From a virus, in IMG/VR virus record IMGVR_UViG_3300028550_003058, positions 1 to 49,758 of that record: 49,758 bases of DNA; one strand, given 5' to 3'. Position numbers and translations under genes: made by a program. The notes beneath the pieces are model-generated. The model was not told the origin of the DNA. It worked only from the letters and a program-made list of their open reading frames with translations, and searched no databases. How positions within the stretch are numbered: position 1 is the stretch's first letter; every line of letters begins with the position of its first letter. This document shows positions 1-49,758 of the stretch, in pieces.

Positions 1-403
1 CCCCTGCTAATAAAAAATCAAGATGTTTTTGAACTTCTGGGTATTGTTCAAAAAGTCCTTCAACTTGAGATTCTGCAATCTCTTGCGAAACATCTTTAAC
101 ATACTCTGTTAATCCATCAACAGTGTCGTCATATTCATGCTCTCTATCTATTCCTAAATTATTAGAAATTTCTGAAGCTATGTTTTCTAAAGAAGCTTCT
201 TCTTCATCATCATACTCTTCTTCTTCTTGTTCTTGCTCTTGATGATTATTTTCTTCTTCTTGTAAAAGAGAGTCATCATCTAGTTCATTTTCTTCAGGAA
301 GCGCATCTTGAGGATTTGGTTCTTCTTGTAGACTTACTCCTTCACCAATGACATCGTCAAAAGTAATTGAGTCTAAATCTAACTTATCGTCTGGGTTTGC
401 CAT
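1..403 (-). CDS. Acidic scaffold-like head protein, 3' end outside window
   Basis: An open frame starts with ATG at 403 on the minus strand and runs off the left edge without a stop, so only the first 134 or so residues are visible. The N-terminus is strongly acidic, with runs of Glu, Asp and Gln at about residues 45-75. It is followed by a predicted helical part ending in a segment that reads LFEQYPEVQKHLDFLLAG. Acidic helical proteins lying between portal and major capsid protein are commonly scaffold or capsid-assembly proteins, and the gene lies downstream of terminase and portal. Assignment is by composition and position only. A promoter-like sequence lies directly upstream and would give an almost leaderless transcript. 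It could instead be another head accessory protein. Confidence 0.55.
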   Translation of the reverse strand, partial: MANPDDKLDLDSITFDDVIGEGVSLQEEPNPQDALPEENELDDDSLLQEEENNHQEQEQEEEEYDDEEEASLENIASEISNNLGIDREHEYDDTVDGLTEYVKDVSQEIAESQVEGLFEQYPEVQKHLDFLLAG

Positions 404-406
404 GTA

Positions 407-437
407 CAAAAATATTTAGTGTTTAGGTTTGTTTAAA
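407..437 (-). promoter_or_regulatory. Candidate Bacteroidota-type promoter before the scaffold-like gene
   Basis: On the minus strand TATTTTTG (positions 414-407) matches the Bacteroidota -7 consensus TAnnTTTG. TTTA (437-434) lies 19 bases upstream and differs by one base from the -33 box TTTG. Transcription would begin at or next to the ATG at 403, giving a leaderless or nearly leaderless mRNA. It would give the capsid genes their own promoter inside the late region. Confidence 0.4.
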
Positions 438-473
438 TGTAAAATTTTTTTCTATAGTTTTCATTACTATATA

Positions 474-905
474 TCACTTACGTTTTACGGATCCATATTT
501 AAGCCCGCCATATCGTAATTTTGAAGGAGTTTCAAGAACTGTAGAAGGCTCAGTACCAGTAGTAAAACTAGTTGAAAGGCCTGGAGGAACATTTTCGTAA
601 GATTTAATTAAATCGCCAGATTTGTCAAATTCTTTAAAATCTATGTTGCTTTTCATGCCAACAGTGTTAAAATTAGAGCCAGGAGCAACATTTGGAAAAG
701 CCATAGATGTCTCAGTTCTTCCTTGAGCATGTGCAGGACGTAATCCTTGTTCCTGTTCTCCTGGAGTTCTAGCTATTTTAATGTCTTGAGAAAGTTCTGG
801 ATTAATACTTCCCATAGGAGGATTTTTAAATAAGTCAACATAACTTCCTTGGTACCCTTCTTCTTGAGCTTTATTAACTATATCTCTGCGTTCTTTATTT
901 GTCAT
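474..905 (-). CDS. DUF192-like protein in the head module
   Basis: 143 residues. The ATG at 905 overlaps the portal stop (ATGA), so the two are translationally coupled. Residues about 42-110 follow the pattern of the DUF192 family. There is an opening strand IKIARTPGEQEQGLRP (family pattern: A-x-T-x-x-E-x-x-x-GLM), a central TSMAFPNVAPGS, the segment GMKSNIDF at the usual WMKNT-LD position, and a closing D-x-x-G-x-I-x-x-x-E-N-x-P-P. The C-terminus is basic and ends KRK. DUF192 proteins are small beta folds of poorly defined function. Between portal and scaffold the likely role is head assembly or a capsid accessory. The resemblance is by eye and the family's usual Trp before MKN is replaced by Gly, so this is tentative. 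Confidence 0.5.
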   Translation of the reverse strand: MTNKERRDIVNKAQEEGYQGSYVDLFKNPPMGSINPELSQDIKIARTPGEQEQGLRPAHAQGRTETSMAFPNVAPGSNFNTVGMKSNIDFKEFDKSGDLIKSYENVPPGLSTSFTTGTEPSTVLETPSKLRYGGLKYGSVKRK

Positions 906-3130
906 TTTCCGTTAGGTTCCATATCTCCTTCTCTATATAATGCTTCTTCTTTTAATCTTAATTCTTGTTCTTTAAGCTCAAAATCTTTCATCATTTTTTC
1001 CATGTCTAGATTTAACTTATTAGTTTGGTCTCTAGACTCAGCCTCAATAAGAGCTTTTTCTATTATAACTTGACGATCTTTATCTTTTTCTAGACCCTCC
1101 TGTTGTGCAGCCATTTGTTTTTGCTGTAATTCTGCTTGTTGAGCCTGTTGTTGCGCTTCTGCCTGCTTAGCCTCAAGTTCTTTTTGTGTTTTTTCTGCTG
1201 CCTCAATCTTCTTTTTAATTCCTGCAAAGTTTTCAGTATCAAACAAATCAAGTACCGCAGAAGCAGGTACTCCGTTTTGAACCATAGATTGAGCTAGTGC
1301 TTTAGCTTGTTCAAGTTTATCTTGGTCTCTTCCAGAGTCTGAAACAAAAATACCATACTCACTTTCCATATGAGTAAGTGATTCTAAATCTAGCATAGCC
1401 ATAGTATTATCTGGCATAACATACATGCCTTTTTTACCATCTACCCATGCTTCTTTAGAGTAATCCAAAAGACCTTGCAGCTCTCTTTGCTCAAATCTAG
1501 CAAATTTTCTAAACATGTCTTCAGTAATGTGAGAAGACTGCACAATAGCTTGTTGAGAAGACGCTTTACCTTCATATGGGCCTATACCTCCTTGACGTTG
1601 TCTGTTGACCCCTGAGATTTTTTCCCACTCTTGTACAATAGATTCTAGTAACCCTAAGTATTGGTCTATAGTTTTAATAGACATATCAAGAACTGATTGA
1701 TGTTGAGGCGAAAGTTGTATACCTTCTTTGTTGTAATCTACCCAAGCAATTCCAGTTCCTTCTACAAAATACATGAACTTATCCATGTCCCACTTTTTAG
1801 GAATCATGTTAATATCAAACTGTGCAATAATATCTTTAGATCTAGCAATAGCTAACTCCATGCGGTACTTAAAAATGTTGTAATTAAGTTGAAGAGGAAT
1901 ACCTAAAGATACTAGTGAAATGTTTTCAGCATTAATATCAGAATACTTTCTTCCGTTTATTGGGAGCTTGCATAAAGATGGATTATCTAAAGAAGATCTT
2001 TGATTTAATATAGGGTTCATATTTACATAAAACCTCCCATCTAATCTTGTTCCTTCCCATACTTCATTTACCCATTCATATTTTATTTTTGCTCCCGCAG
2101 CTTTTAATTCTCCTGGAAGTTTATATGTTTCGTCAACTTCCATTTCCTCCATCATTCCAGTAGCGGGATCAGGATAAGATAGGAATCCAATTCTTTTTCT
2201 GCTTTTCCAATAGACAGTTACAGATTCTATAAGTCTATTTCTAAACATGTTAGGGTCTGTCCCAGTTGCTTCAGATCTGTATAATAAATATGAGTCTGCA
2301 GATAAATGCCTAGGGTTTTCTAACTCTAAAACTTGCTCATCAGTTAAAACATTCCCAAACGTATCAATAAGAGTAGAAGCATGCGCATATCTTCTTACCA
2401 TTGCCCAGTCGCCATCTTCTACAAATTCTAAATCTGGATCTTTATCGTAGTCTACATCTAGAGGATTAACTATGCTGTAAAAAACTTCATTGCGTCTAAC
2501 TCCTTTGTGTGAGTACACTTCACCAGAAACTAAATAATGAAAAAATCCTTTTTGGAATTTATCATAAATTTCTTCATTCTGCAACATGTAGTTTAAAGCA
2601 GCTTGCCCACTTGTAGCTCTTCGATCTACATATGAAGCCTCAAATTGAGACATAATTTGAGCAGGAATTGGATTCTCTTGTGGAGGCGGAGCCGCTCCAG
2701 GCTGTTGAGGAGCTTGTTGTTGTTGTTGCTGCTCCATAAACATTCTACTAGCCATTTCTACTAGTTTTTTGTTTTTTTCCTCCTCTTTAATAGATACAGA
2801 ATCAGCATTTTTAACTGTGACAGTATAGTTAAGAGGACGTTTAGATTTTTCCCCAAGTAATAAATCTATAACAGGTTTAATAATTGGGTAGTTGCGTAAT
2901 TTAGAAGGAAAGTTTTGTCTTGTTTTACCATAAGGTTTAAGCACATATTTATAGTCCTGCTCATCAATTACACCGTTATAATAATCATATAAAGACTTAA
3001 GATAAGATCTGCGATCAGATATCCCAAACTTAGATAAGTCTATAAATGCTTCTACACACTCTTCCTGCCACTTTTTAGTTTTCTTTGACTTCGGTAACCG
3101 TTGTCTTGGAATATTCGCCTGTCCATACAT
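902..3130 (-). CDS. Portal protein
   Basis: About 742 residues from ATG 3130. An in-frame ATG at 3184 would overlap the terminase end by 44 bases. The 3130 start follows the terminase stop by 10 bases and has an A-rich leader, so it is preferred. The product is the dodecameric vertex ring through which DNA is packaged and ejected. Evidence is position directly after the large terminase, length typical of crAss-like portals (about 700-800 residues), and the fold pattern: a mixed alpha/beta body, a Gln-rich loop near residues 135-150 (a run of Q followed by QQPGAAPPP), and a long Gln/Glu/Lys-rich coiled-coil C-terminus (last 130 residues) compatible with the barrel or crown of long portals. No catalytic motif is expected. 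Confidence 0.85.
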   Translation of the reverse strand: MYGQANIPRQRLPKSKKTKKWQEECVEAFIDLSKFGISDRRSYLKSLYDYYNGVIDEQDYKYVLKPYGKTRQNFPSKLRNYPIIKPVIDLLLGEKSKRPLNYTVTVKNADSVSIKEEEKNKKLVEMASRMFMEQQQQQQAPQQPGAAPPPQENPIPAQIMSQFEASYVDRRATSGQAALNYMLQNEEIYDKFQKGFFHYLVSGEVYSHKGVRRNEVFYSIVNPLDVDYDKDPDLEFVEDGDWAMVRRYAHASTLIDTFGNVLTDEQVLELENPRHLSADSYLLYRSEATGTDPNMFRNRLIESVTVYWKSRKRIGFLSYPDPATGMMEEMEVDETYKLPGELKAAGAKIKYEWVNEVWEGTRLDGRFYVNMNPILNQRSSLDNPSLCKLPINGRKYSDINAENISLVSLGIPLQLNYNIFKYRMELAIARSKDIIAQFDINMIPKKWDMDKFMYFVEGTGIAWVDYNKEGIQLSPQHQSVLDMSIKTIDQYLGLLESIVQEWEKISGVNRQRQGGIGPYEGKASSQQAIVQSSHITEDMFRKFARFEQRELQGLLDYSKEAWVDGKKGMYVMPDNTMAMLDLESLTHMESEYGIFVSDSGRDQDKLEQAKALAQSMVQNGVPASAVLDLFDTENFAGIKKKIEAAEKTQKELEAKQAEAQQQAQQAELQQKQMAAQQEGLEKDKDRQVIIEKALIEAESRDQTNKLNLDMEKMMKDFELKEQELRLKEEALYREGDMEPNGK

Positions 3131-3140
3131 TTTTGTAAAA

Positions 3141-5096
3141 TTACTTATAAATACTGTCGAACCAGGTATCCCCAGAGCGATCATCTAAAATTTCAACTAC
3201 TTCTCTATTATATAACTCTCGCGTATGATACATACCTACCATAAACGCCATAACTCGGTCAAAGTTACCCTTTTGATTAAATTTAATTAACTCTAATAAC
3301 AATGCTGGGTCATAAATTGTATGCAAATTTAATTTAACGGTTCCATCTTCTGATGCACTTCTTGGGGTAAGCAACCAATCTCTAATATAAAGCTCTCCTT
3401 GTCGTTTTCTTTGCTCAGTCATATGCATACCATATTGACGTCTTACATTTTTGGATCTGAGTTCTCTCTTATCCAACATTTCAAACTCTTCTTGTAACTT
3501 ATATAACTTCCTAAATCTTTTTGCGTAAGCAATAAGCTCTCCACGGTCGTTCTCGAATCCAATTTTGGCATTGTAGAGTTCAGCCAGCATAAATAAATTT
3601 TTGTTGTACTCATCTTGTGTATTTGGTCTTCCTACATAACTAGCTACAATTATGTCATCAGGTTTAGAAAGATTATTTACTCGTTTAATCACATAAGCCG
3701 CTCCAAGAGATTCATTTGTTGTAGACTTTTCCTGAGCATACGGATCATGGCAGACAATATACAAATTATGCGGCACTTCTCCTCCTTCAGTTTTATAAGG
3801 ATGCTCGTATACAACTATAGCACCTTCTGTTTTGTCTCCTTTTCTGTGAGGGAATTTATATACTGGCACAGATTTTCCGCCCGGACGAAATACAATCTTG
3901 CTATCTTTGTCATAGTACACTTCCCCAGAAGTTCCTTCAGACTCTAAGCCATGCGCTCGAATCTTATTGTATTGTTCTTTAAGGGAGTTAATGTCAAATA
4001 GATTAGCTGTAACCTGAAGTGTTGCTTCTTGCGGAGAAAACGGATGCTCTGCTACATATTGATCTAAAGCTTTTGGATCGTTAGCTCCTTTTTTCTTCTC
4101 TCGTTGTTTATCTATAAATATCTTAGCTTCTCCTTCAATAGAGTTACCATTATCATCTATAAACCCATCTAAGTTTTCTTGAATAGGGACAAAGTACCCA
4201 CAGGTTGTTCCCATTGACCCTGAATCCCATACGTTTTCAAAAGACAAACAATCATATGAGTCTGGGTGATAAAAAAGTTCTTCCATTCCATCAAAGTCTG
4301 ATCCCTCAGTACCCCCTGTCCCAAAAGCAACCATAGTCCCAAGAGTTTTGCTACCTTGCCTCATGGTAGGCATAGCTACTTCCCACGCTTTTAAAAGTCC
4401 CCCAAAAGATCCTGCTTCCTCAAAGAATATAAGCTCTCCAGCTTTACCACGAACTTTATCTGGACTATCTTTAAGAGATACACCCATTATTTGGGACTTC
4501 ATACCAAGTTCAACGTCTGCCCCGTTAACATTTTTCTTATATCCAGACATCTTAGACATCTCTCTATCTCGTAGCCTGGGCTGTGTCCACGCAGTATTGT
4601 CATCAATAAAGCTTAAGAACTCCCAAGCTTTCGATAATAACCCGTCCCCAATCAAATACTCTTTACTTGCGGCAAAAACATAGTTCTTACTATTCCTAAC
4701 ATGGAAGTAATTTCGTGCTAACATTGCTGCTGCTTTGTACGAAAAACCTTTTCTACGAGCTTTTAATACAACCATGTGTTTGTTTTCCTTACGCGCTCGA
4801 TCTATACAGTTGTAATATTTAAAATCTCCGTCATAAAATGCAGGAAATGTTCTATCTCTTCTAGCCTGCACTGTTCCGTCTGGTAGTATCTCGTCTACAG
4901 CCCTGTCAATAGGGCAATAGTTTAAATAAAAATAATGATAGCCAGACATTCCTAAATAGCCATATAAACATCTGTTAGCTTCCTGATCCCAATGATCAAA
5001 GTATTCTTTAGTGCCTGGATGTATATCTGTGTAATACCCTGTCTTTATGTAATGGTTTGCAGCCGGAGAGTACTGTGTAGAATCAACAAATTTCAT
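3141..5096 (-). CDS. terL: Terminase large subunit (packaging ATPase and nuclease)
   Basis: 651 residues. This motor protein pumps DNA into the prohead and cuts it. Motifs seen: a Walker-A-like VLKARRKGFSYK at residues 110-121, of the degenerate type common in phage terminases; a Walker B with catalytic acid, ELIFFEEAG, at 221-229; a motif-III-like segment GTMVAFGTGG near 253-262; and a C-terminal RNase-H-like nuclease beginning YIVCHDPYAQ with acidic FENDRGE further on. ATG 5096 overlaps the stop of the upstream gene (ATGA). The order of small DNA-binding gene, TerL, portal is the crAss-like and general tailed-phage order. The N-terminal 90 residues are rich in Tyr and aromatic residues. Confidence 0.92.
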   Translation of the reverse strand: MKFVDSTQYSPAANHYIKTGYYTDIHPGTKEYFDHWDQEANRCLYGYLGMSGYHYFYLNYCPIDRAVDEILPDGTVQARRDRTFPAFYDGDFKYYNCIDRARKENKHMVVLKARRKGFSYKAAAMLARNYFHVRNSKNYVFAASKEYLIGDGLLSKAWEFLSFIDDNTAWTQPRLRDREMSKMSGYKKNVNGADVELGMKSQIMGVSLKDSPDKVRGKAGELIFFEEAGSFGGLLKAWEVAMPTMRQGSKTLGTMVAFGTGGTEGSDFDGMEELFYHPDSYDCLSFENVWDSGSMGTTCGYFVPIQENLDGFIDDNGNSIEGEAKIFIDKQREKKKGANDPKALDQYVAEHPFSPQEATLQVTANLFDINSLKEQYNKIRAHGLESEGTSGEVYYDKDSKIVFRPGGKSVPVYKFPHRKGDKTEGAIVVYEHPYKTEGGEVPHNLYIVCHDPYAQEKSTTNESLGAAYVIKRVNNLSKPDDIIVASYVGRPNTQDEYNKNLFMLAELYNAKIGFENDRGELIAYAKRFRKLYKLQEEFEMLDKRELRSKNVRRQYGMHMTEQRKRQGELYIRDWLLTPRSASEDGTVKLNLHTIYDPALLLELIKFNQKGNFDRVMAFMVGMYHTRELYNREVVEILDDRSGDTWFDSIYK

Positions 5097-5587
5097 TGAG
5101 AGTACTTATTAGTTACTACTCCTCCCCTATTTGTTTGTTTTTGTTGTTGTCTTTTTACTAATTCTTCTAGTTCTTCTAGCCCATTAACAACTTTACCCAT
5201 ATTAGATAGATTAGCAATAAGATCTTTTGCGGAATAGATAGGTTTACCGTTATCATCTAATATATCTAAATTAATAGTTTCAAAATATTTTTCTAATTTC
5301 TGAATAGACGTTCTTGCAGCTTTTAACAGCTTAATAGCAGACGTTTCACACAAATTATTGTATTTATCTATTGCTTTACGTAATTTTGGGGTGTATTTAA
5401 TTTTTAAGTCTTTTTCTATTTTTTTTAATCTTTCTCCTTTGTCATATACTGCATAAGGAGAGTCATGATCTGCATAAAAATATACGGCTCCTAACTCTGG
5501 GGTAGAGAGAGACTCAAACTCTGGAATAGCTAAAGCATACGCAGAAGGTATAACTACGTTTTTACTTACTGTTATTAGATCTTTCAT
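5093..5587 (-). CDS. Candidate terminase small subunit
   Basis: 164 residues immediately before the large terminase, with a 4-base overlap. The N-terminal part carries YFYADHDSPYAVYDKGERLKK (about residues 37-57, quoted here as two contiguous parts: YFYADHDSPYAVY and DKGERLKK). A long helical part with a Leu/Glu/Lys pattern suited to oligomerisation follows, and the Gln-rich tail ends in NKYSQ. Conserved phage proteins with an SPYAxY-type segment often sit upstream of TerL. No helix-turn-helix is evident by eye, so the DNA-recognition role rests on position. It could also be a structural or regulatory protein co-transcribed with terL. Confidence 0.5.
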   Translation of the reverse strand: MKDLITVSKNVVIPSAYALAIPEFESLSTPELGAVYFYADHDSPYAVYDKGERLKKIEKDLKIKYTPKLRKAIDKYNNLCETSAIKLLKAARTSIQKLEKYFETINLDILDDNGKPIYSAKDLIANLSNMGKVVNGLEELEELVKRQQQKQTNRGGVVTNKYSQ

Positions 5588-5780
5588 TTTTTTGTAAATA
5601 TTCTAATCTACCAGGTACAACATGAAATTTACCTAAGTAAGGCAGTCTAACAGATTCAAATTTTTTGTCTTTAAATACTTTAGAAACGTATTTAAACTGG
5701 TAATACACAATATCTTCTACTTTTTTAAACGATAAAGAGTATTTAGTTGCTAATTTTTGAATAATTATTCGTTTATCCAT
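5562..5780 (-). CDS. HU/IHF-like DNA-binding protein
   Basis: About 72 residues from the ATG at 5780, which follows the upstream stop by one base. A longer start at 5825 would overlap that gene by 44 bases. The sequence has an HU/IHF-type N-terminal helical pair (residues 1-38) and then the signature FESVRLPYLGKFHVVPGRL, which parallels the beta-arm base of phage HU/IHF-like proteins (V-R-L-P-x-x-G-K-F). IHF-like genes near terminase and portal are a recurrent feature of crAss-like phages. The likely role is DNA bending at packaging or replication sites, or compaction of packaged DNA. The protein is shorter than cellular HU (about 90 residues), as in other phage versions. Confidence 0.72.
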   Translation of the reverse strand: MDKRIIIQKLATKYSLSFKKVEDIVYYQFKYVSKVFKDKKFESVRLPYLGKFHVVPGRLEYLQKNERSNNSK

Positions 5781-5781
5781 C

Positions 5782-6042
5782 TTAAATCTCTTTTTTAATA
5801 ATTGGTTTCCATCTTGATGGATCATCTGGGCAATCAGTAGTGCCCCATTTAGCTTTGTGTTCTACTAAACAACCGCACAGCCCGCATCGTTCAATATCTA
5901 TTTTAAAATTAGGACATCCTTTGCAAGCATCTAAACGTTCTTTATATTCTGTTGCACTTACATGCGGGGCTCCTTCTTTAGCAAATTCTTTTACCTCTTT
6001 TGCAAAAGATTTAACCATTTTATAAATTGATAACTTCTCCAT
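5782..6042 (-). CDS. Small zinc-ribbon protein
   Basis: 86 residues. Cysteines occur as C-x2-C (CKGCPNF, about 40-43), then C-x2-C-x-C (RCGLCGC, about 53-58), then a final DCP near residue 71 ahead of a C-terminal SRW. This is the pattern of a small zinc-binding protein found near terminase genes in many phages, of unknown role. The N-terminus is a Lys-rich amphipathic helix. ATG 6042 is given. A second ATG at 6018, one base after the upstream stop, would remove eight residues and is also possible. Zinc binding is inferred from cysteine spacing. Confidence 0.65.
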   Translation of the reverse strand: MEKLSIYKMVKSFAKEVKEFAKEGAPHVSATEYKERLDACKGCPNFKIDIERCGLCGCLVEHKAKWGTTDCPDDPSRWKPIIKKEI

Positions 6043-6160
6043 CTTCAGTTTTTGTATGATAAATTACTATTTGTATTGCTTCTCCTTTATGTGAGTATAA
6101 TACTAACAAAGACCAGGGATCCATTATAAAATGGTCCTCTATTAATGTAATTTTAGACAT
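6020..6160 (-). CDS. 46-residue protein of unknown function
   Basis: A short frame starts with ATG at 6160 (MSKITLIEDHFIMDPW), inside the last codons of the upstream gene, and ends with TAA at 6020, inside the start region of the downstream gene. It fills what would otherwise be a roughly 110-base gap in a tightly packed operon. The composition is protein-like, with alternating hydrophobic strands (LLVLYSH, IQIVIYHT). I do not recognise it. Its support is tight coupling on both sides and the absence of any other feature there. Confidence 0.55.
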   Translation of the reverse strand: MSKITLIEDHFIMDPWSLLVLYSHKGEAIQIVIYHTKTEDGEVINL

Positions 6161-6467
6161 TGTGTATTGCTAATACAACATATTCTTCTTTTTTTAACAG
6201 TCCAGCTAAAGCATACCCATCTTTAGTTTTTTTAATTGCGCCTTTATCTTTAAGTCTTTTAACGTAATTGTTAAGAGTATTAGGATCTTTTATATTTAAC
6301 TTTTTAGACACTAATTTTTTGTTTTCAGCAGAACATAAGTTAATTGTAATGCTTAAATCTACAAATTCAGAAAGAATTTTAAGTTCTTTATCTGTAAGTT
6401 CTAAAATCCCATTAAACACTTGAAAGTATTTAAGAGTACTGTCTGTTTTAATATTAATTTTCCTCAT
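6153..6467 (-). CDS. Helix-turn-helix-like protein, possible late regulator
   Basis: 104 residues. Residues about 25-85 look like a winged helix: LTDKELKILSEFVDL, then a second helix, then KKLVSKKLNIKDPNTLNNYV as turn and recognition helix, and KRLKDKGAIKKTKDGY as a wing with its hairpin. The pattern of self-contained helix, N-N-Y-V-x-R-L-K-D-K-G and wing is typical of small DNA-binding regulators. The gene overlaps its upstream neighbour by 14 bases, so it belongs to the same operon as the GroES-like gene. It is a candidate to bind the palindrome upstream of the operon. It could instead contact DNA during packaging. Confidence 0.5.
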   Translation of the reverse strand: MRKINIKTDSTLKYFQVFNGILELTDKELKILSEFVDLSITINLCSAENKKLVSKKLNIKDPNTLNNYVKRLKDKGAIKKTKDGYALAGLLKKEEYVVLAIHNV

Positions 6468-6723
6468 TTTCGAATATTATTTTAGCTCTGCCTTCAATAA
6501 GATTAATTTTTGTTCCTTTAGATTGCCTGTTAAATTCATCTAGATATTCAGCAATATTTTCTCTTGTAACAAGAAATGAGAGAAAGACTTCGAGCTCTTT
6601 TGCAGCTCTAATCAGTCTCTCATCTTTTTTTAGTGAAGAGCTTTCTGCCCCTCTAAGGGAGTCGTAATCTTTTATTGATATAGTTACAGTTCCTTTCACT
6701 TTTTTTCTGGCATTATACCACAA
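6454..6723 (-). CDS. 89-residue protein of unknown function
   Basis: Not recognised. It is short and charged, with a basic start (MWYNARKKVKGTV), a beta-like segment VTISIKDYDSLRG, then a helix RAAKELEVFLSFL and an acidic end ENEEN. It overlaps the GroES-like gene by 28 bases upstream and the helix-turn-helix-like gene by 14 bases downstream, so it is part of one tightly coupled operon. The mixed strand-helix pattern gives no clear family. Confidence 0.6.
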   Translation of the reverse strand: MWYNARKKVKGTVTISIKDYDSLRGAESSSLKKDERLIRAAKELEVFLSFLVTRENIAEYLDEFNRQSKGTKINLIEGRAKIIFENEEN

Positions 6724-6983
6724 ATCATGAATTCATTGACCATAACATAGCTGGTTCCATCAACCTCAATAATCAATCCTTCTGTTGTAGGATGGACCAT
6801 AACTGTTTGACCAACTTTGATGTCTACGCAAGTAGGGCCTGTAGCAACTACAGTTAGAATGTTAGTTTTAATTGTTTTTTGAACACTTTCTGGGAGAATA
6901 ATTCCAGATTCTGTTTTTTCAGTATTCTTTACTGGGAGCACAACCCAATCTCTAGTGGGCTGAAAGTTTATTGTTGTTGGCAT
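6696..6983 (-). CDS. GroES-like co-chaperonin
   Basis: 95 residues, the usual length of a Cpn10/GroES subunit (about 95-100). The opening strand has the family pattern P-x-x-D-W-V-V-L-P-V (GroES: P-L-x-D-R-V-x-V). It continues with a mobile-loop-like TEKTESGIILPES (GroES: x-T-x-x-G-I-x-L), then VVATGPT and IKVGQTVMVHPTTEG, and ends NEFMICGIM, matching the usual E-x-D-I-L-A-I. GroES forms a heptameric lid on GroEL. Phage versions such as T4 gp31 retune the host chaperonin for folding capsid protein. Its place as first gene of the late region, ahead of terminase and capsid genes, fits that job. The hydrophobic mobile-loop tripeptide IIL for GroEL binding is present. Confidence 0.85.
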   Translation of the reverse strand: MPTTINFQPTRDWVVLPVKNTEKTESGIILPESVQKTIKTNILTVVATGPTCVDIKVGQTVMVHPTTEGLIIEVDGTSYVMVNEFMICGIMPEKK

Positions 6984-6999
6984 AATGTTTGGTTTGCAA

Positions 7000-7031
7000 C
7001 AAATATATAAAACTTTCTCTTATGTAACAAG
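7000..7031 (-). promoter_or_regulatory. Late-operon promoter candidate
   Basis: On the minus strand TATATTTG (7007-7000) is an exact match to the Bacteroidota -7 box TAnnTTTG. CTTG (7031-7028) lies exactly 20 bases upstream as a near match to the -33 box TTTG. Transcription would start about 10-15 bases before the GroES-like ATG at 6983. The short A-rich leader has no Shine-Dalgarno sequence, as usual for Bacteroidota genes. The -33 box overlaps a palindrome. Confidence 0.6.
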
Positions 7032-7040
7032 CTATGTTAC
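7024..7040. promoter_or_regulatory. Palindromic operator candidate overlapping the -33 box
   Basis: GTAACA-AGCTA-TGTTAC is a perfect 6+6 dyad with a 5-base centre, and it overlaps the -33 element of the minus-strand promoter. A related dyad, GTTAC-T-GTAAC, lies about 200 bases away at 7237-7247. Half-sites centred about 11 bases apart suit a dimeric helix-turn-helix regulator, and one such candidate is encoded at 6153-6467. Bound protein would block the promoter. Confidence 0.45.
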
Positions 7041-7358
7041 AAAATATTTTTAAATTTGTCGCCCAAATACAATTAGGCCCCTTCGATTTTTCGAATTTTT
7101 TTGTCTAGTGTTAAATTTCCACTCACCGTTTTTAGCCTGTGTGGGGGCGACACCTTATAGCCTGGTTCCCACCTGAGTTTTATATTAACATTTATTTTGA
7201 AACTACCGGGGACGACGTTCGCTGACTATGTTGACAGTTACTGTAACCCGATGTCTAGGCCTCTTTTTGATTACCTGAGGCCGGTCACTAGGAAGCGGTT
7301 TCGGCGCAAAGATAACTTAAAAAGTTGTATATTTACTGCATAGACTTAACAAAAAACA

Positions 7359-7718
7359 ATGAAATATATAATTACTTTAATATTTTTAATATTTAGCTTA
7401 ACTGCTATTGCCCAATGCAATCAGCATGTCTTTACTTCTGTAGGGGCAGAAAAATGGACAAATTTCCAGTATCAAGACTGCGATGGGGAAGCTCATTACT
7501 TTGGATTACCTGCGGGAGGATATACTATAATTTACTGTGCAGACATAGGAACTGCTTTTGTTTTAAACGGGGATGGGTTTGTATATCCTTTGCTTACAGA
7601 GCACCCTAACTATCCTTCCTGTGTTCAACCAGTTTGCGCTGGAGACTTTAATGAAGATGGGGATGTAGATGTAAACGACTTATTAACTTTTTTATCAAAT
7701 TACGGATCATGCAATTAG
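7359..7718 (+). CDS. Secreted protein with dockerin-like calcium-binding repeat
   Basis: 119 residues. Residues 1-19 form a signal peptide: Lys, then a hydrophobic core ending LTAIA, with probable cleavage before Gln-Cys. The body reads as a small beta domain with paired cysteines (QYQDCDGEAHYFGLPAGG and TIIYCADIG), of the 'Y-x-D-C-x-G ... L-x-x-G ... x-x-C-A' type seen in secreted Bacteroidota proteins. Residues about 95-119 match one dockerin type I / EF-hand-like repeat: AGDFNEDGDVDVNDLLTFL, with Asp/Asn ligands at the calcium-loop positions and then SNYG. A single repeat is half a full dockerin. A phage gene for an exported calcium-binding protein is unusual. Its start overlaps nothing, and its stop overlaps the next gene's ATG. 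Probable host origin; function unknown. Confidence 0.75.
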   Translation: MKYIITLIFLIFSLTAIAQCNQHVFTSVGAEKWTNFQYQDCDGEAHYFGLPAGGYTIIYCADIGTAFVLNGDGFVYPLLTEHPNYPSCVQPVCAGDFNEDGDVDVNDLLTFLSNYGSCN

Positions 7719-8188
7719 AAGTATTAAGATTTAACTACGGAACGGACTCAACTAACGGAATGTTATTTGAAATAAACAATGGAAAACGTGAATTTTTATG
7801 CTATACTCTCGAAGATGAAAGCCGCACTGAAAAAGTGTGGGGAGAAACTTGTATACCTGAAGGAGAGTACTGTCTTGGTCTTAGGATTGTTGGAGGACAT
7901 CATACTAAGTATTCCAAGAGGTTTGCTGATATACATCTTGGTATGCTTCATGTACTTGATGTCCCTAATTTTAAGTATATCCTTATACATTGTGGCAATA
8001 CTGATGAAGACACTGCGGGATGTTTATTATTGGGCAACTCGCAAGTAAATAACAGTATTAAAACTAATGGGTTTATAGGTAACAGCACTGAAGCTTACTT
8101 TAATGTATACCCACGAATTGCTGCTGTTTTAGAAAAAGGGCAAGATGTTACTATTAAATATATTGATTTTTCAACTATAGAATCATGA
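7709..8188 (+). CDS. DUF5675-family protein, possible peptidoglycan-active enzyme
   Basis: 159 residues. The sequence follows the DUF5675 pattern common in phages of Bacteroidota. An N-terminal strand LEVLRFNYG is followed by GMLFEI, CYTLEDE, then ETCIPEGEYCLGLR, and later HVLDVPNFKYILIHCGN and DTAGCLLLG (about residues 80-108). The IHxGN ... GC arrangement recalls L,D-transpeptidase-type folds, where His and Cys are catalytic. The biochemical role of the family is not settled. No signal peptide is visible. ATG 7709 lies within the last codons of the dockerin-like gene, and the last codons overlap the next ATG at 8185, so the three genes are coupled. A cell-wall or lysis role is an inference. 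Confidence 0.7.
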   Translation: MQLEVLRFNYGTDSTNGMLFEINNGKREFLCYTLEDESRTEKVWGETCIPEGEYCLGLRIVGGHHTKYSKRFADIHLGMLHVLDVPNFKYILIHCGNTDEDTAGCLLLGNSQVNNSIKTNGFIGNSTEAYFNVYPRIAAVLEKGQDVTIKYIDFSTIES

Positions 8189-9408
8189 AACAATTAAAAT
8201 TTGTATTGTTTATTTTATGTAGTATTTTTATTACTACAACTGTAAACGCACAATGTGATGTAGCTATTAATAGTTGGGATGCTACCACGGGTGACATTGT
8301 GGTTGAGGCTATCAACAGTGAGAACTGTGGGTGCAACGAGTTTACTAGTGTAGGAACTACTTGCGATAATAGTTCTAGCCCACACGTAACTAACAACACA
8401 ACAGTATCTCATATTGTTTTAGGGCTGCATGTAGAAGGGTTAGATTATAATTGGATGGATTGTCTAACAGGTGTTAATCATCCAGGTTGGACGTTTAAAG
8501 TTTTTACTCTTTACGGTAATCAGATTCTTAGCGATGGTGATACTTGGGGTGCTAATGTTTATGATACAGGGGCAAGTACAAACGATTGTTGGGCAGAACT
8601 ATTAGCTAATGATACTTTATGTACTGAGTTAGTTGTGTGGCAAATTAATTTATCTCGCACAGCTTTTATAGCTGAAGGAGGTTGGGCGTTGAATCCAGGG
8701 TTTAACCAAACTCAGAACTATCCTGACGTAGACCTGTCTAATAACACTGCTATATATTGTGCCTCACCTTCGTGTGATACTGTGTATGTAGATGTTATTG
8801 ATACGATTTATATAGATGTTGAGTGGATAACAACAGACACTCTATACATTACAGAAGTGGACACATTGATAGAGTATGTTCAATTACCCCCAGACACTGT
8901 ACAAGTAATTGAGTATGTAGACATAATTGAGTATCTATACGATACTATTGTGTTGATAGAAACAGACACTCTTGTTGAGCTTGAATATATTTATTTAACT
9001 GACACGATGTATGTAGAGACGGTTGTATATGAGTATCTCTACGTTTATAATACAGACACTATAACTGAGTTTGTATATGAATCTATTTATATAGATTGTG
9101 AAACGGGGGAACAATGTGCAGAAGCATTTCCTTGTGACGAGACTTCAATCTTTGCCCCAAATGTTGTAACCCCTAATGGGGATGGATGGAATGATACTTG
9201 GATGGTTGTTTCAGACGGAGCTTGTTGGGATCAATGGGAGACTCGCATCTACAATAGATGGGGTGGGCTTGTATGGATAAGTACATCGTCAATAGATGAG
9301 TGGGATGCTGACGTTGCTACAGGAACTTACGTCTATACTATAACAGCACACAGTTCTATGAACGCAAGTGTGTTTCAATTTAACGGAACAATAACTGTAC
9401 TATATTAA
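8185..9408 (+). CDS. Secreted surface protein with T9SS type-B (CHU_C-like) sorting domain
   Basis: 407 residues. Residues 1-23 are a signal peptide (Lys residues, hydrophobic core, NA before Gln-Cys). Residues about 24-195 form a Cys-rich domain with motifs such as SENCGCNEF and GWTFKVFTLYG. Residues about 195-305 are a low-complexity beta region with repeated Asp-Thr-hydrophobic units (DTVYVDV, DTIYIDV, DTLYITEV, DTLIEYV and others), roughly ten copies spaced 8-14 residues. The C-terminus (about 318-407) fits the gliding-motility-type C-terminal domain: IFAPNVVTPNGDGWNDTW, then TRIYNRWGGLVW, EWDA and GTYVYTI, ending in a strand. This domain directs proteins through the host type IX secretion system to the cell surface. 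The protein is therefore predicted to be exported by the host and displayed or released. Its role is unknown. Confidence 0.8.
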   Translation: MKQLKFVLFILCSIFITTTVNAQCDVAINSWDATTGDIVVEAINSENCGCNEFTSVGTTCDNSSSPHVTNNTTVSHIVLGLHVEGLDYNWMDCLTGVNHPGWTFKVFTLYGNQILSDGDTWGANVYDTGASTNDCWAELLANDTLCTELVVWQINLSRTAFIAEGGWALNPGFNQTQNYPDVDLSNNTAIYCASPSCDTVYVDVIDTIYIDVEWITTDTLYITEVDTLIEYVQLPPDTVQVIEYVDIIEYLYDTIVLIETDTLVELEYIYLTDTMYVETVVYEYLYVYNTDTITEFVYESIYIDCETGEQCAEAFPCDETSIFAPNVVTPNGDGWNDTWMVVSDGACWDQWETRIYNRWGGLVWISTSSIDEWDADVATGTYVYTITAHSSMNASVFQFNGTITVLY

Positions 9409-9409
9409 T

Positions 9410-11695
9410 ATGGGGAGAGACTACAGACAAGAATATTTAGATTTTCAATCTTCTAAAAAGGCAATAAGTAACCGTACGGAGTTAAATAAGATTAATCATA
9501 CAAACGGAACGTATGGTAATAATGACAATAAAGATGTAAGTCATCAACCAGATGGGAGTACAACAAGTGAGAACTCTAGTACTAATAAAAGTAGAAAAGA
9601 AAAAAGTCGTAAAAAAGGGAGCAAGAGAAAACCATTTAGGTTTTGGAGTAGAAAGAAAGCTGAGCAAGGGATACTGTTAAGTCCTGAATACGCAAAGAAA
9701 AAGAACTCTAGAATAAGAGCTCAGAATGGGTTAGACAAATATGGTTCCCCAATAGGTCAAAATTTAGTAACAGGCACTACTACTAAATCAGACAATACTA
9801 AAGTAAATGTTCCTAGTGTTTCTAGTTTATTAGATGCAACGGATGGAGGAGCGAATTTTGCACAAGTTGTAAAAACTAAAAAAGAAATTGATAAAAAAAC
9901 AGAATTGTACGATAAAATTCATGATCAAGGTACAATTTCTCAAGCCCCGGATAAAGATGAAACAAAAGAAGTAGGATTTTTAGAAATGGCTGGTTCCCCA
10001 ATTAAATCTTGGAAAGCACTTAGTCATCCTGCAACAGAAGGATTAAGTTTAACTCCAGCGGAGTATGACGCAAGGGGAGGTATTGGGAAAACTCCTCAAG
10101 ATATGGCTCTTGATGTTGTTAACCCAGCTGCATGGGTAGATTATGGGAGTAGGGTTGCAGGAAATTTAGGTAGAGGAGAATATTTAGAAGCTGGATTTAA
10201 TACTCTAGGAGCACTACCAGGAATAGTAATTCCAGGACAATCAGCAGTTAAAGAAACAATTAAAGGAGGACTTAAAAGTGTATCTGCCCCAGTTAAAAAT
10301 CATTTAAAGAATATGTCTTCAGCAAGAATAAAGGGCAGACAGATTTTAGAATCACCGTTTAAAAAAGAATTTAATTCTGCACTAAAAGAAGCAGATGAAT
10401 TTAGTCAAGGATTTTATAAAGATCCTAAAATACGAAAACATTTTGAGGAGTTATATCCTACAATAAATAAGAAGCAAATTGAAATAATGAGTGATCCTTT
10501 ATGGAATCCTAAAAACAGTATGGATCCTATGAAAGATTTAATAGCAAAGTATGGGGATGATGCTGTAAGAGATGCCTTTGCTGCAGAAAAATCAATGGCA
10601 GAAGGAAATGATATAGGTAAAGTTTTTGATAAAGGAGCTAAAAGTACGCTTGAGAAAGGGCATAATGCACACAAATCTTCACATATATCAGAGTCTGGGG
10701 GAGTATATCTGCCAGATCATTCATCTTGGGGAGCTATTAAAGATAAAGCTTTTGTAAATGAACTTGCTTATCCTTTGTCTAAAGGTAAAACTAAAACCTT
10801 TGTGCAAAATCTTTGGGGAAAAAATAAAGGAGACAAGACTCATTGGTTGGAAACGTATAACAAAGAGGGTATTACATCAACAGGAATTCATGAATTAAAT
10901 CATAAAAATACTTTTCACTTTTTAAAGACTGATGCAGGTAAAGTTGTTAAAGATAAACTCTCTCTTTTTGTAGATGATGCATATTCTCCTGTTACTAAAG
11001 GTAATAGATATTATCAACCTGATGAGAGTCTGAATAAATATTATGCTACTGCAGAAGAAATTACAGCACGAACTCAAGAAGTAAGAAAGTTTCTTTCAAC
11101 CGAGATAAATGGATATAAACGATTTTCAGGGATGTCGCATTTGGATGAATCAAAAATTGCTATTGGGGATTTTTCAGAACTCTCAGAAGCTGGAGTCGAT
11201 GGAATTGAAGTTTTAAAAGAAGCTATGAAAGCTAAAGGAGGGGAAGACTTATTTAAAATTCTTAAAGGGGGCTCAGAAACAGAAAAAGCTATTTCTCTTA
11301 TGAATCTTCTAAAGTATTCTCCTGTTATAACAGGTGCTGCTGCAGGAACAGCAATCACAGTTTTAGGTGAAGAAAACAATGATCCTACTTCTGGGGGTCC
11401 AGAATTTAAACTAGGGGGGAGAAAAAATTCTAGTAAGTATAATTTACGAAGAGGAGGTGTTAGGCGTAAAGCTCAGAAAGGTGTCAAGAAATTTCCGTAT
11501 GGGAGACCTGCAGTAAGAAAGTTAAGATCGTCTTTAGGTTTAAAGGGGATGACTAAAAAGCAAATACAAAGATATAAGGATAATCGTAATGATATAATAG
11601 CACACAATAAAAAATTATCAGAGGAAAAAGCTTTAGAAAAGGAAAAAAATAAAATTCCTAAAGGGCAGACGGTAATGTCTATTAAGCCGTCATAA
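9410..11695 (+). CDS. Large protein with zincin (HExxH) motif, possible virion protein
   Basis: 761 residues, ATG two bases after the upstream stop. The N-terminal 90 residues are basic and Ser/Asn/Lys-rich (KSRKEKSRKKGSKRKPF). A Gly/Ala segment follows near 220-290. Residues 494-498 are HELNH, an HExxH zinc-protease motif, with candidate third ligand Glu at 549/550 in AEEITARTQEVRKFL, the usual HExxH...E zincin spacing. A hydrophobic stretch ITGAAAGTAITVLG lies near 645. The C-terminal 100 residues are very basic (GGRKNSSKYNLRRGGVRRKAQKG) and suit nucleic-acid or envelope contact. Such mixed proteins are often packaged and injected in phages of Bacteroidota. Here it sits on the early strand, so a cytoplasmic or cell-envelope role is equally possible. 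Confidence 0.6.
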   Translation: MGRDYRQEYLDFQSSKKAISNRTELNKINHTNGTYGNNDNKDVSHQPDGSTTSENSSTNKSRKEKSRKKGSKRKPFRFWSRKKAEQGILLSPEYAKKKNSRIRAQNGLDKYGSPIGQNLVTGTTTKSDNTKVNVPSVSSLLDATDGGANFAQVVKTKKEIDKKTELYDKIHDQGTISQAPDKDETKEVGFLEMAGSPIKSWKALSHPATEGLSLTPAEYDARGGIGKTPQDMALDVVNPAAWVDYGSRVAGNLGRGEYLEAGFNTLGALPGIVIPGQSAVKETIKGGLKSVSAPVKNHLKNMSSARIKGRQILESPFKKEFNSALKEADEFSQGFYKDPKIRKHFEELYPTINKKQIEIMSDPLWNPKNSMDPMKDLIAKYGDDAVRDAFAAEKSMAEGNDIGKVFDKGAKSTLEKGHNAHKSSHISESGGVYLPDHSSWGAIKDKAFVNELAYPLSKGKTKTFVQNLWGKNKGDKTHWLETYNKEGITSTGIHELNHKNTFHFLKTDAGKVVKDKLSLFVDDAYSPVTKGNRYYQPDESLNKYYATAEEITARTQEVRKFLSTEINGYKRFSGMSHLDESKIAIGDFSELSEAGVDGIEVLKEAMKAKGGEDLFKILKGGSETEKAISLMNLLKYSPVITGAAAGTAITVLGEENNDPTSGGPEFKLGGRKNSSKYNLRRGGVRRKAQKGVKKFPYGRPAVRKLRSSLGLKGMTKKQIQRYKDNRNDIIAHNKKLSEEKALEKEKNKIPKGQTVMSIKPS

Positions 11696-11845
11696 AAAAA
11701 ATTAGAAAAATTTTCTTGGTTTGTGAGAGTGTTACCCAATTCAATCAATGACCCCACCGAGCACTCGAGCTTTGGGATACCCCCACGGCCAAAAACCAGC
11801 TGTACTGAAGCTAATCTAGTACGTACAGCAAAATTTCCCATCACT

Positions 11846-12238
11846 ATGGAAAATTCTTCTAATGGCATCGGTCAGCCTATGGCCGTCAAACTCGCTGAGA
11901 TGCGAAAGCAAGCGTGTTTATCTCAAGGCTTACCCTTCGAGCCTAATTCTGGAGTGTGTCCTAATGCTTGGACTATTCAGTATGTACCTACTAGGTCAGT
12001 AGGCAAGGGTGACTACATCCGTGTCTTGTGGGCTCAGACTAATCAGGCTGTGATACACAACGGCAAGGAGCTCACCATCTCTGTGCCTCTCGCACATAAG
12101 TGGGTCGAGGCAGGTCAAGCTGACGCTGTGATGCCTCCGTATGACCTCATCGTAGGTCGTGTAACAGCTGAGTACCCTGACTTCTCGCTTATAGCGTGTA
12201 GACAGCGTGTAGGTATCGCTGTAAATCAGACGTTCTAA
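11846..12238 (+). CDS. 130-residue protein of unknown function
   Basis: ATG 11846 (MENSSNGIGQPMAVKL) is chosen. An in-frame GTG at 11723 would add 41 residues of irregular composition. The region 11696-11845 holds no other gene, and probably carries the start signals. The protein has an N-terminal helix, then beta-rich segments (WTIQYVPTRSVGKGDYIRVLWAQT, given here as WTIQYVPTRSV and GKGDYIRVLWAQT) and cysteines at 30, 42 and near the end (LIACRQRVG). It is not recognised. Codon use (many CTC, CTT, CGT and GTC codons) is noticeably more GC-rich than in genes to the left. The stop overlaps the next start (TAATG). Confidence 0.6.
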   Translation: MENSSNGIGQPMAVKLAEMRKQACLSQGLPFEPNSGVCPNAWTIQYVPTRSVGKGDYIRVLWAQTNQAVIHNGKELTISVPLAHKWVEAGQADAVMPPYDLIVGRVTAEYPDFSLIACRQRVGIAVNQTF

Positions 12239-12459
12239 TGAGTGCTTTACTGCACACATCTCTCGCAGTACTCATAGCAACTTCGGTTGTTGTGGGTCTG
12301 CTTGTGATGTCTATCTTCCTTGTTGATTACATCAAGGGATACATACAGCTTAGAACTGAGAACGATATGCTTCGTGATAAAGTGCATCAGCTTGAACGTC
12401 GAATCTGGGAAGATTTAGAGCAAGGGGCTGAGGAACATATGCTAAAGCACGACGTATGA
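12238..12459 (+). CDS. Small single-pass membrane protein with coiled coil
   Basis: 73 residues. Residues 6-29 form one strong transmembrane helix (TSLAVLIATSVVVGLLVMSIF). A charged helix with heptad-like leucines follows (TENDMLRDKVHQLERRIWEDLEQ). The arrangement of N-terminal anchor plus coiled coil resembles inner-membrane spanins or small phage membrane modulators. The gene lies among presumed early genes and not beside an obvious lysin, so a host-membrane or superinfection role is also possible. It is coupled to both neighbours (TAATG upstream, 4-base overlap downstream). Confidence 0.65.
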   Translation: MSALLHTSLAVLIATSVVVGLLVMSIFLVDYIKGYIQLRTENDMLRDKVHQLERRIWEDLEQGAEEHMLKHDV

Positions 12460-12656
12460 GACGCAAGCACATCCTCACACACGCTGAACTGTTTAGTGAC
12501 GACTTCTTAACTGTCGCTCGTAACTACAGGTTCATTACGATAGGTAAGTTTCTTGACTTTCTCACTAAGCTTGCTCCTAATCATAAGTTCTCTACAGGAG
12601 GGTCACACACTCGTGCTGGTAGACTACTTAGAGAGTTTAACTCACTATCATTATGA
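12456..12656 (+). CDS. 66-residue basic protein of unknown function
   Basis: Not recognised. Basic and helical (MRRKHILTHAELFSDDFL, then TIGKFLDFLTKLAPNHKF, then THTRAGRLLREFNSLSL-like end with several Arg). Start and stop each overlap a neighbour by four bases, indicating translational coupling. It has the same higher-GC codon use as its neighbours. Its last bases contain a copy of the recurring word CACTATCATTAT at 12643-12654. Confidence 0.55.
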   Translation: MRRKHILTHAELFSDDFLTVARNYRFITIGKFLDFLTKLAPNHKFSTGGSHTRAGRLLREFNSLSL

Positions 12657-13036
12657 GCTATCGCACATACTCACTCGAGAAAGAACTCTCGGAAGTGAAG
12701 GCAATGCTTAAGGAGGTTAGTGATAAGTATATCGCTCTTCTTAAAGAAAAAATCTCTTACAATGAAGAGCAGTCTGCACGTGAGGAGTACGAGGGAGAGG
12801 TGAAGGCAGACCTTGAGGCAACTATCGAGACCTTTGCATCGGTAGTGCATAGACTCGATGATAACTTTGATGTCGAGAACTGTTGTCTTCTGTCTCCAGA
12901 TGTTGTTGAAATGTTCAACGCTTATTTTGGAGAAGCCAACTATTATGCTAAGCTAAAAGCTGAAGAGCATGATCGTTGGTGTCAATGGGATGAGGGACAG
13001 ATGAGTGATGAAGAATATTATCACGGACCGAAATAA
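12653..13036 (+). CDS. Coiled-coil protein of unknown function
   Basis: 127 residues. The first 70 residues form a Glu/Lys-rich coiled coil (LEKELSEVKAMLKEVSDKY). The rest is acidic, with NCCLLSPDVVEMFNAYFGE and a Trp-containing end (HDRWCQWDEGQ). Not recognised. It is the last gene before an intrinsic terminator seven bases after its stop, so it ends a four-gene unit beginning at 11846. Confidence 0.6.
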   Translation: MSYRTYSLEKELSEVKAMLKEVSDKYIALLKEKISYNEEQSAREEYEGEVKADLEATIETFASVVHRLDDNFDVENCCLLSPDVVEMFNAYFGEANYYAKLKAEEHDRWCQWDEGQMSDEEYYHGPK

Positions 13037-13042
13037 GAAACT

Positions 13043-13069
13043 GGGTCAGCATTACGCTGGCCCTTTTTT
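13043..13069 (+). terminator. Intrinsic terminator
   Basis: GGGTCAGC (13043-13050) and GCTGGCCC (13056-13063) form an 8-bp stem with one G-T pair and the 5-base loop ATTAC. A run of six T follows at 13064-13069. It ends the transcript of the 11846-13036 unit. Confidence 0.9.
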
Positions 13070-13108
13070 GCAATCGTTAACAAGTCAATCACAGACAGGC
13101 AAACAAAC

Positions 13109-13293
13109 ACTCAGGCTAATCACTATCATATTCGAATGGCAGTTAGGCATTCTATTCAGGCAATCAATCAATCTATTCAGGCCTCAATCAAAGACCATAG
13201 CGATACATCGTCATGGCAATAGGCTTAGGATAAGGCAAACGTGTATGCATGCGTACCAATCTATTCAAGCATACATTCCTCCCTAATTCAGGC
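13109..13293 (+). repeat. Non-coding direct repeats, possible origin or regulatory iterons
   Basis: The 13070-13328 stretch has no convincing gene. It repeats the word TCTATTCAGGC at 13151-13161 and 13172-13182 (exactly 21 bases apart, two helical turns), with TCTATTCAAGC at 13260-13270, and shorter forms ending TCAGGC at 13111-13116 and 13288-13293. A CAAT tandem lies at 13161-13173. A related word, TATTCAAACGT, recurs at 15031-15041 and 15266-15276. Repeats on helical phase near replication genes could bind an initiator. This is an inference. Confidence 0.45.
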
Positions 13294-13328
13294 TATGGCA
13301 TTCTCACTATATTAAACTCTATAACATT

Positions 13329-13712
13329 ATGGACCATTCTAAATCCGACAACGTTCTAATAACAGAACTAAAACTACAAAATGCAGAGCTAACCGAAACA
13401 GTTGCAAGACTAGGGCTTTACATAGCTGACCTCGAGGAAACAATTAAACAAGAATTCCCAAGAAAATCTCTTACAGCATCTGACATAGCTAACGAGTTAG
13501 ACCAATTCTTAACAAGCATGAGCGAGAAACAACCTGAGAAAGGCTGGTCACAACAAGACCACGAAGATTTAGTGGAAGAACAAAAGAGACTAAGATTTGA
13601 AGAGGCTGAAGAAACAATTCACTCTGACCCTATTCTAACTAAAACTAATTGCAATATCACTAAAGCATTTCAAGCAAATGCTCTTGACAATATGGACTAC
13701 GGACAATTCTAA
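13329..13712 (+). CDS. Coiled-coil acidic protein of unknown function
   Basis: 127 residues. The first 45 residues form a leucine-patterned coiled coil (ELKLQNAELTETVARLG). The remainder is acidic, with KGWSQQDHEDLVEEQKRL and a tail NALDNMDYGQF. Not recognised. It is the first gene after the repeat-rich gap, and its start lacks a Shine-Dalgarno sequence (ACATTATG). Confidence 0.6.
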   Translation: MDHSKSDNVLITELKLQNAELTETVARLGLYIADLEETIKQEFPRKSLTASDIANELDQFLTSMSEKQPEKGWSQQDHEDLVEEQKRLRFEEAEETIHSDPILTKTNCNITKAFQANALDNMDYGQF

Positions 13713-13717
13713 TCATT

Positions 13718-13801
13718 ATGGAAGACGAAACTGACGATTATACTTACGAACTATACTACAGCGAAGAAAAGGATAGAATCCTTAGCTGTTACAATAACTA
13801 A
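13718..13801 (+). CDS. Very small acidic protein (27 residues)
   Basis: ATG 13718 lies five bases after the upstream stop, in the same ATTATGGA context as the gene at 13329. The product is MEDETDDYTYELYYSEEKDR followed by ILSCYNN. It is highly acidic and Tyr-rich. Position in a packed gene array and start context support a real micro-gene, but length makes it uncertain. Such tiny acidic proteins are common among phage early genes that inhibit host enzymes; no function can be assigned. Confidence 0.4.
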   Translation: MEDETDDYTYELYYSEEKDRILSCYNN

Positions 13802-13820
13802 TTCTTTAAAGCCAAACAAA

Positions 13821-14018
13821 ATGTATCAAGAAGCAAACATTCAATTAACAGCAATCCAACAGGATTACAAGCAGCATATAGATAATCAAAAAGATTTACG
13901 AGATGCTGCACTAAACAGAATTACTCAAATACGCAAAGAAGTAAATGCGCTACATCAAGAAGAATCTAAACTTGAGCTAATTGTAGAAACACTTGACACT
14001 CAATCTAAACTATCGTGA
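13821..14018 (+). CDS. Small coiled-coil protein of unknown function
   Basis: 65 residues, almost entirely helical and rich in Gln, Glu, Lys and Leu (LTAIQQDYKQHIDNQKDL, then RITQIRKEVNALHQEESKL), consistent with one long coiled coil. Its TGA stop overlaps the GTG start of the following lipoprotein-like gene. Not recognised. Confidence 0.55.
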   Translation: MYQEANIQLTAIQQDYKQHIDNQKDLRDAALNRITQIRKEVNALHQEESKLELIVETLDTQSKLS

Positions 14019-14176
14019 TACAAAATACAGACTCACCTCGGTTTAAGTTTGCATCAATCACGATGTTTATATTAGGCATTAGCCTTGCAATATTTTGTCT
14101 ATTTGGTTGTTCATCAACTAAGGCAACTAACGTATACGGTAACCCTGACACAGCTAATTGTGCAGCTTACCACTAA
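14015..14176 (+). CDS. Small lipoprotein with GTG start
   Basis: 53 residues. The GTG at 14015 overlaps the preceding TGA. From GTG the product has an n-region with Arg and Lys (NTDSPRFKF), a hydrophobic core (ITMFILGISLAIFCLF) and a lipobox-like LFGC followed by SSTKATNVYG. The mature part has about 22 residues including a second Cys. An internal ATG at 14063 would remove the positive n-region that a lipoprotein signal needs, which favours the GTG. Small phage lipoproteins act as outer-membrane spanins or as receptor-masking exclusion proteins. Which applies here cannot be told. Confidence 0.5.
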   Translation: MIQNTDSPRFKFASITMFILGISLAIFCLFGCSSTKATNVYGNPDTANCAAYH

Positions 14177-14323
14177 ATCTATATAGTGATGGACAAACGG
14201 AGAGTTATCTTAAAAGATGCAAGATGAGCATCTCTCTCCCGATGTCATCACTATCATAATCGCAATACAAGGCTAAGGATATGGGCCTCTTCAACATATC
14301 CAACATTTAATTTATTTTCAATC

Positions 14324-14923
14324 ATGGGAAATACTTCCTATCAAACAAGCCTCGAAACAGGCAAAGTAGTTATTCGCAAGTGGTGGTTCAACCAAAACAG
14401 CGATAAGAATCAGTGTAGCGTACAATTTCAGCAGCAAGTAGAGAAACCTACTTCAAACAATTCTGTTGAAGACGTACTCATTAGCATTGAGCAAGGCTCA
14501 CAAGGCTATGGTAATACAACCAATGTAACGGCTATTCGCTCTTACAATGCAGACAGAATTGCAGAGTTACTTGGGAGTACAATAGGGGATTGCACTGCAC
14601 CAGGTGCTCCACAGCATTTTGCTGACATTCTCTATACTATGGAAGACGGAACTATAGTAGACACAGGAGTCGAAGTCACAGAAAACTTCACAAAGAATCC
14701 TTATTCTACAAGTCAGACTCCAAAGGTTAACCCTAAAACAGGGGAAATCGTAACAGCTGTTAACCCAATCAATGGGGCACTAATGCCTGTCTATCGTCAC
14801 ACTAAGTTGACATCGGCAGGTTTAGTTGAGCATAGCTTTGTAGACCCAAACAAATCAGTTGGGACACAATCATCGCCAGCTAACCCAAAGGTTAACGTAG
14901 CTAATACAGGCCTTGCATCGTAA
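14324..14923 (+). CDS. 199-residue protein of unknown function
   Basis: Not recognised. Beta-rich with few charges. Segments include VVIRKWWFNQNSDK, EDVLISIEQGSQGYG, and a Pro/Asn/Thr-rich second half (NPKTGEIVTAVNPINGALMP) ending in NVANTGLAS. It stands alone, with about 150 bases upstream and a strong terminator 34 bases downstream, so it is probably a separately and strongly expressed unit. The upstream gap (14177-14323) contains an AGATGC/GCATCT inverted repeat at 14214-14232 and a copy of TCACTATCATAAT at 14248-14260. Confidence 0.6.
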   Translation: MGNTSYQTSLETGKVVIRKWWFNQNSDKNQCSVQFQQQVEKPTSNNSVEDVLISIEQGSQGYGNTTNVTAIRSYNADRIAELLGSTIGDCTAPGAPQHFADILYTMEDGTIVDTGVEVTENFTKNPYSTSQTPKVNPKTGEIVTAVNPINGALMPVYRHTKLTSAGLVEHSFVDPNKSVGTQSSPANPKVNVANTGLAS

Positions 14924-14956
14924 AATTGGTTAACGATGCAAAATAAGGAAGGGAAA

Positions 14957-15004
14957 GGAACAGTCAGAGAGTAACGCATTCTCTCTTTCTGTTCCCCCTT
15001 TTTT
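14957..15004 (+). terminator. Long two-part intrinsic terminator
   Basis: GGAACAG (14957-14963) pairs with CTGTTCC (14989-14995). Inside it AGAGAG (14966-14971) pairs with CTCTCT (14981-14986). Small TC/TT internal mismatches separate the two stems. The loop is TAACGCATT. CCC and a T-run to 15004 follow. It is stronger than most in the window and isolates the 14324 gene from the polymerase unit. Confidence 0.88.
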
Positions 15005-15048
15005 ATTATGGCATACATTCAAACACACTTTATTCAAACGTAGAACTA

Positions 15049-15234
15049 ATGGGGAAAATGAAATACTTATTTGGTCTCATAGAAGACCAAGAATACTATA
15101 GCTTTAAGGCTGCAATTAACAAGGCTAAGCACAAAGGAGAAACAGAAATAAACTTTAGAGGTAGAACCTTAACACTGCAACAAGCAGAGGCATCATTAAT
15201 TATTATGATGAAACATTTAAATTCAAGCACATGA
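15049..15234 (+). CDS. Small protein preceding DNA polymerase
   Basis: 61 residues (an ATG nine bases later, giving MKYLFGLIED, is an alternative). Contains a helix SFKAAINKAKHKG, a strand ETEINFRGRTLTLQQAE and a helical end. Not recognised. The last four bases overlap the polymerase start (ATGA), so it may set the polymerase translation level. The upstream leader has TATTCAAACGT at 15031-15041. Confidence 0.55.
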   Translation: MGKMKYLFGLIEDQEYYSFKAAINKAKHKGETEINFRGRTLTLQQAEASLIIMMKHLNSST

Positions 15235-17120
15235 AACCAAATATCAAATTCATCGGTAACAAATCTATTCAAACGTCTAATCACTATCATAATTGTTCGC
15301 TGCAGACCTGCATAAACTATTGCAACAGTAAGACAGTATTGGCTATTGATACAGAGACCGAGGGATTTGATTTCCTAAACGATAGAATGACTATGTTCCA
15401 GATTGGGGATCAAGACACACAGTTTGTTATTGACACAAGAGAGGTTAGCATCAGTGATCTACGCGGTGTTATTGAGAACCCTAACATCGTTAAGGTATTG
15501 CATAACGCTAAGTTCGATTACAAGTTCATCAAGAGATGGGTTGGGGCTGATTTAGTTAACGTGTGTGATACTATGCTACAAGAAAAGCTAATTACATGCG
15601 GGAAAGCATCAATGAGTGTATCTCTAGCTAACACATTATCTCGACGTCTTGATATAACACTTAGCAAGGAAGAACGCAACTCATTTCTTAATTTACAAGG
15701 GAGACCTTTTACTTATTCGCAAATTGAATACGGGGCAATGGATGTCTTGTATTTAATCAGCATACGAGAAAAGCAATTAGTTGAGATTAAAAACTTAAAT
15801 CTTGAAGCTGTTACAGATTTGGAAAACAAAGCAGTAATAGTATTCTCTGAAATAGAATACGAAGGTATTCTGTTAGACCAAAAAAGATGGTTAGGATTAT
15901 CTGATATAAATACTAAGAAAACTTTTGAAAGTATTCAGGTATTAGATAATGCTGTTGTAAGTCACCCTCAATTGCAGAAATATAATCTCCCTATTCAAGG
16001 AGATTTGTTTTCAAACAATGTTAAGAATACATATATAAACTGGAATTCCCCAAGTCAAGTACTACGACTATTTCAGAACATGATACCAGAACTTGAAGAT
16101 GTTAACGGTAAGAACTTGCTTAAGCACAAAAAGAATGAGATAATTAAAAGATATATTCAATACAAAGAGCAAGCTAAATTATCAGCAGCTTATGGCGAAC
16201 AATTCTTTAAATATCTAAATAAGGCTGACAATAAAATTCATACTAACTTCTCTCAAATACTTGACACCGGGAGAGTGTCTTCTAGTAAACCTAATATGCA
16301 ACAGATACCTGGGAATAATATATACAGGAACTGTTTCTTAGCACCTGAAGGATGGGTATTTGTATCATCAGATTATTCATCTCAAGAGCTTAATGTTATT
16401 GCTTACGGTAGTCAAGATCCAGTGTGGTTAAAAGCATTAGAGCAAGGACAAGACCTTCATTCAGTATGTGCTGACCTTGTATATGGAGATAAATGGGCAA
16501 ATTCTGCTGAAGAAGATTGTAAATACATGTCTTCAAAAGAAAAATGTAATTGCCCTAAGCATAAGTTATTACGAACAAATGTAAAGACAGTTAACTTTGG
16601 CCTTGCTTATGGTATGGGCCCTAAGAAATTGTCTGAAACTATTGGGGTATCTATGACAGAAGCTAAAGCTCTTATCACACAATACTTTAAAGCTTTCCCA
16701 TCTATCAAAGGATTTTTAGATAAACTTGGGGAGTTTGGGGTTAAGAACGGTTATATACGTACGTTTAAACCATTTAAAAGACGACGATGGTTTGACAATT
16801 GGTATCCAAAAATGTATTCTGATAAAGGTGCAGAGTTTGGGTCAATTGAAAGAGCATCTAAAAACACCCCAATTCAAGGATCAAGTGCTGACATGACAAA
16901 ATTAGCACTTATATATATTCATAACAAGATTAAAAAAGATAATCTTCCTGTTAAGATTATAATGACTGTACACGATCAGATAGATACTATTTGTGAGGAA
17001 GAATACGCTGATAAATGGAAAAAAATAATGACTGAATTAATGGAAACAGCTGCTAAAGTTGTTATCCCTAACGGTTTGCTTAAAGCAGACACAAACATTT
17101 CTAAAACCTGGGAAAAATGA
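15231..17120 (+). CDS. polA: Family A DNA polymerase with 3'-5' exonuclease
   Basis: 629 residues; replicates the phage genome. Proofreading exonuclease: Exo I VLAIDTETEG with Asp40 and Glu42; Exo II HNAKFD with Asp96; Exo III YGAMD with Tyr167 and Asp171. Polymerase: motif A SSDYSSQELN with Asp381, motif B RTNVKTVNFGLAYG with Lys452, motif C VHDQ with Asp582. There is no 5' nuclease domain; that activity is separate at 29102-29881. Fingers carry a Cys/His insert (DCKYMSSKEKCNCPKHK) just before motif B, possibly zinc-binding and seen in other phage polymerases. Motif C has Gln583 where the family usually has Glu (VHDE), and motif A has Asn after Glu-Leu where Arg is usual. Both catalytic Asp are intact, so it should be active. 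Confidence 0.95.
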   Translation: MKPNIKFIGNKSIQTSNHYHNCSLQTCINYCNSKTVLAIDTETEGFDFLNDRMTMFQIGDQDTQFVIDTREVSISDLRGVIENPNIVKVLHNAKFDYKFIKRWVGADLVNVCDTMLQEKLITCGKASMSVSLANTLSRRLDITLSKEERNSFLNLQGRPFTYSQIEYGAMDVLYLISIREKQLVEIKNLNLEAVTDLENKAVIVFSEIEYEGILLDQKRWLGLSDINTKKTFESIQVLDNAVVSHPQLQKYNLPIQGDLFSNNVKNTYINWNSPSQVLRLFQNMIPELEDVNGKNLLKHKKNEIIKRYIQYKEQAKLSAAYGEQFFKYLNKADNKIHTNFSQILDTGRVSSSKPNMQQIPGNNIYRNCFLAPEGWVFVSSDYSSQELNVIAYGSQDPVWLKALEQGQDLHSVCADLVYGDKWANSAEEDCKYMSSKEKCNCPKHKLLRTNVKTVNFGLAYGMGPKKLSETIGVSMTEAKALITQYFKAFPSIKGFLDKLGEFGVKNGYIRTFKPFKRRRWFDNWYPKMYSDKGAEFGSIERASKNTPIQGSSADMTKLALIYIHNKIKKDNLPVKIIMTVHDQIDTICEEEYADKWKKIMTELMETAAKVVIPNGLLKADTNISKTWEK

Positions 17121-17305
17121 AGATAATATATGAAGTAGGTGATGTCATCGAGTTAACAGACGATATGGATGTCCCAAATGAACTTGCTGCAGAGCAAGTT
17201 GAGTTAATAGAAAAAGTAGGCCGTGGTCTATGGATTGTTGAATCTTTTCACACCGGGCTATCAACTCAAATTGATGAGAAATGGTTCCCAACAACTATAT
17301 ACTAA
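17117..17305 (+). CDS. Small acidic beta protein of unknown function
   Basis: 62 residues, overlapping the polymerase stop by four bases. Opens with YEVGDVIELTDDM and later has KVGRGLWIVESF and a Trp near the end, a pattern compatible with a small SH3-like barrel. Coupling to polymerase suggests a replication accessory, but no family is recognised. Confidence 0.55.
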   Translation: MKIIYEVGDVIELTDDMDVPNELAAEQVELIEKVGRGLWIVESFHTGLSTQIDEKWFPTTIY

Positions 17306-17306
17306 C

Positions 17307-17423
17307 ATGGAAGAAGAAATATTTAGTGACTGCTGTGGAGCATCCACCATCGATACCGAAATGGGTATATGCCCAGATTGTCTGGAGCACTGTGAATTTA
17401 TAACTGGGGAACAAGATGATTGA
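17307..17423 (+). CDS. Cys-rich zinc-finger microprotein 1
   Basis: 38 residues from ATG 17307, one base after the previous stop. A longer frame from an upstream codon would overlap that gene and is not favoured. Cysteines: DCCGA, then GICPDCLEHC, fitting one C-C ... C-x2-C zinc ribbon. Its stop overlaps the next gene's start (ATGATTGA). Not assigned to a family. Confidence 0.55.
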   Translation: MEEEIFSDCCGASTIDTEMGICPDCLEHCEFITGEQDD

Positions 17424-17595
17424 TTTTATATGCCCTAAGTGTAAGGCAGAAAAACCTCAAAATGGTGTAACTATCAAAGTAATTGAAGACAAAGTAAGGC
17501 ACGACGTTCAATGTGAATGTGGTGAGTATATGGATTTAAAAACTCCTAAAACAGGATGTGCAAGTTTTAGATCTAATTCAATGGGACAGTTATGA
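17416..17595 (+). CDS. Zinc-ribbon microprotein 2
   Basis: 59 residues from ATG 17416 (MIDFICPKCKAEK). CPKC near residues 6-9 and CECG near 37-40 form a classic zinc ribbon with a beta hairpin between them. The stop overlaps the next ATG at 17592. It is tandem to another Cys-rich microprotein, which makes a pair. Possible roles include binding host transcription or replication factors. No function is assigned. Confidence 0.55.
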   Translation: MIDFICPKCKAEKPQNGVTIKVIEDKVRHDVQCECGEYMDLKTPKTGCASFRSNSMGQL

Positions 17596-17834
17596 AGCAA
17601 GATAATCTAGAATTAAAAATATTTGCCGCAGCATTATTACTACAAGAATTATTAGATGAAACCGTAGGAGAAACACGGTTTAAACATAAAATGAGACATA
17701 GTATTAATGGTATATCTAAGGAATTAGATAAAGTATTAACAGTAGAGGTAGCTAATGACGTAAGTATACTAGTAAACAAAGTTATACAAGTCATAGACGA
17801 TACTATTGAGGAAGAATTAAAAGATATAATTTAA
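17592..17834 (+). CDS. Helical 80-residue protein of unknown function
   Basis: Entirely helical by composition (LKIFAAALLLQELLDETVG, then VANDVSILVNKVIQVIDD), acidic at the C-terminus. Overlaps the upstream stop. Not recognised. The leucine pattern suggests a dimer or a partner for a neighbouring protein. Confidence 0.55.
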   Translation: MKQDNLELKIFAAALLLQELLDETVGETRFKHKMRHSINGISKELDKVLTVEVANDVSILVNKVIQVIDDTIEEELKDII

Positions 17835-17845
17835 AATTAACCACC

Positions 17846-18310
17846 ATGGGAAGAGCAACAGAAGACTTAAATCCTCATATGCAAGAAACAGTAGAATCTG
17901 TGTATCGCATGATAGAGGAAATAACTGGTGTCTCAAAAGCCAGATTAATAATGAAATGTAGTAGACGAACTACAGTAGATGCAAGGAAAATCCTTGTCAA
18001 TTTATTACGAAACCACACAAAAATTACATTATATGCCGTAGCAAAAGAACTAAACAAAGATCATGGGACTATGATGCATTACGAGAAATTACATTCAACT
18101 CATATGCATGAAGCAGAGTATAGGCGTATGTATTCTGCTGTAGCAGGTATGTATGCTAACAGCACTGCAGCAACTGTACATGATTCCATAGACACTCAAT
18201 GTGTTGAGCTTCAAAAATTAGAAGCGGAGTTTAATGTTTTGCAATCTAAAATGTCTGAGTTAGCAAACGATATTAAAATACAGGCAGCATTATTACCTAA
18301 AACCTATTAA
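17846..18310 (+). CDS. DnaA domain-IV-like DNA-binding protein
   Basis: 154 residues. Residues about 20-83 match the DNA-binding domain IV of the initiator DnaA. RRTTVDARKILVNLLRNH (40-57) corresponds to DnaA's 'R-x-x-x-A-R-Q-x-A-M-x-L'. TLYAVAKELNKDHGTMMH (61-78) carries the signature D-H-[ST]-T-V-x-H as DHGTMMH. In DnaA the helix-turn-helix before and within this segment reads the DnaA box. The DnaA ATPase domain is absent. Residues 100-154 form a coiled coil. It may bind the phage origin, or occupy host DnaA boxes. The third residue of the signature is Gly where Ser or Thr is usual. Confidence 0.72.
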   Translation: MGRATEDLNPHMQETVESVYRMIEEITGVSKARLIMKCSRRTTVDARKILVNLLRNHTKITLYAVAKELNKDHGTMMHYEKLHSTHMHEAEYRRMYSAVAGMYANSTAATVHDSIDTQCVELQKLEAEFNVLQSKMSELANDIKIQAALLPKTY

Positions 18311-18312
18311 CT

Positions 18313-18561
18313 ATGAGTTTAAACACGTATGAATTAGAAACAGAAGGAGAAAACCTTGCAGGCTTTGTTTTAGAAATAGAATATGAATATGCTCCTGGGT
18401 TTTCAGGTTCTCACGATGAGCCTCCTGAAATTGACAATATTAATATTATTAATATTAAATGCACTGTACCACGTCTTGAAGATCAATATCGATTAGAAAA
18501 TCTTTTAATAAGATATGAAAAAGAAGGAGGTGGCAGGTATAATCCTGATGATGACAGATAA
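18313..18561 (+). CDS. 82-residue acidic protein of unknown function
   Basis: Not recognised. Beta-rich with acidic clusters: GFVLEIEYEYAPGFSGSHDE, then NIINIKCTVPRLEDQ, ending NPDDDR. It starts two bases after the DnaA-like gene stop and is followed by the SF2 helicase at 15 bases, so it is co-transcribed with replication genes. Confidence 0.55.
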   Translation: MSLNTYELETEGENLAGFVLEIEYEYAPGFSGSHDEPPEIDNINIINIKCTVPRLEDQYRLENLLIRYEKEGGGRYNPDDDR

Positions 18562-18575
18562 TAATTTAAGAAACA

Positions 18576-19757
18576 ATGGATATAATTAAAGTAAAAGATG
18601 AGGAACAGCGTAAAGCCCTCAACTCTTGGGCTAGTGCCGGATATAAAGGTAGCGTTATTGCTGGTACTGGTTTTGGGAAGTCTAGGGTGGGTGTTATGGC
18701 TGCTGTTAATTCTCTTAAGAAAGATACTACTTTGGATGCTCTTGTACTTGTACCTACAAATCAATTGCAAGATCAGTTTGAAGAAGAATTTATTAAATGG
18801 GGATACGCAGAATATCTAGATAGAATTCAAATCATATGCTATCAATCAGCTCACAAACTATTTGATGAGGAGTATTGTATTGTAGTATGTGATGAGGTTC
18901 ACTTAGGTCTTAGCCCTATATATAGGAAGTTCTTTACTCAGAATTCTTTTGAAAGGATACTATGCTTAACAGCTACTCTCCCAGAAGAAGATGAGTACAA
19001 AGCTGTACTTGTAAACTTAGCTAAACCTGTATATACTATATCCTTAGATGTGTGTGTAGATAAAGGATTAGTAGCTCCTTACGAAGTATACTGTGTACCT
19101 GTGTCACTTACAGAAGAAGAACAAGGAGATTATAAAGCTGCTAATACTTTATTTGTAAGAATGAAATACATTCTTGGTGGGTTCAATGCATTTCAAAATG
19201 CTCAAATGATACTATCAGGTAAAATGTCAGGAAACAAAGGTGCAGCTGCTCAGTTTTATAACGCTATTCGTAAAAGAAAGCATGTGGTACAACATGCTGA
19301 GCATAAAATAGATAAAGCTGTAGAAATAGTTAATCACTATCATAATTCCAAGATACTAACCTTTGCAGGCTCTAATGATTTTACAGACTTAATGTGTGAT
19401 TGTATTGATAACTCGGCTGTGTATCACAGTAGAAAAACTAAGAAACAACGTGAAAAAACGTTAGAAGCTTTTAGAAACGGGGATATCAATGTACTATGTT
19501 CAACTAAAGCTCTCAACCAAGGATTTGATGTAAAGAATGCAGAGGTTGGGATTATAGCTGGGCTAGATAGTAAGGCTTTATCTATGATACAGCGTATCGG
19601 TAGACTTATTAGAAAAGATGGGGATAAGATCGGTAAGATCTATATCCTATATGTAAAAGACTCTCAAGAAGAAAAATGGCTTAACAATGCTATTAAAGGA
19701 TTAAATAATATAAACCGAGACACAGATCTCACAACACATTTTAACAATGCATGCTAA
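18576..19757 (+). CDS. Superfamily 2 DNA/RNA helicase
   Basis: 393 residues. Motif I AGTGFGKSR (29-37) binds ATP, motif Ia LVLVPTNQLQDQF, motif II DEVH (106-109) is the DExH box, motif III LTATLP (about 131-136), motif IV ILTFAGSND, motif V STKALNQGFDV and motif VI QRIGRLIRK (about 339-347) complete the two RecA lobes. Compact with no extra domains. Helicases of this shape (UvsW-like or SNF2-related) remodel forks and recombination intermediates in phages, and crAss-like phages commonly carry one. Sits between DnaA-like and loader-like genes. Confidence 0.9.
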   Translation: MDIIKVKDEEQRKALNSWASAGYKGSVIAGTGFGKSRVGVMAAVNSLKKDTTLDALVLVPTNQLQDQFEEEFIKWGYAEYLDRIQIICYQSAHKLFDEEYCIVVCDEVHLGLSPIYRKFFTQNSFERILCLTATLPEEDEYKAVLVNLAKPVYTISLDVCVDKGLVAPYEVYCVPVSLTEEEQGDYKAANTLFVRMKYILGGFNAFQNAQMILSGKMSGNKGAAAQFYNAIRKRKHVVQHAEHKIDKAVEIVNHYHNSKILTFAGSNDFTDLMCDCIDNSAVYHSRKTKKQREKTLEAFRNGDINVLCSTKALNQGFDVKNAEVGIIAGLDSKALSMIQRIGRLIRKDGDKIGKIYILYVKDSQEEKWLNNAIKGLNNINRDTDLTTHFNNAC

Positions 19758-20091
19758 ATACACACAAAAAATGGAGGATATAATCCTCAAAAGGTACCGA
19801 CGTAGTACTTTATTACAAATTGATACCGCTAAAGATATCTTTAAAGATTTTAAGCAAATGTTTTCTGATGAATCACTAGAAAATATAACTCCTGCTAGAA
19901 TTAGGAGTAAGTTTCAAACTATGCAAAAGCTTAGAAGAGATAAACCTATTCTTGCTAAAACTCCTTCATATGATTGGCCCCCAGAATCCCCAAAAACAAG
20001 TTTTAAGGACTCTATGTTTGATGTTATGAGAAGATCAGAAAACATGACTATAACAATAAAAGGTACAGAAATAACCGTAGTGTTTAAATAA
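19747..20091 (+). CDS. 114-residue basic protein of unknown function
   Basis: Overlaps the helicase end by 11 bases. Contains basic helices (DIILKRYRRSTLLQIDTAKD and ARIRSKFQTMQKLRRDK) and a Pro-rich linker (TPSYDWPPESPKTS), then a C-terminal strand TITIKGTEITVVFK. Not recognised. Basic composition and coupling to the helicase suggest nucleic-acid binding. Confidence 0.55.
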   Translation: MHAKYTQKMEDIILKRYRRSTLLQIDTAKDIFKDFKQMFSDESLENITPARIRSKFQTMQKLRRDKPILAKTPSYDWPPESPKTSFKDSMFDVMRRSENMTITIKGTEITVVFK

Positions 20092-20096
20092 TTGAT

Positions 20097-20654
20097 ATGG
20101 TAATAGAAATTAATACAGAAACTCTCACAGAAATTGGGATAACTGCGGATGATTTCTTATATTTGTATTTATTGTATTCCCGTGATTATGCAGTATTAGA
20201 AAAGTTAAAGTTAAAGCCAGATACTAAAGCTTTGCAAACCAAAGGCTTAGTTAAGTTAGGAGAGGGGCTCAAATTTCACATTATTAGACAAGATTTCTTG
20301 GATTTATTTCAAGCATCTTTCGATCAAATGTGGAGTGAGCTCCTCTCTTATTACCCTATAAAAGTTTCATGTAAAGGAACTGATAGGATTCTAAGGGCTA
20401 GAGACTCTACTGCTAAGGCTAATCAAAAAGCAAGAATAAAGTATAAGAGTATCATTGGTAAAGACAAAACAAAGCATGATCGCATTGTTACATGTCTTAA
20501 AAATGAGTTAACCTTTCGCAAGAAGGGTGATTCTCTTGGCTTTATGAAAATGCTGCCAACGTGGGTTAACAGTTATGAATGGGATAATTATGAAAACATA
20601 GATGGAACAGAAACCACCGGAGAAGTTACAAGGAGGATCACACGCAGACTTTGA
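20097..20654 (+). CDS. Candidate replicative helicase loader
   Basis: 185 residues. N-terminal helices (ITADDFLYLYLLYSRDYAVL) and LQTKGLVKLGEGLKFHII look like a winged helix. The C-terminal MKMLPTWVNSYEWDNYE resembles the 'L-x-T-W-x-N-x-x-x-W-x-x-Y' ending of phage proteins encoded beside replicative helicases. It overlaps the DnaB-like gene by 53 bases in another frame, giving tight coupling. Role as loader or replication initiator partner is inferred from this ending and from position. Confidence 0.55.
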   Translation: MVIEINTETLTEIGITADDFLYLYLLYSRDYAVLEKLKLKPDTKALQTKGLVKLGEGLKFHIIRQDFLDLFQASFDQMWSELLSYYPIKVSCKGTDRILRARDSTAKANQKARIKYKSIIGKDKTKHDRIVTCLKNELTFRKKGDSLGFMKMLPTWVNSYEWDNYENIDGTETTGEVTRRITRRL

Positions 20655-21573
20655 GATTTCAAAGATTAAACTGCTAAGACATATATCTACATCTGTAGAC
20701 CAAAGTATATCTGATGTAAAAGCAGGTATGAATGGGAAACGTAAGGTGTATCCTACAGCTTGGAAATCTCTCAACAAAAATTTGATGGGGGGTTTACAAC
20801 CTGGTAAAATGTATGTTATTGCAGGTCGTCCTGGTGTAGGTAAATCAGCGTTTAGTAATCAGTTAATCTTCGACGTCTTAGACTCTAATAAAAATAAAGC
20901 TATTATAGTTATTTATTGGAGCTTCGAGATGCCTGGAGAGCAACAGATACTAAGAGCAGGTAGCAAGGATACTAAGCTTCAAACACACGAGCTTCTATCA
21001 GTAGAACAAAGATTATCTGACGATAAGTTTGATTCTTATGTAGAAAGTGTAAAGAAGTATAAAGAATATCCTATCTATTTCTGCTCTATACCTCAAGACA
21101 TGGAAGAAGTTAAAAAGATTAACGAAAGTGTGTTTACTAAATACCCTAGTCACACAGTAATTAATCTTATTGACCACTCTAGACTTGTTCTTGGGAAAGC
21201 TGATACAGAGTTACAAAGACTCAATGTATTATCTAAATCCTGTATGTGGATGCAAGCACGCATGTCGTGCATTACTATACTTTTATCTCAACTTAATAGA
21301 AATATTGAGCAAGAGTACAGAGCTAAACAACAGTATCAACCTTTACTAACTGATCTCTTTGGGGGAGACAGTATAGGTCAAGACGCACACGTTGTGATGA
21401 TGCTGCAAAGACCGTATGATTTATACGGAATTACAGATATGTATTGCGGAGAAGACCCAATAGGGTTGATGGCAATACATGTAGAAAAAAACCGAGACGG
21501 TTTACTTGGGATGATACCATTCGAAACTGATCTCTCAACATTTACTATTAATGAAAGGAAAAAAAAGTCCTAA
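20602..21573 (+). CDS. DnaB-like replicative helicase (C-terminal RecA core)
   Basis: 323 residues. Walker A AGRPGVGKSA (74-83), SFEM (107-110), a Walker B region NLIDHSRL near 182-189 and LSQLNRN near 225-231 match the DnaB/RecA-type hexameric helicase core. The N-terminal primase-interaction domain of cellular DnaB is missing, with only about 50 residues before the core. That is common in phages with a separate primase. LTDLFGGDSIGQDAHVVMM is the C-terminal DnaB motif 4. The ATG at 20602 overlaps the loader-like gene. It would unwind the fork for the family A polymerase. Confidence 0.85.
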   Translation: MEQKPPEKLQGGSHADFEISKIKLLRHISTSVDQSISDVKAGMNGKRKVYPTAWKSLNKNLMGGLQPGKMYVIAGRPGVGKSAFSNQLIFDVLDSNKNKAIIVIYWSFEMPGEQQILRAGSKDTKLQTHELLSVEQRLSDDKFDSYVESVKKYKEYPIYFCSIPQDMEEVKKINESVFTKYPSHTVINLIDHSRLVLGKADTELQRLNVLSKSCMWMQARMSCITILLSQLNRNIEQEYRAKQQYQPLLTDLFGGDSIGQDAHVVMMLQRPYDLYGITDMYCGEDPIGLMAIHVEKNRDGLLGMIPFETDLSTFTINERKKKS

Positions 21574-21682
21574 AAAGCCTGTAAAAAAAGCAAAGGCTGT
21601 TGCAAAACCTAAATATAAAGATTGGTTTGAATATTTACGTATAAACTATAATGCTTTTGACATTATGAAAACTAATAGATAA
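21551..21682 (+). CDS. 43-residue Lys-rich protein
   Basis: ATG 21551 lies inside the helicase 3' end (23-base overlap). The first 20 residues are almost all Lys, Pro, Ala and Gly (MKGKKSPKKPVKKAKAVAKP), then WFEYLRINYNAF. Stop two bases before the next ATG. The composition suggests electrostatic binding to DNA. It fills the gap between two replication genes. Not recognised. Confidence 0.5.
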   Translation: MKGKKSPKKPVKKAKAVAKPKYKDWFEYLRINYNAFDIMKTNR

Positions 21683-21684
21683 TA

Positions 21685-22383
21685 ATGGAACTTCCTAAAA
21701 AGAAAATTAAAGCAGCTCGCAAGAGCCCTAAAAATTTAGTAATATATGGTCCTCCTAAAATTGGGAAGACCACTGTTCTTTCACAGCTTGAGAATTGTCT
21801 AATCATAGATCTAGAAGATGGATCAGATATGATTGACGCTCTTAAAGTCAAAGCTAATTCACTTGCGGAATTGGCTGAGATTGGGAAAGCAATAATCGCA
21901 GATGGTAAACCTTACAAGTATATAGCTGTAGACACCGTGACTCAATTAGAAGTCTGGTGTGAGGCAGAAGGCAAAGAAATGTATAAACAAACACCTATGG
22001 GCAAGAACTTTGACCCTAAGAACACAGGCTTATCTATTCTTTCTCTACCGAACGGTGCCGGCTATTTATATCTTCGTTTGGCTTACAAAAAGTGGTTTGA
22101 TCGGTTAAACAAACTAGCTGACCATGTCATTCTAGTCGGGCATCTTAAAGACAAGATGATTGATAAGAAAGGTAAGGAAGTTAGAAGTATGGACTTAGAT
22201 CTTACTGGTAAACTTCGTTCTATTACATGTGCTAATGCTGACGCTATTGGTTACATATATAGAGACGGGGACACTACGCGTATCTCTTTTAACTCTGAGG
22301 GAGATATAACTGCAGGTTCTAGATGTGCGCATCTAAGAGGGCAGGATATGGATTTAGATTGGGGTAAAATATTTATAGATTAA
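21685..22383 (+). CDS. Sak4-like / AAA_24 P-loop ATPase, single-strand annealing recombinase
   Basis: 232 residues. Walker A GPPKIGKTT (22-30), acidic LEDGSDM near 43-49, Walker B YIAVDTVTQLE near 78-88, and a later LVGHLKDK. This is the RecA-core-only layout of the phage AAA_24 / Sak4 group. Members bind ssDNA and cooperate with SSB in annealing or strand exchange. The SSB candidate two genes downstream fits that pairing. No lid or extra domain is present. Other AAA_24 NTPases of unknown activity remain possible. Confidence 0.75.
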   Translation: MELPKKKIKAARKSPKNLVIYGPPKIGKTTVLSQLENCLIIDLEDGSDMIDALKVKANSLAELAEIGKAIIADGKPYKYIAVDTVTQLEVWCEAEGKEMYKQTPMGKNFDPKNTGLSILSLPNGAGYLYLRLAYKKWFDRLNKLADHVILVGHLKDKMIDKKGKEVRSMDLDLTGKLRSITCANADAIGYIYRDGDTTRISFNSEGDITAGSRCAHLRGQDMDLDWGKIFID

Positions 22384-22394
22384 TTAAAAATAAC

Positions 22395-22826
22395 ATGTCA
22401 ATAGACACACGAGTAAACCAAGAAGACAACCATGTTGTCTCAGAAGAGAGAATGACTCCTCCTACACAAATTACAGTTTCACAAATTGTAGAAGATTTAG
22501 ATAACGGTAGAGACCGTAAAGCTATCAAAACTAAATACGGATTAACAGCTGACGAAATTAAAATGATATTCGAACACCCAAAATTAAAGGGTATGCGAGT
22601 TAAGAAATCTAAAGTTATGAGATTTACATTAGTAGACGATACTGTAACAAAATCTAATCAAGTAACTATTGGAGATGTTATCGAACAAGTTTCTACTGAA
22701 ACTGCTGCAATTGTAGATGTTCAAAGCTTTCCAAGCTCAGGAGAATGGGACAACCAAACAAGAGTAGAAGAAGGGTTAGATTACAAAGGAGATAATAATT
22801 CATATAACACAGAAATTCAAGACTAA
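22395..22826 (+). CDS. Helix-turn-helix-like acidic protein of unknown function
   Basis: 143 residues. Residues about 25-70 include VSQIVEDLDNGRDRKAIKTK and YGLTADEIKMIFEHPKLKGM, reading as a small helix-turn-helix that ends in basic RVKKSKVM. The C-terminal third is acidic and disordered (NTEIQD end). It lies between the Sak4-like ATPase and the SSB candidate and shares one base with the SSB start. A recombination or ssDNA role is possible from position alone. Confidence 0.5.
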   Translation: MSIDTRVNQEDNHVVSEERMTPPTQITVSQIVEDLDNGRDRKAIKTKYGLTADEIKMIFEHPKLKGMRVKKSKVMRFTLVDDTVTKSNQVTIGDVIEQVSTETAAIVDVQSFPSSGEWDNQTRVEEGLDYKGDNNSYNTEIQD

Positions 22827-23590
22827 TGGCTATTCAAAGTAACAGTTCCGACGTAGAAGTTACAGGAGGAATTCCGCTCTATACAGGTATAGGAGCGATG
22901 AGTGTAGTAGCAGTTAACCCAACATTGGGAGAACTCAACGCTATAGGAGTAAAGATGAAAACAGAACCTAATTACCAAGACATAAGTTTTAGTGATGACG
23001 GTCCTACGTACAACAAGTTAACCTTCTGGCTAAGCAATGAAGAGCATAACTTTACTTGTCGTATGGAGATCCTAGTTACACCTGGGCCTAGACAACTATC
23101 TAAGACTGGGAAGTATCAATGGTCCAACTCTGTAGGTCAAACAGCTTGGGGTGCAGAAAACCCAGCTGATACCTATGAGTGGTTTAAAGACAAAGGAGTA
23201 AGACGCACTTATCAGGGCGAGGATACTCTTATTGAATTCATCAAAGCATGGGCTAACATACCTAACGGTGGCGAATGTAGTTTAGATACTATAGATGCTA
23301 TATTCAAAGGGGATGTTGAAGAACTTACTCAGCTTGTAGCAACTCTTAAAGACAACAAAGTACGTTGTTTACTAGGTGTTAAAGATGGTAAGTATCAGCA
23401 GGTGTATACAAAATGTTTTGGCCGTCTTAAGCCTAAACGTAATGATATGTTTGCTCGTGCATTAAACGATGACTATCGTCAATTCAAAGCAGAATACAAT
23501 GAAGATTTAGAACTTCAAAGGTATTCTCCTAGTGTAGTTGTTTCTAACGAGAGTGCACCTAAGCCTCTTAGTCTAGAAGACAACTGGTAA
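22826..23590 (+). CDS. ssb: Single-stranded DNA-binding protein candidate
   Basis: 254 residues. The N-terminal and middle part is a beta-rich fold with aromatic residues (YNKLTFWLSNEEHNF, MEILVTPGPRQ), and a helical insert at about 125-170. A Ser/Pro linker leads to an acidic, aromatic-capped tail, SLEDNW, at the extreme C-terminus, the hallmark of SSBs that recruit partners. Its neighbours are a Sak4-like ATPase and a primase. The family match is by layout and tail and not by an identifiable OB-fold signature, so this remains a candidate. Confidence 0.6.
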   Translation: MAIQSNSSDVEVTGGIPLYTGIGAMSVVAVNPTLGELNAIGVKMKTEPNYQDISFSDDGPTYNKLTFWLSNEEHNFTCRMEILVTPGPRQLSKTGKYQWSNSVGQTAWGAENPADTYEWFKDKGVRRTYQGEDTLIEFIKAWANIPNGGECSLDTIDAIFKGDVEELTQLVATLKDNKVRCLLGVKDGKYQQVYTKCFGRLKPKRNDMFARALNDDYRQFKAEYNEDLELQRYSPSVVVSNESAPKPLSLEDNW

Positions 23591-23601
23591 TTAAATAATA
23601 T

Positions 23602-23675
23602 AGGAGGTATGGGTTTTGGGAATAACAGTACTTTGTAATCCCCTACTAAGACATCTAGCGCACCTCCTTTTATTT
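23602..23675 (+). other. Hairpin in the SSB-primase gap with T-rich end
   Basis: AGGAGGT (23602-23608) pairs perfectly with ACCTCCT (23662-23668), followed by TTTATTT. The 53 bases between can form an inner stem (GGG near 23618 with CCC near 23641). It may be a terminator or attenuator ahead of primase. The AGGAGG is not placed to serve the primase ATG at 23679, and sequestering it in the stem would not matter for a Bacteroidota ribosome. Confidence 0.5.
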
Positions 23676-23678
23676 ACC

Positions 23679-24740
23679 ATGATACAGTCAAGACAAGATA
23701 GTTCAATAAGAATTTTTATAGATAAAGATGTTTTATTTAGTAAGATAAGTCCTTATCAAGTATTCAAACATTTCTGTTCCCCGTTTGAAAAAGCAGGAAA
23801 GAAATTTAAGAGTGACTTGAGAAAAGACTCAACTCCTACAGTATCTATTGCTTTTATTAAAGATACTTTAATATATAAAGACTTTGGAAATGATGAGCAT
23901 GTATTCGATTGTATTGGGTATGTGCAACACAAATACAATGTAGATTTTTATGGGGCTCTTATGCAGATAGACTTAGCCTTTGGTGTAGGTATGTCTGAAG
24001 GAAAATTACGTGAAGAACCTTTGTTAAAACTAATGCCGGAACCAGTATTTGTAGCTAAACAATCAGCTAATATCTCAGTAAAAACCAGACCTTGGGATTA
24101 CAGAGATAAACAATATTGGGAACAATTTGGTGTTACTAAAAAAATTCTTCGTAAATTTGACGTTTTACCTATTAATTACTATTGGATAAATGAAGAACGT
24201 TTTTCGTGTAATAGTGTCAGCTATCGTTATCGTTTTGACTGCGGTTATAAGATTTACCGTCCGCTTGAAGCGGATTTTAAATGGAGTTCTAACGTGGGTA
24301 GTAGCTGCATACAGGGTTATAATCAACTTCCTACAACTGGTGGGGAAATATTTCTCACAAGTTCCCTCAAGGATATCATGTGCTTGGAAGTGCTTGGTTA
24401 TGCATCCATTGCTTTACAATCAGAAATGCTTATGCCAAGCAACCAAACCATTGAGGAAATTCAAACGCGCTTCGAAAAAGTAACTGTACTTTACGACAAT
24501 GACTATCACAAGTCCAGTAATCCTGGACAAACGATGGCTAAGAAAATTTGTCGTAAGTTTGGGTTATTAAATCTATGTATTCCTGACAAGTATAAGTCAA
24601 AGGATATATCAGACTTAGTAAAACATCACAGTTTAAAAGAAGCACAGAATGTCATCAAGAACGTGGAAAGGACGAGCCAAGAGGGGCTCAAAGATAAAGT
24701 CGAAGCCGACAGAAGTGGACGGGATCAAGTTCCGTTCTAA
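23679..24740 (+). CDS. DnaG-type primase with Toprim domain
   Basis: 353 residues from ATG 23679. An in-frame TTG at 23616 is an inferior start inside the hairpin. No N-terminal zinc finger is present. The protein opens with the catalytic-core pattern (PYQVFKHF, then FKSDLRKDSTPTVSIAF, the usual 'F-x-S-P-F-R-x-D-x-x-P-S'). The Toprim part has EIFLTSSLKDIMCLEVLGY (about 220-238) and the DxD VLYDNDYHK (about 269-277, Asp272 and Asp274). The conserved Toprim Glu in the first motif is replaced by Ser-Ser-Leu-Lys-Asp, a variant seen in other phage primases of this type. It makes RNA primers and should pair with the separate DnaB-like helicase. The 3' end overlaps the next gene by 92 bases. Confidence 0.8.
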   Translation: MIQSRQDSSIRIFIDKDVLFSKISPYQVFKHFCSPFEKAGKKFKSDLRKDSTPTVSIAFIKDTLIYKDFGNDEHVFDCIGYVQHKYNVDFYGALMQIDLAFGVGMSEGKLREEPLLKLMPEPVFVAKQSANISVKTRPWDYRDKQYWEQFGVTKKILRKFDVLPINYYWINEERFSCNSVSYRYRFDCGYKIYRPLEADFKWSSNVGSSCIQGYNQLPTTGGEIFLTSSLKDIMCLEVLGYASIALQSEMLMPSNQTIEEIQTRFEKVTVLYDNDYHKSSNPGQTMAKKICRKFGLLNLCIPDKYKSKDISDLVKHHSLKEAQNVIKNVERTSQEGLKDKVEADRSGRDQVPF

Positions 24741-25125
24741 ACTAGAGGCTCATTGTTATCGTATGCTTACAGATGCAGGCATTGCCTGTGATTATGAAAA
24801 GCATAAGTATGTACTATTAGAAGGGTTTCATTATCCCGCAAGTAGATATGAAGATAACGGTAAGACAGGTTATCAAGATAAGATTAAACATAAAGTTCGA
24901 GATATTACGTATACTCCTGATTTTGTAGATCCACACGGTAAGTGGATTATAGAATGCAAAGGGTATGCGAACGAGCGTTTTCCATTAAAGTGGAAGATGT
25001 TCTTAGACCTAATGATGAAACAAGAAGACCCACCTGTGTTATTTGTTCCTAGAAATCAAGGACAAAATATAACTACAGTTGCAGAAATATTGGAGCTTAT
25101 GTCTCCAACAGCTACTGTTTTATAA
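24649..25125 (+). CDS. DUF1064-type PD-(D/E)xK nuclease
   Basis: 158 residues. A motif arrangement of a restriction-type nuclease fold is visible: VDGIKFRSKLEAHCYRML with Glu33, then YTPDFV with Asp91, then WIIECKG with Glu102 and Lys104 (E-x-K). This is the DUF1064 layout found in many phages and may process branched DNA like a junction resolvase. The basic N-terminus (RAKRGSKIKSKP) suits DNA contact. The start lies 92 bases inside the primase gene in a different frame, an unusually long overlap. A strong terminator follows. Confidence 0.8.
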   Translation: MSSRTWKGRAKRGSKIKSKPTEVDGIKFRSKLEAHCYRMLTDAGIACDYEKHKYVLLEGFHYPASRYEDNGKTGYQDKIKHKVRDITYTPDFVDPHGKWIIECKGYANERFPLKWKMFLDLMMKQEDPPVLFVPRNQGQNITTVAEILELMSPTATVL

Positions 25126-25150
25126 ATAATATTAAATACTAATCGTAAAG

Positions 25151-25175
25151 CCCCAGTTAATAGCTGGGGTTTTTT
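25151..25175 (+). terminator. Intrinsic terminator
   Basis: CCCCAG (25151-25156) pairs with CTGGGG (25164-25169) around a TTAATAG loop, followed by six T (25170-25175). It separates the primase/nuclease unit from the rIIA-like unit. Confidence 0.88.
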
Positions 25176-25194
25176 CATTTTAAATAATTAAATC

Positions 25195-27954
25195 ATGAGT
25201 ATAAAAACTATTGATAACGACATCGTTACAAACACAGGAGGTGTTGCTAAGAAAATCAATAAAGGTGCTGAGAAGATGGTGTTTGACATCTTACAGTCTA
25301 CACAATATTCTACGCCCATACCTTCAACTGTACGTGAGCTGGTGACTAACGCCTGCGATTCACAACGGGAGAAGGAGATGGCATTAGAGATATTAAAAGG
25401 AGAGAAAAGAATAGATCAGTACTATATAGAAAGAAAAGGAGAAGCATATGCTGATTCTAATTTTGATTCCAGTTATTATAATCAAGAATCTTTAGATAAA
25501 GAAAACTGTCATGTTCAAATTACGTATAAACAAAACGAAGGAATAGGATTTTGTGATACGTTTACTGTTAAAGATTACGGCGTAGGTATTGGAGGTAAGC
25601 GTTTAGAAGGTATCCTAGAGTTAGGTTACTCAACTAAGCGTAATACTTCTGAGAACTTCGGTGCGTTTGGTTTAGGTGCTAAGGTAGCTTTATCTACAGG
25701 TGTAGATTTCTACAACATTACTACTGTGCATAACGGCAAGAAGTTTCAATTAAGCTGCTATCCGTATACTACTAAGTTTAATGTGCCTGCATTTAATCCG
25801 TTTATTACATTCTCTGATGGTACTAAAGTTCACTATCATAATACAGACGAGCTTAACTACACAGAAATATCATTTGGTGTAAAAAAGCATAACCGTAACA
25901 GGTTTGAAGAAGCTGTTGAAGAGCAGCTTATGTATTTAAGCAACGTTAAGCTTAAAGTTATCAATGAAGATGGATATGAATCTCCTAGGAATTTCCTATC
26001 TGAAGTTATACACAACTCTAACTCTCTGCTTGTAGCAGACAGCTATATGTATTCTAGGCCCCATATCGTAATCGTTAAAGCTCCTGGTGCAACCACGGGC
26101 ATTAACTATGGGTATGTAGACTTTAGAGAGCTAGAGATGGAACAACTGTGGGGTTCTGTAGGTCTTAAGTGTCCTATGCGTCAAGTCTTAAAAGACGAGA
26201 CAGGTAAAGAGATAGTTCTTCAGGAGGGTGTAGAAGTTACTCCTTCTCGTGAGAAAGTTATATGGAATGAGCACACTAAGAAGTTTGTTCAAGACCTTAT
26301 TCTTAAAGCTGCTGAAGAAGCTGTTGACTTAGTGCAAGATCAACTACAAAGTACTGATTTCTTAGAATGGATTAAAGCATGCAGAGATGTATTGACTGAT
26401 TCTATGAATGCAGATAATTCAGCACTGCGTCAGATTTCTAAGATCATTGATACTAATAACATGAAACCTAAGTTCTCGGATACTACTTTACAGTATGCAG
26501 GACCTAAAGGATTGTTTAAAGCTTTTAATATTAGTAAAGTTACTGCTCTTGTTAAAGGAGGTAAGCTGTCTATTGAAACTAATTCTACAGAAAGCTGGTC
26601 AGATATTGATTTTGATAAAGTATACTTTAGAGAAGAAGGTGACAGTAGAAATAACTTAAAAGATCATTTTATTATTGGTAATTCATCTGATTATGGAAAA
26701 AGATCTTTTACGCTTATTACTCCTAAGAGTCTAGATACTCTTACGTTAAAAGCTGCGTCTAACGATACAGATATGCTTCAGCTAGCTAAGATGCAGACAA
26801 ATCAAGACTTGTTAACTCCGCTACTTAAAGATTCAAAACTATTTAAAGACTACTCAATTGTAGAGCCAGACGATGAATGGCTTGAAGAGTTTAAAGATAG
26901 AGAGATAGAAGTATCTGAGTTACAGGCTACTGAAGGTTTATCTGCTGCTGAAATACGTATGATTGAAAAGCGTATAGTTGCTTTCTCTCTTAGGAATAAC
27001 GGTAGTTGGTGTCAAAGTGATGATGCAACAGTTTCTACATTTACGTGGGATAAAGTTGAGCCTAAGCTAAAGACTGTAATGACTAGTGATCGTGTGACTT
27101 ACTATTGTACTCGTGAAGATGAGTTATGGATGAAGTTAGCTGCAGAAATTATGCGGAACCAAGCTCCTAAAATACGAGAAGTATATCAAAATTGTAGTTA
27201 CGATGGTTATGGGGATACACGAGGATCTAATGACAATGCTGTGTATTACTACGATGAAGTACCTGCAATATTAGGTAGACATTATTCTGGAACAAATCTA
27301 ACTAAAGGTTTTCAAGAAGATTTGTCTTTTATAACTACGCCTCAGCTATTAAGAGTTGCAGAGAATAAGATCAAGTATGTTCAGAAGAATCCTAATTGTT
27401 ACCCAATAAAAGATTTCTTTCTACAACTAACAAATGAAGGTAAATATACTATGAGTAAAGAAGTAATAAATTGGATGAATTCCAGAATAGCAGGAAAGAC
27501 TCCTGATTGGGTGTGGAAACTAAAAGAAGTTGATCCTAGATTTGAAGATCTAGCACAATTTTTAGAAGAAGCATACAAGAAAGGAGAAAACACGTACATT
27601 CGAAGTTTAGAGCTTAAGGATGTATTTACTGAATTCAGAGAGCAAACTAATAGGTTAAAAAAGTTTCAAGAATACTGTACGTCAGTGCAGAATGATGATA
27701 ACTCTGAAGCCCTAATTGCCTCTAAATCAGCGGAATTGTTTATCTTAGCAGATATACCAGGAGCTGAAATCTTTGATGAAACTGTTGCAGAGTACGCAGC
27801 AATACGTGATGAGATTGTGGATGAAGTAGATATATTCTTAAGTGATATGAACTTCTATCAATCAAACAATTCAGATTTTACAAGAGAATTAACTATTTAT
27901 TTAAAAGCCAAAGGGAAGCTGGCTATTGAGCTACCCACAATTATAAATTCATAA
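25195..27954 (+). CDS. rIIA-like protein with GHKL (Bergerat) ATPase domain
   Basis: 919 residues. The N-terminal Bergerat fold is clear: N-box VRELVTNACDS with Glu48, Asn52 and Asp55; G1 box KDYGVGIGG (126-134) as DxGxG; G2 box FGAFGLGAK (155-163). A transducer-like domain follows. The remainder is long, helical and acidic (about 360-919). T4 rIIA has the same layout and is followed directly by rIIB, as here. rIIA and rIIB protect T4 development against a lambda exclusion system (RexAB). In other phages they are viewed as membrane or DNA-associated and possibly anti-defence. Assignment rests on the ATPase motifs plus the neighbouring rIIB-like gene. Confidence 0.75.
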   Translation: MSIKTIDNDIVTNTGGVAKKINKGAEKMVFDILQSTQYSTPIPSTVRELVTNACDSQREKEMALEILKGEKRIDQYYIERKGEAYADSNFDSSYYNQESLDKENCHVQITYKQNEGIGFCDTFTVKDYGVGIGGKRLEGILELGYSTKRNTSENFGAFGLGAKVALSTGVDFYNITTVHNGKKFQLSCYPYTTKFNVPAFNPFITFSDGTKVHYHNTDELNYTEISFGVKKHNRNRFEEAVEEQLMYLSNVKLKVINEDGYESPRNFLSEVIHNSNSLLVADSYMYSRPHIVIVKAPGATTGINYGYVDFRELEMEQLWGSVGLKCPMRQVLKDETGKEIVLQEGVEVTPSREKVIWNEHTKKFVQDLILKAAEEAVDLVQDQLQSTDFLEWIKACRDVLTDSMNADNSALRQISKIIDTNNMKPKFSDTTLQYAGPKGLFKAFNISKVTALVKGGKLSIETNSTESWSDIDFDKVYFREEGDSRNNLKDHFIIGNSSDYGKRSFTLITPKSLDTLTLKAASNDTDMLQLAKMQTNQDLLTPLLKDSKLFKDYSIVEPDDEWLEEFKDREIEVSELQATEGLSAAEIRMIEKRIVAFSLRNNGSWCQSDDATVSTFTWDKVEPKLKTVMTSDRVTYYCTREDELWMKLAAEIMRNQAPKIREVYQNCSYDGYGDTRGSNDNAVYYYDEVPAILGRHYSGTNLTKGFQEDLSFITTPQLLRVAENKIKYVQKNPNCYPIKDFFLQLTNEGKYTMSKEVINWMNSRIAGKTPDWVWKLKEVDPRFEDLAQFLEEAYKKGENTYIRSLELKDVFTEFREQTNRLKKFQEYCTSVQNDDNSEALIASKSAELFILADIPGAEIFDETVAEYAAIRDEIVDEVDIFLSDMNFYQSNNSDFTRELTIYLKAKGKLAIELPTIINS

Positions 27955-27957
27955 CCA

Positions 27958-29109
27958 ATGATACATGTAAGTATTATAGACGATAACATCGTCGGTTCAT
28001 ATGGGGATACACCATTCTCTGTACCTATGGACATTGATCTTTACGGTAAACTAACAACATTAGCTGAAACAGCTAATAGCGTGGAAACTGTAGAGGAGTA
28101 CAATAACTGTTTATCTGCTTGCCACGATCTAGTGCAAGTAGACTACACTAAAGTTATTGAAGACGGGGCCAATGGTCTTATCTATATTAACCCTGTAACT
28201 AAAGAATTTTTCCTTAAACAAGGAGATAAAGTTTCTGTAGTTCCGATGCCTTTAGCGTTAGTAGATAGAATTTATGAATCTATTGATGCAGGAGCAGATT
28301 ATTCACCTCTTATTAAGATGTGGACACGTTGGTTGCGTAACCCTGTTCTTATGGAGAAGAAAGGAACTGATTTTTCTAATCGGTTCTTTAACTTCGTTAA
28401 CATGAAGTATGTGCACCCTAAGTTAAAAACAGAGCTTATGGAAGAGCATGGGTTATCTGAAGAAGTTGCTGAACGTAGAGCAACTATGTACCAGATGAAG
28501 ATTACGCAAGAAGGTTTACTTAACGGTTACAAAGTATCCTCAGAAGTTATGCATGCATACGATACAGAAACAGGTGAACAAGTAGACCGTTACAAGCGTA
28601 CGTTTAACCCTAACACAGGGGAGATTGATTCTGATGGAATACCTGATACTGTAGAAGAAAGACTCTTTGAACCAGCTATGATGGGAGATAGAGGTGATGC
28701 ATTTCACTGTGAAGGTGTTAATGGTACTGAACTAGGTCACTTTATTCGTGTCGGATGTAGTCATTACCTTGACTCTTGGTCTCAAGTAAATACTAACGAT
28801 GAGGCTTCTTGTGTAAAAGGTTTACACGTTGGTGGTCTTAAGTATATCGCTTGGTACAGTGGTGAGATACACAATGTCTTTATCGACCCTATGCACATCG
28901 GAGCTGTTCCTGATGATCAAGACGGAGCTATTAGATGTAAGCAGTACTTCGTACACTCTAGTTTGTCTGGAGTAAACGGTAGTATATATCATAGTTCAAC
29001 CTATGCTGCAAAAACTGATGAAGAATGGAAAGAAATGAGAGAAGAATTAATCACAAATTGGAATAAAGAAGCACACACAGCCGCAGAATATATTGCGATT
29101 GATGTCTGA
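27958..29109 (+). CDS. rIIB-like protein
   Basis: 383 residues, ATG three bases after the rIIA-like stop. Evidence is the rIIB-type C-terminal half. GDAFHCEGVNGTELGHF leads into ASCVKGLHVGGLKYIAWYSG, the Gly-Leu-His-Val-Gly segment shared by rIIB homologues, then IHNVFIDPMHIGAVP. The N-terminal half has a KPLA-type helical region (MPLALVDRIYESIDAG) and IKMWTRWLRNP. It works with rIIA in T4. Its last 8 bases overlap the next gene. The middle (210-240) holds an acidic insert of uncertain nature. Confidence 0.72.
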   Translation: MIHVSIIDDNIVGSYGDTPFSVPMDIDLYGKLTTLAETANSVETVEEYNNCLSACHDLVQVDYTKVIEDGANGLIYINPVTKEFFLKQGDKVSVVPMPLALVDRIYESIDAGADYSPLIKMWTRWLRNPVLMEKKGTDFSNRFFNFVNMKYVHPKLKTELMEEHGLSEEVAERRATMYQMKITQEGLLNGYKVSSEVMHAYDTETGEQVDRYKRTFNPNTGEIDSDGIPDTVEERLFEPAMMGDRGDAFHCEGVNGTELGHFIRVGCSHYLDSWSQVNTNDEASCVKGLHVGGLKYIAWYSGEIHNVFIDPMHIGAVPDDQDGAIRCKQYFVHSSLSGVNGSIYHSSTYAAKTDEEWKEMREELITNWNKEAHTAAEYIAIDV

Positions 29110-29881
29110 TGTAACTAGATTTCCAAAAAATGAAAGCATCTGTTTAATAGATGCTGATTCTCTTATATACTATGAAATGGGTAAACCTACGTTAGAAGAG
29201 GCTATTGACAGTCTTGACAAACGTATAGATCATATCCTTGAACAATGTAATACAGACAAATTCTCAGGATTTTTAACTAAGGGAAGATGTTTTAGATATG
29301 CTGTTGCTGAGAGTTATAAAAATAATAGAAAAGGGAGACCTAAGCCTATTATCTTTTATGCTCTTGAGCAGCATTTACGTCAAGTATATCATTGTATTAG
29401 TATTTCTGAATTAGAAGCAGATGACTTAGTTAGTTACTATTCTCACATAGAGAAAAGAAAAACAGTTATTTGTTCTCCTGATAAAGATGTGTTACATCAA
29501 TGTGTAGGTATGCATTACAATTATAGAACTGCCGAATTCCTCCACACATCTAATGAAGATGCCAATAGGTTTCTTTGGAAGCAAACTCTTATGGGGGATG
29601 CTGTAGATGGTATTCCTGGGTTACCAGGTGTTGGAGAAAAGACAGCAGACAATTGGTTGAAAGGTCGAACTCAAGATTTCGAAAGTTTTACTGTAAAAAA
29701 GTATGTCGAAAAGTTTGGTATGATTGAAGGAATTCATAAATTCTATGAAACATTTAATCTAGTGTACATGTTGCGTACAAAGGAAGATATTAAGAAAGCT
29801 ACAGGATTAACTCTCCCGAAGCTAGAAGTACATTCCTTAGAGCTAGAAGAAATAGACCCTAATCAAACTGAGCTATGGTAA
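29102..29881 (+). CDS. 5'-3' exonuclease / flap endonuclease
   Basis: About 259 residues from ATG 29102. An upstream in-frame TTG at 29093 would add three residues. Metal ligands in order: ICLIDADSL (Asp17 and Asp19), ELEADDLVSYY near 103, SPDKD near 125, and the helix-3-turn-helix GDAVDGIPGLPGVGEKTA near 165-182 with the acidic D-x-x-D and DNA-binding GVG. It removes RNA primers and flaps and replaces the missing 5' nuclease domain of the polymerase. Its stop overlaps the next start. Confidence 0.9.
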   Translation: MSDVTRFPKNESICLIDADSLIYYEMGKPTLEEAIDSLDKRIDHILEQCNTDKFSGFLTKGRCFRYAVAESYKNNRKGRPKPIIFYALEQHLRQVYHCISISELEADDLVSYYSHIEKRKTVICSPDKDVLHQCVGMHYNYRTAEFLHTSNEDANRFLWKQTLMGDAVDGIPGLPGVGEKTADNWLKGRTQDFESFTVKKYVEKFGMIEGIHKFYETFNLVYMLRTKEDIKKATGLTLPKLEVHSLELEEIDPNQTELW

Positions 29882-30648
29882 AAGTCCCTATAACTACAAT
29901 GATACCCCAGAATGGGAGAACTGTGCGATTGTTAGGAGACATTTTAGGATGCAAGCCTACACAAGAAAACAATGAGATTGTTTCTATTGAATGTACTGGA
30001 GAAGCAGGACCTTTTGAAATTGCTATTGGTGAAACCGTAAGGGTTACACCTAGTTCTCCTTACAAAGTAAATAAGATAGTAGAAGGAACATTTGATAACA
30101 AAGTTGTATGCTATGATTTGATAACAGCAGCTTTAACAGACAGTAGTATCTTTATTCTCCCACTTCTTGGGGGAAATAGAAGACTATTTATGTGGGATTC
30201 TTTATTTGTAAATGCATTTATACAAACAGAAGAACACAAAAATTGCATAGCTCTTCTTTATAGATACTCTGGAGATATGTTGTTTCTTAAATTTGAATCT
30301 GCATTGTGTTCATTTAGAACCTTTAGAGAAAGATTTGACCCAGATCCTAATCATGTAATGTTCATCTTTGATGTCCCCAAAGAAGCACAAGATTCATACG
30401 AGTCTTTTGTAAATGGGAAATATTCTGAGATAGACGATATGTGGAAGTTAAAGATATTAAGTTTTCATGATTTTGCAGCAGATGGCCAGACAGGTCAGAT
30501 ACTGTTTAAAAGCAAATACTTAAAACATTCTTTAGAGGAAAAGATTGGTGTTGAATTAGCTGAAGGCACTGAGTTGCATAGTAAACCTGATTTAAAAACA
30601 GAAGGTTTCGATGCTGAATATTATAAACCAGCTCTTAAAACGTTGTAA
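29875..30648 (+). CDS. 257-residue protein of unknown function, last gene of the early/middle block
   Basis: Not assigned. Mostly beta, with FILPLLGGNRRLFMWDSLFVNAF near residues 92-114 (quoted as FILPLLGGNRRLFM and WDSLFVNAF), a charged C-terminal part and several Cys. It overlaps the exonuclease stop by seven bases. Proteins with a GGxRxxFxWDxxFVNAF-like segment recur beside exonucleases in aquatic phages in my experience, but I cannot name a family. It ends eight bases before a bidirectional terminator. Confidence 0.6.
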   Translation: MVKVPITTMIPQNGRTVRLLGDILGCKPTQENNEIVSIECTGEAGPFEIAIGETVRVTPSSPYKVNKIVEGTFDNKVVCYDLITAALTDSSIFILPLLGGNRRLFMWDSLFVNAFIQTEEHKNCIALLYRYSGDMLFLKFESALCSFRTFRERFDPDPNHVMFIFDVPKEAQDSYESFVNGKYSEIDDMWKLKILSFHDFAADGQTGQILFKSKYLKHSLEEKIGVELAEGTELHSKPDLKTEGFDAEYYKPALKTL

Positions 30649-30655
30649 AAAGAAA

Positions 30656-30678
30656 GGGGACTAACGTCCCCTTTTTTT
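30656..30678. terminator. Bidirectional terminator between converging transcription units
   Basis: GGGGAC (30656-30661) pairs with GTCCCC (30666-30671) around TAAC. It is flanked by AAA on the left and seven T on the right (30672-30678), so the stem extends to about nine pairs. Read leftward it also ends in a T-rich stretch. It serves both the rightward replication block and the leftward giant-protein gene whose stop is at 30689-30691. Confidence 0.9.
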
Positions 30679-30688
30679 ATACTGCTGC

Positions 30689-33600
30689 TTACTTGAGTAG
30701 CCACTTTATTTTTTCCTCTGGAGTCATAGTAGATCTCCATCCTTCTAGTAACGGAACAATTCTACCAGCCTTAGCCCAAAACTTACTGTCTCCTTTTTCA
30801 TTAGGACCAGTTCTTTTTTGGTAGTTTAAATCTTTATCATCTACATCAAAGCCTAGCACACTTGGTGCTGAAAAACTAATAGTATGTTTAAATAAACCTA
30901 TGTATTTTGTTATAATATTAGACGCAGCTGTTGGGGAATCAAAAGTCTTAAATAATTCTACAGGATTAATAAAAGACGTTAACTCAAGCTGTAATCTTCT
31001 TGCTTGGTAAGCACCAAATGATGCTGCGTATGCTGTAGCATCATCATCGTCATCCGCCATCCCTGTTAAAGCTGAAACTAGGAACCCCATTGTGGTCCAC
31101 ATCCCCATTTCATACATAGTCCTTTTAACATTTTGTTGATCTACTAAACTCATAGATTTGTAAACACCAAAAGGATTTGCTCTAGTAGTCCAAGAATTTT
31201 TAACCATATCAAAGAAAGATAAATATGAACCTCTTGTAACATCTCCTAGCTCATGATCAACATGATACCCGTCACCGTGACCCCATTTTTTTCTCCAACC
31301 TGGTATAAAGTAATTCCTAAATAACAACGCTAACTTTAATGCTGGGTATCTCTTAGCCATAGGAGAATCAAATGCCCCTTTAATTTGGTTAGTTCTTTTA
31401 GATATACCATGAAGTTTATTAGTGAACTGACTTGTACTAAAGTTAGCTACTCTAGGGTCTACAGTTAAAACCCCTTTTTTGTTTTTGATGAGCATATCCC
31501 ACAGATCTGCTTCTTCACCTTTTTCATTTAAAAGAACCTTCCCATTTTTATCTTGCAACTTACCTTTCATATTACGCATCATAGAAAGCATTCTTACACC
31601 TGCAGTTTGATGCTCAGGACCATGTTGTAAAGCAAATAAAGTATTTGTGCTGGCAAGTTTACGAGATTTGTTGCTAGTTGCGTCTTTACCTAAAGACTCT
31701 GTATTATCAATCATAGCATCAAACATCATCATAGCTTGACCTAACTTAGATTTTGCTACAAACTTTCCAAGGTCTCCTATAGCTGCTCCTTCAGAAGCAT
31801 ATGTTCCTACAGCCCATGCATGATCAGACTTATTAAAGAATTGACCTGCTACAGCTTCTTCATGAGTATTCATGTTATCGAATATAAGCTGGTTACTTGC
31901 TTGCAAAGCATTACCTGCTAAACTATTCAGAGCTGTTAAAGTAGTTAAGGATCCAGCTATTTTGTTTAAATCTACAGTCTGCCCAAATATATCCTGGGAA
32001 CTTTGTTTGTTGTGCATACCGTAAAAATTAGCATCTATAAATTCTTGTAGGTGACGTAAATTTTTACTTTTAGGATCTATTCTAGAAGACTTTGTATTTT
32101 CAAACCCTAATTTTTCTGCAACTTGATCTCTAGCAAATCCTCCCCAAGAACTAACAGTAGTAGTCTCTCTTGTTTCATGAGCATTAAGCATCCCAGATAC
32201 AAGTCCTGACATCTTAGACTTTTCTTTAAACATGTGAGACATATGCCCAAATGTTAAAACACTTGACAGCACATCTCTAGAAACTTCAGACTCATCCATA
32301 GAGCTCATGTAATAAAGAGGAACTGTTCTAGAAGGCTTTCCTGCAGAATCAAGTCTCATGCTCCATTCTACATCTTCTCCTTCTCTTATAGTAGCTAAGC
32401 TTTTTACCTGCTCTGATATAGTATTACCTAATCCATTTTTTTGAGCTCGCTCAATATCGCTTTTACGAACTGAAGGCATCTGATAAGAATACGTATCCCA
32501 CCCATTAACCGCTAAACCTCTTGTGCCTGTAATCTTTTGCTTCTCTTGATACTTGTTAATTACATACTCATAGTACTCTTTAAGCTCTGGACTATCTTGT
32601 ATTGCTGTCCACTTAGGATTTCTATACGATTTATTTGGTTTAACAAGTCTGCCAGAAAATGTGTACCCCCCAGTATTAGGGTTATATATATAAGAGTATG
32701 ATTTCTCTGCAGCCAATGATGATGACTCATCATACAAAGCATATAATTTATCTTTATCAGATGCTAAAGTAGATTCACCTATAAGAGCAATAGCTTTGTT
32801 TACTTCATCTATACGAGCATTAATTTTGTCTATAGCTTCTTGAGCCCCTCTTACAGGTACAGTATTTTCAGACGACCACTTCTCTCTCTTTGCTTGGTAT
32901 TGATTCCATTTGTCATTGTAAAGAATTCTCTTCGTACCGTCTTCAAGTTCTGTAACTGTTTTTTGCCAATCTTTAAACTCTTGACTTCCTTTGTAAACAA
33001 ATCCTCCCTTGTCATCTTTAGGCCATCCAGTCTCTTCTTTAATCTGATTCTCCATAGCAGATCTTTTAGAGTAGAAGTCCTTAACGTCGTACTCTTGTAC
33101 TAACGACAGTATTTTCTTAGACCCATCTCTGCTATCTAAAACTTCTAAAAGATCCTTATTAAATTCGTTAACATTAAAGTCTCCTCCTTTAAAAGTTTTA
33201 AATCTTTGGTAGAATTCTTCAGCCTCGTGTAGATCTTCAATAGTTTTTGCGTTTCCTTGATAGATAGCATCTTTAAGTGCAAGAGAAAATAACTGAATAT
33301 TTGCTTCAGTAGAATACACCATTGGATCTAGCCACATAGCAAATGCACTTTTATCAATGTGTGCATTACGCATCTCATCAATCAGGTTCTGAACCTCTGG
33401 CATTTTATTTTTTAGCTGTTCAATTTTTAACTTAAGAAGTTCTTCATTGTAATCTTCTTGAGTTAACGTACCATTTTTTTTAGATGCTCGCAGTTCTTTA
33501 AACTTAGGATCTTTTCTGTTTATACCGGTTATATCCTTATTAGCTATAGCATGATCAATAAGAGCTTGAATCTTTGGACTTACTGATCCATTAGTGTAAG

Positions 33601-36600
33601 TTAAAAGAGTTTCCGCAATAAGAGGAATAACAGTATCTCTGTAGCTAAGATCCAACCTGTCTAAGTCAAAGATGCTGTCTCGTAAAGAAGATCTCATCAC
33701 AGATATAGGTCCCCCAACTTCTTCGCTAAGAGACATAGTATTCATTACACTCTCCATCTTTTTAAGGATAGAGTTGTTACTACCATGCAAGCTATCTAAT
33801 ACTTCTTTAATTTCATTTATATTATTTAAAAGCTCTAGCTTCTCATCTTTAGAAAGATTCTCTGAGTTGTCCATCTTGACACGAACATCATTGTAAACTC
33901 TTGTAGCTCTGTCTATACGAACGATTGCATGTTCATGTAATTCTAAAATTACTGATAATGTATCTTTCTTTTCTTTTAATCTTAAAGCAGACTTCTTGAG
34001 CTCCCGCAAACGGCGTACATCTTTTTTACGCATATCCGATTCAGGCATACTCTCAAGTCTCATTATATCTGACTCGAGAACAATTAAAGCATCTCTAGAT
34101 AAGTTTGATATTTCTTCATTCAAGTCTCTAGACTGTTGAGCTTTAGTATTAAACACTCCGGACAGTGACAGCTCCCTGATCTCCCCAGCAAACATCTTCT
34201 CAGCTAATTCAGCAGCTACATTAGGTCTAACCCCAAATATCTTACCAAGTGCCCTAAGAATCTTATTGATTATCTTTTGGATAGGTGAAGGATTTTGTCT
34301 CTCTAACTTTGCTCCCTCCATTCCAATAGCTGTAACAAGTATCTCAGTTCCTAACTGCTCTTCAGTTAATTCCGGATACATCTTTCTAACCATCTCAGCT
34401 AACACAGGGTCGGCTTTCACTATCATAGCTACATACGCCTTCCTCTGATCCGCAGGCAGCATGTCAACCAAAATATGCCCAAACTCGTGATACACAGTAT
34501 CCTCAGTAAGTTGAGATGGATCTAAAAGTATTTCTTTACCCTGCACCATACCTTTTGTGCCTTTAGGTAAAGACTTAAATTGTATGTTAAGCATAATGCC
34601 TGCGTTTGCAAACACTCTACGTAACTTATTTACCTTACGTGTAGAATTAGATGCACTTTCTGATATTGCAGCACTTGTTCCTAGATCTCTAGAAAATAAT
34701 CTGCCTTCGTTATTTGCTTGTTCAGCAGAAAGCTTTGCAAGCTTCTCAACAGCTTGATTATAAGATTCTGTAAGCTGCTCAGCAAGCATGCTGCTAAAGT
34801 CATCAAAACCCTGTTCAGCATTATCTAACTCTCTTCGAATAGCGTCAACAATTTTTTGCTGTGCTTCCACTTGTTCAGCAATAGGTAAAGAAGAAAATGT
34901 TTCCTCTTCCATTGCAGCTCTTGACGCCTCTTCAAATTCTTCTTTATTTAAGGTCTTCTTACTACTTTGTTGTGTTGGTTTAGATAAAGCTTTGAAAGCT
35001 TCTGCTGCTTCTTCTGCTGTATCATAGTCTTCATATAATGAACCATTAACTTTATATTGTATTTCATTTCCAAATAACTCAAGCTCACTACCAAGTGAAT
35101 CAAATGTTTTAACCTCACTAGGTTGTTGAGTAGAATCTGTCTTATTAGCTATAGCAGATAACGTAGGTCCAGGAGCATTCCATTCACTCTTAATTTCAGA
35201 AGTTTCAACACCAACTACACCATCAGGTTGTCCAGAATAGTCTACTTTTTGAGTCCAATCACTTTCTGCAGGATTAGTTATAGGCACAGCTGACAAAGCA
35301 AGAAACCCTTTAGATCTACCTAATGGATCTGCTCCACGGTCATCTCTAACATTTAACTCACTGTATCCTTTAAATCCTTTAGGGACAACTTTTACCCACT
35401 CATAAGTCTTACCTTTTTCAGGCATTCTTTTTGTAGATATACGGTATACTGCAGCTTCACCAGTAGCAGCGTCTTCTATAATTATAGCTGTATGTTTTTG
35501 AAATGTCTGCTTTATTATACTTGGGGAAGGATCTCCATTTACTTTAGGATACAATGTATTACCTCCGTACGTCCTAAGTGCATAACTACTATTAAAATTA
35601 TCTGTAAAATCAGAAAGAGATGTTGCATCCCCTAAGCTATTTAAAATCTTAGATTGATGCTCTGAAATACCTAAATCGTCTAACATTTTATTAGGTATCA
35701 ACTCAAACATAGAAGATGGACCTGGACGAAATTCGTTAGTAATAATCTCGTTTGTTAAAAGATCTCTACCAAATCGTTTTACAATAGCTAATTGTTCAGG
35801 AGAAGCTGAAGGGAAAAGAAGTGCGGGCTCATATATCATAAGCTCCCACTCTCTAGAAAGTCTATTTTTTTCCGACGATTCTTTAGATTGCTTAGCATTA
35901 AACGTTACAGAATGCACAACTCTCCCATTAATATTAGTTTCTTTCGGATCAATAAGATCTAAAATGGCTACATTTCCTGAATCTGACAACTCTTTAATTG
36001 TTGCAAGATTTTGAGCAATGTTTCCTTCAGGGACTAGGTGAACTCTACGCACAGTACTCTCAGACATAATACCTGGATTACTTTCTGTTACATTCCCATT
36101 TTTGTCAAAAACAACTCCATCATTAAAGATAGGAGACCCAGGCATTGTAGCAATGTAATGAGCAATTGAGTAATTCATATCTCTATGCTCTTGCTCATTA
36201 AAGAATCCTTTACCTACAGTAGTTAAGATGTGTCGTTTAGCAGCTGTAACTGCAGGCTGTGTACCTATAAGACCAAATTGCTCTGCTACCTGAATATTCT
36301 TTCTAATATGCTTGTAGTACTCTCTTGTAGATGGATACGCATCTCCAGTAATAAACTTATTTAAAAGAGAAGGTCCTCCCCATAGTCGTTCTTGGCTACC
36401 TGTTCCATAAGAACTAGAATAAAAATTTAATTTATCAAGAATTGCAATGTTAGCATGCATTGTACTCTTCTTATCTACTTTAAAAGGAGTAACCATGTCA
36501 TACAAATTCTTTAAAGAAATAGAATTCATGTGGAAAAACCTTAAGTTATCCTGCATCAACTTTCTTTCTTCGGGAGTCATTTCTTTCTCTCCTTTAGCCC

Positions 36601-39600
36601 AAGCTATTAAGTCTTCAGACTTCATCTCAGTTACAGTTTGACCTTTTGAAGGCCCAACTATAGCTTTTTGTAAAGAAGGATTTATTGATTCTTTTGCTAC
36701 AGCAACGGCTTCTAAAACAACTGGATTTTTCATAAATGCAATTGTTTGAGTAGGAGACATTCCTAAACTAAGCATATAGATTTGCAAGTTTGCTGTAAGA
36801 GCATTGTCATTAATCTTTGCGTGAATAGGACTTTTAACTGCGTCTAATGCAGCAGAAAGAAATTGAACTATATTACTATCTGTAGTAGGATATAATCCAG
36901 TTAATGGCGAAGCAAATTCAGAACGAGTAGCTACATTGTCAAGAGTTTTGCCATCTATTTTAATAAATGGAAACTCTTGTGCTTTACTAATAAGATCTCG
37001 ATTATTAAGCCCTGCCCCAATAAGTACATTTCTACCAGAAACAGCGTTAGCATATATCCCAATTAAAGAATTTGCTACCATATTATCTACCCCAGTTTTA
37101 ATTTTTGTCCTAGGGTTATTTAGATCTACGTTAGAATCAACTTCAATACCAAGCTCCTCCATAGCTAACTCAATCTCTACTGTCCCAAGAGGTTCTGTAA
37201 TCTCATCTATGTGTAAAGTACTAGAAGCAATAGCTTCAAATGTATCAAAAATAACATTATTAATTGCTTTTTCAGATAATTGCTGAACTGATGTATTATT
37301 AGGATCTAAAAGAGATGCATAATCTGGGTTAATTCTTTCTCCTTGCTTATTTAACTCAGGGAACATAATAAACATCTTATCAATATCAAAGTCAGCTCCC
37401 ATCTGTTTAGTGATCTGCCCTGGTACCCTAATAGATTTTGCATAAGATGCAGGAAGAACCTTTACAATCTTCATAATAAGCATAGAGTTCTTACCCTGTT
37501 GAGGTATACGATACCCTATAATTCTTCTAAGTTCTTCATTAATAGATTCAAGAGATTGACCCGGATCAATACCAAAAGATCTAAGTACGTCTTCACGAAG
37601 TTCTACTTCAGCATGCTTTATTCTATTATCGTCAACTTTTAAAAATTGTAAATCATTTCCTTCTTCAGATGGCCCAAAGTCAGCAAACTGAACCATCTCC
37701 ATTCCAGAAATACTCTGACGCATTATCTTATTTCTAAATACACTAAAAATAAGTTGCTCTATAGATCTTTGCACAGTAGGAAAAGATGCAGGAACCGTTA
37801 AATCAATTCGCCCAATCTCTGTCATACGAGTTTCAAAACCTGATATAACATTTTCGGAAAGACCCTTATCCTCAGACATTGCATAAAGCTTGTTTCGCAT
37901 AGCAACCATCATGTTATTATGTTCTTTAATAATAACTTTTGGGTCTTGCTTAGTTGGGAGCTTTTCTAATTCTCTAAATAATTTGTCTGCCCCAAACTCT
38001 TTTAACACAGCTTTAGAATTAATGTCCATCTTACGAGAGATCGCTTGATGAAAAAGAGATTTTAACTCTCTTCCTGTAATAGGGAATTCATTCTTTAAAC
38101 TTGGATTTATATAATACGTACCATCATTATATAAATTTGTAAGCATATTTACTTTAGCTTGTCTACCTAAAGTCATTAGCCTTTCTTTTGCTGATGCAGA
38201 TATATCTTGTGGTATACGTAGATTTTTACCATCAAGAGTTACTACAGATAAATCTGCAAACTCCCCAGGAGAATATGTTACATTATGACTCCCAATCTTA
38301 ACTTCTTTCTCTACATCCTCTGTATGCACTACATGCACTTCCTGCATTTCATTAGCATACGCTCCTCTTTTTTCCATCCGCTCCACTAAGTCCTTAAGTA
38401 AGGGAGTGCTGGCTGCTAATTCATCTGTAATAACAATATAAGAGTTTTTATCAAATACTGGGACAAGCTCGTTATTTATTTCTTCTAATCCTGCGTGAAC
38501 AGGCTTAACCATAGTAATAGCTCTACCTCCCCACACTCTGTTTCCTGGCTCACCTTCCATATACTTTTTGTACTGAGGCTCATCTGTCTTTAAACTCCAC
38601 TCTCCTTTACCCATCTCAATAGCTCTCCACATATGAATAGATACTATAGACTGAGCATCGGTAGAATTAATAGCTTCAGCTACGTATTCTTTTTCTCTTG
38701 CTTTACCAAGATATGCTGCACGTTCTAAAAATTCTTCTAGTTTTGCAGCTCTTGATTCAGAATTTAAACTTTCTAGTTCCCTAGAAGCATCTTGAACCAT
38801 ATCATTATAAACCTTCATAGCATATGCATCCCCAATAGACTGTGCGTTTTTTTCAGCTACAGCTGTATTATAAGGAGACAAGTTTTTGAGAGTTATCTTA
38901 TTGTACGTCTCAAACATTCCGTATCTATTGTCTTCTTCTCCCGGCTGCAAAGGCATTTCTTCACCTATTGCTTCCCCACGCATAAACAGATGCCTTCCTG
39001 GAGAAGACGACCCTGACTGTCTTTTAATAAAATCTATACCATTCTTAGTAAACTGAACACCTCCTTTCATTAAGGTGTTAATAGCTATAGTACCTAAAAT
39101 ATCATCTTTAACAAAGTTTTTAAACAGCTGTAAATCTGTTTGACCACCTGTAAATTTTTGAGGTAAGTTTTCAAGAACCCATTGCTTAATAGCTTGATTC
39201 TTAAGGTTTTCATTAGCAAAAGTTTTATCTTCTAAAACAACTTCGTCTATTAATTCATTCACATACGAGTCAATCATAGACTCTATATGAGCAGAATGAG
39301 CATCTAATTGATTCTTTACATCTTCAGAAAACTCTACATTACGCGTCTCTGCTTCCCAAACCTGTCTAGCAAGTTCTAATCTTTGATCTACAGTTTCAGA
39401 AGGATTAACAGGTAGTTGAGATATTAAAGACCTTCTTCCTGGGTGTTCATAATCTTTAACCCCATTCTCATCTATAACATAATGATAATTCTCTATCTCT
39501 TTATTAGGGGCCTTCTTACCTTCTTCTCGAGCGGTTCTATTTTCCGTCATATCCTTAGTAGCCTTCCAAGTTCTATGAAGATCTACAATCATTTGATTAC

Positions 39601-42600
39601 GGAAAAGTTCTGCAGGAGTTTCTTTTATATTGTATAATTTTCTAGACTCTGGCTGACTAAACTTAGGAAGAGCAAAAGACATCATTTTAGCTCTATCTGA
39701 GTGCGTTATTGTGCTGATAAGAGCATTTTCTTTCATACCCCTGCCTAACCAATGCTGCATTCTTAATGCAAGAGATCTTTCTTCAGATAAAGAAGAATAA
39801 TCGTTAGCAAGATTATAACCTTGCTTTGTTGCATCAAGTATATTTTCATGAAAATCTTTTTGAAACTTGGGAGATAAAAGCAAATTAGATGTAACACTTT
39901 TAGTTCTTGGAGTTTCTACACCTGCTTTACCTGCAAACTTTCTAGATGCTGTACCATTTTTAACTGAAGCTACTACGTCACTGTGTTGATCTTTTTGATT
40001 AACAGTGTACATTGTTTTATTGCTAGCAGTTTGGAAAGATCCTGCAGATTCTTCTTCAAATACTGGTATAAAAATTTCAGCAATTTTCTGCATGTCTTTA
40101 CCCATACTACCTATAGTATGAATATTCTGTACAGTATTTCCAAGAATATACTTTTCTATATTTTTAGACAGATTTAAACCACCAAATCCTGATTTAATTA
40201 ATCCCGCAACAGTTTGTCTGTGTGTAGCTAAAATATTAGGATCTGTATAAAACTGTGTAACTCTTTCTCTTGTCTGAGCTTTAGATTTACCAATATGTAT
40301 ATCTAAATCCCAAAGTAAATCTGATAAAGACTGCAATACTTCAGGAGCGGTCTCTTGACCCCCGGCTATACCATCAAGAACTACTTGAAGATTATCATTA
40401 ATTTTCTTTTTCTTTCTAGGGTTTATAGAAAGACTAACCCCATCTCTAGTATATAAACCTTGACTAGACTCTGAAAGCTTTTTCCATGAATCTTTAGCAG
40501 TTAAAGCAGAAGAATTTCTATTAGGATTAATAATATTAATTTTAGTTCCTCCCTGGTAATCAAGCTGAGTTTGAACTATATTAAAATTCCTCATAGTTAA
40601 AGCCATTTGATATATAGTCGCTTGCTGCTCAGCAGAAAACTGACTAATTACCCTAGCTATAGCTTTTGTTTTTGGATTTTTTAAAAGATTTCTCCGCATC
40701 TCTTTAAACGAAACAGAATCTTTGGATGCATTAATAACTATTTTGTACACATCTGCAACAGGGATATTAGTATTAAACCCCATGCGGCTACCTCCTCTTC
40801 GCTTAGACTCGTCTGCAGGAATTCTAGATAAAAGTCTTTTAGACTTCTGTGATATTTTTTTAAATGGGTTGTTTTCTAAAGACGTTAAAGAATGAACTTT
40901 TTCTAAAATTTCTTCATTAGTGACAAGATCTATTTCTACTACCTCCATTTCCGAAGAAAGCTTTACAGTGTATCCGTAATCTTTCATTCTCCTCATAGTC
41001 TCTTCTCTAACTCCTCCTTTAATAACAAAGCCCGTATCATCTTTTTCTGAAAACCACGAAGAATAAATTGAACGCATGTTCTCTCCATGAAGAGCACTGC
41101 CTCTAACCTGCCTTGGTAAAATAAATTGATCTCCTACTTTACCTTTATGAGGAGTTCCCCAAATATTTTCTTTTGTTATATACTCATTAAAAGCATCAGA
41201 GTTATCAGTAGTATCTTCTTCTAAGAAAGTTTTAATTCCTTGGAACTGTTCATCTGATATAGGCCCTTCTTCTTCTGTAGAAAAAGAATTACGAAAATAA
41301 TAATCTGCAAGTTTAGAACCTGTCTTACCTTCTACTCCAAAAAGATCATCTGGAAGAACACCATTAAAATCTTTTTTATCTGCAATAGCATCAATAGCTA
41401 CAATAGCTTTTGTAGAAACTGAATCTATAATTTCATTGTAAAGATTTAGATCATACTTAAATGAGTCCACCATTCTAAATGCTTGCTCAGAAGGCCTCAA
41501 ACTTGTTGCTTTTCTAAAGAACTTTGTAGGTATAGAGTTTGACTCTAATAAACTAAATGCTTGATTAACACTTAATGGGCTCCCAACCATAGCTTTAATA
41601 AGATTCCACAAGTCGCTAAAGAACTTAGCAATTCTGCTTGGGGTAGAAATATTTTCTTGAACTAAGGTATACTCTCTAAATCCTTCAGCTAATTTTTCTT
41701 CAAGAACTAACTCTCTTGCTTCTGTTGCAGACAAAGAAGGATATGCTTTTTTCATAGCACTTACTTCTGCTAAAGTAGGCTTGCCATATGTTTTTACTGC
41801 ATCTGCAAAAAGCTCTTTTCTTTGTGCATCATTTAAAGCTGTACGGAAAAACATGTGGAACCCCTCATGATATTCTGTACCAACTTCTGCTAAGGAGTAT
41901 AGATAAGCTGCCCCGTTTTGGACATATCCATGAACTGTGTCATCCCCAATTTGAGATAACGTATTAAATATAAATGCAGAATCTTTACCAAATCTTGCTT
42001 CTAACCATCTTTTAGCTCTTCGAGTATTAATTTTTTTAACAGACGAATCTGAAGGCTTTCTCCTAAAAGGAGGTAGTTCTGGTGTAAGTGCTTTATGTTC
42101 TTCAACAGCTTGGTGATATGCTTTTTGAGCAGCGTTAAGAACCGCAGCATCGTTTCCTTCTTCTGCTTTTTGCAATTCCTCCCAAAGCCTGTCTACTTTT
42201 TCTACAGCAGCTTGTATTTTAGGATCTTCTTCAGATGTAGTATCTTCTGTTGTTTTCCTTCTACGACGAGGATCTACTTTTATTTTTTTATTATTTGGGC
42301 TAGGTGGGGGTAAAGGGTCCTCAATATTAGGATCTATGACTGGCTTAGGAACAATAATATTATTTATTACATCCTCAGTATTTGTCTCTACTAATGTGTT
42401 TATACCAATAGCACTAAAAAAGCTACCTTCTAAATAAATCATATCAGACTGAAGCTTCGACGGACCTCCTTCTTCTAAAGGCTGGCTTAACTCTTCAAGA
42501 TATCCTGGAGTATTCATACGTGCAGCATCAATTTGATACTTTAATCCAGCTATTGTTTTTTCTAAATACCCTTTAAAATCTCCTTCTAATATTTTCTTAA

Positions 42601-45600
42601 CTTGCTCTTGGGTCTCAACTGGAAAAGTTTGTGCTTTAAATACTTGTCTTGTTGAATTAGTGTTAACATCTGCCTCTGCAGAATATTGACCAAGAGTAAC
42701 AGGTATGTTTGCCATGCCTTTTTCAAGGCCTTCTGCAAGATTGTTAGCAGTAAACTGTCCTATTACTCCGTTTCCTAAATCTATATTTATAACTACATTA
42801 CCATCTTTGAGGTCATCCTCAATAAAAAGTTTTTTACCTGCAGCGTAATCACCTATACCGGCTAATTCTTTTAACTCAGATGCAGCTTCCTTAGTATTTT
42901 GAAGCAACAAGTTTAAAGCAGTTACCTGGTCTGCTTTAATAAGATTAGAAGTACTAAGTTTAGCTAAACGGTAATTACCTTCTGGGTCTTTAACAATAGT
43001 AAATAGCTGACCTAGATTAGAAATATTTTCTCCTCGTTGTAATAAGTTTGTAATCCCCTGTATATCTTCTTCAGACATTCCTTCAGGAAATTGCACTCCT
43101 TCCTTTGTGTCCCAAACAGATCCGGTCTTTACTACAAGCATTATAGCTGGTTGATCCTCAGCCCCCTCAAACATCTTTATAACAGTCCTAAATACAGGCT
43201 TATATGTACCATCTTCTTGCAGGGTAACAGTATTATTGTAATTACTTATACCTGCCCCAACTGCCCCGCTCATTTTAGCTACTTTACCTACAACGTTTTC
43301 CCCATTTATTAACTTCTCATAAAGTTGTTCTCTTGCTGAGTTATCCCCATACTGATTAGATGCTATGTACCCAATAATCTCACCTTCGTGCTTAATAGCT
43401 ATCTGAGCTAATTTAGGATTAGAATCTGTTTCATCATACTCTATTAACTCATACGTAACTTCTACATCAACTTTAGAGTTTTTATGCTTATGCTTAAAGT
43501 TAACAGGAGGAAGTCCAGGGAAACGTTTAGTAAACTCTTCATTAGCTATAGGTAACCCATTTTTATCTAATATTAATTTATAAGGTGTACCTCTTTCAAA
43601 CTTAGATAAACGATTACCGTTTGCATCTAGTTGTATAAGCTCATATTGAAACGAAACTCCTTTTAAGGTTCCTTCTATACCTGATACAGTTATTGCAGAT
43701 TCTGGCTCATTTGAGATTACTCCTTTCTTTTTAGTATTTTCAAAAAATTGTTCAGCCTCTAAATCTTTTCTTACTTGTTCTCTTTCTTCGTTAGTAGTAA
43801 CATCAAACTCTCTGTCTTCTTCTATTTGACGTCTTCTTATCTCATCAAAAATTTCCTTATCTGTTATTACTATATCTGTGTTATTAGCTGGCTCTCCTCT
43901 GTTAGGGATATCAGATTCTTCTTCCGGAGAAGGCTTAACAATCTTAGGCTCTAACTCATTTGCTTGAGTTCTAACTTCAATTTCTTTTGCAAGAATTTCT
44001 TTTTCTAACTCATTAGTAGAATTATTTAATTGTTCTTGAAGTTCTGCTACACTTTTTGTATCAGCCTCTTCTTTAATTTTAAAAGCTTGATCTTGTCTTT
44101 CACGTAAAAGATGCCGCATAGAATCTTGCTGTTCTTTAGAAGCATTAGGATGAGATTTTATTATCTCTTCAAGATCTTTGATACCTACAGAGTTATCAAT
44201 AGCATCTTTAGCTTCTTGATCTGTAATTTTTTGAGCAGCGGCTAATTCATTAGCCTTCATTTTTTGAATATACAAGTTCCTTTCTTCAGGAGCTTTAAAC
44301 AAATTATTTAATGCATCTGCTGCTTGAGCTCTATCACCAGCTAAACTTACAAGATCTTGTAAAGCTGTCTCTAATATTTCAGCTTTTTCTGGATCAGTAA
44401 TTTTTAATCTTTGTAATTCTTCTTCAGCTTTTTCAATTTTTTCTTGAACTCCTTTAGTAGATTCTTCAGTTAAAAGAAAATCTTTTTTAGAAAATCCTGC
44501 TGAACTTAGTCCTTCGTTTACATCACTTCTAAGAGATTCTATACGTTTATCTACATCTTCTAAAATTGCCATGTTATTATACACCGCTTTTTTATAGTAC
44601 TGATGAGAATCAATTCTTGCGTTCTCTTCTTCTATTGCCTCTTTGGACATTAAAGATTTAAGCACCCCCCCTGTTTTTCTAGGGGTTGGGAATCTAGCTT
44701 CTACTCTATTGTGTATATCAACAAAATTGTCAATATTTTTAAGAGCAGAATCTACAATTTTATTCTTATCAAATATTACCCCATCCTCAATACCAAACTC
44801 TTCTTTAAATGACTCATCTGACATCTCTCTAGTGTCAGCTATACGTTGACGATACATATCAATACTACCTAACTCAATATGCATTAAAGCTTGAGATTGA
44901 ATTAACCTTGCATGTGCATCTCTGTATTTTTTATGATCTCCTACTTTACCAGTAAACTTACCTTGAGCGTCTCTTTCAGGTAATGTTAAAGCAGTTTGCA
45001 TGTCCTCCATTGCTTTTTCTGCTTGTCGGGCACCAACAGCTTTATTCTGAGCATTTTTAATATGAGAATTGTTCTTCATTCTCAAAATCTCCTGAGTATT
45101 TTTGTCTAAAGTTTCACGTTCTGCTTTCCCATTTTTAATAGACCCAAGTCCTCCAGTAGCTATACCAATAATAGCTCCCAAAAGCATAGACTCTCTACCA
45201 TCTTTACTGCCGTACGTTTCCCCAAAGCCATGAACCACAGCTTCTGACCAATCTTTAATAGTATTGCTTTCTCCGTTTCTTTTGTTAGCAGCTAAATCTT
45301 CTCCAGCAATTTGAGTAGCGTACTGAGTTCCCTCTTGAGCAGCTTCAGATATTCCTGGTTTAATTAATTTCTGAGTTGCATTGATAGCTAACTTTTTCCA
45401 CTTTGGGGAATCTGAAAACTTATCTACCCACTTACCTGACTTAGCTTCCTTTGAAACATTCCTATATGACTTTGCCTTTGGCATATACTTAGGACTAAGT
45501 ACACCCTTTAAGGTTATCATATTAGTAAAAGAGAGTACCGCTAAGTTTGTCCCAAACACAACATTAGCTGCATAAGAAGCTCGATCTAAAGCTTTAGCTT

Positions 45601-46678
45601 TTCCCTCATCACTAAGATTTTCTACAGATACTTCTTTCCCAAGTTTCTTGCTTTCTTCTTGCGCTTCAAACTCTAATTCAGTTTTTTCTATACTTCGTAA
45701 AGATTCTCTTGCTTCAACAGAAGACTCTGCCCAGGACATCATTAAACCTAACTCCCCCTGCTGAGCAATTACTTTAGCTCTTTGTGCAGCCTGTCTAAGT
45801 GCTCCACCTGTTCCTTTAATAGCTTTAAAAGAATCCATACCTGTAAGTATCTTCTTTGTACCATTATAAATGTTAGCAGCTTTAGACCCGGCAGTTGTTG
45901 CTTTTGCAGCAGTTCCTATTCCTTTTGTAACAGCTGTTGCAGCTTTTACACCTTTTGCTACTGCTGCAGTAGCTTTTAATCCTCTTGCACCTACTTGGAC
46001 TGCTCTTGCCCCAAGTGATAATGTACCCATACCACCTGTTGCGGCTACACTAAGAATAGAACCTAAAGAATACCCAAAACCATTAGCTGCTTTGTCAGCC
46101 CAAAAGTTGGCACTAAATACTCTAGTGTGCTCTCTTTCATCTTTAGTATAAAAATTTGGGGCAACCTCTCGTGCATATTCATTAGTAGAATCAATAAATC
46201 TACCAACGTGATTGTCATATAACTTAGTTACATCTTGATGATATAATGCTTCTCCTACACCAGCAAGTAATCCTACAGTGTTCTCAGCTACAGCTCCAAC
46301 AGTAGTTATAGCGGCTTTACCTAGACCTCGTACCCATTTTTCAGTTGTGCTTTGTCTTTGTGCTCTAGCTTCATCCCAATCAGCATAAGGATTTAATGTT
46401 ACTCCGTACGCAGCATAGCTATTTCTACCATGCATATCATTTTTAGAATGATGATCAGCAATTCCTGCAATATAAGAAGGTCCTTTAAATGCTTTTTGAT
46501 TATAACTAGAAGGAGCTGTATATTCTAATCCAGGAATTTTACTTACAGGAGGCTTTACAGGAGCCATTCCAGGAATTTTAGATGTGGATTTATTTTCTTT
46601 AGGAGCCTTTACAGGTTCTTTAGGAGCATCAATTCCGGGTATAGCAGATACCTCAGGTGTTAACGATTCATTTTCCAT
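30689..46678 (-). CDS. Giant virion RNA-polymerase polyprotein (5,329 residues) with two zincin domains
   Basis: One uninterrupted frame of 15,990 bases. Visible order: an N-terminal tail with three S-x-IPG units (residues 11-15, 33-37, 46-50); Gly/Ala-rich possibly membrane-active segments (about 105-135, 195-270); long coiled coils (about 550-960); a Pro/Lys/Arg linker (about 1440-1490); zincin motif HEGFH at 1604-1608 with candidate third ligand in EEKLAEGFREY; a large domain containing RIPQQGKNS (about 3057-3065) and the catalytic DFDID at 3096-3100; zincin motif HEFGH at 4064-4068; coiled coils; and a C-terminal hydrophobic helix TTMGFLVSALTGM (about 5190) before a DDDDD run. The RIPxQG...SDFDID-type pattern is that of crAss-like virion RNA polymerases such as phi14:2 gp66. 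Expected to be packaged, then injected to transcribe early genes. Domain limits are approximate. Confidence 0.85.
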   Translation of the reverse strand: MENESLTPEVSAIPGIDAPKEPVKAPKENKSTSKIPGMAPVKPPVSKIPGLEYTAPSSYNQKAFKGPSYIAGIADHHSKNDMHGRNSYAAYGVTLNPYADWDEARAQRQSTTEKWVRGLGKAAITTVGAVAENTVGLLAGVGEALYHQDVTKLYDNHVGRFIDSTNEYAREVAPNFYTKDEREHTRVFSANFWADKAANGFGYSLGSILSVAATGGMGTLSLGARAVQVGARGLKATAAVAKGVKAATAVTKGIGTAAKATTAGSKAANIYNGTKKILTGMDSFKAIKGTGGALRQAAQRAKVIAQQGELGLMMSWAESSVEARESLRSIEKTELEFEAQEESKKLGKEVSVENLSDEGKAKALDRASYAANVVFGTNLAVLSFTNMITLKGVLSPKYMPKAKSYRNVSKEAKSGKWVDKFSDSPKWKKLAINATQKLIKPGISEAAQEGTQYATQIAGEDLAANKRNGESNTIKDWSEAVVHGFGETYGSKDGRESMLLGAIIGIATGGLGSIKNGKAERETLDKNTQEILRMKNNSHIKNAQNKAVGARQAEKAMEDMQTALTLPERDAQGKFTGKVGDHKKYRDAHARLIQSQALMHIELGSIDMYRQRIADTREMSDESFKEEFGIEDGVIFDKNKIVDSALKNIDNFVDIHNRVEARFPTPRKTGGVLKSLMSKEAIEEENARIDSHQYYKKAVYNNMAILEDVDKRIESLRSDVNEGLSSAGFSKKDFLLTEESTKGVQEKIEKAEEELQRLKITDPEKAEILETALQDLVSLAGDRAQAADALNNLFKAPEERNLYIQKMKANELAAAQKITDQEAKDAIDNSVGIKDLEEIIKSHPNASKEQQDSMRHLLRERQDQAFKIKEEADTKSVAELQEQLNNSTNELEKEILAKEIEVRTQANELEPKIVKPSPEEESDIPNRGEPANNTDIVITDKEIFDEIRRRQIEEDREFDVTTNEEREQVRKDLEAEQFFENTKKKGVISNEPESAITVSGIEGTLKGVSFQYELIQLDANGNRLSKFERGTPYKLILDKNGLPIANEEFTKRFPGLPPVNFKHKHKNSKVDVEVTYELIEYDETDSNPKLAQIAIKHEGEIIGYIASNQYGDNSAREQLYEKLINGENVVGKVAKMSGAVGAGISNYNNTVTLQEDGTYKPVFRTVIKMFEGAEDQPAIMLVVKTGSVWDTKEGVQFPEGMSEEDIQGITNLLQRGENISNLGQLFTIVKDPEGNYRLAKLSTSNLIKADQVTALNLLLQNTKEAASELKELAGIGDYAAGKKLFIEDDLKDGNVVINIDLGNGVIGQFTANNLAEGLEKGMANIPVTLGQYSAEADVNTNSTRQVFKAQTFPVETQEQVKKILEGDFKGYLEKTIAGLKYQIDAARMNTPGYLEELSQPLEEGGPSKLQSDMIYLEGSFFSAIGINTLVETNTEDVINNIIVPKPVIDPNIEDPLPPPSPNNKKIKVDPRRRRKTTEDTTSEEDPKIQAAVEKVDRLWEELQKAEEGNDAAVLNAAQKAYHQAVEEHKALTPELPPFRRKPSDSSVKKINTRRAKRWLEARFGKDSAFIFNTLSQIGDDTVHGYVQNGAAYLYSLAEVGTEYHEGFHMFFRTALNDAQRKELFADAVKTYGKPTLAEVSAMKKAYPSLSATEARELVLEEKLAEGFREYTLVQENISTPSRIAKFFSDLWNLIKAMVGSPLSVNQAFSLLESNSIPTKFFRKATSLRPSEQAFRMVDSFKYDLNLYNEIIDSVSTKAIVAIDAIADKKDFNGVLPDDLFGVEGKTGSKLADYYFRNSFSTEEEGPISDEQFQGIKTFLEEDTTDNSDAFNEYITKENIWGTPHKGKVGDQFILPRQVRGSALHGENMRSIYSSWFSEKDDTGFVIKGGVREETMRRMKDYGYTVKLSSEMEVVEIDLVTNEEILEKVHSLTSLENNPFKKISQKSKRLLSRIPADESKRRGGSRMGFNTNIPVADVYKIVINASKDSVSFKEMRRNLLKNPKTKAIARVISQFSAEQQATIYQMALTMRNFNIVQTQLDYQGGTKINIINPNRNSSALTAKDSWKKLSESSQGLYTRDGVSLSINPRKKKKINDNLQVVLDGIAGGQETAPEVLQSLSDLLWDLDIHIGKSKAQTRERVTQFYTDPNILATHRQTVAGLIKSGFGGLNLSKNIEKYILGNTVQNIHTIGSMGKDMQKIAEIFIPVFEEESAGSFQTASNKTMYTVNQKDQHSDVVASVKNGTASRKFAGKAGVETPRTKSVTSNLLLSPKFQKDFHENILDATKQGYNLANDYSSLSEERSLALRMQHWLGRGMKENALISTITHSDRAKMMSFALPKFSQPESRKLYNIKETPAELFRNQMIVDLHRTWKATKDMTENRTAREEGKKAPNKEIENYHYVIDENGVKDYEHPGRRSLISQLPVNPSETVDQRLELARQVWEAETRNVEFSEDVKNQLDAHSAHIESMIDSYVNELIDEVVLEDKTFANENLKNQAIKQWVLENLPQKFTGGQTDLQLFKNFVKDDILGTIAINTLMKGGVQFTKNGIDFIKRQSGSSSPGRHLFMRGEAIGEEMPLQPGEEDNRYGMFETYNKITLKNLSPYNTAVAEKNAQSIGDAYAMKVYNDMVQDASRELESLNSESRAAKLEEFLERAAYLGKAREKEYVAEAINSTDAQSIVSIHMWRAIEMGKGEWSLKTDEPQYKKYMEGEPGNRVWGGRAITMVKPVHAGLEEINNELVPVFDKNSYIVITDELAASTPLLKDLVERMEKRGAYANEMQEVHVVHTEDVEKEVKIGSHNVTYSPGEFADLSVVTLDGKNLRIPQDISASAKERLMTLGRQAKVNMLTNLYNDGTYYINPSLKNEFPITGRELKSLFHQAISRKMDINSKAVLKEFGADKLFRELEKLPTKQDPKVIIKEHNNMMVAMRNKLYAMSEDKGLSENVISGFETRMTEIGRIDLTVPASFPTVQRSIEQLIFSVFRNKIMRQSISGMEMVQFADFGPSEEGNDLQFLKVDDNRIKHAEVELREDVLRSFGIDPGQSLESINEELRRIIGYRIPQQGKNSMLIMKIVKVLPASYAKSIRVPGQITKQMGADFDIDKMFIMFPELNKQGERINPDYASLLDPNNTSVQQLSEKAINNVIFDTFEAIASSTLHIDEITEPLGTVEIELAMEELGIEVDSNVDLNNPRTKIKTGVDNMVANSLIGIYANAVSGRNVLIGAGLNNRDLISKAQEFPFIKIDGKTLDNVATRSEFASPLTGLYPTTDSNIVQFLSAALDAVKSPIHAKINDNALTANLQIYMLSLGMSPTQTIAFMKNPVVLEAVAVAKESINPSLQKAIVGPSKGQTVTEMKSEDLIAWAKGEKEMTPEERKLMQDNLRFFHMNSISLKNLYDMVTPFKVDKKSTMHANIAILDKLNFYSSSYGTGSQERLWGGPSLLNKFITGDAYPSTREYYKHIRKNIQVAEQFGLIGTQPAVTAAKRHILTTVGKGFFNEQEHRDMNYSIAHYIATMPGSPIFNDGVVFDKNGNVTESNPGIMSESTVRRVHLVPEGNIAQNLATIKELSDSGNVAILDLIDPKETNINGRVVHSVTFNAKQSKESSEKNRLSREWELMIYEPALLFPSASPEQLAIVKRFGRDLLTNEIITNEFRPGPSSMFELIPNKMLDDLGISEHQSKILNSLGDATSLSDFTDNFNSSYALRTYGGNTLYPKVNGDPSPSIIKQTFQKHTAIIIEDAATGEAAVYRISTKRMPEKGKTYEWVKVVPKGFKGYSELNVRDDRGADPLGRSKGFLALSAVPITNPAESDWTQKVDYSGQPDGVVGVETSEIKSEWNAPGPTLSAIANKTDSTQQPSEVKTFDSLGSELELFGNEIQYKVNGSLYEDYDTAEEAAEAFKALSKPTQQSSKKTLNKEEFEEASRAAMEEETFSSLPIAEQVEAQQKIVDAIRRELDNAEQGFDDFSSMLAEQLTESYNQAVEKLAKLSAEQANNEGRLFSRDLGTSAAISESASNSTRKVNKLRRVFANAGIMLNIQFKSLPKGTKGMVQGKEILLDPSQLTEDTVYHEFGHILVDMLPADQRKAYVAMIVKADPVLAEMVRKMYPELTEEQLGTEILVTAIGMEGAKLERQNPSPIQKIINKILRALGKIFGVRPNVAAELAEKMFAGEIRELSLSGVFNTKAQQSRDLNEEISNLSRDALIVLESDIMRLESMPESDMRKKDVRRLRELKKSALRLKEKKDTLSVILELHEHAIVRIDRATRVYNDVRVKMDNSENLSKDEKLELLNNINEIKEVLDSLHGSNNSILKKMESVMNTMSLSEEVGGPISVMRSSLRDSIFDLDRLDLSYRDTVIPLIAETLLTYTNGSVSPKIQALIDHAIANKDITGINRKDPKFKELRASKKNGTLTQEDYNEELLKLKIEQLKNKMPEVQNLIDEMRNAHIDKSAFAMWLDPMVYSTEANIQLFSLALKDAIYQGNAKTIEDLHEAEEFYQRFKTFKGGDFNVNEFNKDLLEVLDSRDGSKKILSLVQEYDVKDFYSKRSAMENQIKEETGWPKDDKGGFVYKGSQEFKDWQKTVTELEDGTKRILYNDKWNQYQAKREKWSSENTVPVRGAQEAIDKINARIDEVNKAIALIGESTLASDKDKLYALYDESSSLAAEKSYSYIYNPNTGGYTFSGRLVKPNKSYRNPKWTAIQDSPELKEYYEYVINKYQEKQKITGTRGLAVNGWDTYSYQMPSVRKSDIERAQKNGLGNTISEQVKSLATIREGEDVEWSMRLDSAGKPSRTVPLYYMSSMDESEVSRDVLSSVLTFGHMSHMFKEKSKMSGLVSGMLNAHETRETTTVSSWGGFARDQVAEKLGFENTKSSRIDPKSKNLRHLQEFIDANFYGMHNKQSSQDIFGQTVDLNKIAGSLTTLTALNSLAGNALQASNQLIFDNMNTHEEAVAGQFFNKSDHAWAVGTYASEGAAIGDLGKFVAKSKLGQAMMMFDAMIDNTESLGKDATSNKSRKLASTNTLFALQHGPEHQTAGVRMLSMMRNMKGKLQDKNGKVLLNEKGEEADLWDMLIKNKKGVLTVDPRVANFSTSQFTNKLHGISKRTNQIKGAFDSPMAKRYPALKLALLFRNYFIPGWRKKWGHGDGYHVDHELGDVTRGSYLSFFDMVKNSWTTRANPFGVYKSMSLVDQQNVKRTMYEMGMWTTMGFLVSALTGMADDDDDATAYAASFGAYQARRLQLELTSFINPVELFKTFDSPTAASNIITKYIGLFKHTISFSAPSVLGFDVDDKDLNYQKRTGPNEKGDSKFWAKAGRIVPLLEGWRSTMTPEEKIKWLLK

Positions 46679-46684
46679 TCTTAT

Positions 46685-49081
46685 CTAATAATTTGTGTCT
46701 GGTACTATTCTACTTCCCCCATCTCCATTCATTAATATACTCTCAAAATCTGAAGATGTAACATCATATTCTACATCGCCTTTAACTCCGCTGTCACTTA
46801 CAAATCTAGCCATTTTTCTCTTTACACTGCCATCCTCATTTCTTTCATACCTAACTTGTATTGAGCCTTTTCCTTCTGGGGCATCTACATAAAGCCCAGT
46901 TGTTTCATCTAGTTTTTCTGTATGATAAGGAATAGTTGCTGTATTCTTTTTATTCCACTGTCCTCCTTCAATAGAAGTCATAAACGAAATATACGAACTA
47001 TCTAAATATTGTGCTACTCCTCCGTCTCCTAAACTCATTATGCTTCCTTGTTGTATAGGAACATAAAGTGATCCTGTTGAACCATCTTCTTTAGATGTCC
47101 AATTTACTTTAATCATAGGAGCTGCCCCCATAGGATTAACAGCTATAACACCGTAAGATGTCATTGAGGCATCAGCAGGAAGTTGATCGTTATCTCTAAT
47201 ATCGTTTATAGTAACCATATCTGCAGTGCTATTTGTAATAGTTTGCATTCCTCCGTCTTCTTTAGGCGCATACACCATTAAATCTGAAGCACCTGACATA
47301 CCTCCTGTAAAGAGACCATTTAACCCATTTCTAAATGCTGCTTGTTTCTTTTGATCAAGACCCGGCATACGATCCATAGTTACAGTTGGGGCATAATCAA
47401 CAGACCCTCCGGTAGAAGTATCAAAAGCATCGCTTCTAAGACCATTACCTTCCATAAATTCTAACATTTGTTGTTCAGGAGATTTCAAACTTGCTCCAGT
47501 GTGGCTAGCTGGGTCATCACTAAACCATGAGTGCACTCCAGCCCTAATTCCAAGACCTACAGTAGACATAATGCCTGCTCCCGGTCCAGCTGACTCTACC
47601 CCACCTGCAAAAGCACCACCAAAACCATCTTCACTTCCAGCGTTTTCTATTCCTCTGCTTTCTGCATTTTTTACATTATTTTTTAATCGTAAATACTCTG
47701 GATTATCTAACATTTCAGGAGATTGCTCTTCAAAATCTTGAGTAAACCTTTCAAGGTATGAAGCTCGCAACGCAGCAAAATTATTATATTGACTTTCGTA
47801 CATTTTACGAGTACCTGCAGAAATGTCTGTTCCGTCTAGTTTCTCACGCATATCCATCATAGAAGCGTCTACACTTTTTATAGAAGCATCAGCTGTTTCA
47901 TACGTTCCTCCCATAGGATCTGTATAAGTCATTGTCTCGTTAGAAATAGTTATAGCAGGAGTCTGAAGTTGAAATTGTTGTTCAAACTTTTTACGTAATT
48001 TCTCATTCTGTAACCACACTTTATCATAGCCTAGAATAGTAGAAGTACTTTGCTTATCTACAGTAGTATTCATAAGACCGTAAGATGTTAGATATTGATC
48101 TTTGTACTCTTGAATTCTGTGATTTTTATCTAACTCTTGCATAAGTTTAGATGCTTCTTCTGGGTCTTCCATTGCTTCAGCAATTTCAGCTTTCATTTTT
48201 TCTAGCTGTCCTCTCTGAGCTTCAAGCATTGCTGCTTTGTCTGAATCTGTTTCTTCTGCTATAGCAGCATCTAATCCTACTAACGCTTCATCAACATTCT
48301 TTGATGTTTCAGATAAATACTCTCCTTCTTTACCTTGCATTTGAGCAGCATGAATTTCAGACTTTCTGTTTAAGTAAGCCATAACTTCAGGCTTACGCAT
48401 TACATTATCAAATACAGCGGCTACTCTTTCTGGGCTTCTTCCTGATTGATGTTGAGAAACTGAAGATTTTTGTTTAACAGTAAATGCTCCATCTTCTCCT
48501 GCCCCTAACTGATTGCCTTCATTAGAACGCTGATAATCATATTCTTCTTTCTCAATATTCCCAATTGCTTCCTCAAGCAAAGCATCAATACCTGGGTTAT
48601 GAACAGCTTCTACTCCTCTAAAATAATTAGCTTGCCCAGACTCATCAAAAGAAAGTCCTTGGTATCCTTGACGAGAAAGAAGCATAGTGCCATCTTTGTC
48701 CTCACTGTCTATATCACCATCACTATATAATTTCTCTAACCCTTCTTGGTACGCCGTGTACTCAGATAAATTTTTTGCTAAAGGAGCTTTCTTTTTATTA
48801 AAATCTGTAGATGCTCTATAGATGTCTACGGTCATATTCTCAAAGTCACCTCTTTCCCCAAAGTCTTTAATTTGTGCGTCAGTGGTTTGAAGCAAATTTT
48901 GACGGTATTGTTTATCTAAATCAAATGGGGCAGCTATTACAGAAGCTTGTTGCTCATCCATAGCCTGAGTAGTCATAAAATTATTTACATATCTTTCACG
49001 TCTAACATCTCCTACTTGTTTAAACTTAGGGGCTCCATATGCAGAAGAACCAGAGGCTCCATATTGATGCGGCTTTTCCAT
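46685..49081 (-). CDS. Virion/ejection-type protein upstream of the giant polymerase
   Basis: 798 residues, stop seven bases before the giant protein's ATG. Helical and acidic: coiled coils at about 235-330 (LDAAIAEETDSDKAAMLEAQ), Gly/Ala-rich GGAFAGGVESAGPGAGIMS near 490, and a beta C-terminal third (FVSDSGVKGDVEYDV). No catalytic motif. In crAss-like phages large helical proteins next to the polymerase are internal cargo or tail proteins ejected with it. The N-terminus is Gly/Ser/Tyr-rich (YGASGSSAYGAPKF). The ATG shares a base with the upstream stop (TAATG). Confidence 0.6.
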   Translation of the reverse strand: MEKPHQYGASGSSAYGAPKFKQVGDVRRERYVNNFMTTQAMDEQQASVIAAPFDLDKQYRQNLLQTTDAQIKDFGERGDFENMTVDIYRASTDFNKKKAPLAKNLSEYTAYQEGLEKLYSDGDIDSEDKDGTMLLSRQGYQGLSFDESGQANYFRGVEAVHNPGIDALLEEAIGNIEKEEYDYQRSNEGNQLGAGEDGAFTVKQKSSVSQHQSGRSPERVAAVFDNVMRKPEVMAYLNRKSEIHAAQMQGKEGEYLSETSKNVDEALVGLDAAIAEETDSDKAAMLEAQRGQLEKMKAEIAEAMEDPEEASKLMQELDKNHRIQEYKDQYLTSYGLMNTTVDKQSTSTILGYDKVWLQNEKLRKKFEQQFQLQTPAITISNETMTYTDPMGGTYETADASIKSVDASMMDMREKLDGTDISAGTRKMYESQYNNFAALRASYLERFTQDFEEQSPEMLDNPEYLRLKNNVKNAESRGIENAGSEDGFGGAFAGGVESAGPGAGIMSTVGLGIRAGVHSWFSDDPASHTGASLKSPEQQMLEFMEGNGLRSDAFDTSTGGSVDYAPTVTMDRMPGLDQKKQAAFRNGLNGLFTGGMSGASDLMVYAPKEDGGMQTITNSTADMVTINDIRDNDQLPADASMTSYGVIAVNPMGAAPMIKVNWTSKEDGSTGSLYVPIQQGSIMSLGDGGVAQYLDSSYISFMTSIEGGQWNKKNTATIPYHTEKLDETTGLYVDAPEGKGSIQVRYERNEDGSVKRKMARFVSDSGVKGDVEYDVTSSDFESILMNGDGGSRIVPDTNY

Positions 49082-49758
49082 TACTTTTTAGTTTTTCTTT
49101 TTCGGGTAACTTTCCCACGTTTACGAATATACGACTTTTTCATTCCTTTACGTGCAACTGAAGGGTTTTCAGCAAGTTCAGCATCTATCTTTCTTTGTCG
49201 TTTTTCTTTTCGAGTAAGACTCTCGTCTTCAGGACTTTGATTTTTTAAAGCTTGTTTTGCTCCAGGATTAGTAGACTTAACAGGTTTATTACGTCCAGCC
49301 CCTCTTGCGTATCCAGCTGTATTACTATTGTTTGCAAAAGACGTATCTAACGCTCTGTCAAATTCTCCATCTACTTGAGCTGATTGTGCGTCAAAAATAT
49401 CTTGATCAAAATCTAATTTTTGAGTTCTCCTGTTTTGAACAGCGTTAACTATTTGCTCATTCTTAACTCGGTCTGAATTTTCATTAAAGTATTTAGCTCT
49501 ATTACTGGCCATAGCATTAACTTCTCCTACACGATTAGCAGCAGCAGCATTGTTTCTTTCATTTTGAGCATTTATTCCTTTTTCTTGCCCGCTTCTATTC
49601 GTATTTGCTGTAGACTCTGCTAAGCTTATTTCACCTTGACTTTTTCTTGCATTAGCATCTACATTCATTTTAGCCGCTATTGCTGCTGGACCAGACAGTC
49701 CTGCAGTAATAGCTTGCTTTGTTCCTGCTGCTTGACTAGCTACTGCAGCTCGTTCTTG
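49081..49758 (-). CDS. Basic, Ala/Asn-rich virion protein, 5' end outside window
   Basis: The frame is open through the right edge. The 30 codons to the right of an internal ATG at 49668 contain no stop and read like the rest (QERAAVASQAAGTKQAITAG), so the true start lies outside the window and at least 225 residues exist. Ala/Asn/Gln-rich helices (INAQNERNNAAAANRVGEV) precede an Arg/Lys tail (SYIRKRGKVTRKRKTKK). Suited to helical ejection or DNA-binding internal virion proteins. Same operon as the 798- and 5,329-residue genes. Not assignable to a family. Confidence 0.6.
   Translation of the reverse strand, partial: QERAAVASQAAGTKQAITAGLSGPAAIAAKMNVDANARKSQGEISLAESTANTNRSGQEKGINAQNERNNAAAANRVGEVNAMASNRAKYFNENSDRVKNEQIVNAVQNRRTQKLDFDQDIFDAQSAQVDGEFDRALDTSFANNSNTAGYARGAGRNKPVKSTNPGAKQALKNQSPEDESLTRKEKRQRKIDAELAENPSVARKGMKKSYIRKRGKVTRKRKTKK

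What the first reader, a model, noticed from the sequence alone, without database searches (positions are those of the whole stretch)
8185..9408. A phage gene encoding a type IX secretion cargo
The protein has a signal peptide, about ten Asp-Thr-hydrophobic units, and a C-terminal domain with the APNVVTPNGDGWND, TRIYNRWGGLVW and GTYVYTI features of the gliding-motility-type (type-B) T9SS sorting domain. If the domain works, infected cells would send a phage protein to their own surface or medium. That could mask receptors and exclude superinfection, alter motility or adhesion, or help release. I do not know of a described system of this kind.
Basis: partly seen in the sequence, partly recalled or inferred. 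Interest (0 to 1): 0.9.

Follow-up and report, generated by a model that had tools for sequence, protein, structure and literature searches.

The report
Phage-made surface protein using host secretion
A virus of bacteria carries a gene for a protein that bears the "send me to the cell surface" tag of its likely hosts, and the same kind of tagged protein, often with a small secreted partner, recurs in many quite different uncultured phages.

Summary
ORF 8185-9408 encodes 407 aa: signal peptide, a Cys-rich head of about 170 aa, a stalk of nine Asp-Thr-hydrophobic units, and a C-terminal domain matching Pfam CHU_C (type IX secretion signal) at 56.5 bits, cut-off 27. The window is part of a crAss-like phage genome. 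Relatives form 75 groups of non-identical DNA; all 63 whose 3' end is present carry the sorting domain, ending at the last residue (52 clusters at 90% protein identity). The sorting domain has been exchanged between relatives (heads 95% identical, tails 32%) but not lost. A small secreted protein lies within 1 kb in 46 of 75 groups; at least 9 groups with good flanks lack it. Best reading: a phage-encoded type B T9SS cargo shown or released by the infected Bacteroidota cell, probably to change how phages meet that surface; purpose is inferred. Phage-encoded T9SS cargo as such is not new: two papers report it. This type B family with its stalk and partner was not described in the papers I could search. 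Host, secretion and function are untested.

The parts
8185..9408 (+). gene for the 407-aa T9SS type B cargo-like protein
   Evidence: relatives
8185..8250 (+). signal peptide, residues 1-22
   Evidence: sequence by eye; family heuristic 73 of 74; mean identity of 33 relatives to the window 21% in this segment against 69% in the head
8251..8760 (+). head (N-domain), residues 23-192, Cys-rich, weak Ig-like resemblance
   Evidence: alignments A3, A4; AlphaFold2 pTM 0.77, mean pLDDT 76.7; best Z 6.4
8773..9102 (+). stalk with nine Asp-Thr-hydrophobic units, residues 197-306
   Evidence: at least four units between head and sorting domain in all 63 groups measured
9136..9405 (+). CHU_C / type B-like T9SS sorting domain, residues 318-407
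7359..7718 (+). partner gene: 119-aa protein with signal peptide (by eye) and a dockerin/EF-hand-like tail (residues 92-119)
   Evidence: (Dockerin_1 E 0.12, under its cut-off)
7709..8188 (+). DUF5675 gene between the two; it overlaps the partner gene by 10 bases and the cargo gene by 4
   Evidence: (PF18925, 92.6 bits)
7779..8048 (+). overlapping hydrophobic ORF in frame +1 inside the DUF5675 gene (side observation)
9410..11695 (+). next gene downstream, 761 aa, not claimed as part of the system; it clusters with a small protein (75-90 aa) that follows the cargo gene in several relatives
   Evidence: phrog_6437 in both
7000..7030 (-). Bacteroidota-type promoter-like site (motif recalled) upstream of the divergent cpn10 gene; one of 8 matches of a loose pattern in the window, no chance control

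Best explanation
The gene encodes a phage-made cargo of the host's type IX secretion system. Steps: (1) partner, DUF5675 and cargo genes, which overlap, are expressed together during infection (inferred); (2) the signal peptide sends the protein through Sec to the periplasm, where its conserved cysteines can pair (inferred from sequence); (3) the C-terminal CHU_C domain is taken by the host T9SS translocon and a host PorP/SprF-type shuttle barrel (inferred from the profile and from the biology of bacterial type B domains, PMC12618676 and PMC9143113); (4) the protein ends on, or leaves, the infected cell with its Cys-rich head held off by the Asp-Thr stalk, in many phages together with the small secreted partner. 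Most likely purpose: to change what other phages, or the released progeny, find at the surface, by covering receptors or by competing with gliding adhesins such as SprB for the type B route. I put the cargo claim at about 0.85 and the surface-exclusion purpose at about 0.35; the confidence below is for cargo plus surface display or release. Shown here: sequence features, their conservation and exchange. Not shown: host, expression, export, function.
For: CHU_C at 56.5 bits. 34 of 34 family members given to Pfam match CHU_C (the 34, window included, had been picked partly for holding a CTD-like motif, so this confirms the profile and does not measure frequency). 63 of 63 groups with an intact 3' end have the CTD, and it ends at the last residue in 63 of 63 (the HMM was built from those 34). 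In 29 phage records chosen because they hold the family (window and a near-identical record included), Pfam's own model finds exactly one CHU_C in 28; in the other the gene is cut by the contig end. The CTD is exchanged yet present: N-domain 95% and CTD 32% identical for L002 against L027; N-domain 28% and CTD 85% for L012 against L041. Leader kept while its letters diverge. CTD model: 8glk_D (NucA in the T9SS complex) Z 9.2, rmsd 1.8, 72 of 75 residues; 8gl6_D (RemA) and 8gl8_D (RemZ) Z 7.9. Partner scan: 42 of 42 loci have a head- or sorting-domain gene within 1 kb. Host type: TerL matches 156 of 50,697 phage records, named hosts including Bacteroides, Flavobacterium psychrophilum and Candidatus Azobacteroides; 0 of 28 chosen genes have a Shine-Dalgarno-like motif. 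Type A sorting domains in 4 of the same 29 records and M43 metalloproteases next to or fused with the head in some relatives. Gliding/T9SS gene mutations give phage resistance in Cellulophaga baltica and related flavobacteria, and SprB/RemA may be receptors (PMC13288928, passages).
Against: TIGR04131 is missed by 2.5 bits for this protein. Foldseek gives no E below 0.001, and unrelated Ig-like domains lie within 1 Z of the NucA match. No PorP/SprF gene in 30 phage records, but no control rang either. Nine named crAss-like or related phages, among them isolates on Flavobacterium and Cellulophaga, have neither CHU_C nor a type A domain nor a match to the head (no positive control), so such phages do without it. 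The partner is not universal: 24 of 75 groups show none, at least 9 of them with 1.5 kb or more on both sides. No host is known for any carrier.
Confidence: 0.7

Rival explanations
1. The cargo and its partner serve release: they belong to the lysis region and weaken or modify the outer surface when the cell bursts, with DUF5675 as a peptidoglycan-acting enzyme and the overlapping hydrophobic ORF as its holin.
For: In the window and five near relatives the cargo gene follows DUF5675 directly; DUF5675 is found in 21 of 78 loci of the first scan, whose flanks vary in length; an overlapping hydrophobic ORF is kept in that gene. Relatives pair the head with M43 metalloproteases.
Against: In many relatives DUF5675 is several genes away or not in the flank. 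Its function is unproven: PHROGs lists it as unknown function, and a literature search for the name gave two papers that I did not read.
Confidence: 0.2
2. The secreted head changes the infected cell's ecology (adhesion, aggregation, matrix or polymer binding, surface proteolysis in the M43-bearing relatives) rather than phage exclusion.
For: A head held at variable distance from the sorting domain (80-668 residues; the longest include other domains) looks like an adhesin; M43 protease, head and CHU_C lie in one protein in L066 and in its close relatives L067 and L068 (head and CHU_C by HMM); enzymes were proposed as cargo for Cryophage.
Against: A lytic phage gains little from the long-term ecology of a dying cell (argument, no data; the lifestyle is not known); no catalytic domain was found in the window protein.
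Confidence: 0.25
3. The protein is a virion part (fibre or decoration) whose hydrophobic N-terminus and Ig-like C-terminus only resemble secretion signals.
For: Ig-like domains are common on virions (recalled); in some relatives the gene lies near structural-looking genes (L063 by eye; L079 next to a protein with a weak tail-family hit).
Against: Conserved but sequence-divergent signal peptides, eight invariant cysteines in 34 sequences, a specific CHU_C profile match, and very different gene neighbourhoods, including regions of 100-200 kb phages that look non-structural by eye.
Confidence: 0.08
4. A recently captured host gene without phage function.
For: CHU_C is a bacterial domain; T9SS cargo genes are common in Bacteroidota (recalled).
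Against: A scan of 84,980 species' genomes with two short peptide patterns of the head gave one relative, on a contig that looks like phage (read), against 75 groups in the viral scans, that contig and the window's own copy included.
Confidence: 0.04

Closest known systems
Cryophage T9SS type A cargo genes (PMC7468147, passages read)
   Same: Phage genes with a T9SS sorting domain, proposed to hijack the host system; superinfection exclusion is suggested there
   Different: Type A domains on three variable genes (endoglucanase, glycoside hydrolase, PA14) of one phage; here one type B-like family with its own head, stalk and often a partner, in several phage lineages
T9SS sorting-domain proteins in BACON-domain gut phages (PMC6949934, passages read)
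   Same: T9SS sorting-domain proteins upstream of the head genes of a phage lineage; one BACON ORF with such a domain
   Different: BACON repeats and a gut lineage; no such head, Asp-Thr stalk or partner in the passages read
Bacterial type B T9SS substrates (SprB and the 12 Flavobacterium johnsoniae type B proteins; PMC12618676 abstract, one section and passages; PMC9143113 abstract)
   Same: Signal peptide plus type B C-terminal domain
   Different: Bacterial genes are often linked to a PorP/SprF shuttle gene; none was found in the phage records (control silent)
Phage superinfection-exclusion proteins (the T5 receptor blocker is cited in PMC13288928; otherwise recalled)
   Same: Phage-encoded envelope protein that could act on receptors
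   Different: Not routed by T9SS as far as I recall; exclusion is not shown here

Membership tests
T9SS type B cargo | CHU_C (PF13585) sorting domain over the curated cut-off, at the extreme C-terminus | tested here: met
   56.5 bits against 27; 34 of 34 members given (picked partly by motif); last residue reached in 63 of 63 intact groups by my own HMM
T9SS type B cargo | TIGR04131 over its curated cut-off | tested here: inconclusive
   Window protein 32.5 bits, cut-off 35, so not reached. The three family members scanned reach it: L063 41.1, L069 37.4, L066 35.0 (at the cut-off)
T9SS type B cargo | Sec signal peptide | tested here: met
   Sequence by eye, and 73 of 74 family members by a heuristic; no SignalP available
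T9SS type B cargo | Ig-like beta-sandwich CTD | tested here: met
   8glk_D Z 9.2, rmsd 1.8, 72 of 75 aligned; unrelated Ig-like domains lie within 1 Z, so the fold is not specific
T9SS type B cargo | Five motifs A-E of type B domains (PMC12618676) | not testable with these tools
   The motif letters are only in a figure; conserved blocks PNVVTPNGDGWNDTW, IYNRWGGLVW and GTYVYTI are seen by eye
T9SS type B cargo | Cognate PorP/SprF shuttle | tested here: inconclusive
   TIGR03519: 0 of 30 records, but no control rang; a host shuttle is assumed
T9SS type B cargo | T9SS-dependent secretion in a T9SS-bearing host | not testable with these tools
   No host known; needs experiment
Crassvirales phage (the window) | crAss-type large terminase | tested here: met
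   TerL 42% identical to cr115_1 (Crassvirales, Suoliviridae), 156 records matched
Crassvirales phage (the window) | crAss-type major capsid protein and full gene set | not tested
   Not examined; at 49.8 kb the record is shorter than the roughly 90-100 kb of most listed crAss-like records
Superinfection-exclusion protein | Blocks secondary infection when expressed | not testable with these tools
   Needs experiment

The most novel reading that the evidence does not exclude
A mobile phage module (stalked head with an exchangeable type B sorting domain, usually with a small secreted partner) takes over the host's type IX secretion system during infection, occupying the PorP/SprF route that displays gliding adhesins and so closing the cell to other phages: a T9SS-based superinfection exclusion system, with sorting-domain swaps tracking changes of host shuttle.
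Probability: 0.25. Interest if true: 0.9.

Novelty: new variant of a known kind. Interest (0 to 1): 0.7.

Why it matters
T9SS is how many Bacteroidota dress their surface, glide and digest polymers, and in flavobacteria some phages depend on gliding proteins to adsorb (PMC13288928 passages). A phage family that keeps a T9SS-addressed protein through wide divergence and in several phage types suggests that the address itself is under selection, so phages may remodel infected-cell surfaces through the host's own export route. The exchange of sorting domains among near-identical heads is a natural experiment on how type B domains pair with host shuttles, and might become a host-prediction signal for uncultured phages.

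Tried and rejected
Host-gene or prophage origin: one scan of genome contigs with the head alignment had 37 pattern matches, of which one encoded a relative, on a 61.6-kb contig of a MAG labelled Pseudomonadales. The neighbouring ORFs look phage-like by eye, so I treat it as phage DNA binned there. The scan uses two short peptide patterns, so distant cellular relatives could be missed.

Fold of the head: Foldseek found nothing with E below 0.001; the second look gave Z 6.4 or lower, to lamin-tail, FN3 and GH2 Ig-like domains, with a CARDB domain at Z 5.2. No function was drawn from this. phmmer of the whole protein against PDB gave one hit, E 0.71, taken as chance.

A phage-encoded shuttle: not found, but the search had no positive control. 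Signal-peptide proteins of 343-365 aa beside large signal-peptide proteins in L012, L033, L036 and L069 look like outer-membrane barrels by eye; of these, the L033 protein had no match in Pfam, NCBIfam or PHROGs and the L036 one none in NCBIfam.

Cultured relatives: tblastn with three family proteins against 50,697 phage records found only two huge uncultured phages, through the C-terminal region. Of 72,556 plasmid records, 6 (all Hymenobacter) match the C-terminal region only, annotated as gliding motility-associated C-terminal domain proteins. Rfam and tRNA scans of the window were empty.

Overlapping-ORF control: my first control was flawed by gap-rich alignments (clusters 0 and 2 gave high open fractions) and included a family too short to test (cluster 4). 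One search repeats it with gap-poor windows of 80 codons: DUF5675 21 of 22 open; of 26 other families with a usable window 25 have none open and one has 2 of 15; four families had no usable window. Families differ in diversity, and this was not matched.

Counts to read with care: the 79 groups are defined by identical DNA at the end of the head-bearing ORF; 75 have the head, including the window's own copy (L001) and the genome contig (L079), and 12 are cut at the 3' end. The 63 intact ones fall into 56, 52 and 41 clusters at 95, 90 and 80% protein identity. The 63 are not quite the same set: they include the truncated L015 and leave out L041, whose head matches poorly. One search gave 25 groups without partner; one search gives 24 after catching an overlapping partner in L040. 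Of these 24 several are cut loci, among them L001, whose partner lies in the window. The 42 partner loci come largely from the same contigs as the head scans.

Full report
What is there. The ORF at 8185-9408 is real. It is the last of three overlapping genes on the plus strand: 7359-7718 (119 aa, signal peptide by eye, dockerin/EF-hand-like end), 7709-8188 (DUF5675, PF18925 at 92.6 bits) and 8185-9408. The next gene starts at 9410. The protein has a 22-residue signal peptide, a Cys-rich head (23-192), a stalk with nine Asp-Thr-hydrophobic units (197-306; 0 of 10,000 shuffles reach nine) and a C-terminal domain that Pfam calls CHU_C, type IX secretion signal domain, at 56.5 bits against a cut-off of 27. 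NCBIfam's type B model gives 32.5 bits, under its cut-off of 35; the three family members that I gave to it score 35.0, 37.4 and 41.1.

What the window is. It is a 49,758-base virus record. The large terminase at 3141-5096 is 42% identical to those of crAss-like phages and matches 156 of 50,697 phage records, whose named hosts include Bacteroides, Flavobacterium psychrophilum and Candidatus Azobacteroides (taxonomy lines). None of 28 genes that I chose has a Shine-Dalgarno-like motif in the 20 bases upstream. One of eight matches of a loose Bacteroidota promoter pattern (recalled) lies just upstream of the divergent cpn10 gene; no chance control was made. These facts point to a Bacteroidota host. 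They do not prove that the host has T9SS.

The family. One scan of IMG/VR with the protein gave 77 loci, a second with the head alignment 80, the cap, of 85 confirmed, and one with the small partner 42. Grouped by identical DNA they make 79 groups, 75 with the head. All 63 groups whose 3' end is held carry the sorting domain, and in all 63 it ends at the last residue. The HMM used was built from 34 family sequences that I had picked partly for a CTD-like motif; Pfam's own model agrees for 34 of 34 of these and finds exactly one match in 28 of 29 phage records chosen for holding the family, the other being cut by the contig end. The 63 fall into 52 clusters at 90% protein identity. In all 63 groups measured (62 of these plus the truncated L015) at least four Asp-Thr-hydrophobic units lie between head and sorting domain, a distance of 80 to 668 residues that in the longest includes other domains. 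For 33 relatives the signal-peptide segment is on average 21% identical to the window's, the head 69% and the sorting domain 64%, yet 73 of 74 N-termini pass a signal-peptide heuristic. What is kept in the leader is its role rather than its letters.

Exchange of the sorting domain. L002 and L027 have heads 95% identical and sorting domains 32% identical; L041 has the opposite, a head 28% and a sorting domain 85% identical to L012. The address tag has been replaced without being lost in the intact genes seen. Type B domains in Flavobacterium johnsoniae pair with specific PorP/SprF shuttles and need five conserved motifs for secretion (PMC12618676: abstract, one results section and passages), and SprB was found bound to SprF (PMC9143113: abstract). 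Swapping could follow a change of host shuttle; that is inference.

The partner. In 46 of 75 head groups a small partner ORF lies within 1 kb: upstream in 39, of which five have DUF5675 between, and downstream in 7. In 2 more it is 1.3 and 2.5 kb upstream with another gene between, and in 3 the neighbour is a larger protein, an M43 protease in those scanned, that shares the partner's tail motif. In 24 groups none was seen; several are cut loci, but at least 9 (L046, L054, L063, L064, L067, L128, L131, L134, L138) have 1.5 kb or more on both sides. Seen from its own side, 42 of 42 partner loci have a head- or sorting-domain gene within 1 kb, including four where the head is different or cut off. 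The pair occurs in crAss-like phages close to the window, beside terminase and portal genes of a second lineage with the same portal family (phrog_6547), and in 100-200 kb phages with quite different genes.

Relatives that tell more. In L066 an M43 metalloprotease domain (63.6 bits), the head and CHU_C (56.3 bits) lie in one protein; L067 and L068 are close relatives, not scanned themselves. In L043, L069 and L134 the neighbouring gene is an M43 protease with a dockerin-like stretch, under the cut-offs of the libraries, and in L069 a type A-like end also under its cut-off. L033 and L012 carry a second cargo with a type A sorting domain, 42.3 and 39.0 bits; 4 of 29 records have a type A domain. 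Two huge uncultured phages of 642 and 635 kb carry three and four CHU_C matches. Nine named phages, seven with a crAss-type or similar terminase from isolates or an enriched host and two uncultured, have neither CHU_C nor type A domains; the head was not found in them either, without positive control.

Structure. The full model is poor overall (mean pLDDT 59.2) but the sorting domain is good, about 80-90. The second-look aligner puts the NucA sorting domain of a T9SS complex first (8glk_D, Z 9.2, rmsd 1.8 over 72 of 75 residues), with RemA, RemZ, RgpB, PorZ and PorU entries also listed; unrelated Ig-like domains score close behind, so the fold supports but does not single out the family. Foldseek itself gave nothing below 0.001. 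The head alone folds with pTM 0.77 and resembles Ig-like domains weakly, Z 6.4 at best.

What it probably does. The export steps follow from the signals. The purpose is inferred. In Cellulophaga baltica and other flavobacteria, mutations in gliding genes give phage resistance, and SprB and RemA may be receptors (PMC13288928 passages). A phage cargo on the same route could mask receptors or crowd out type B adhesins. The link to DUF5675 allows a role in release, and the M43-bearing relatives allow surface proteolysis. I rank exclusion first at about 0.35, ecology or surface remodelling 0.25, release 0.2.

What is already known. Ten searches of the held papers gave two earlier reports: Cryophage with three type A cargo genes and a suggestion of superinfection exclusion (PMC7468147, passages), and T9SS sorting-domain proteins in a BACON-domain gut phage lineage (PMC6949934, passages). 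None of the listings showed a type B family like this; most subscription papers and preprints are not in that library.

A side result. Inside DUF5675, frame +1 holds an 89-codon hydrophobic ORF (7779-8048). Among 17 distinct DUF5675 genes, the window's included, an ATG is kept near the same place in all 17; the frame is open in 16, reading L113 from its second ATG as one search does (15 by the script's own start choice). Synonymous re-coding predicts 0.06 open frames in total. With gap-poor windows of 80 codons it is open in 21 of 22 members, against none in 25 and 2 of 15 in one of 26 control families. It may be an embedded holin-like gene.

Noticed in passing
7779-8048 (+), frame +1 inside DUF5675 7709-8188: Conserved overlapping hydrophobic ORF with a conserved ATG, open far more often than synonymous re-coding predicts (16 of 17 against 0.06 expected, reading L113 from its second ATG) and than 26 control families; candidate embedded holin in a possible lysis gene.
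   Followed up: partly
30689-46678 (-): A single 5,329-aa ORF containing a DFDID stretch like the crAss-type RNA polymerase motif (recalled) and HExxH-like stretches (seen by eye).
   Followed up: no
L012, L033, L036, L069: Large signal-peptide or partial proteins of the cargo cluster (type A domain confirmed for L012, L033 and the L069 record, not scanned for L036) lie within about 1.3 kb of a signal-peptide protein of 343-365 aa that looks like an outer-membrane barrel by eye.
   Followed up: partly
L043, L066, L069, L134: Phage genes with M43 metalloprotease domains beside, or in L066 fused to, the head and sorting domain.
   Followed up: partly
L189-L190 (LR756502, LR745206): Two huge uncultured phages with three and four CHU_C matches and one and two type A matches, one of the latter under the cut-off.
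   Followed up: partly
L079 (WLWP01000006.1): Phage-like contig inside a MAG labelled Pseudomonadales, probably misbinned.
   Followed up: partly
L013 7461-9950: An 829-aa DUF285/BspA-type repeat protein lies between partner and cargo genes; a GroEL-like ORF is nearby (recognised by eye).
   Followed up: no
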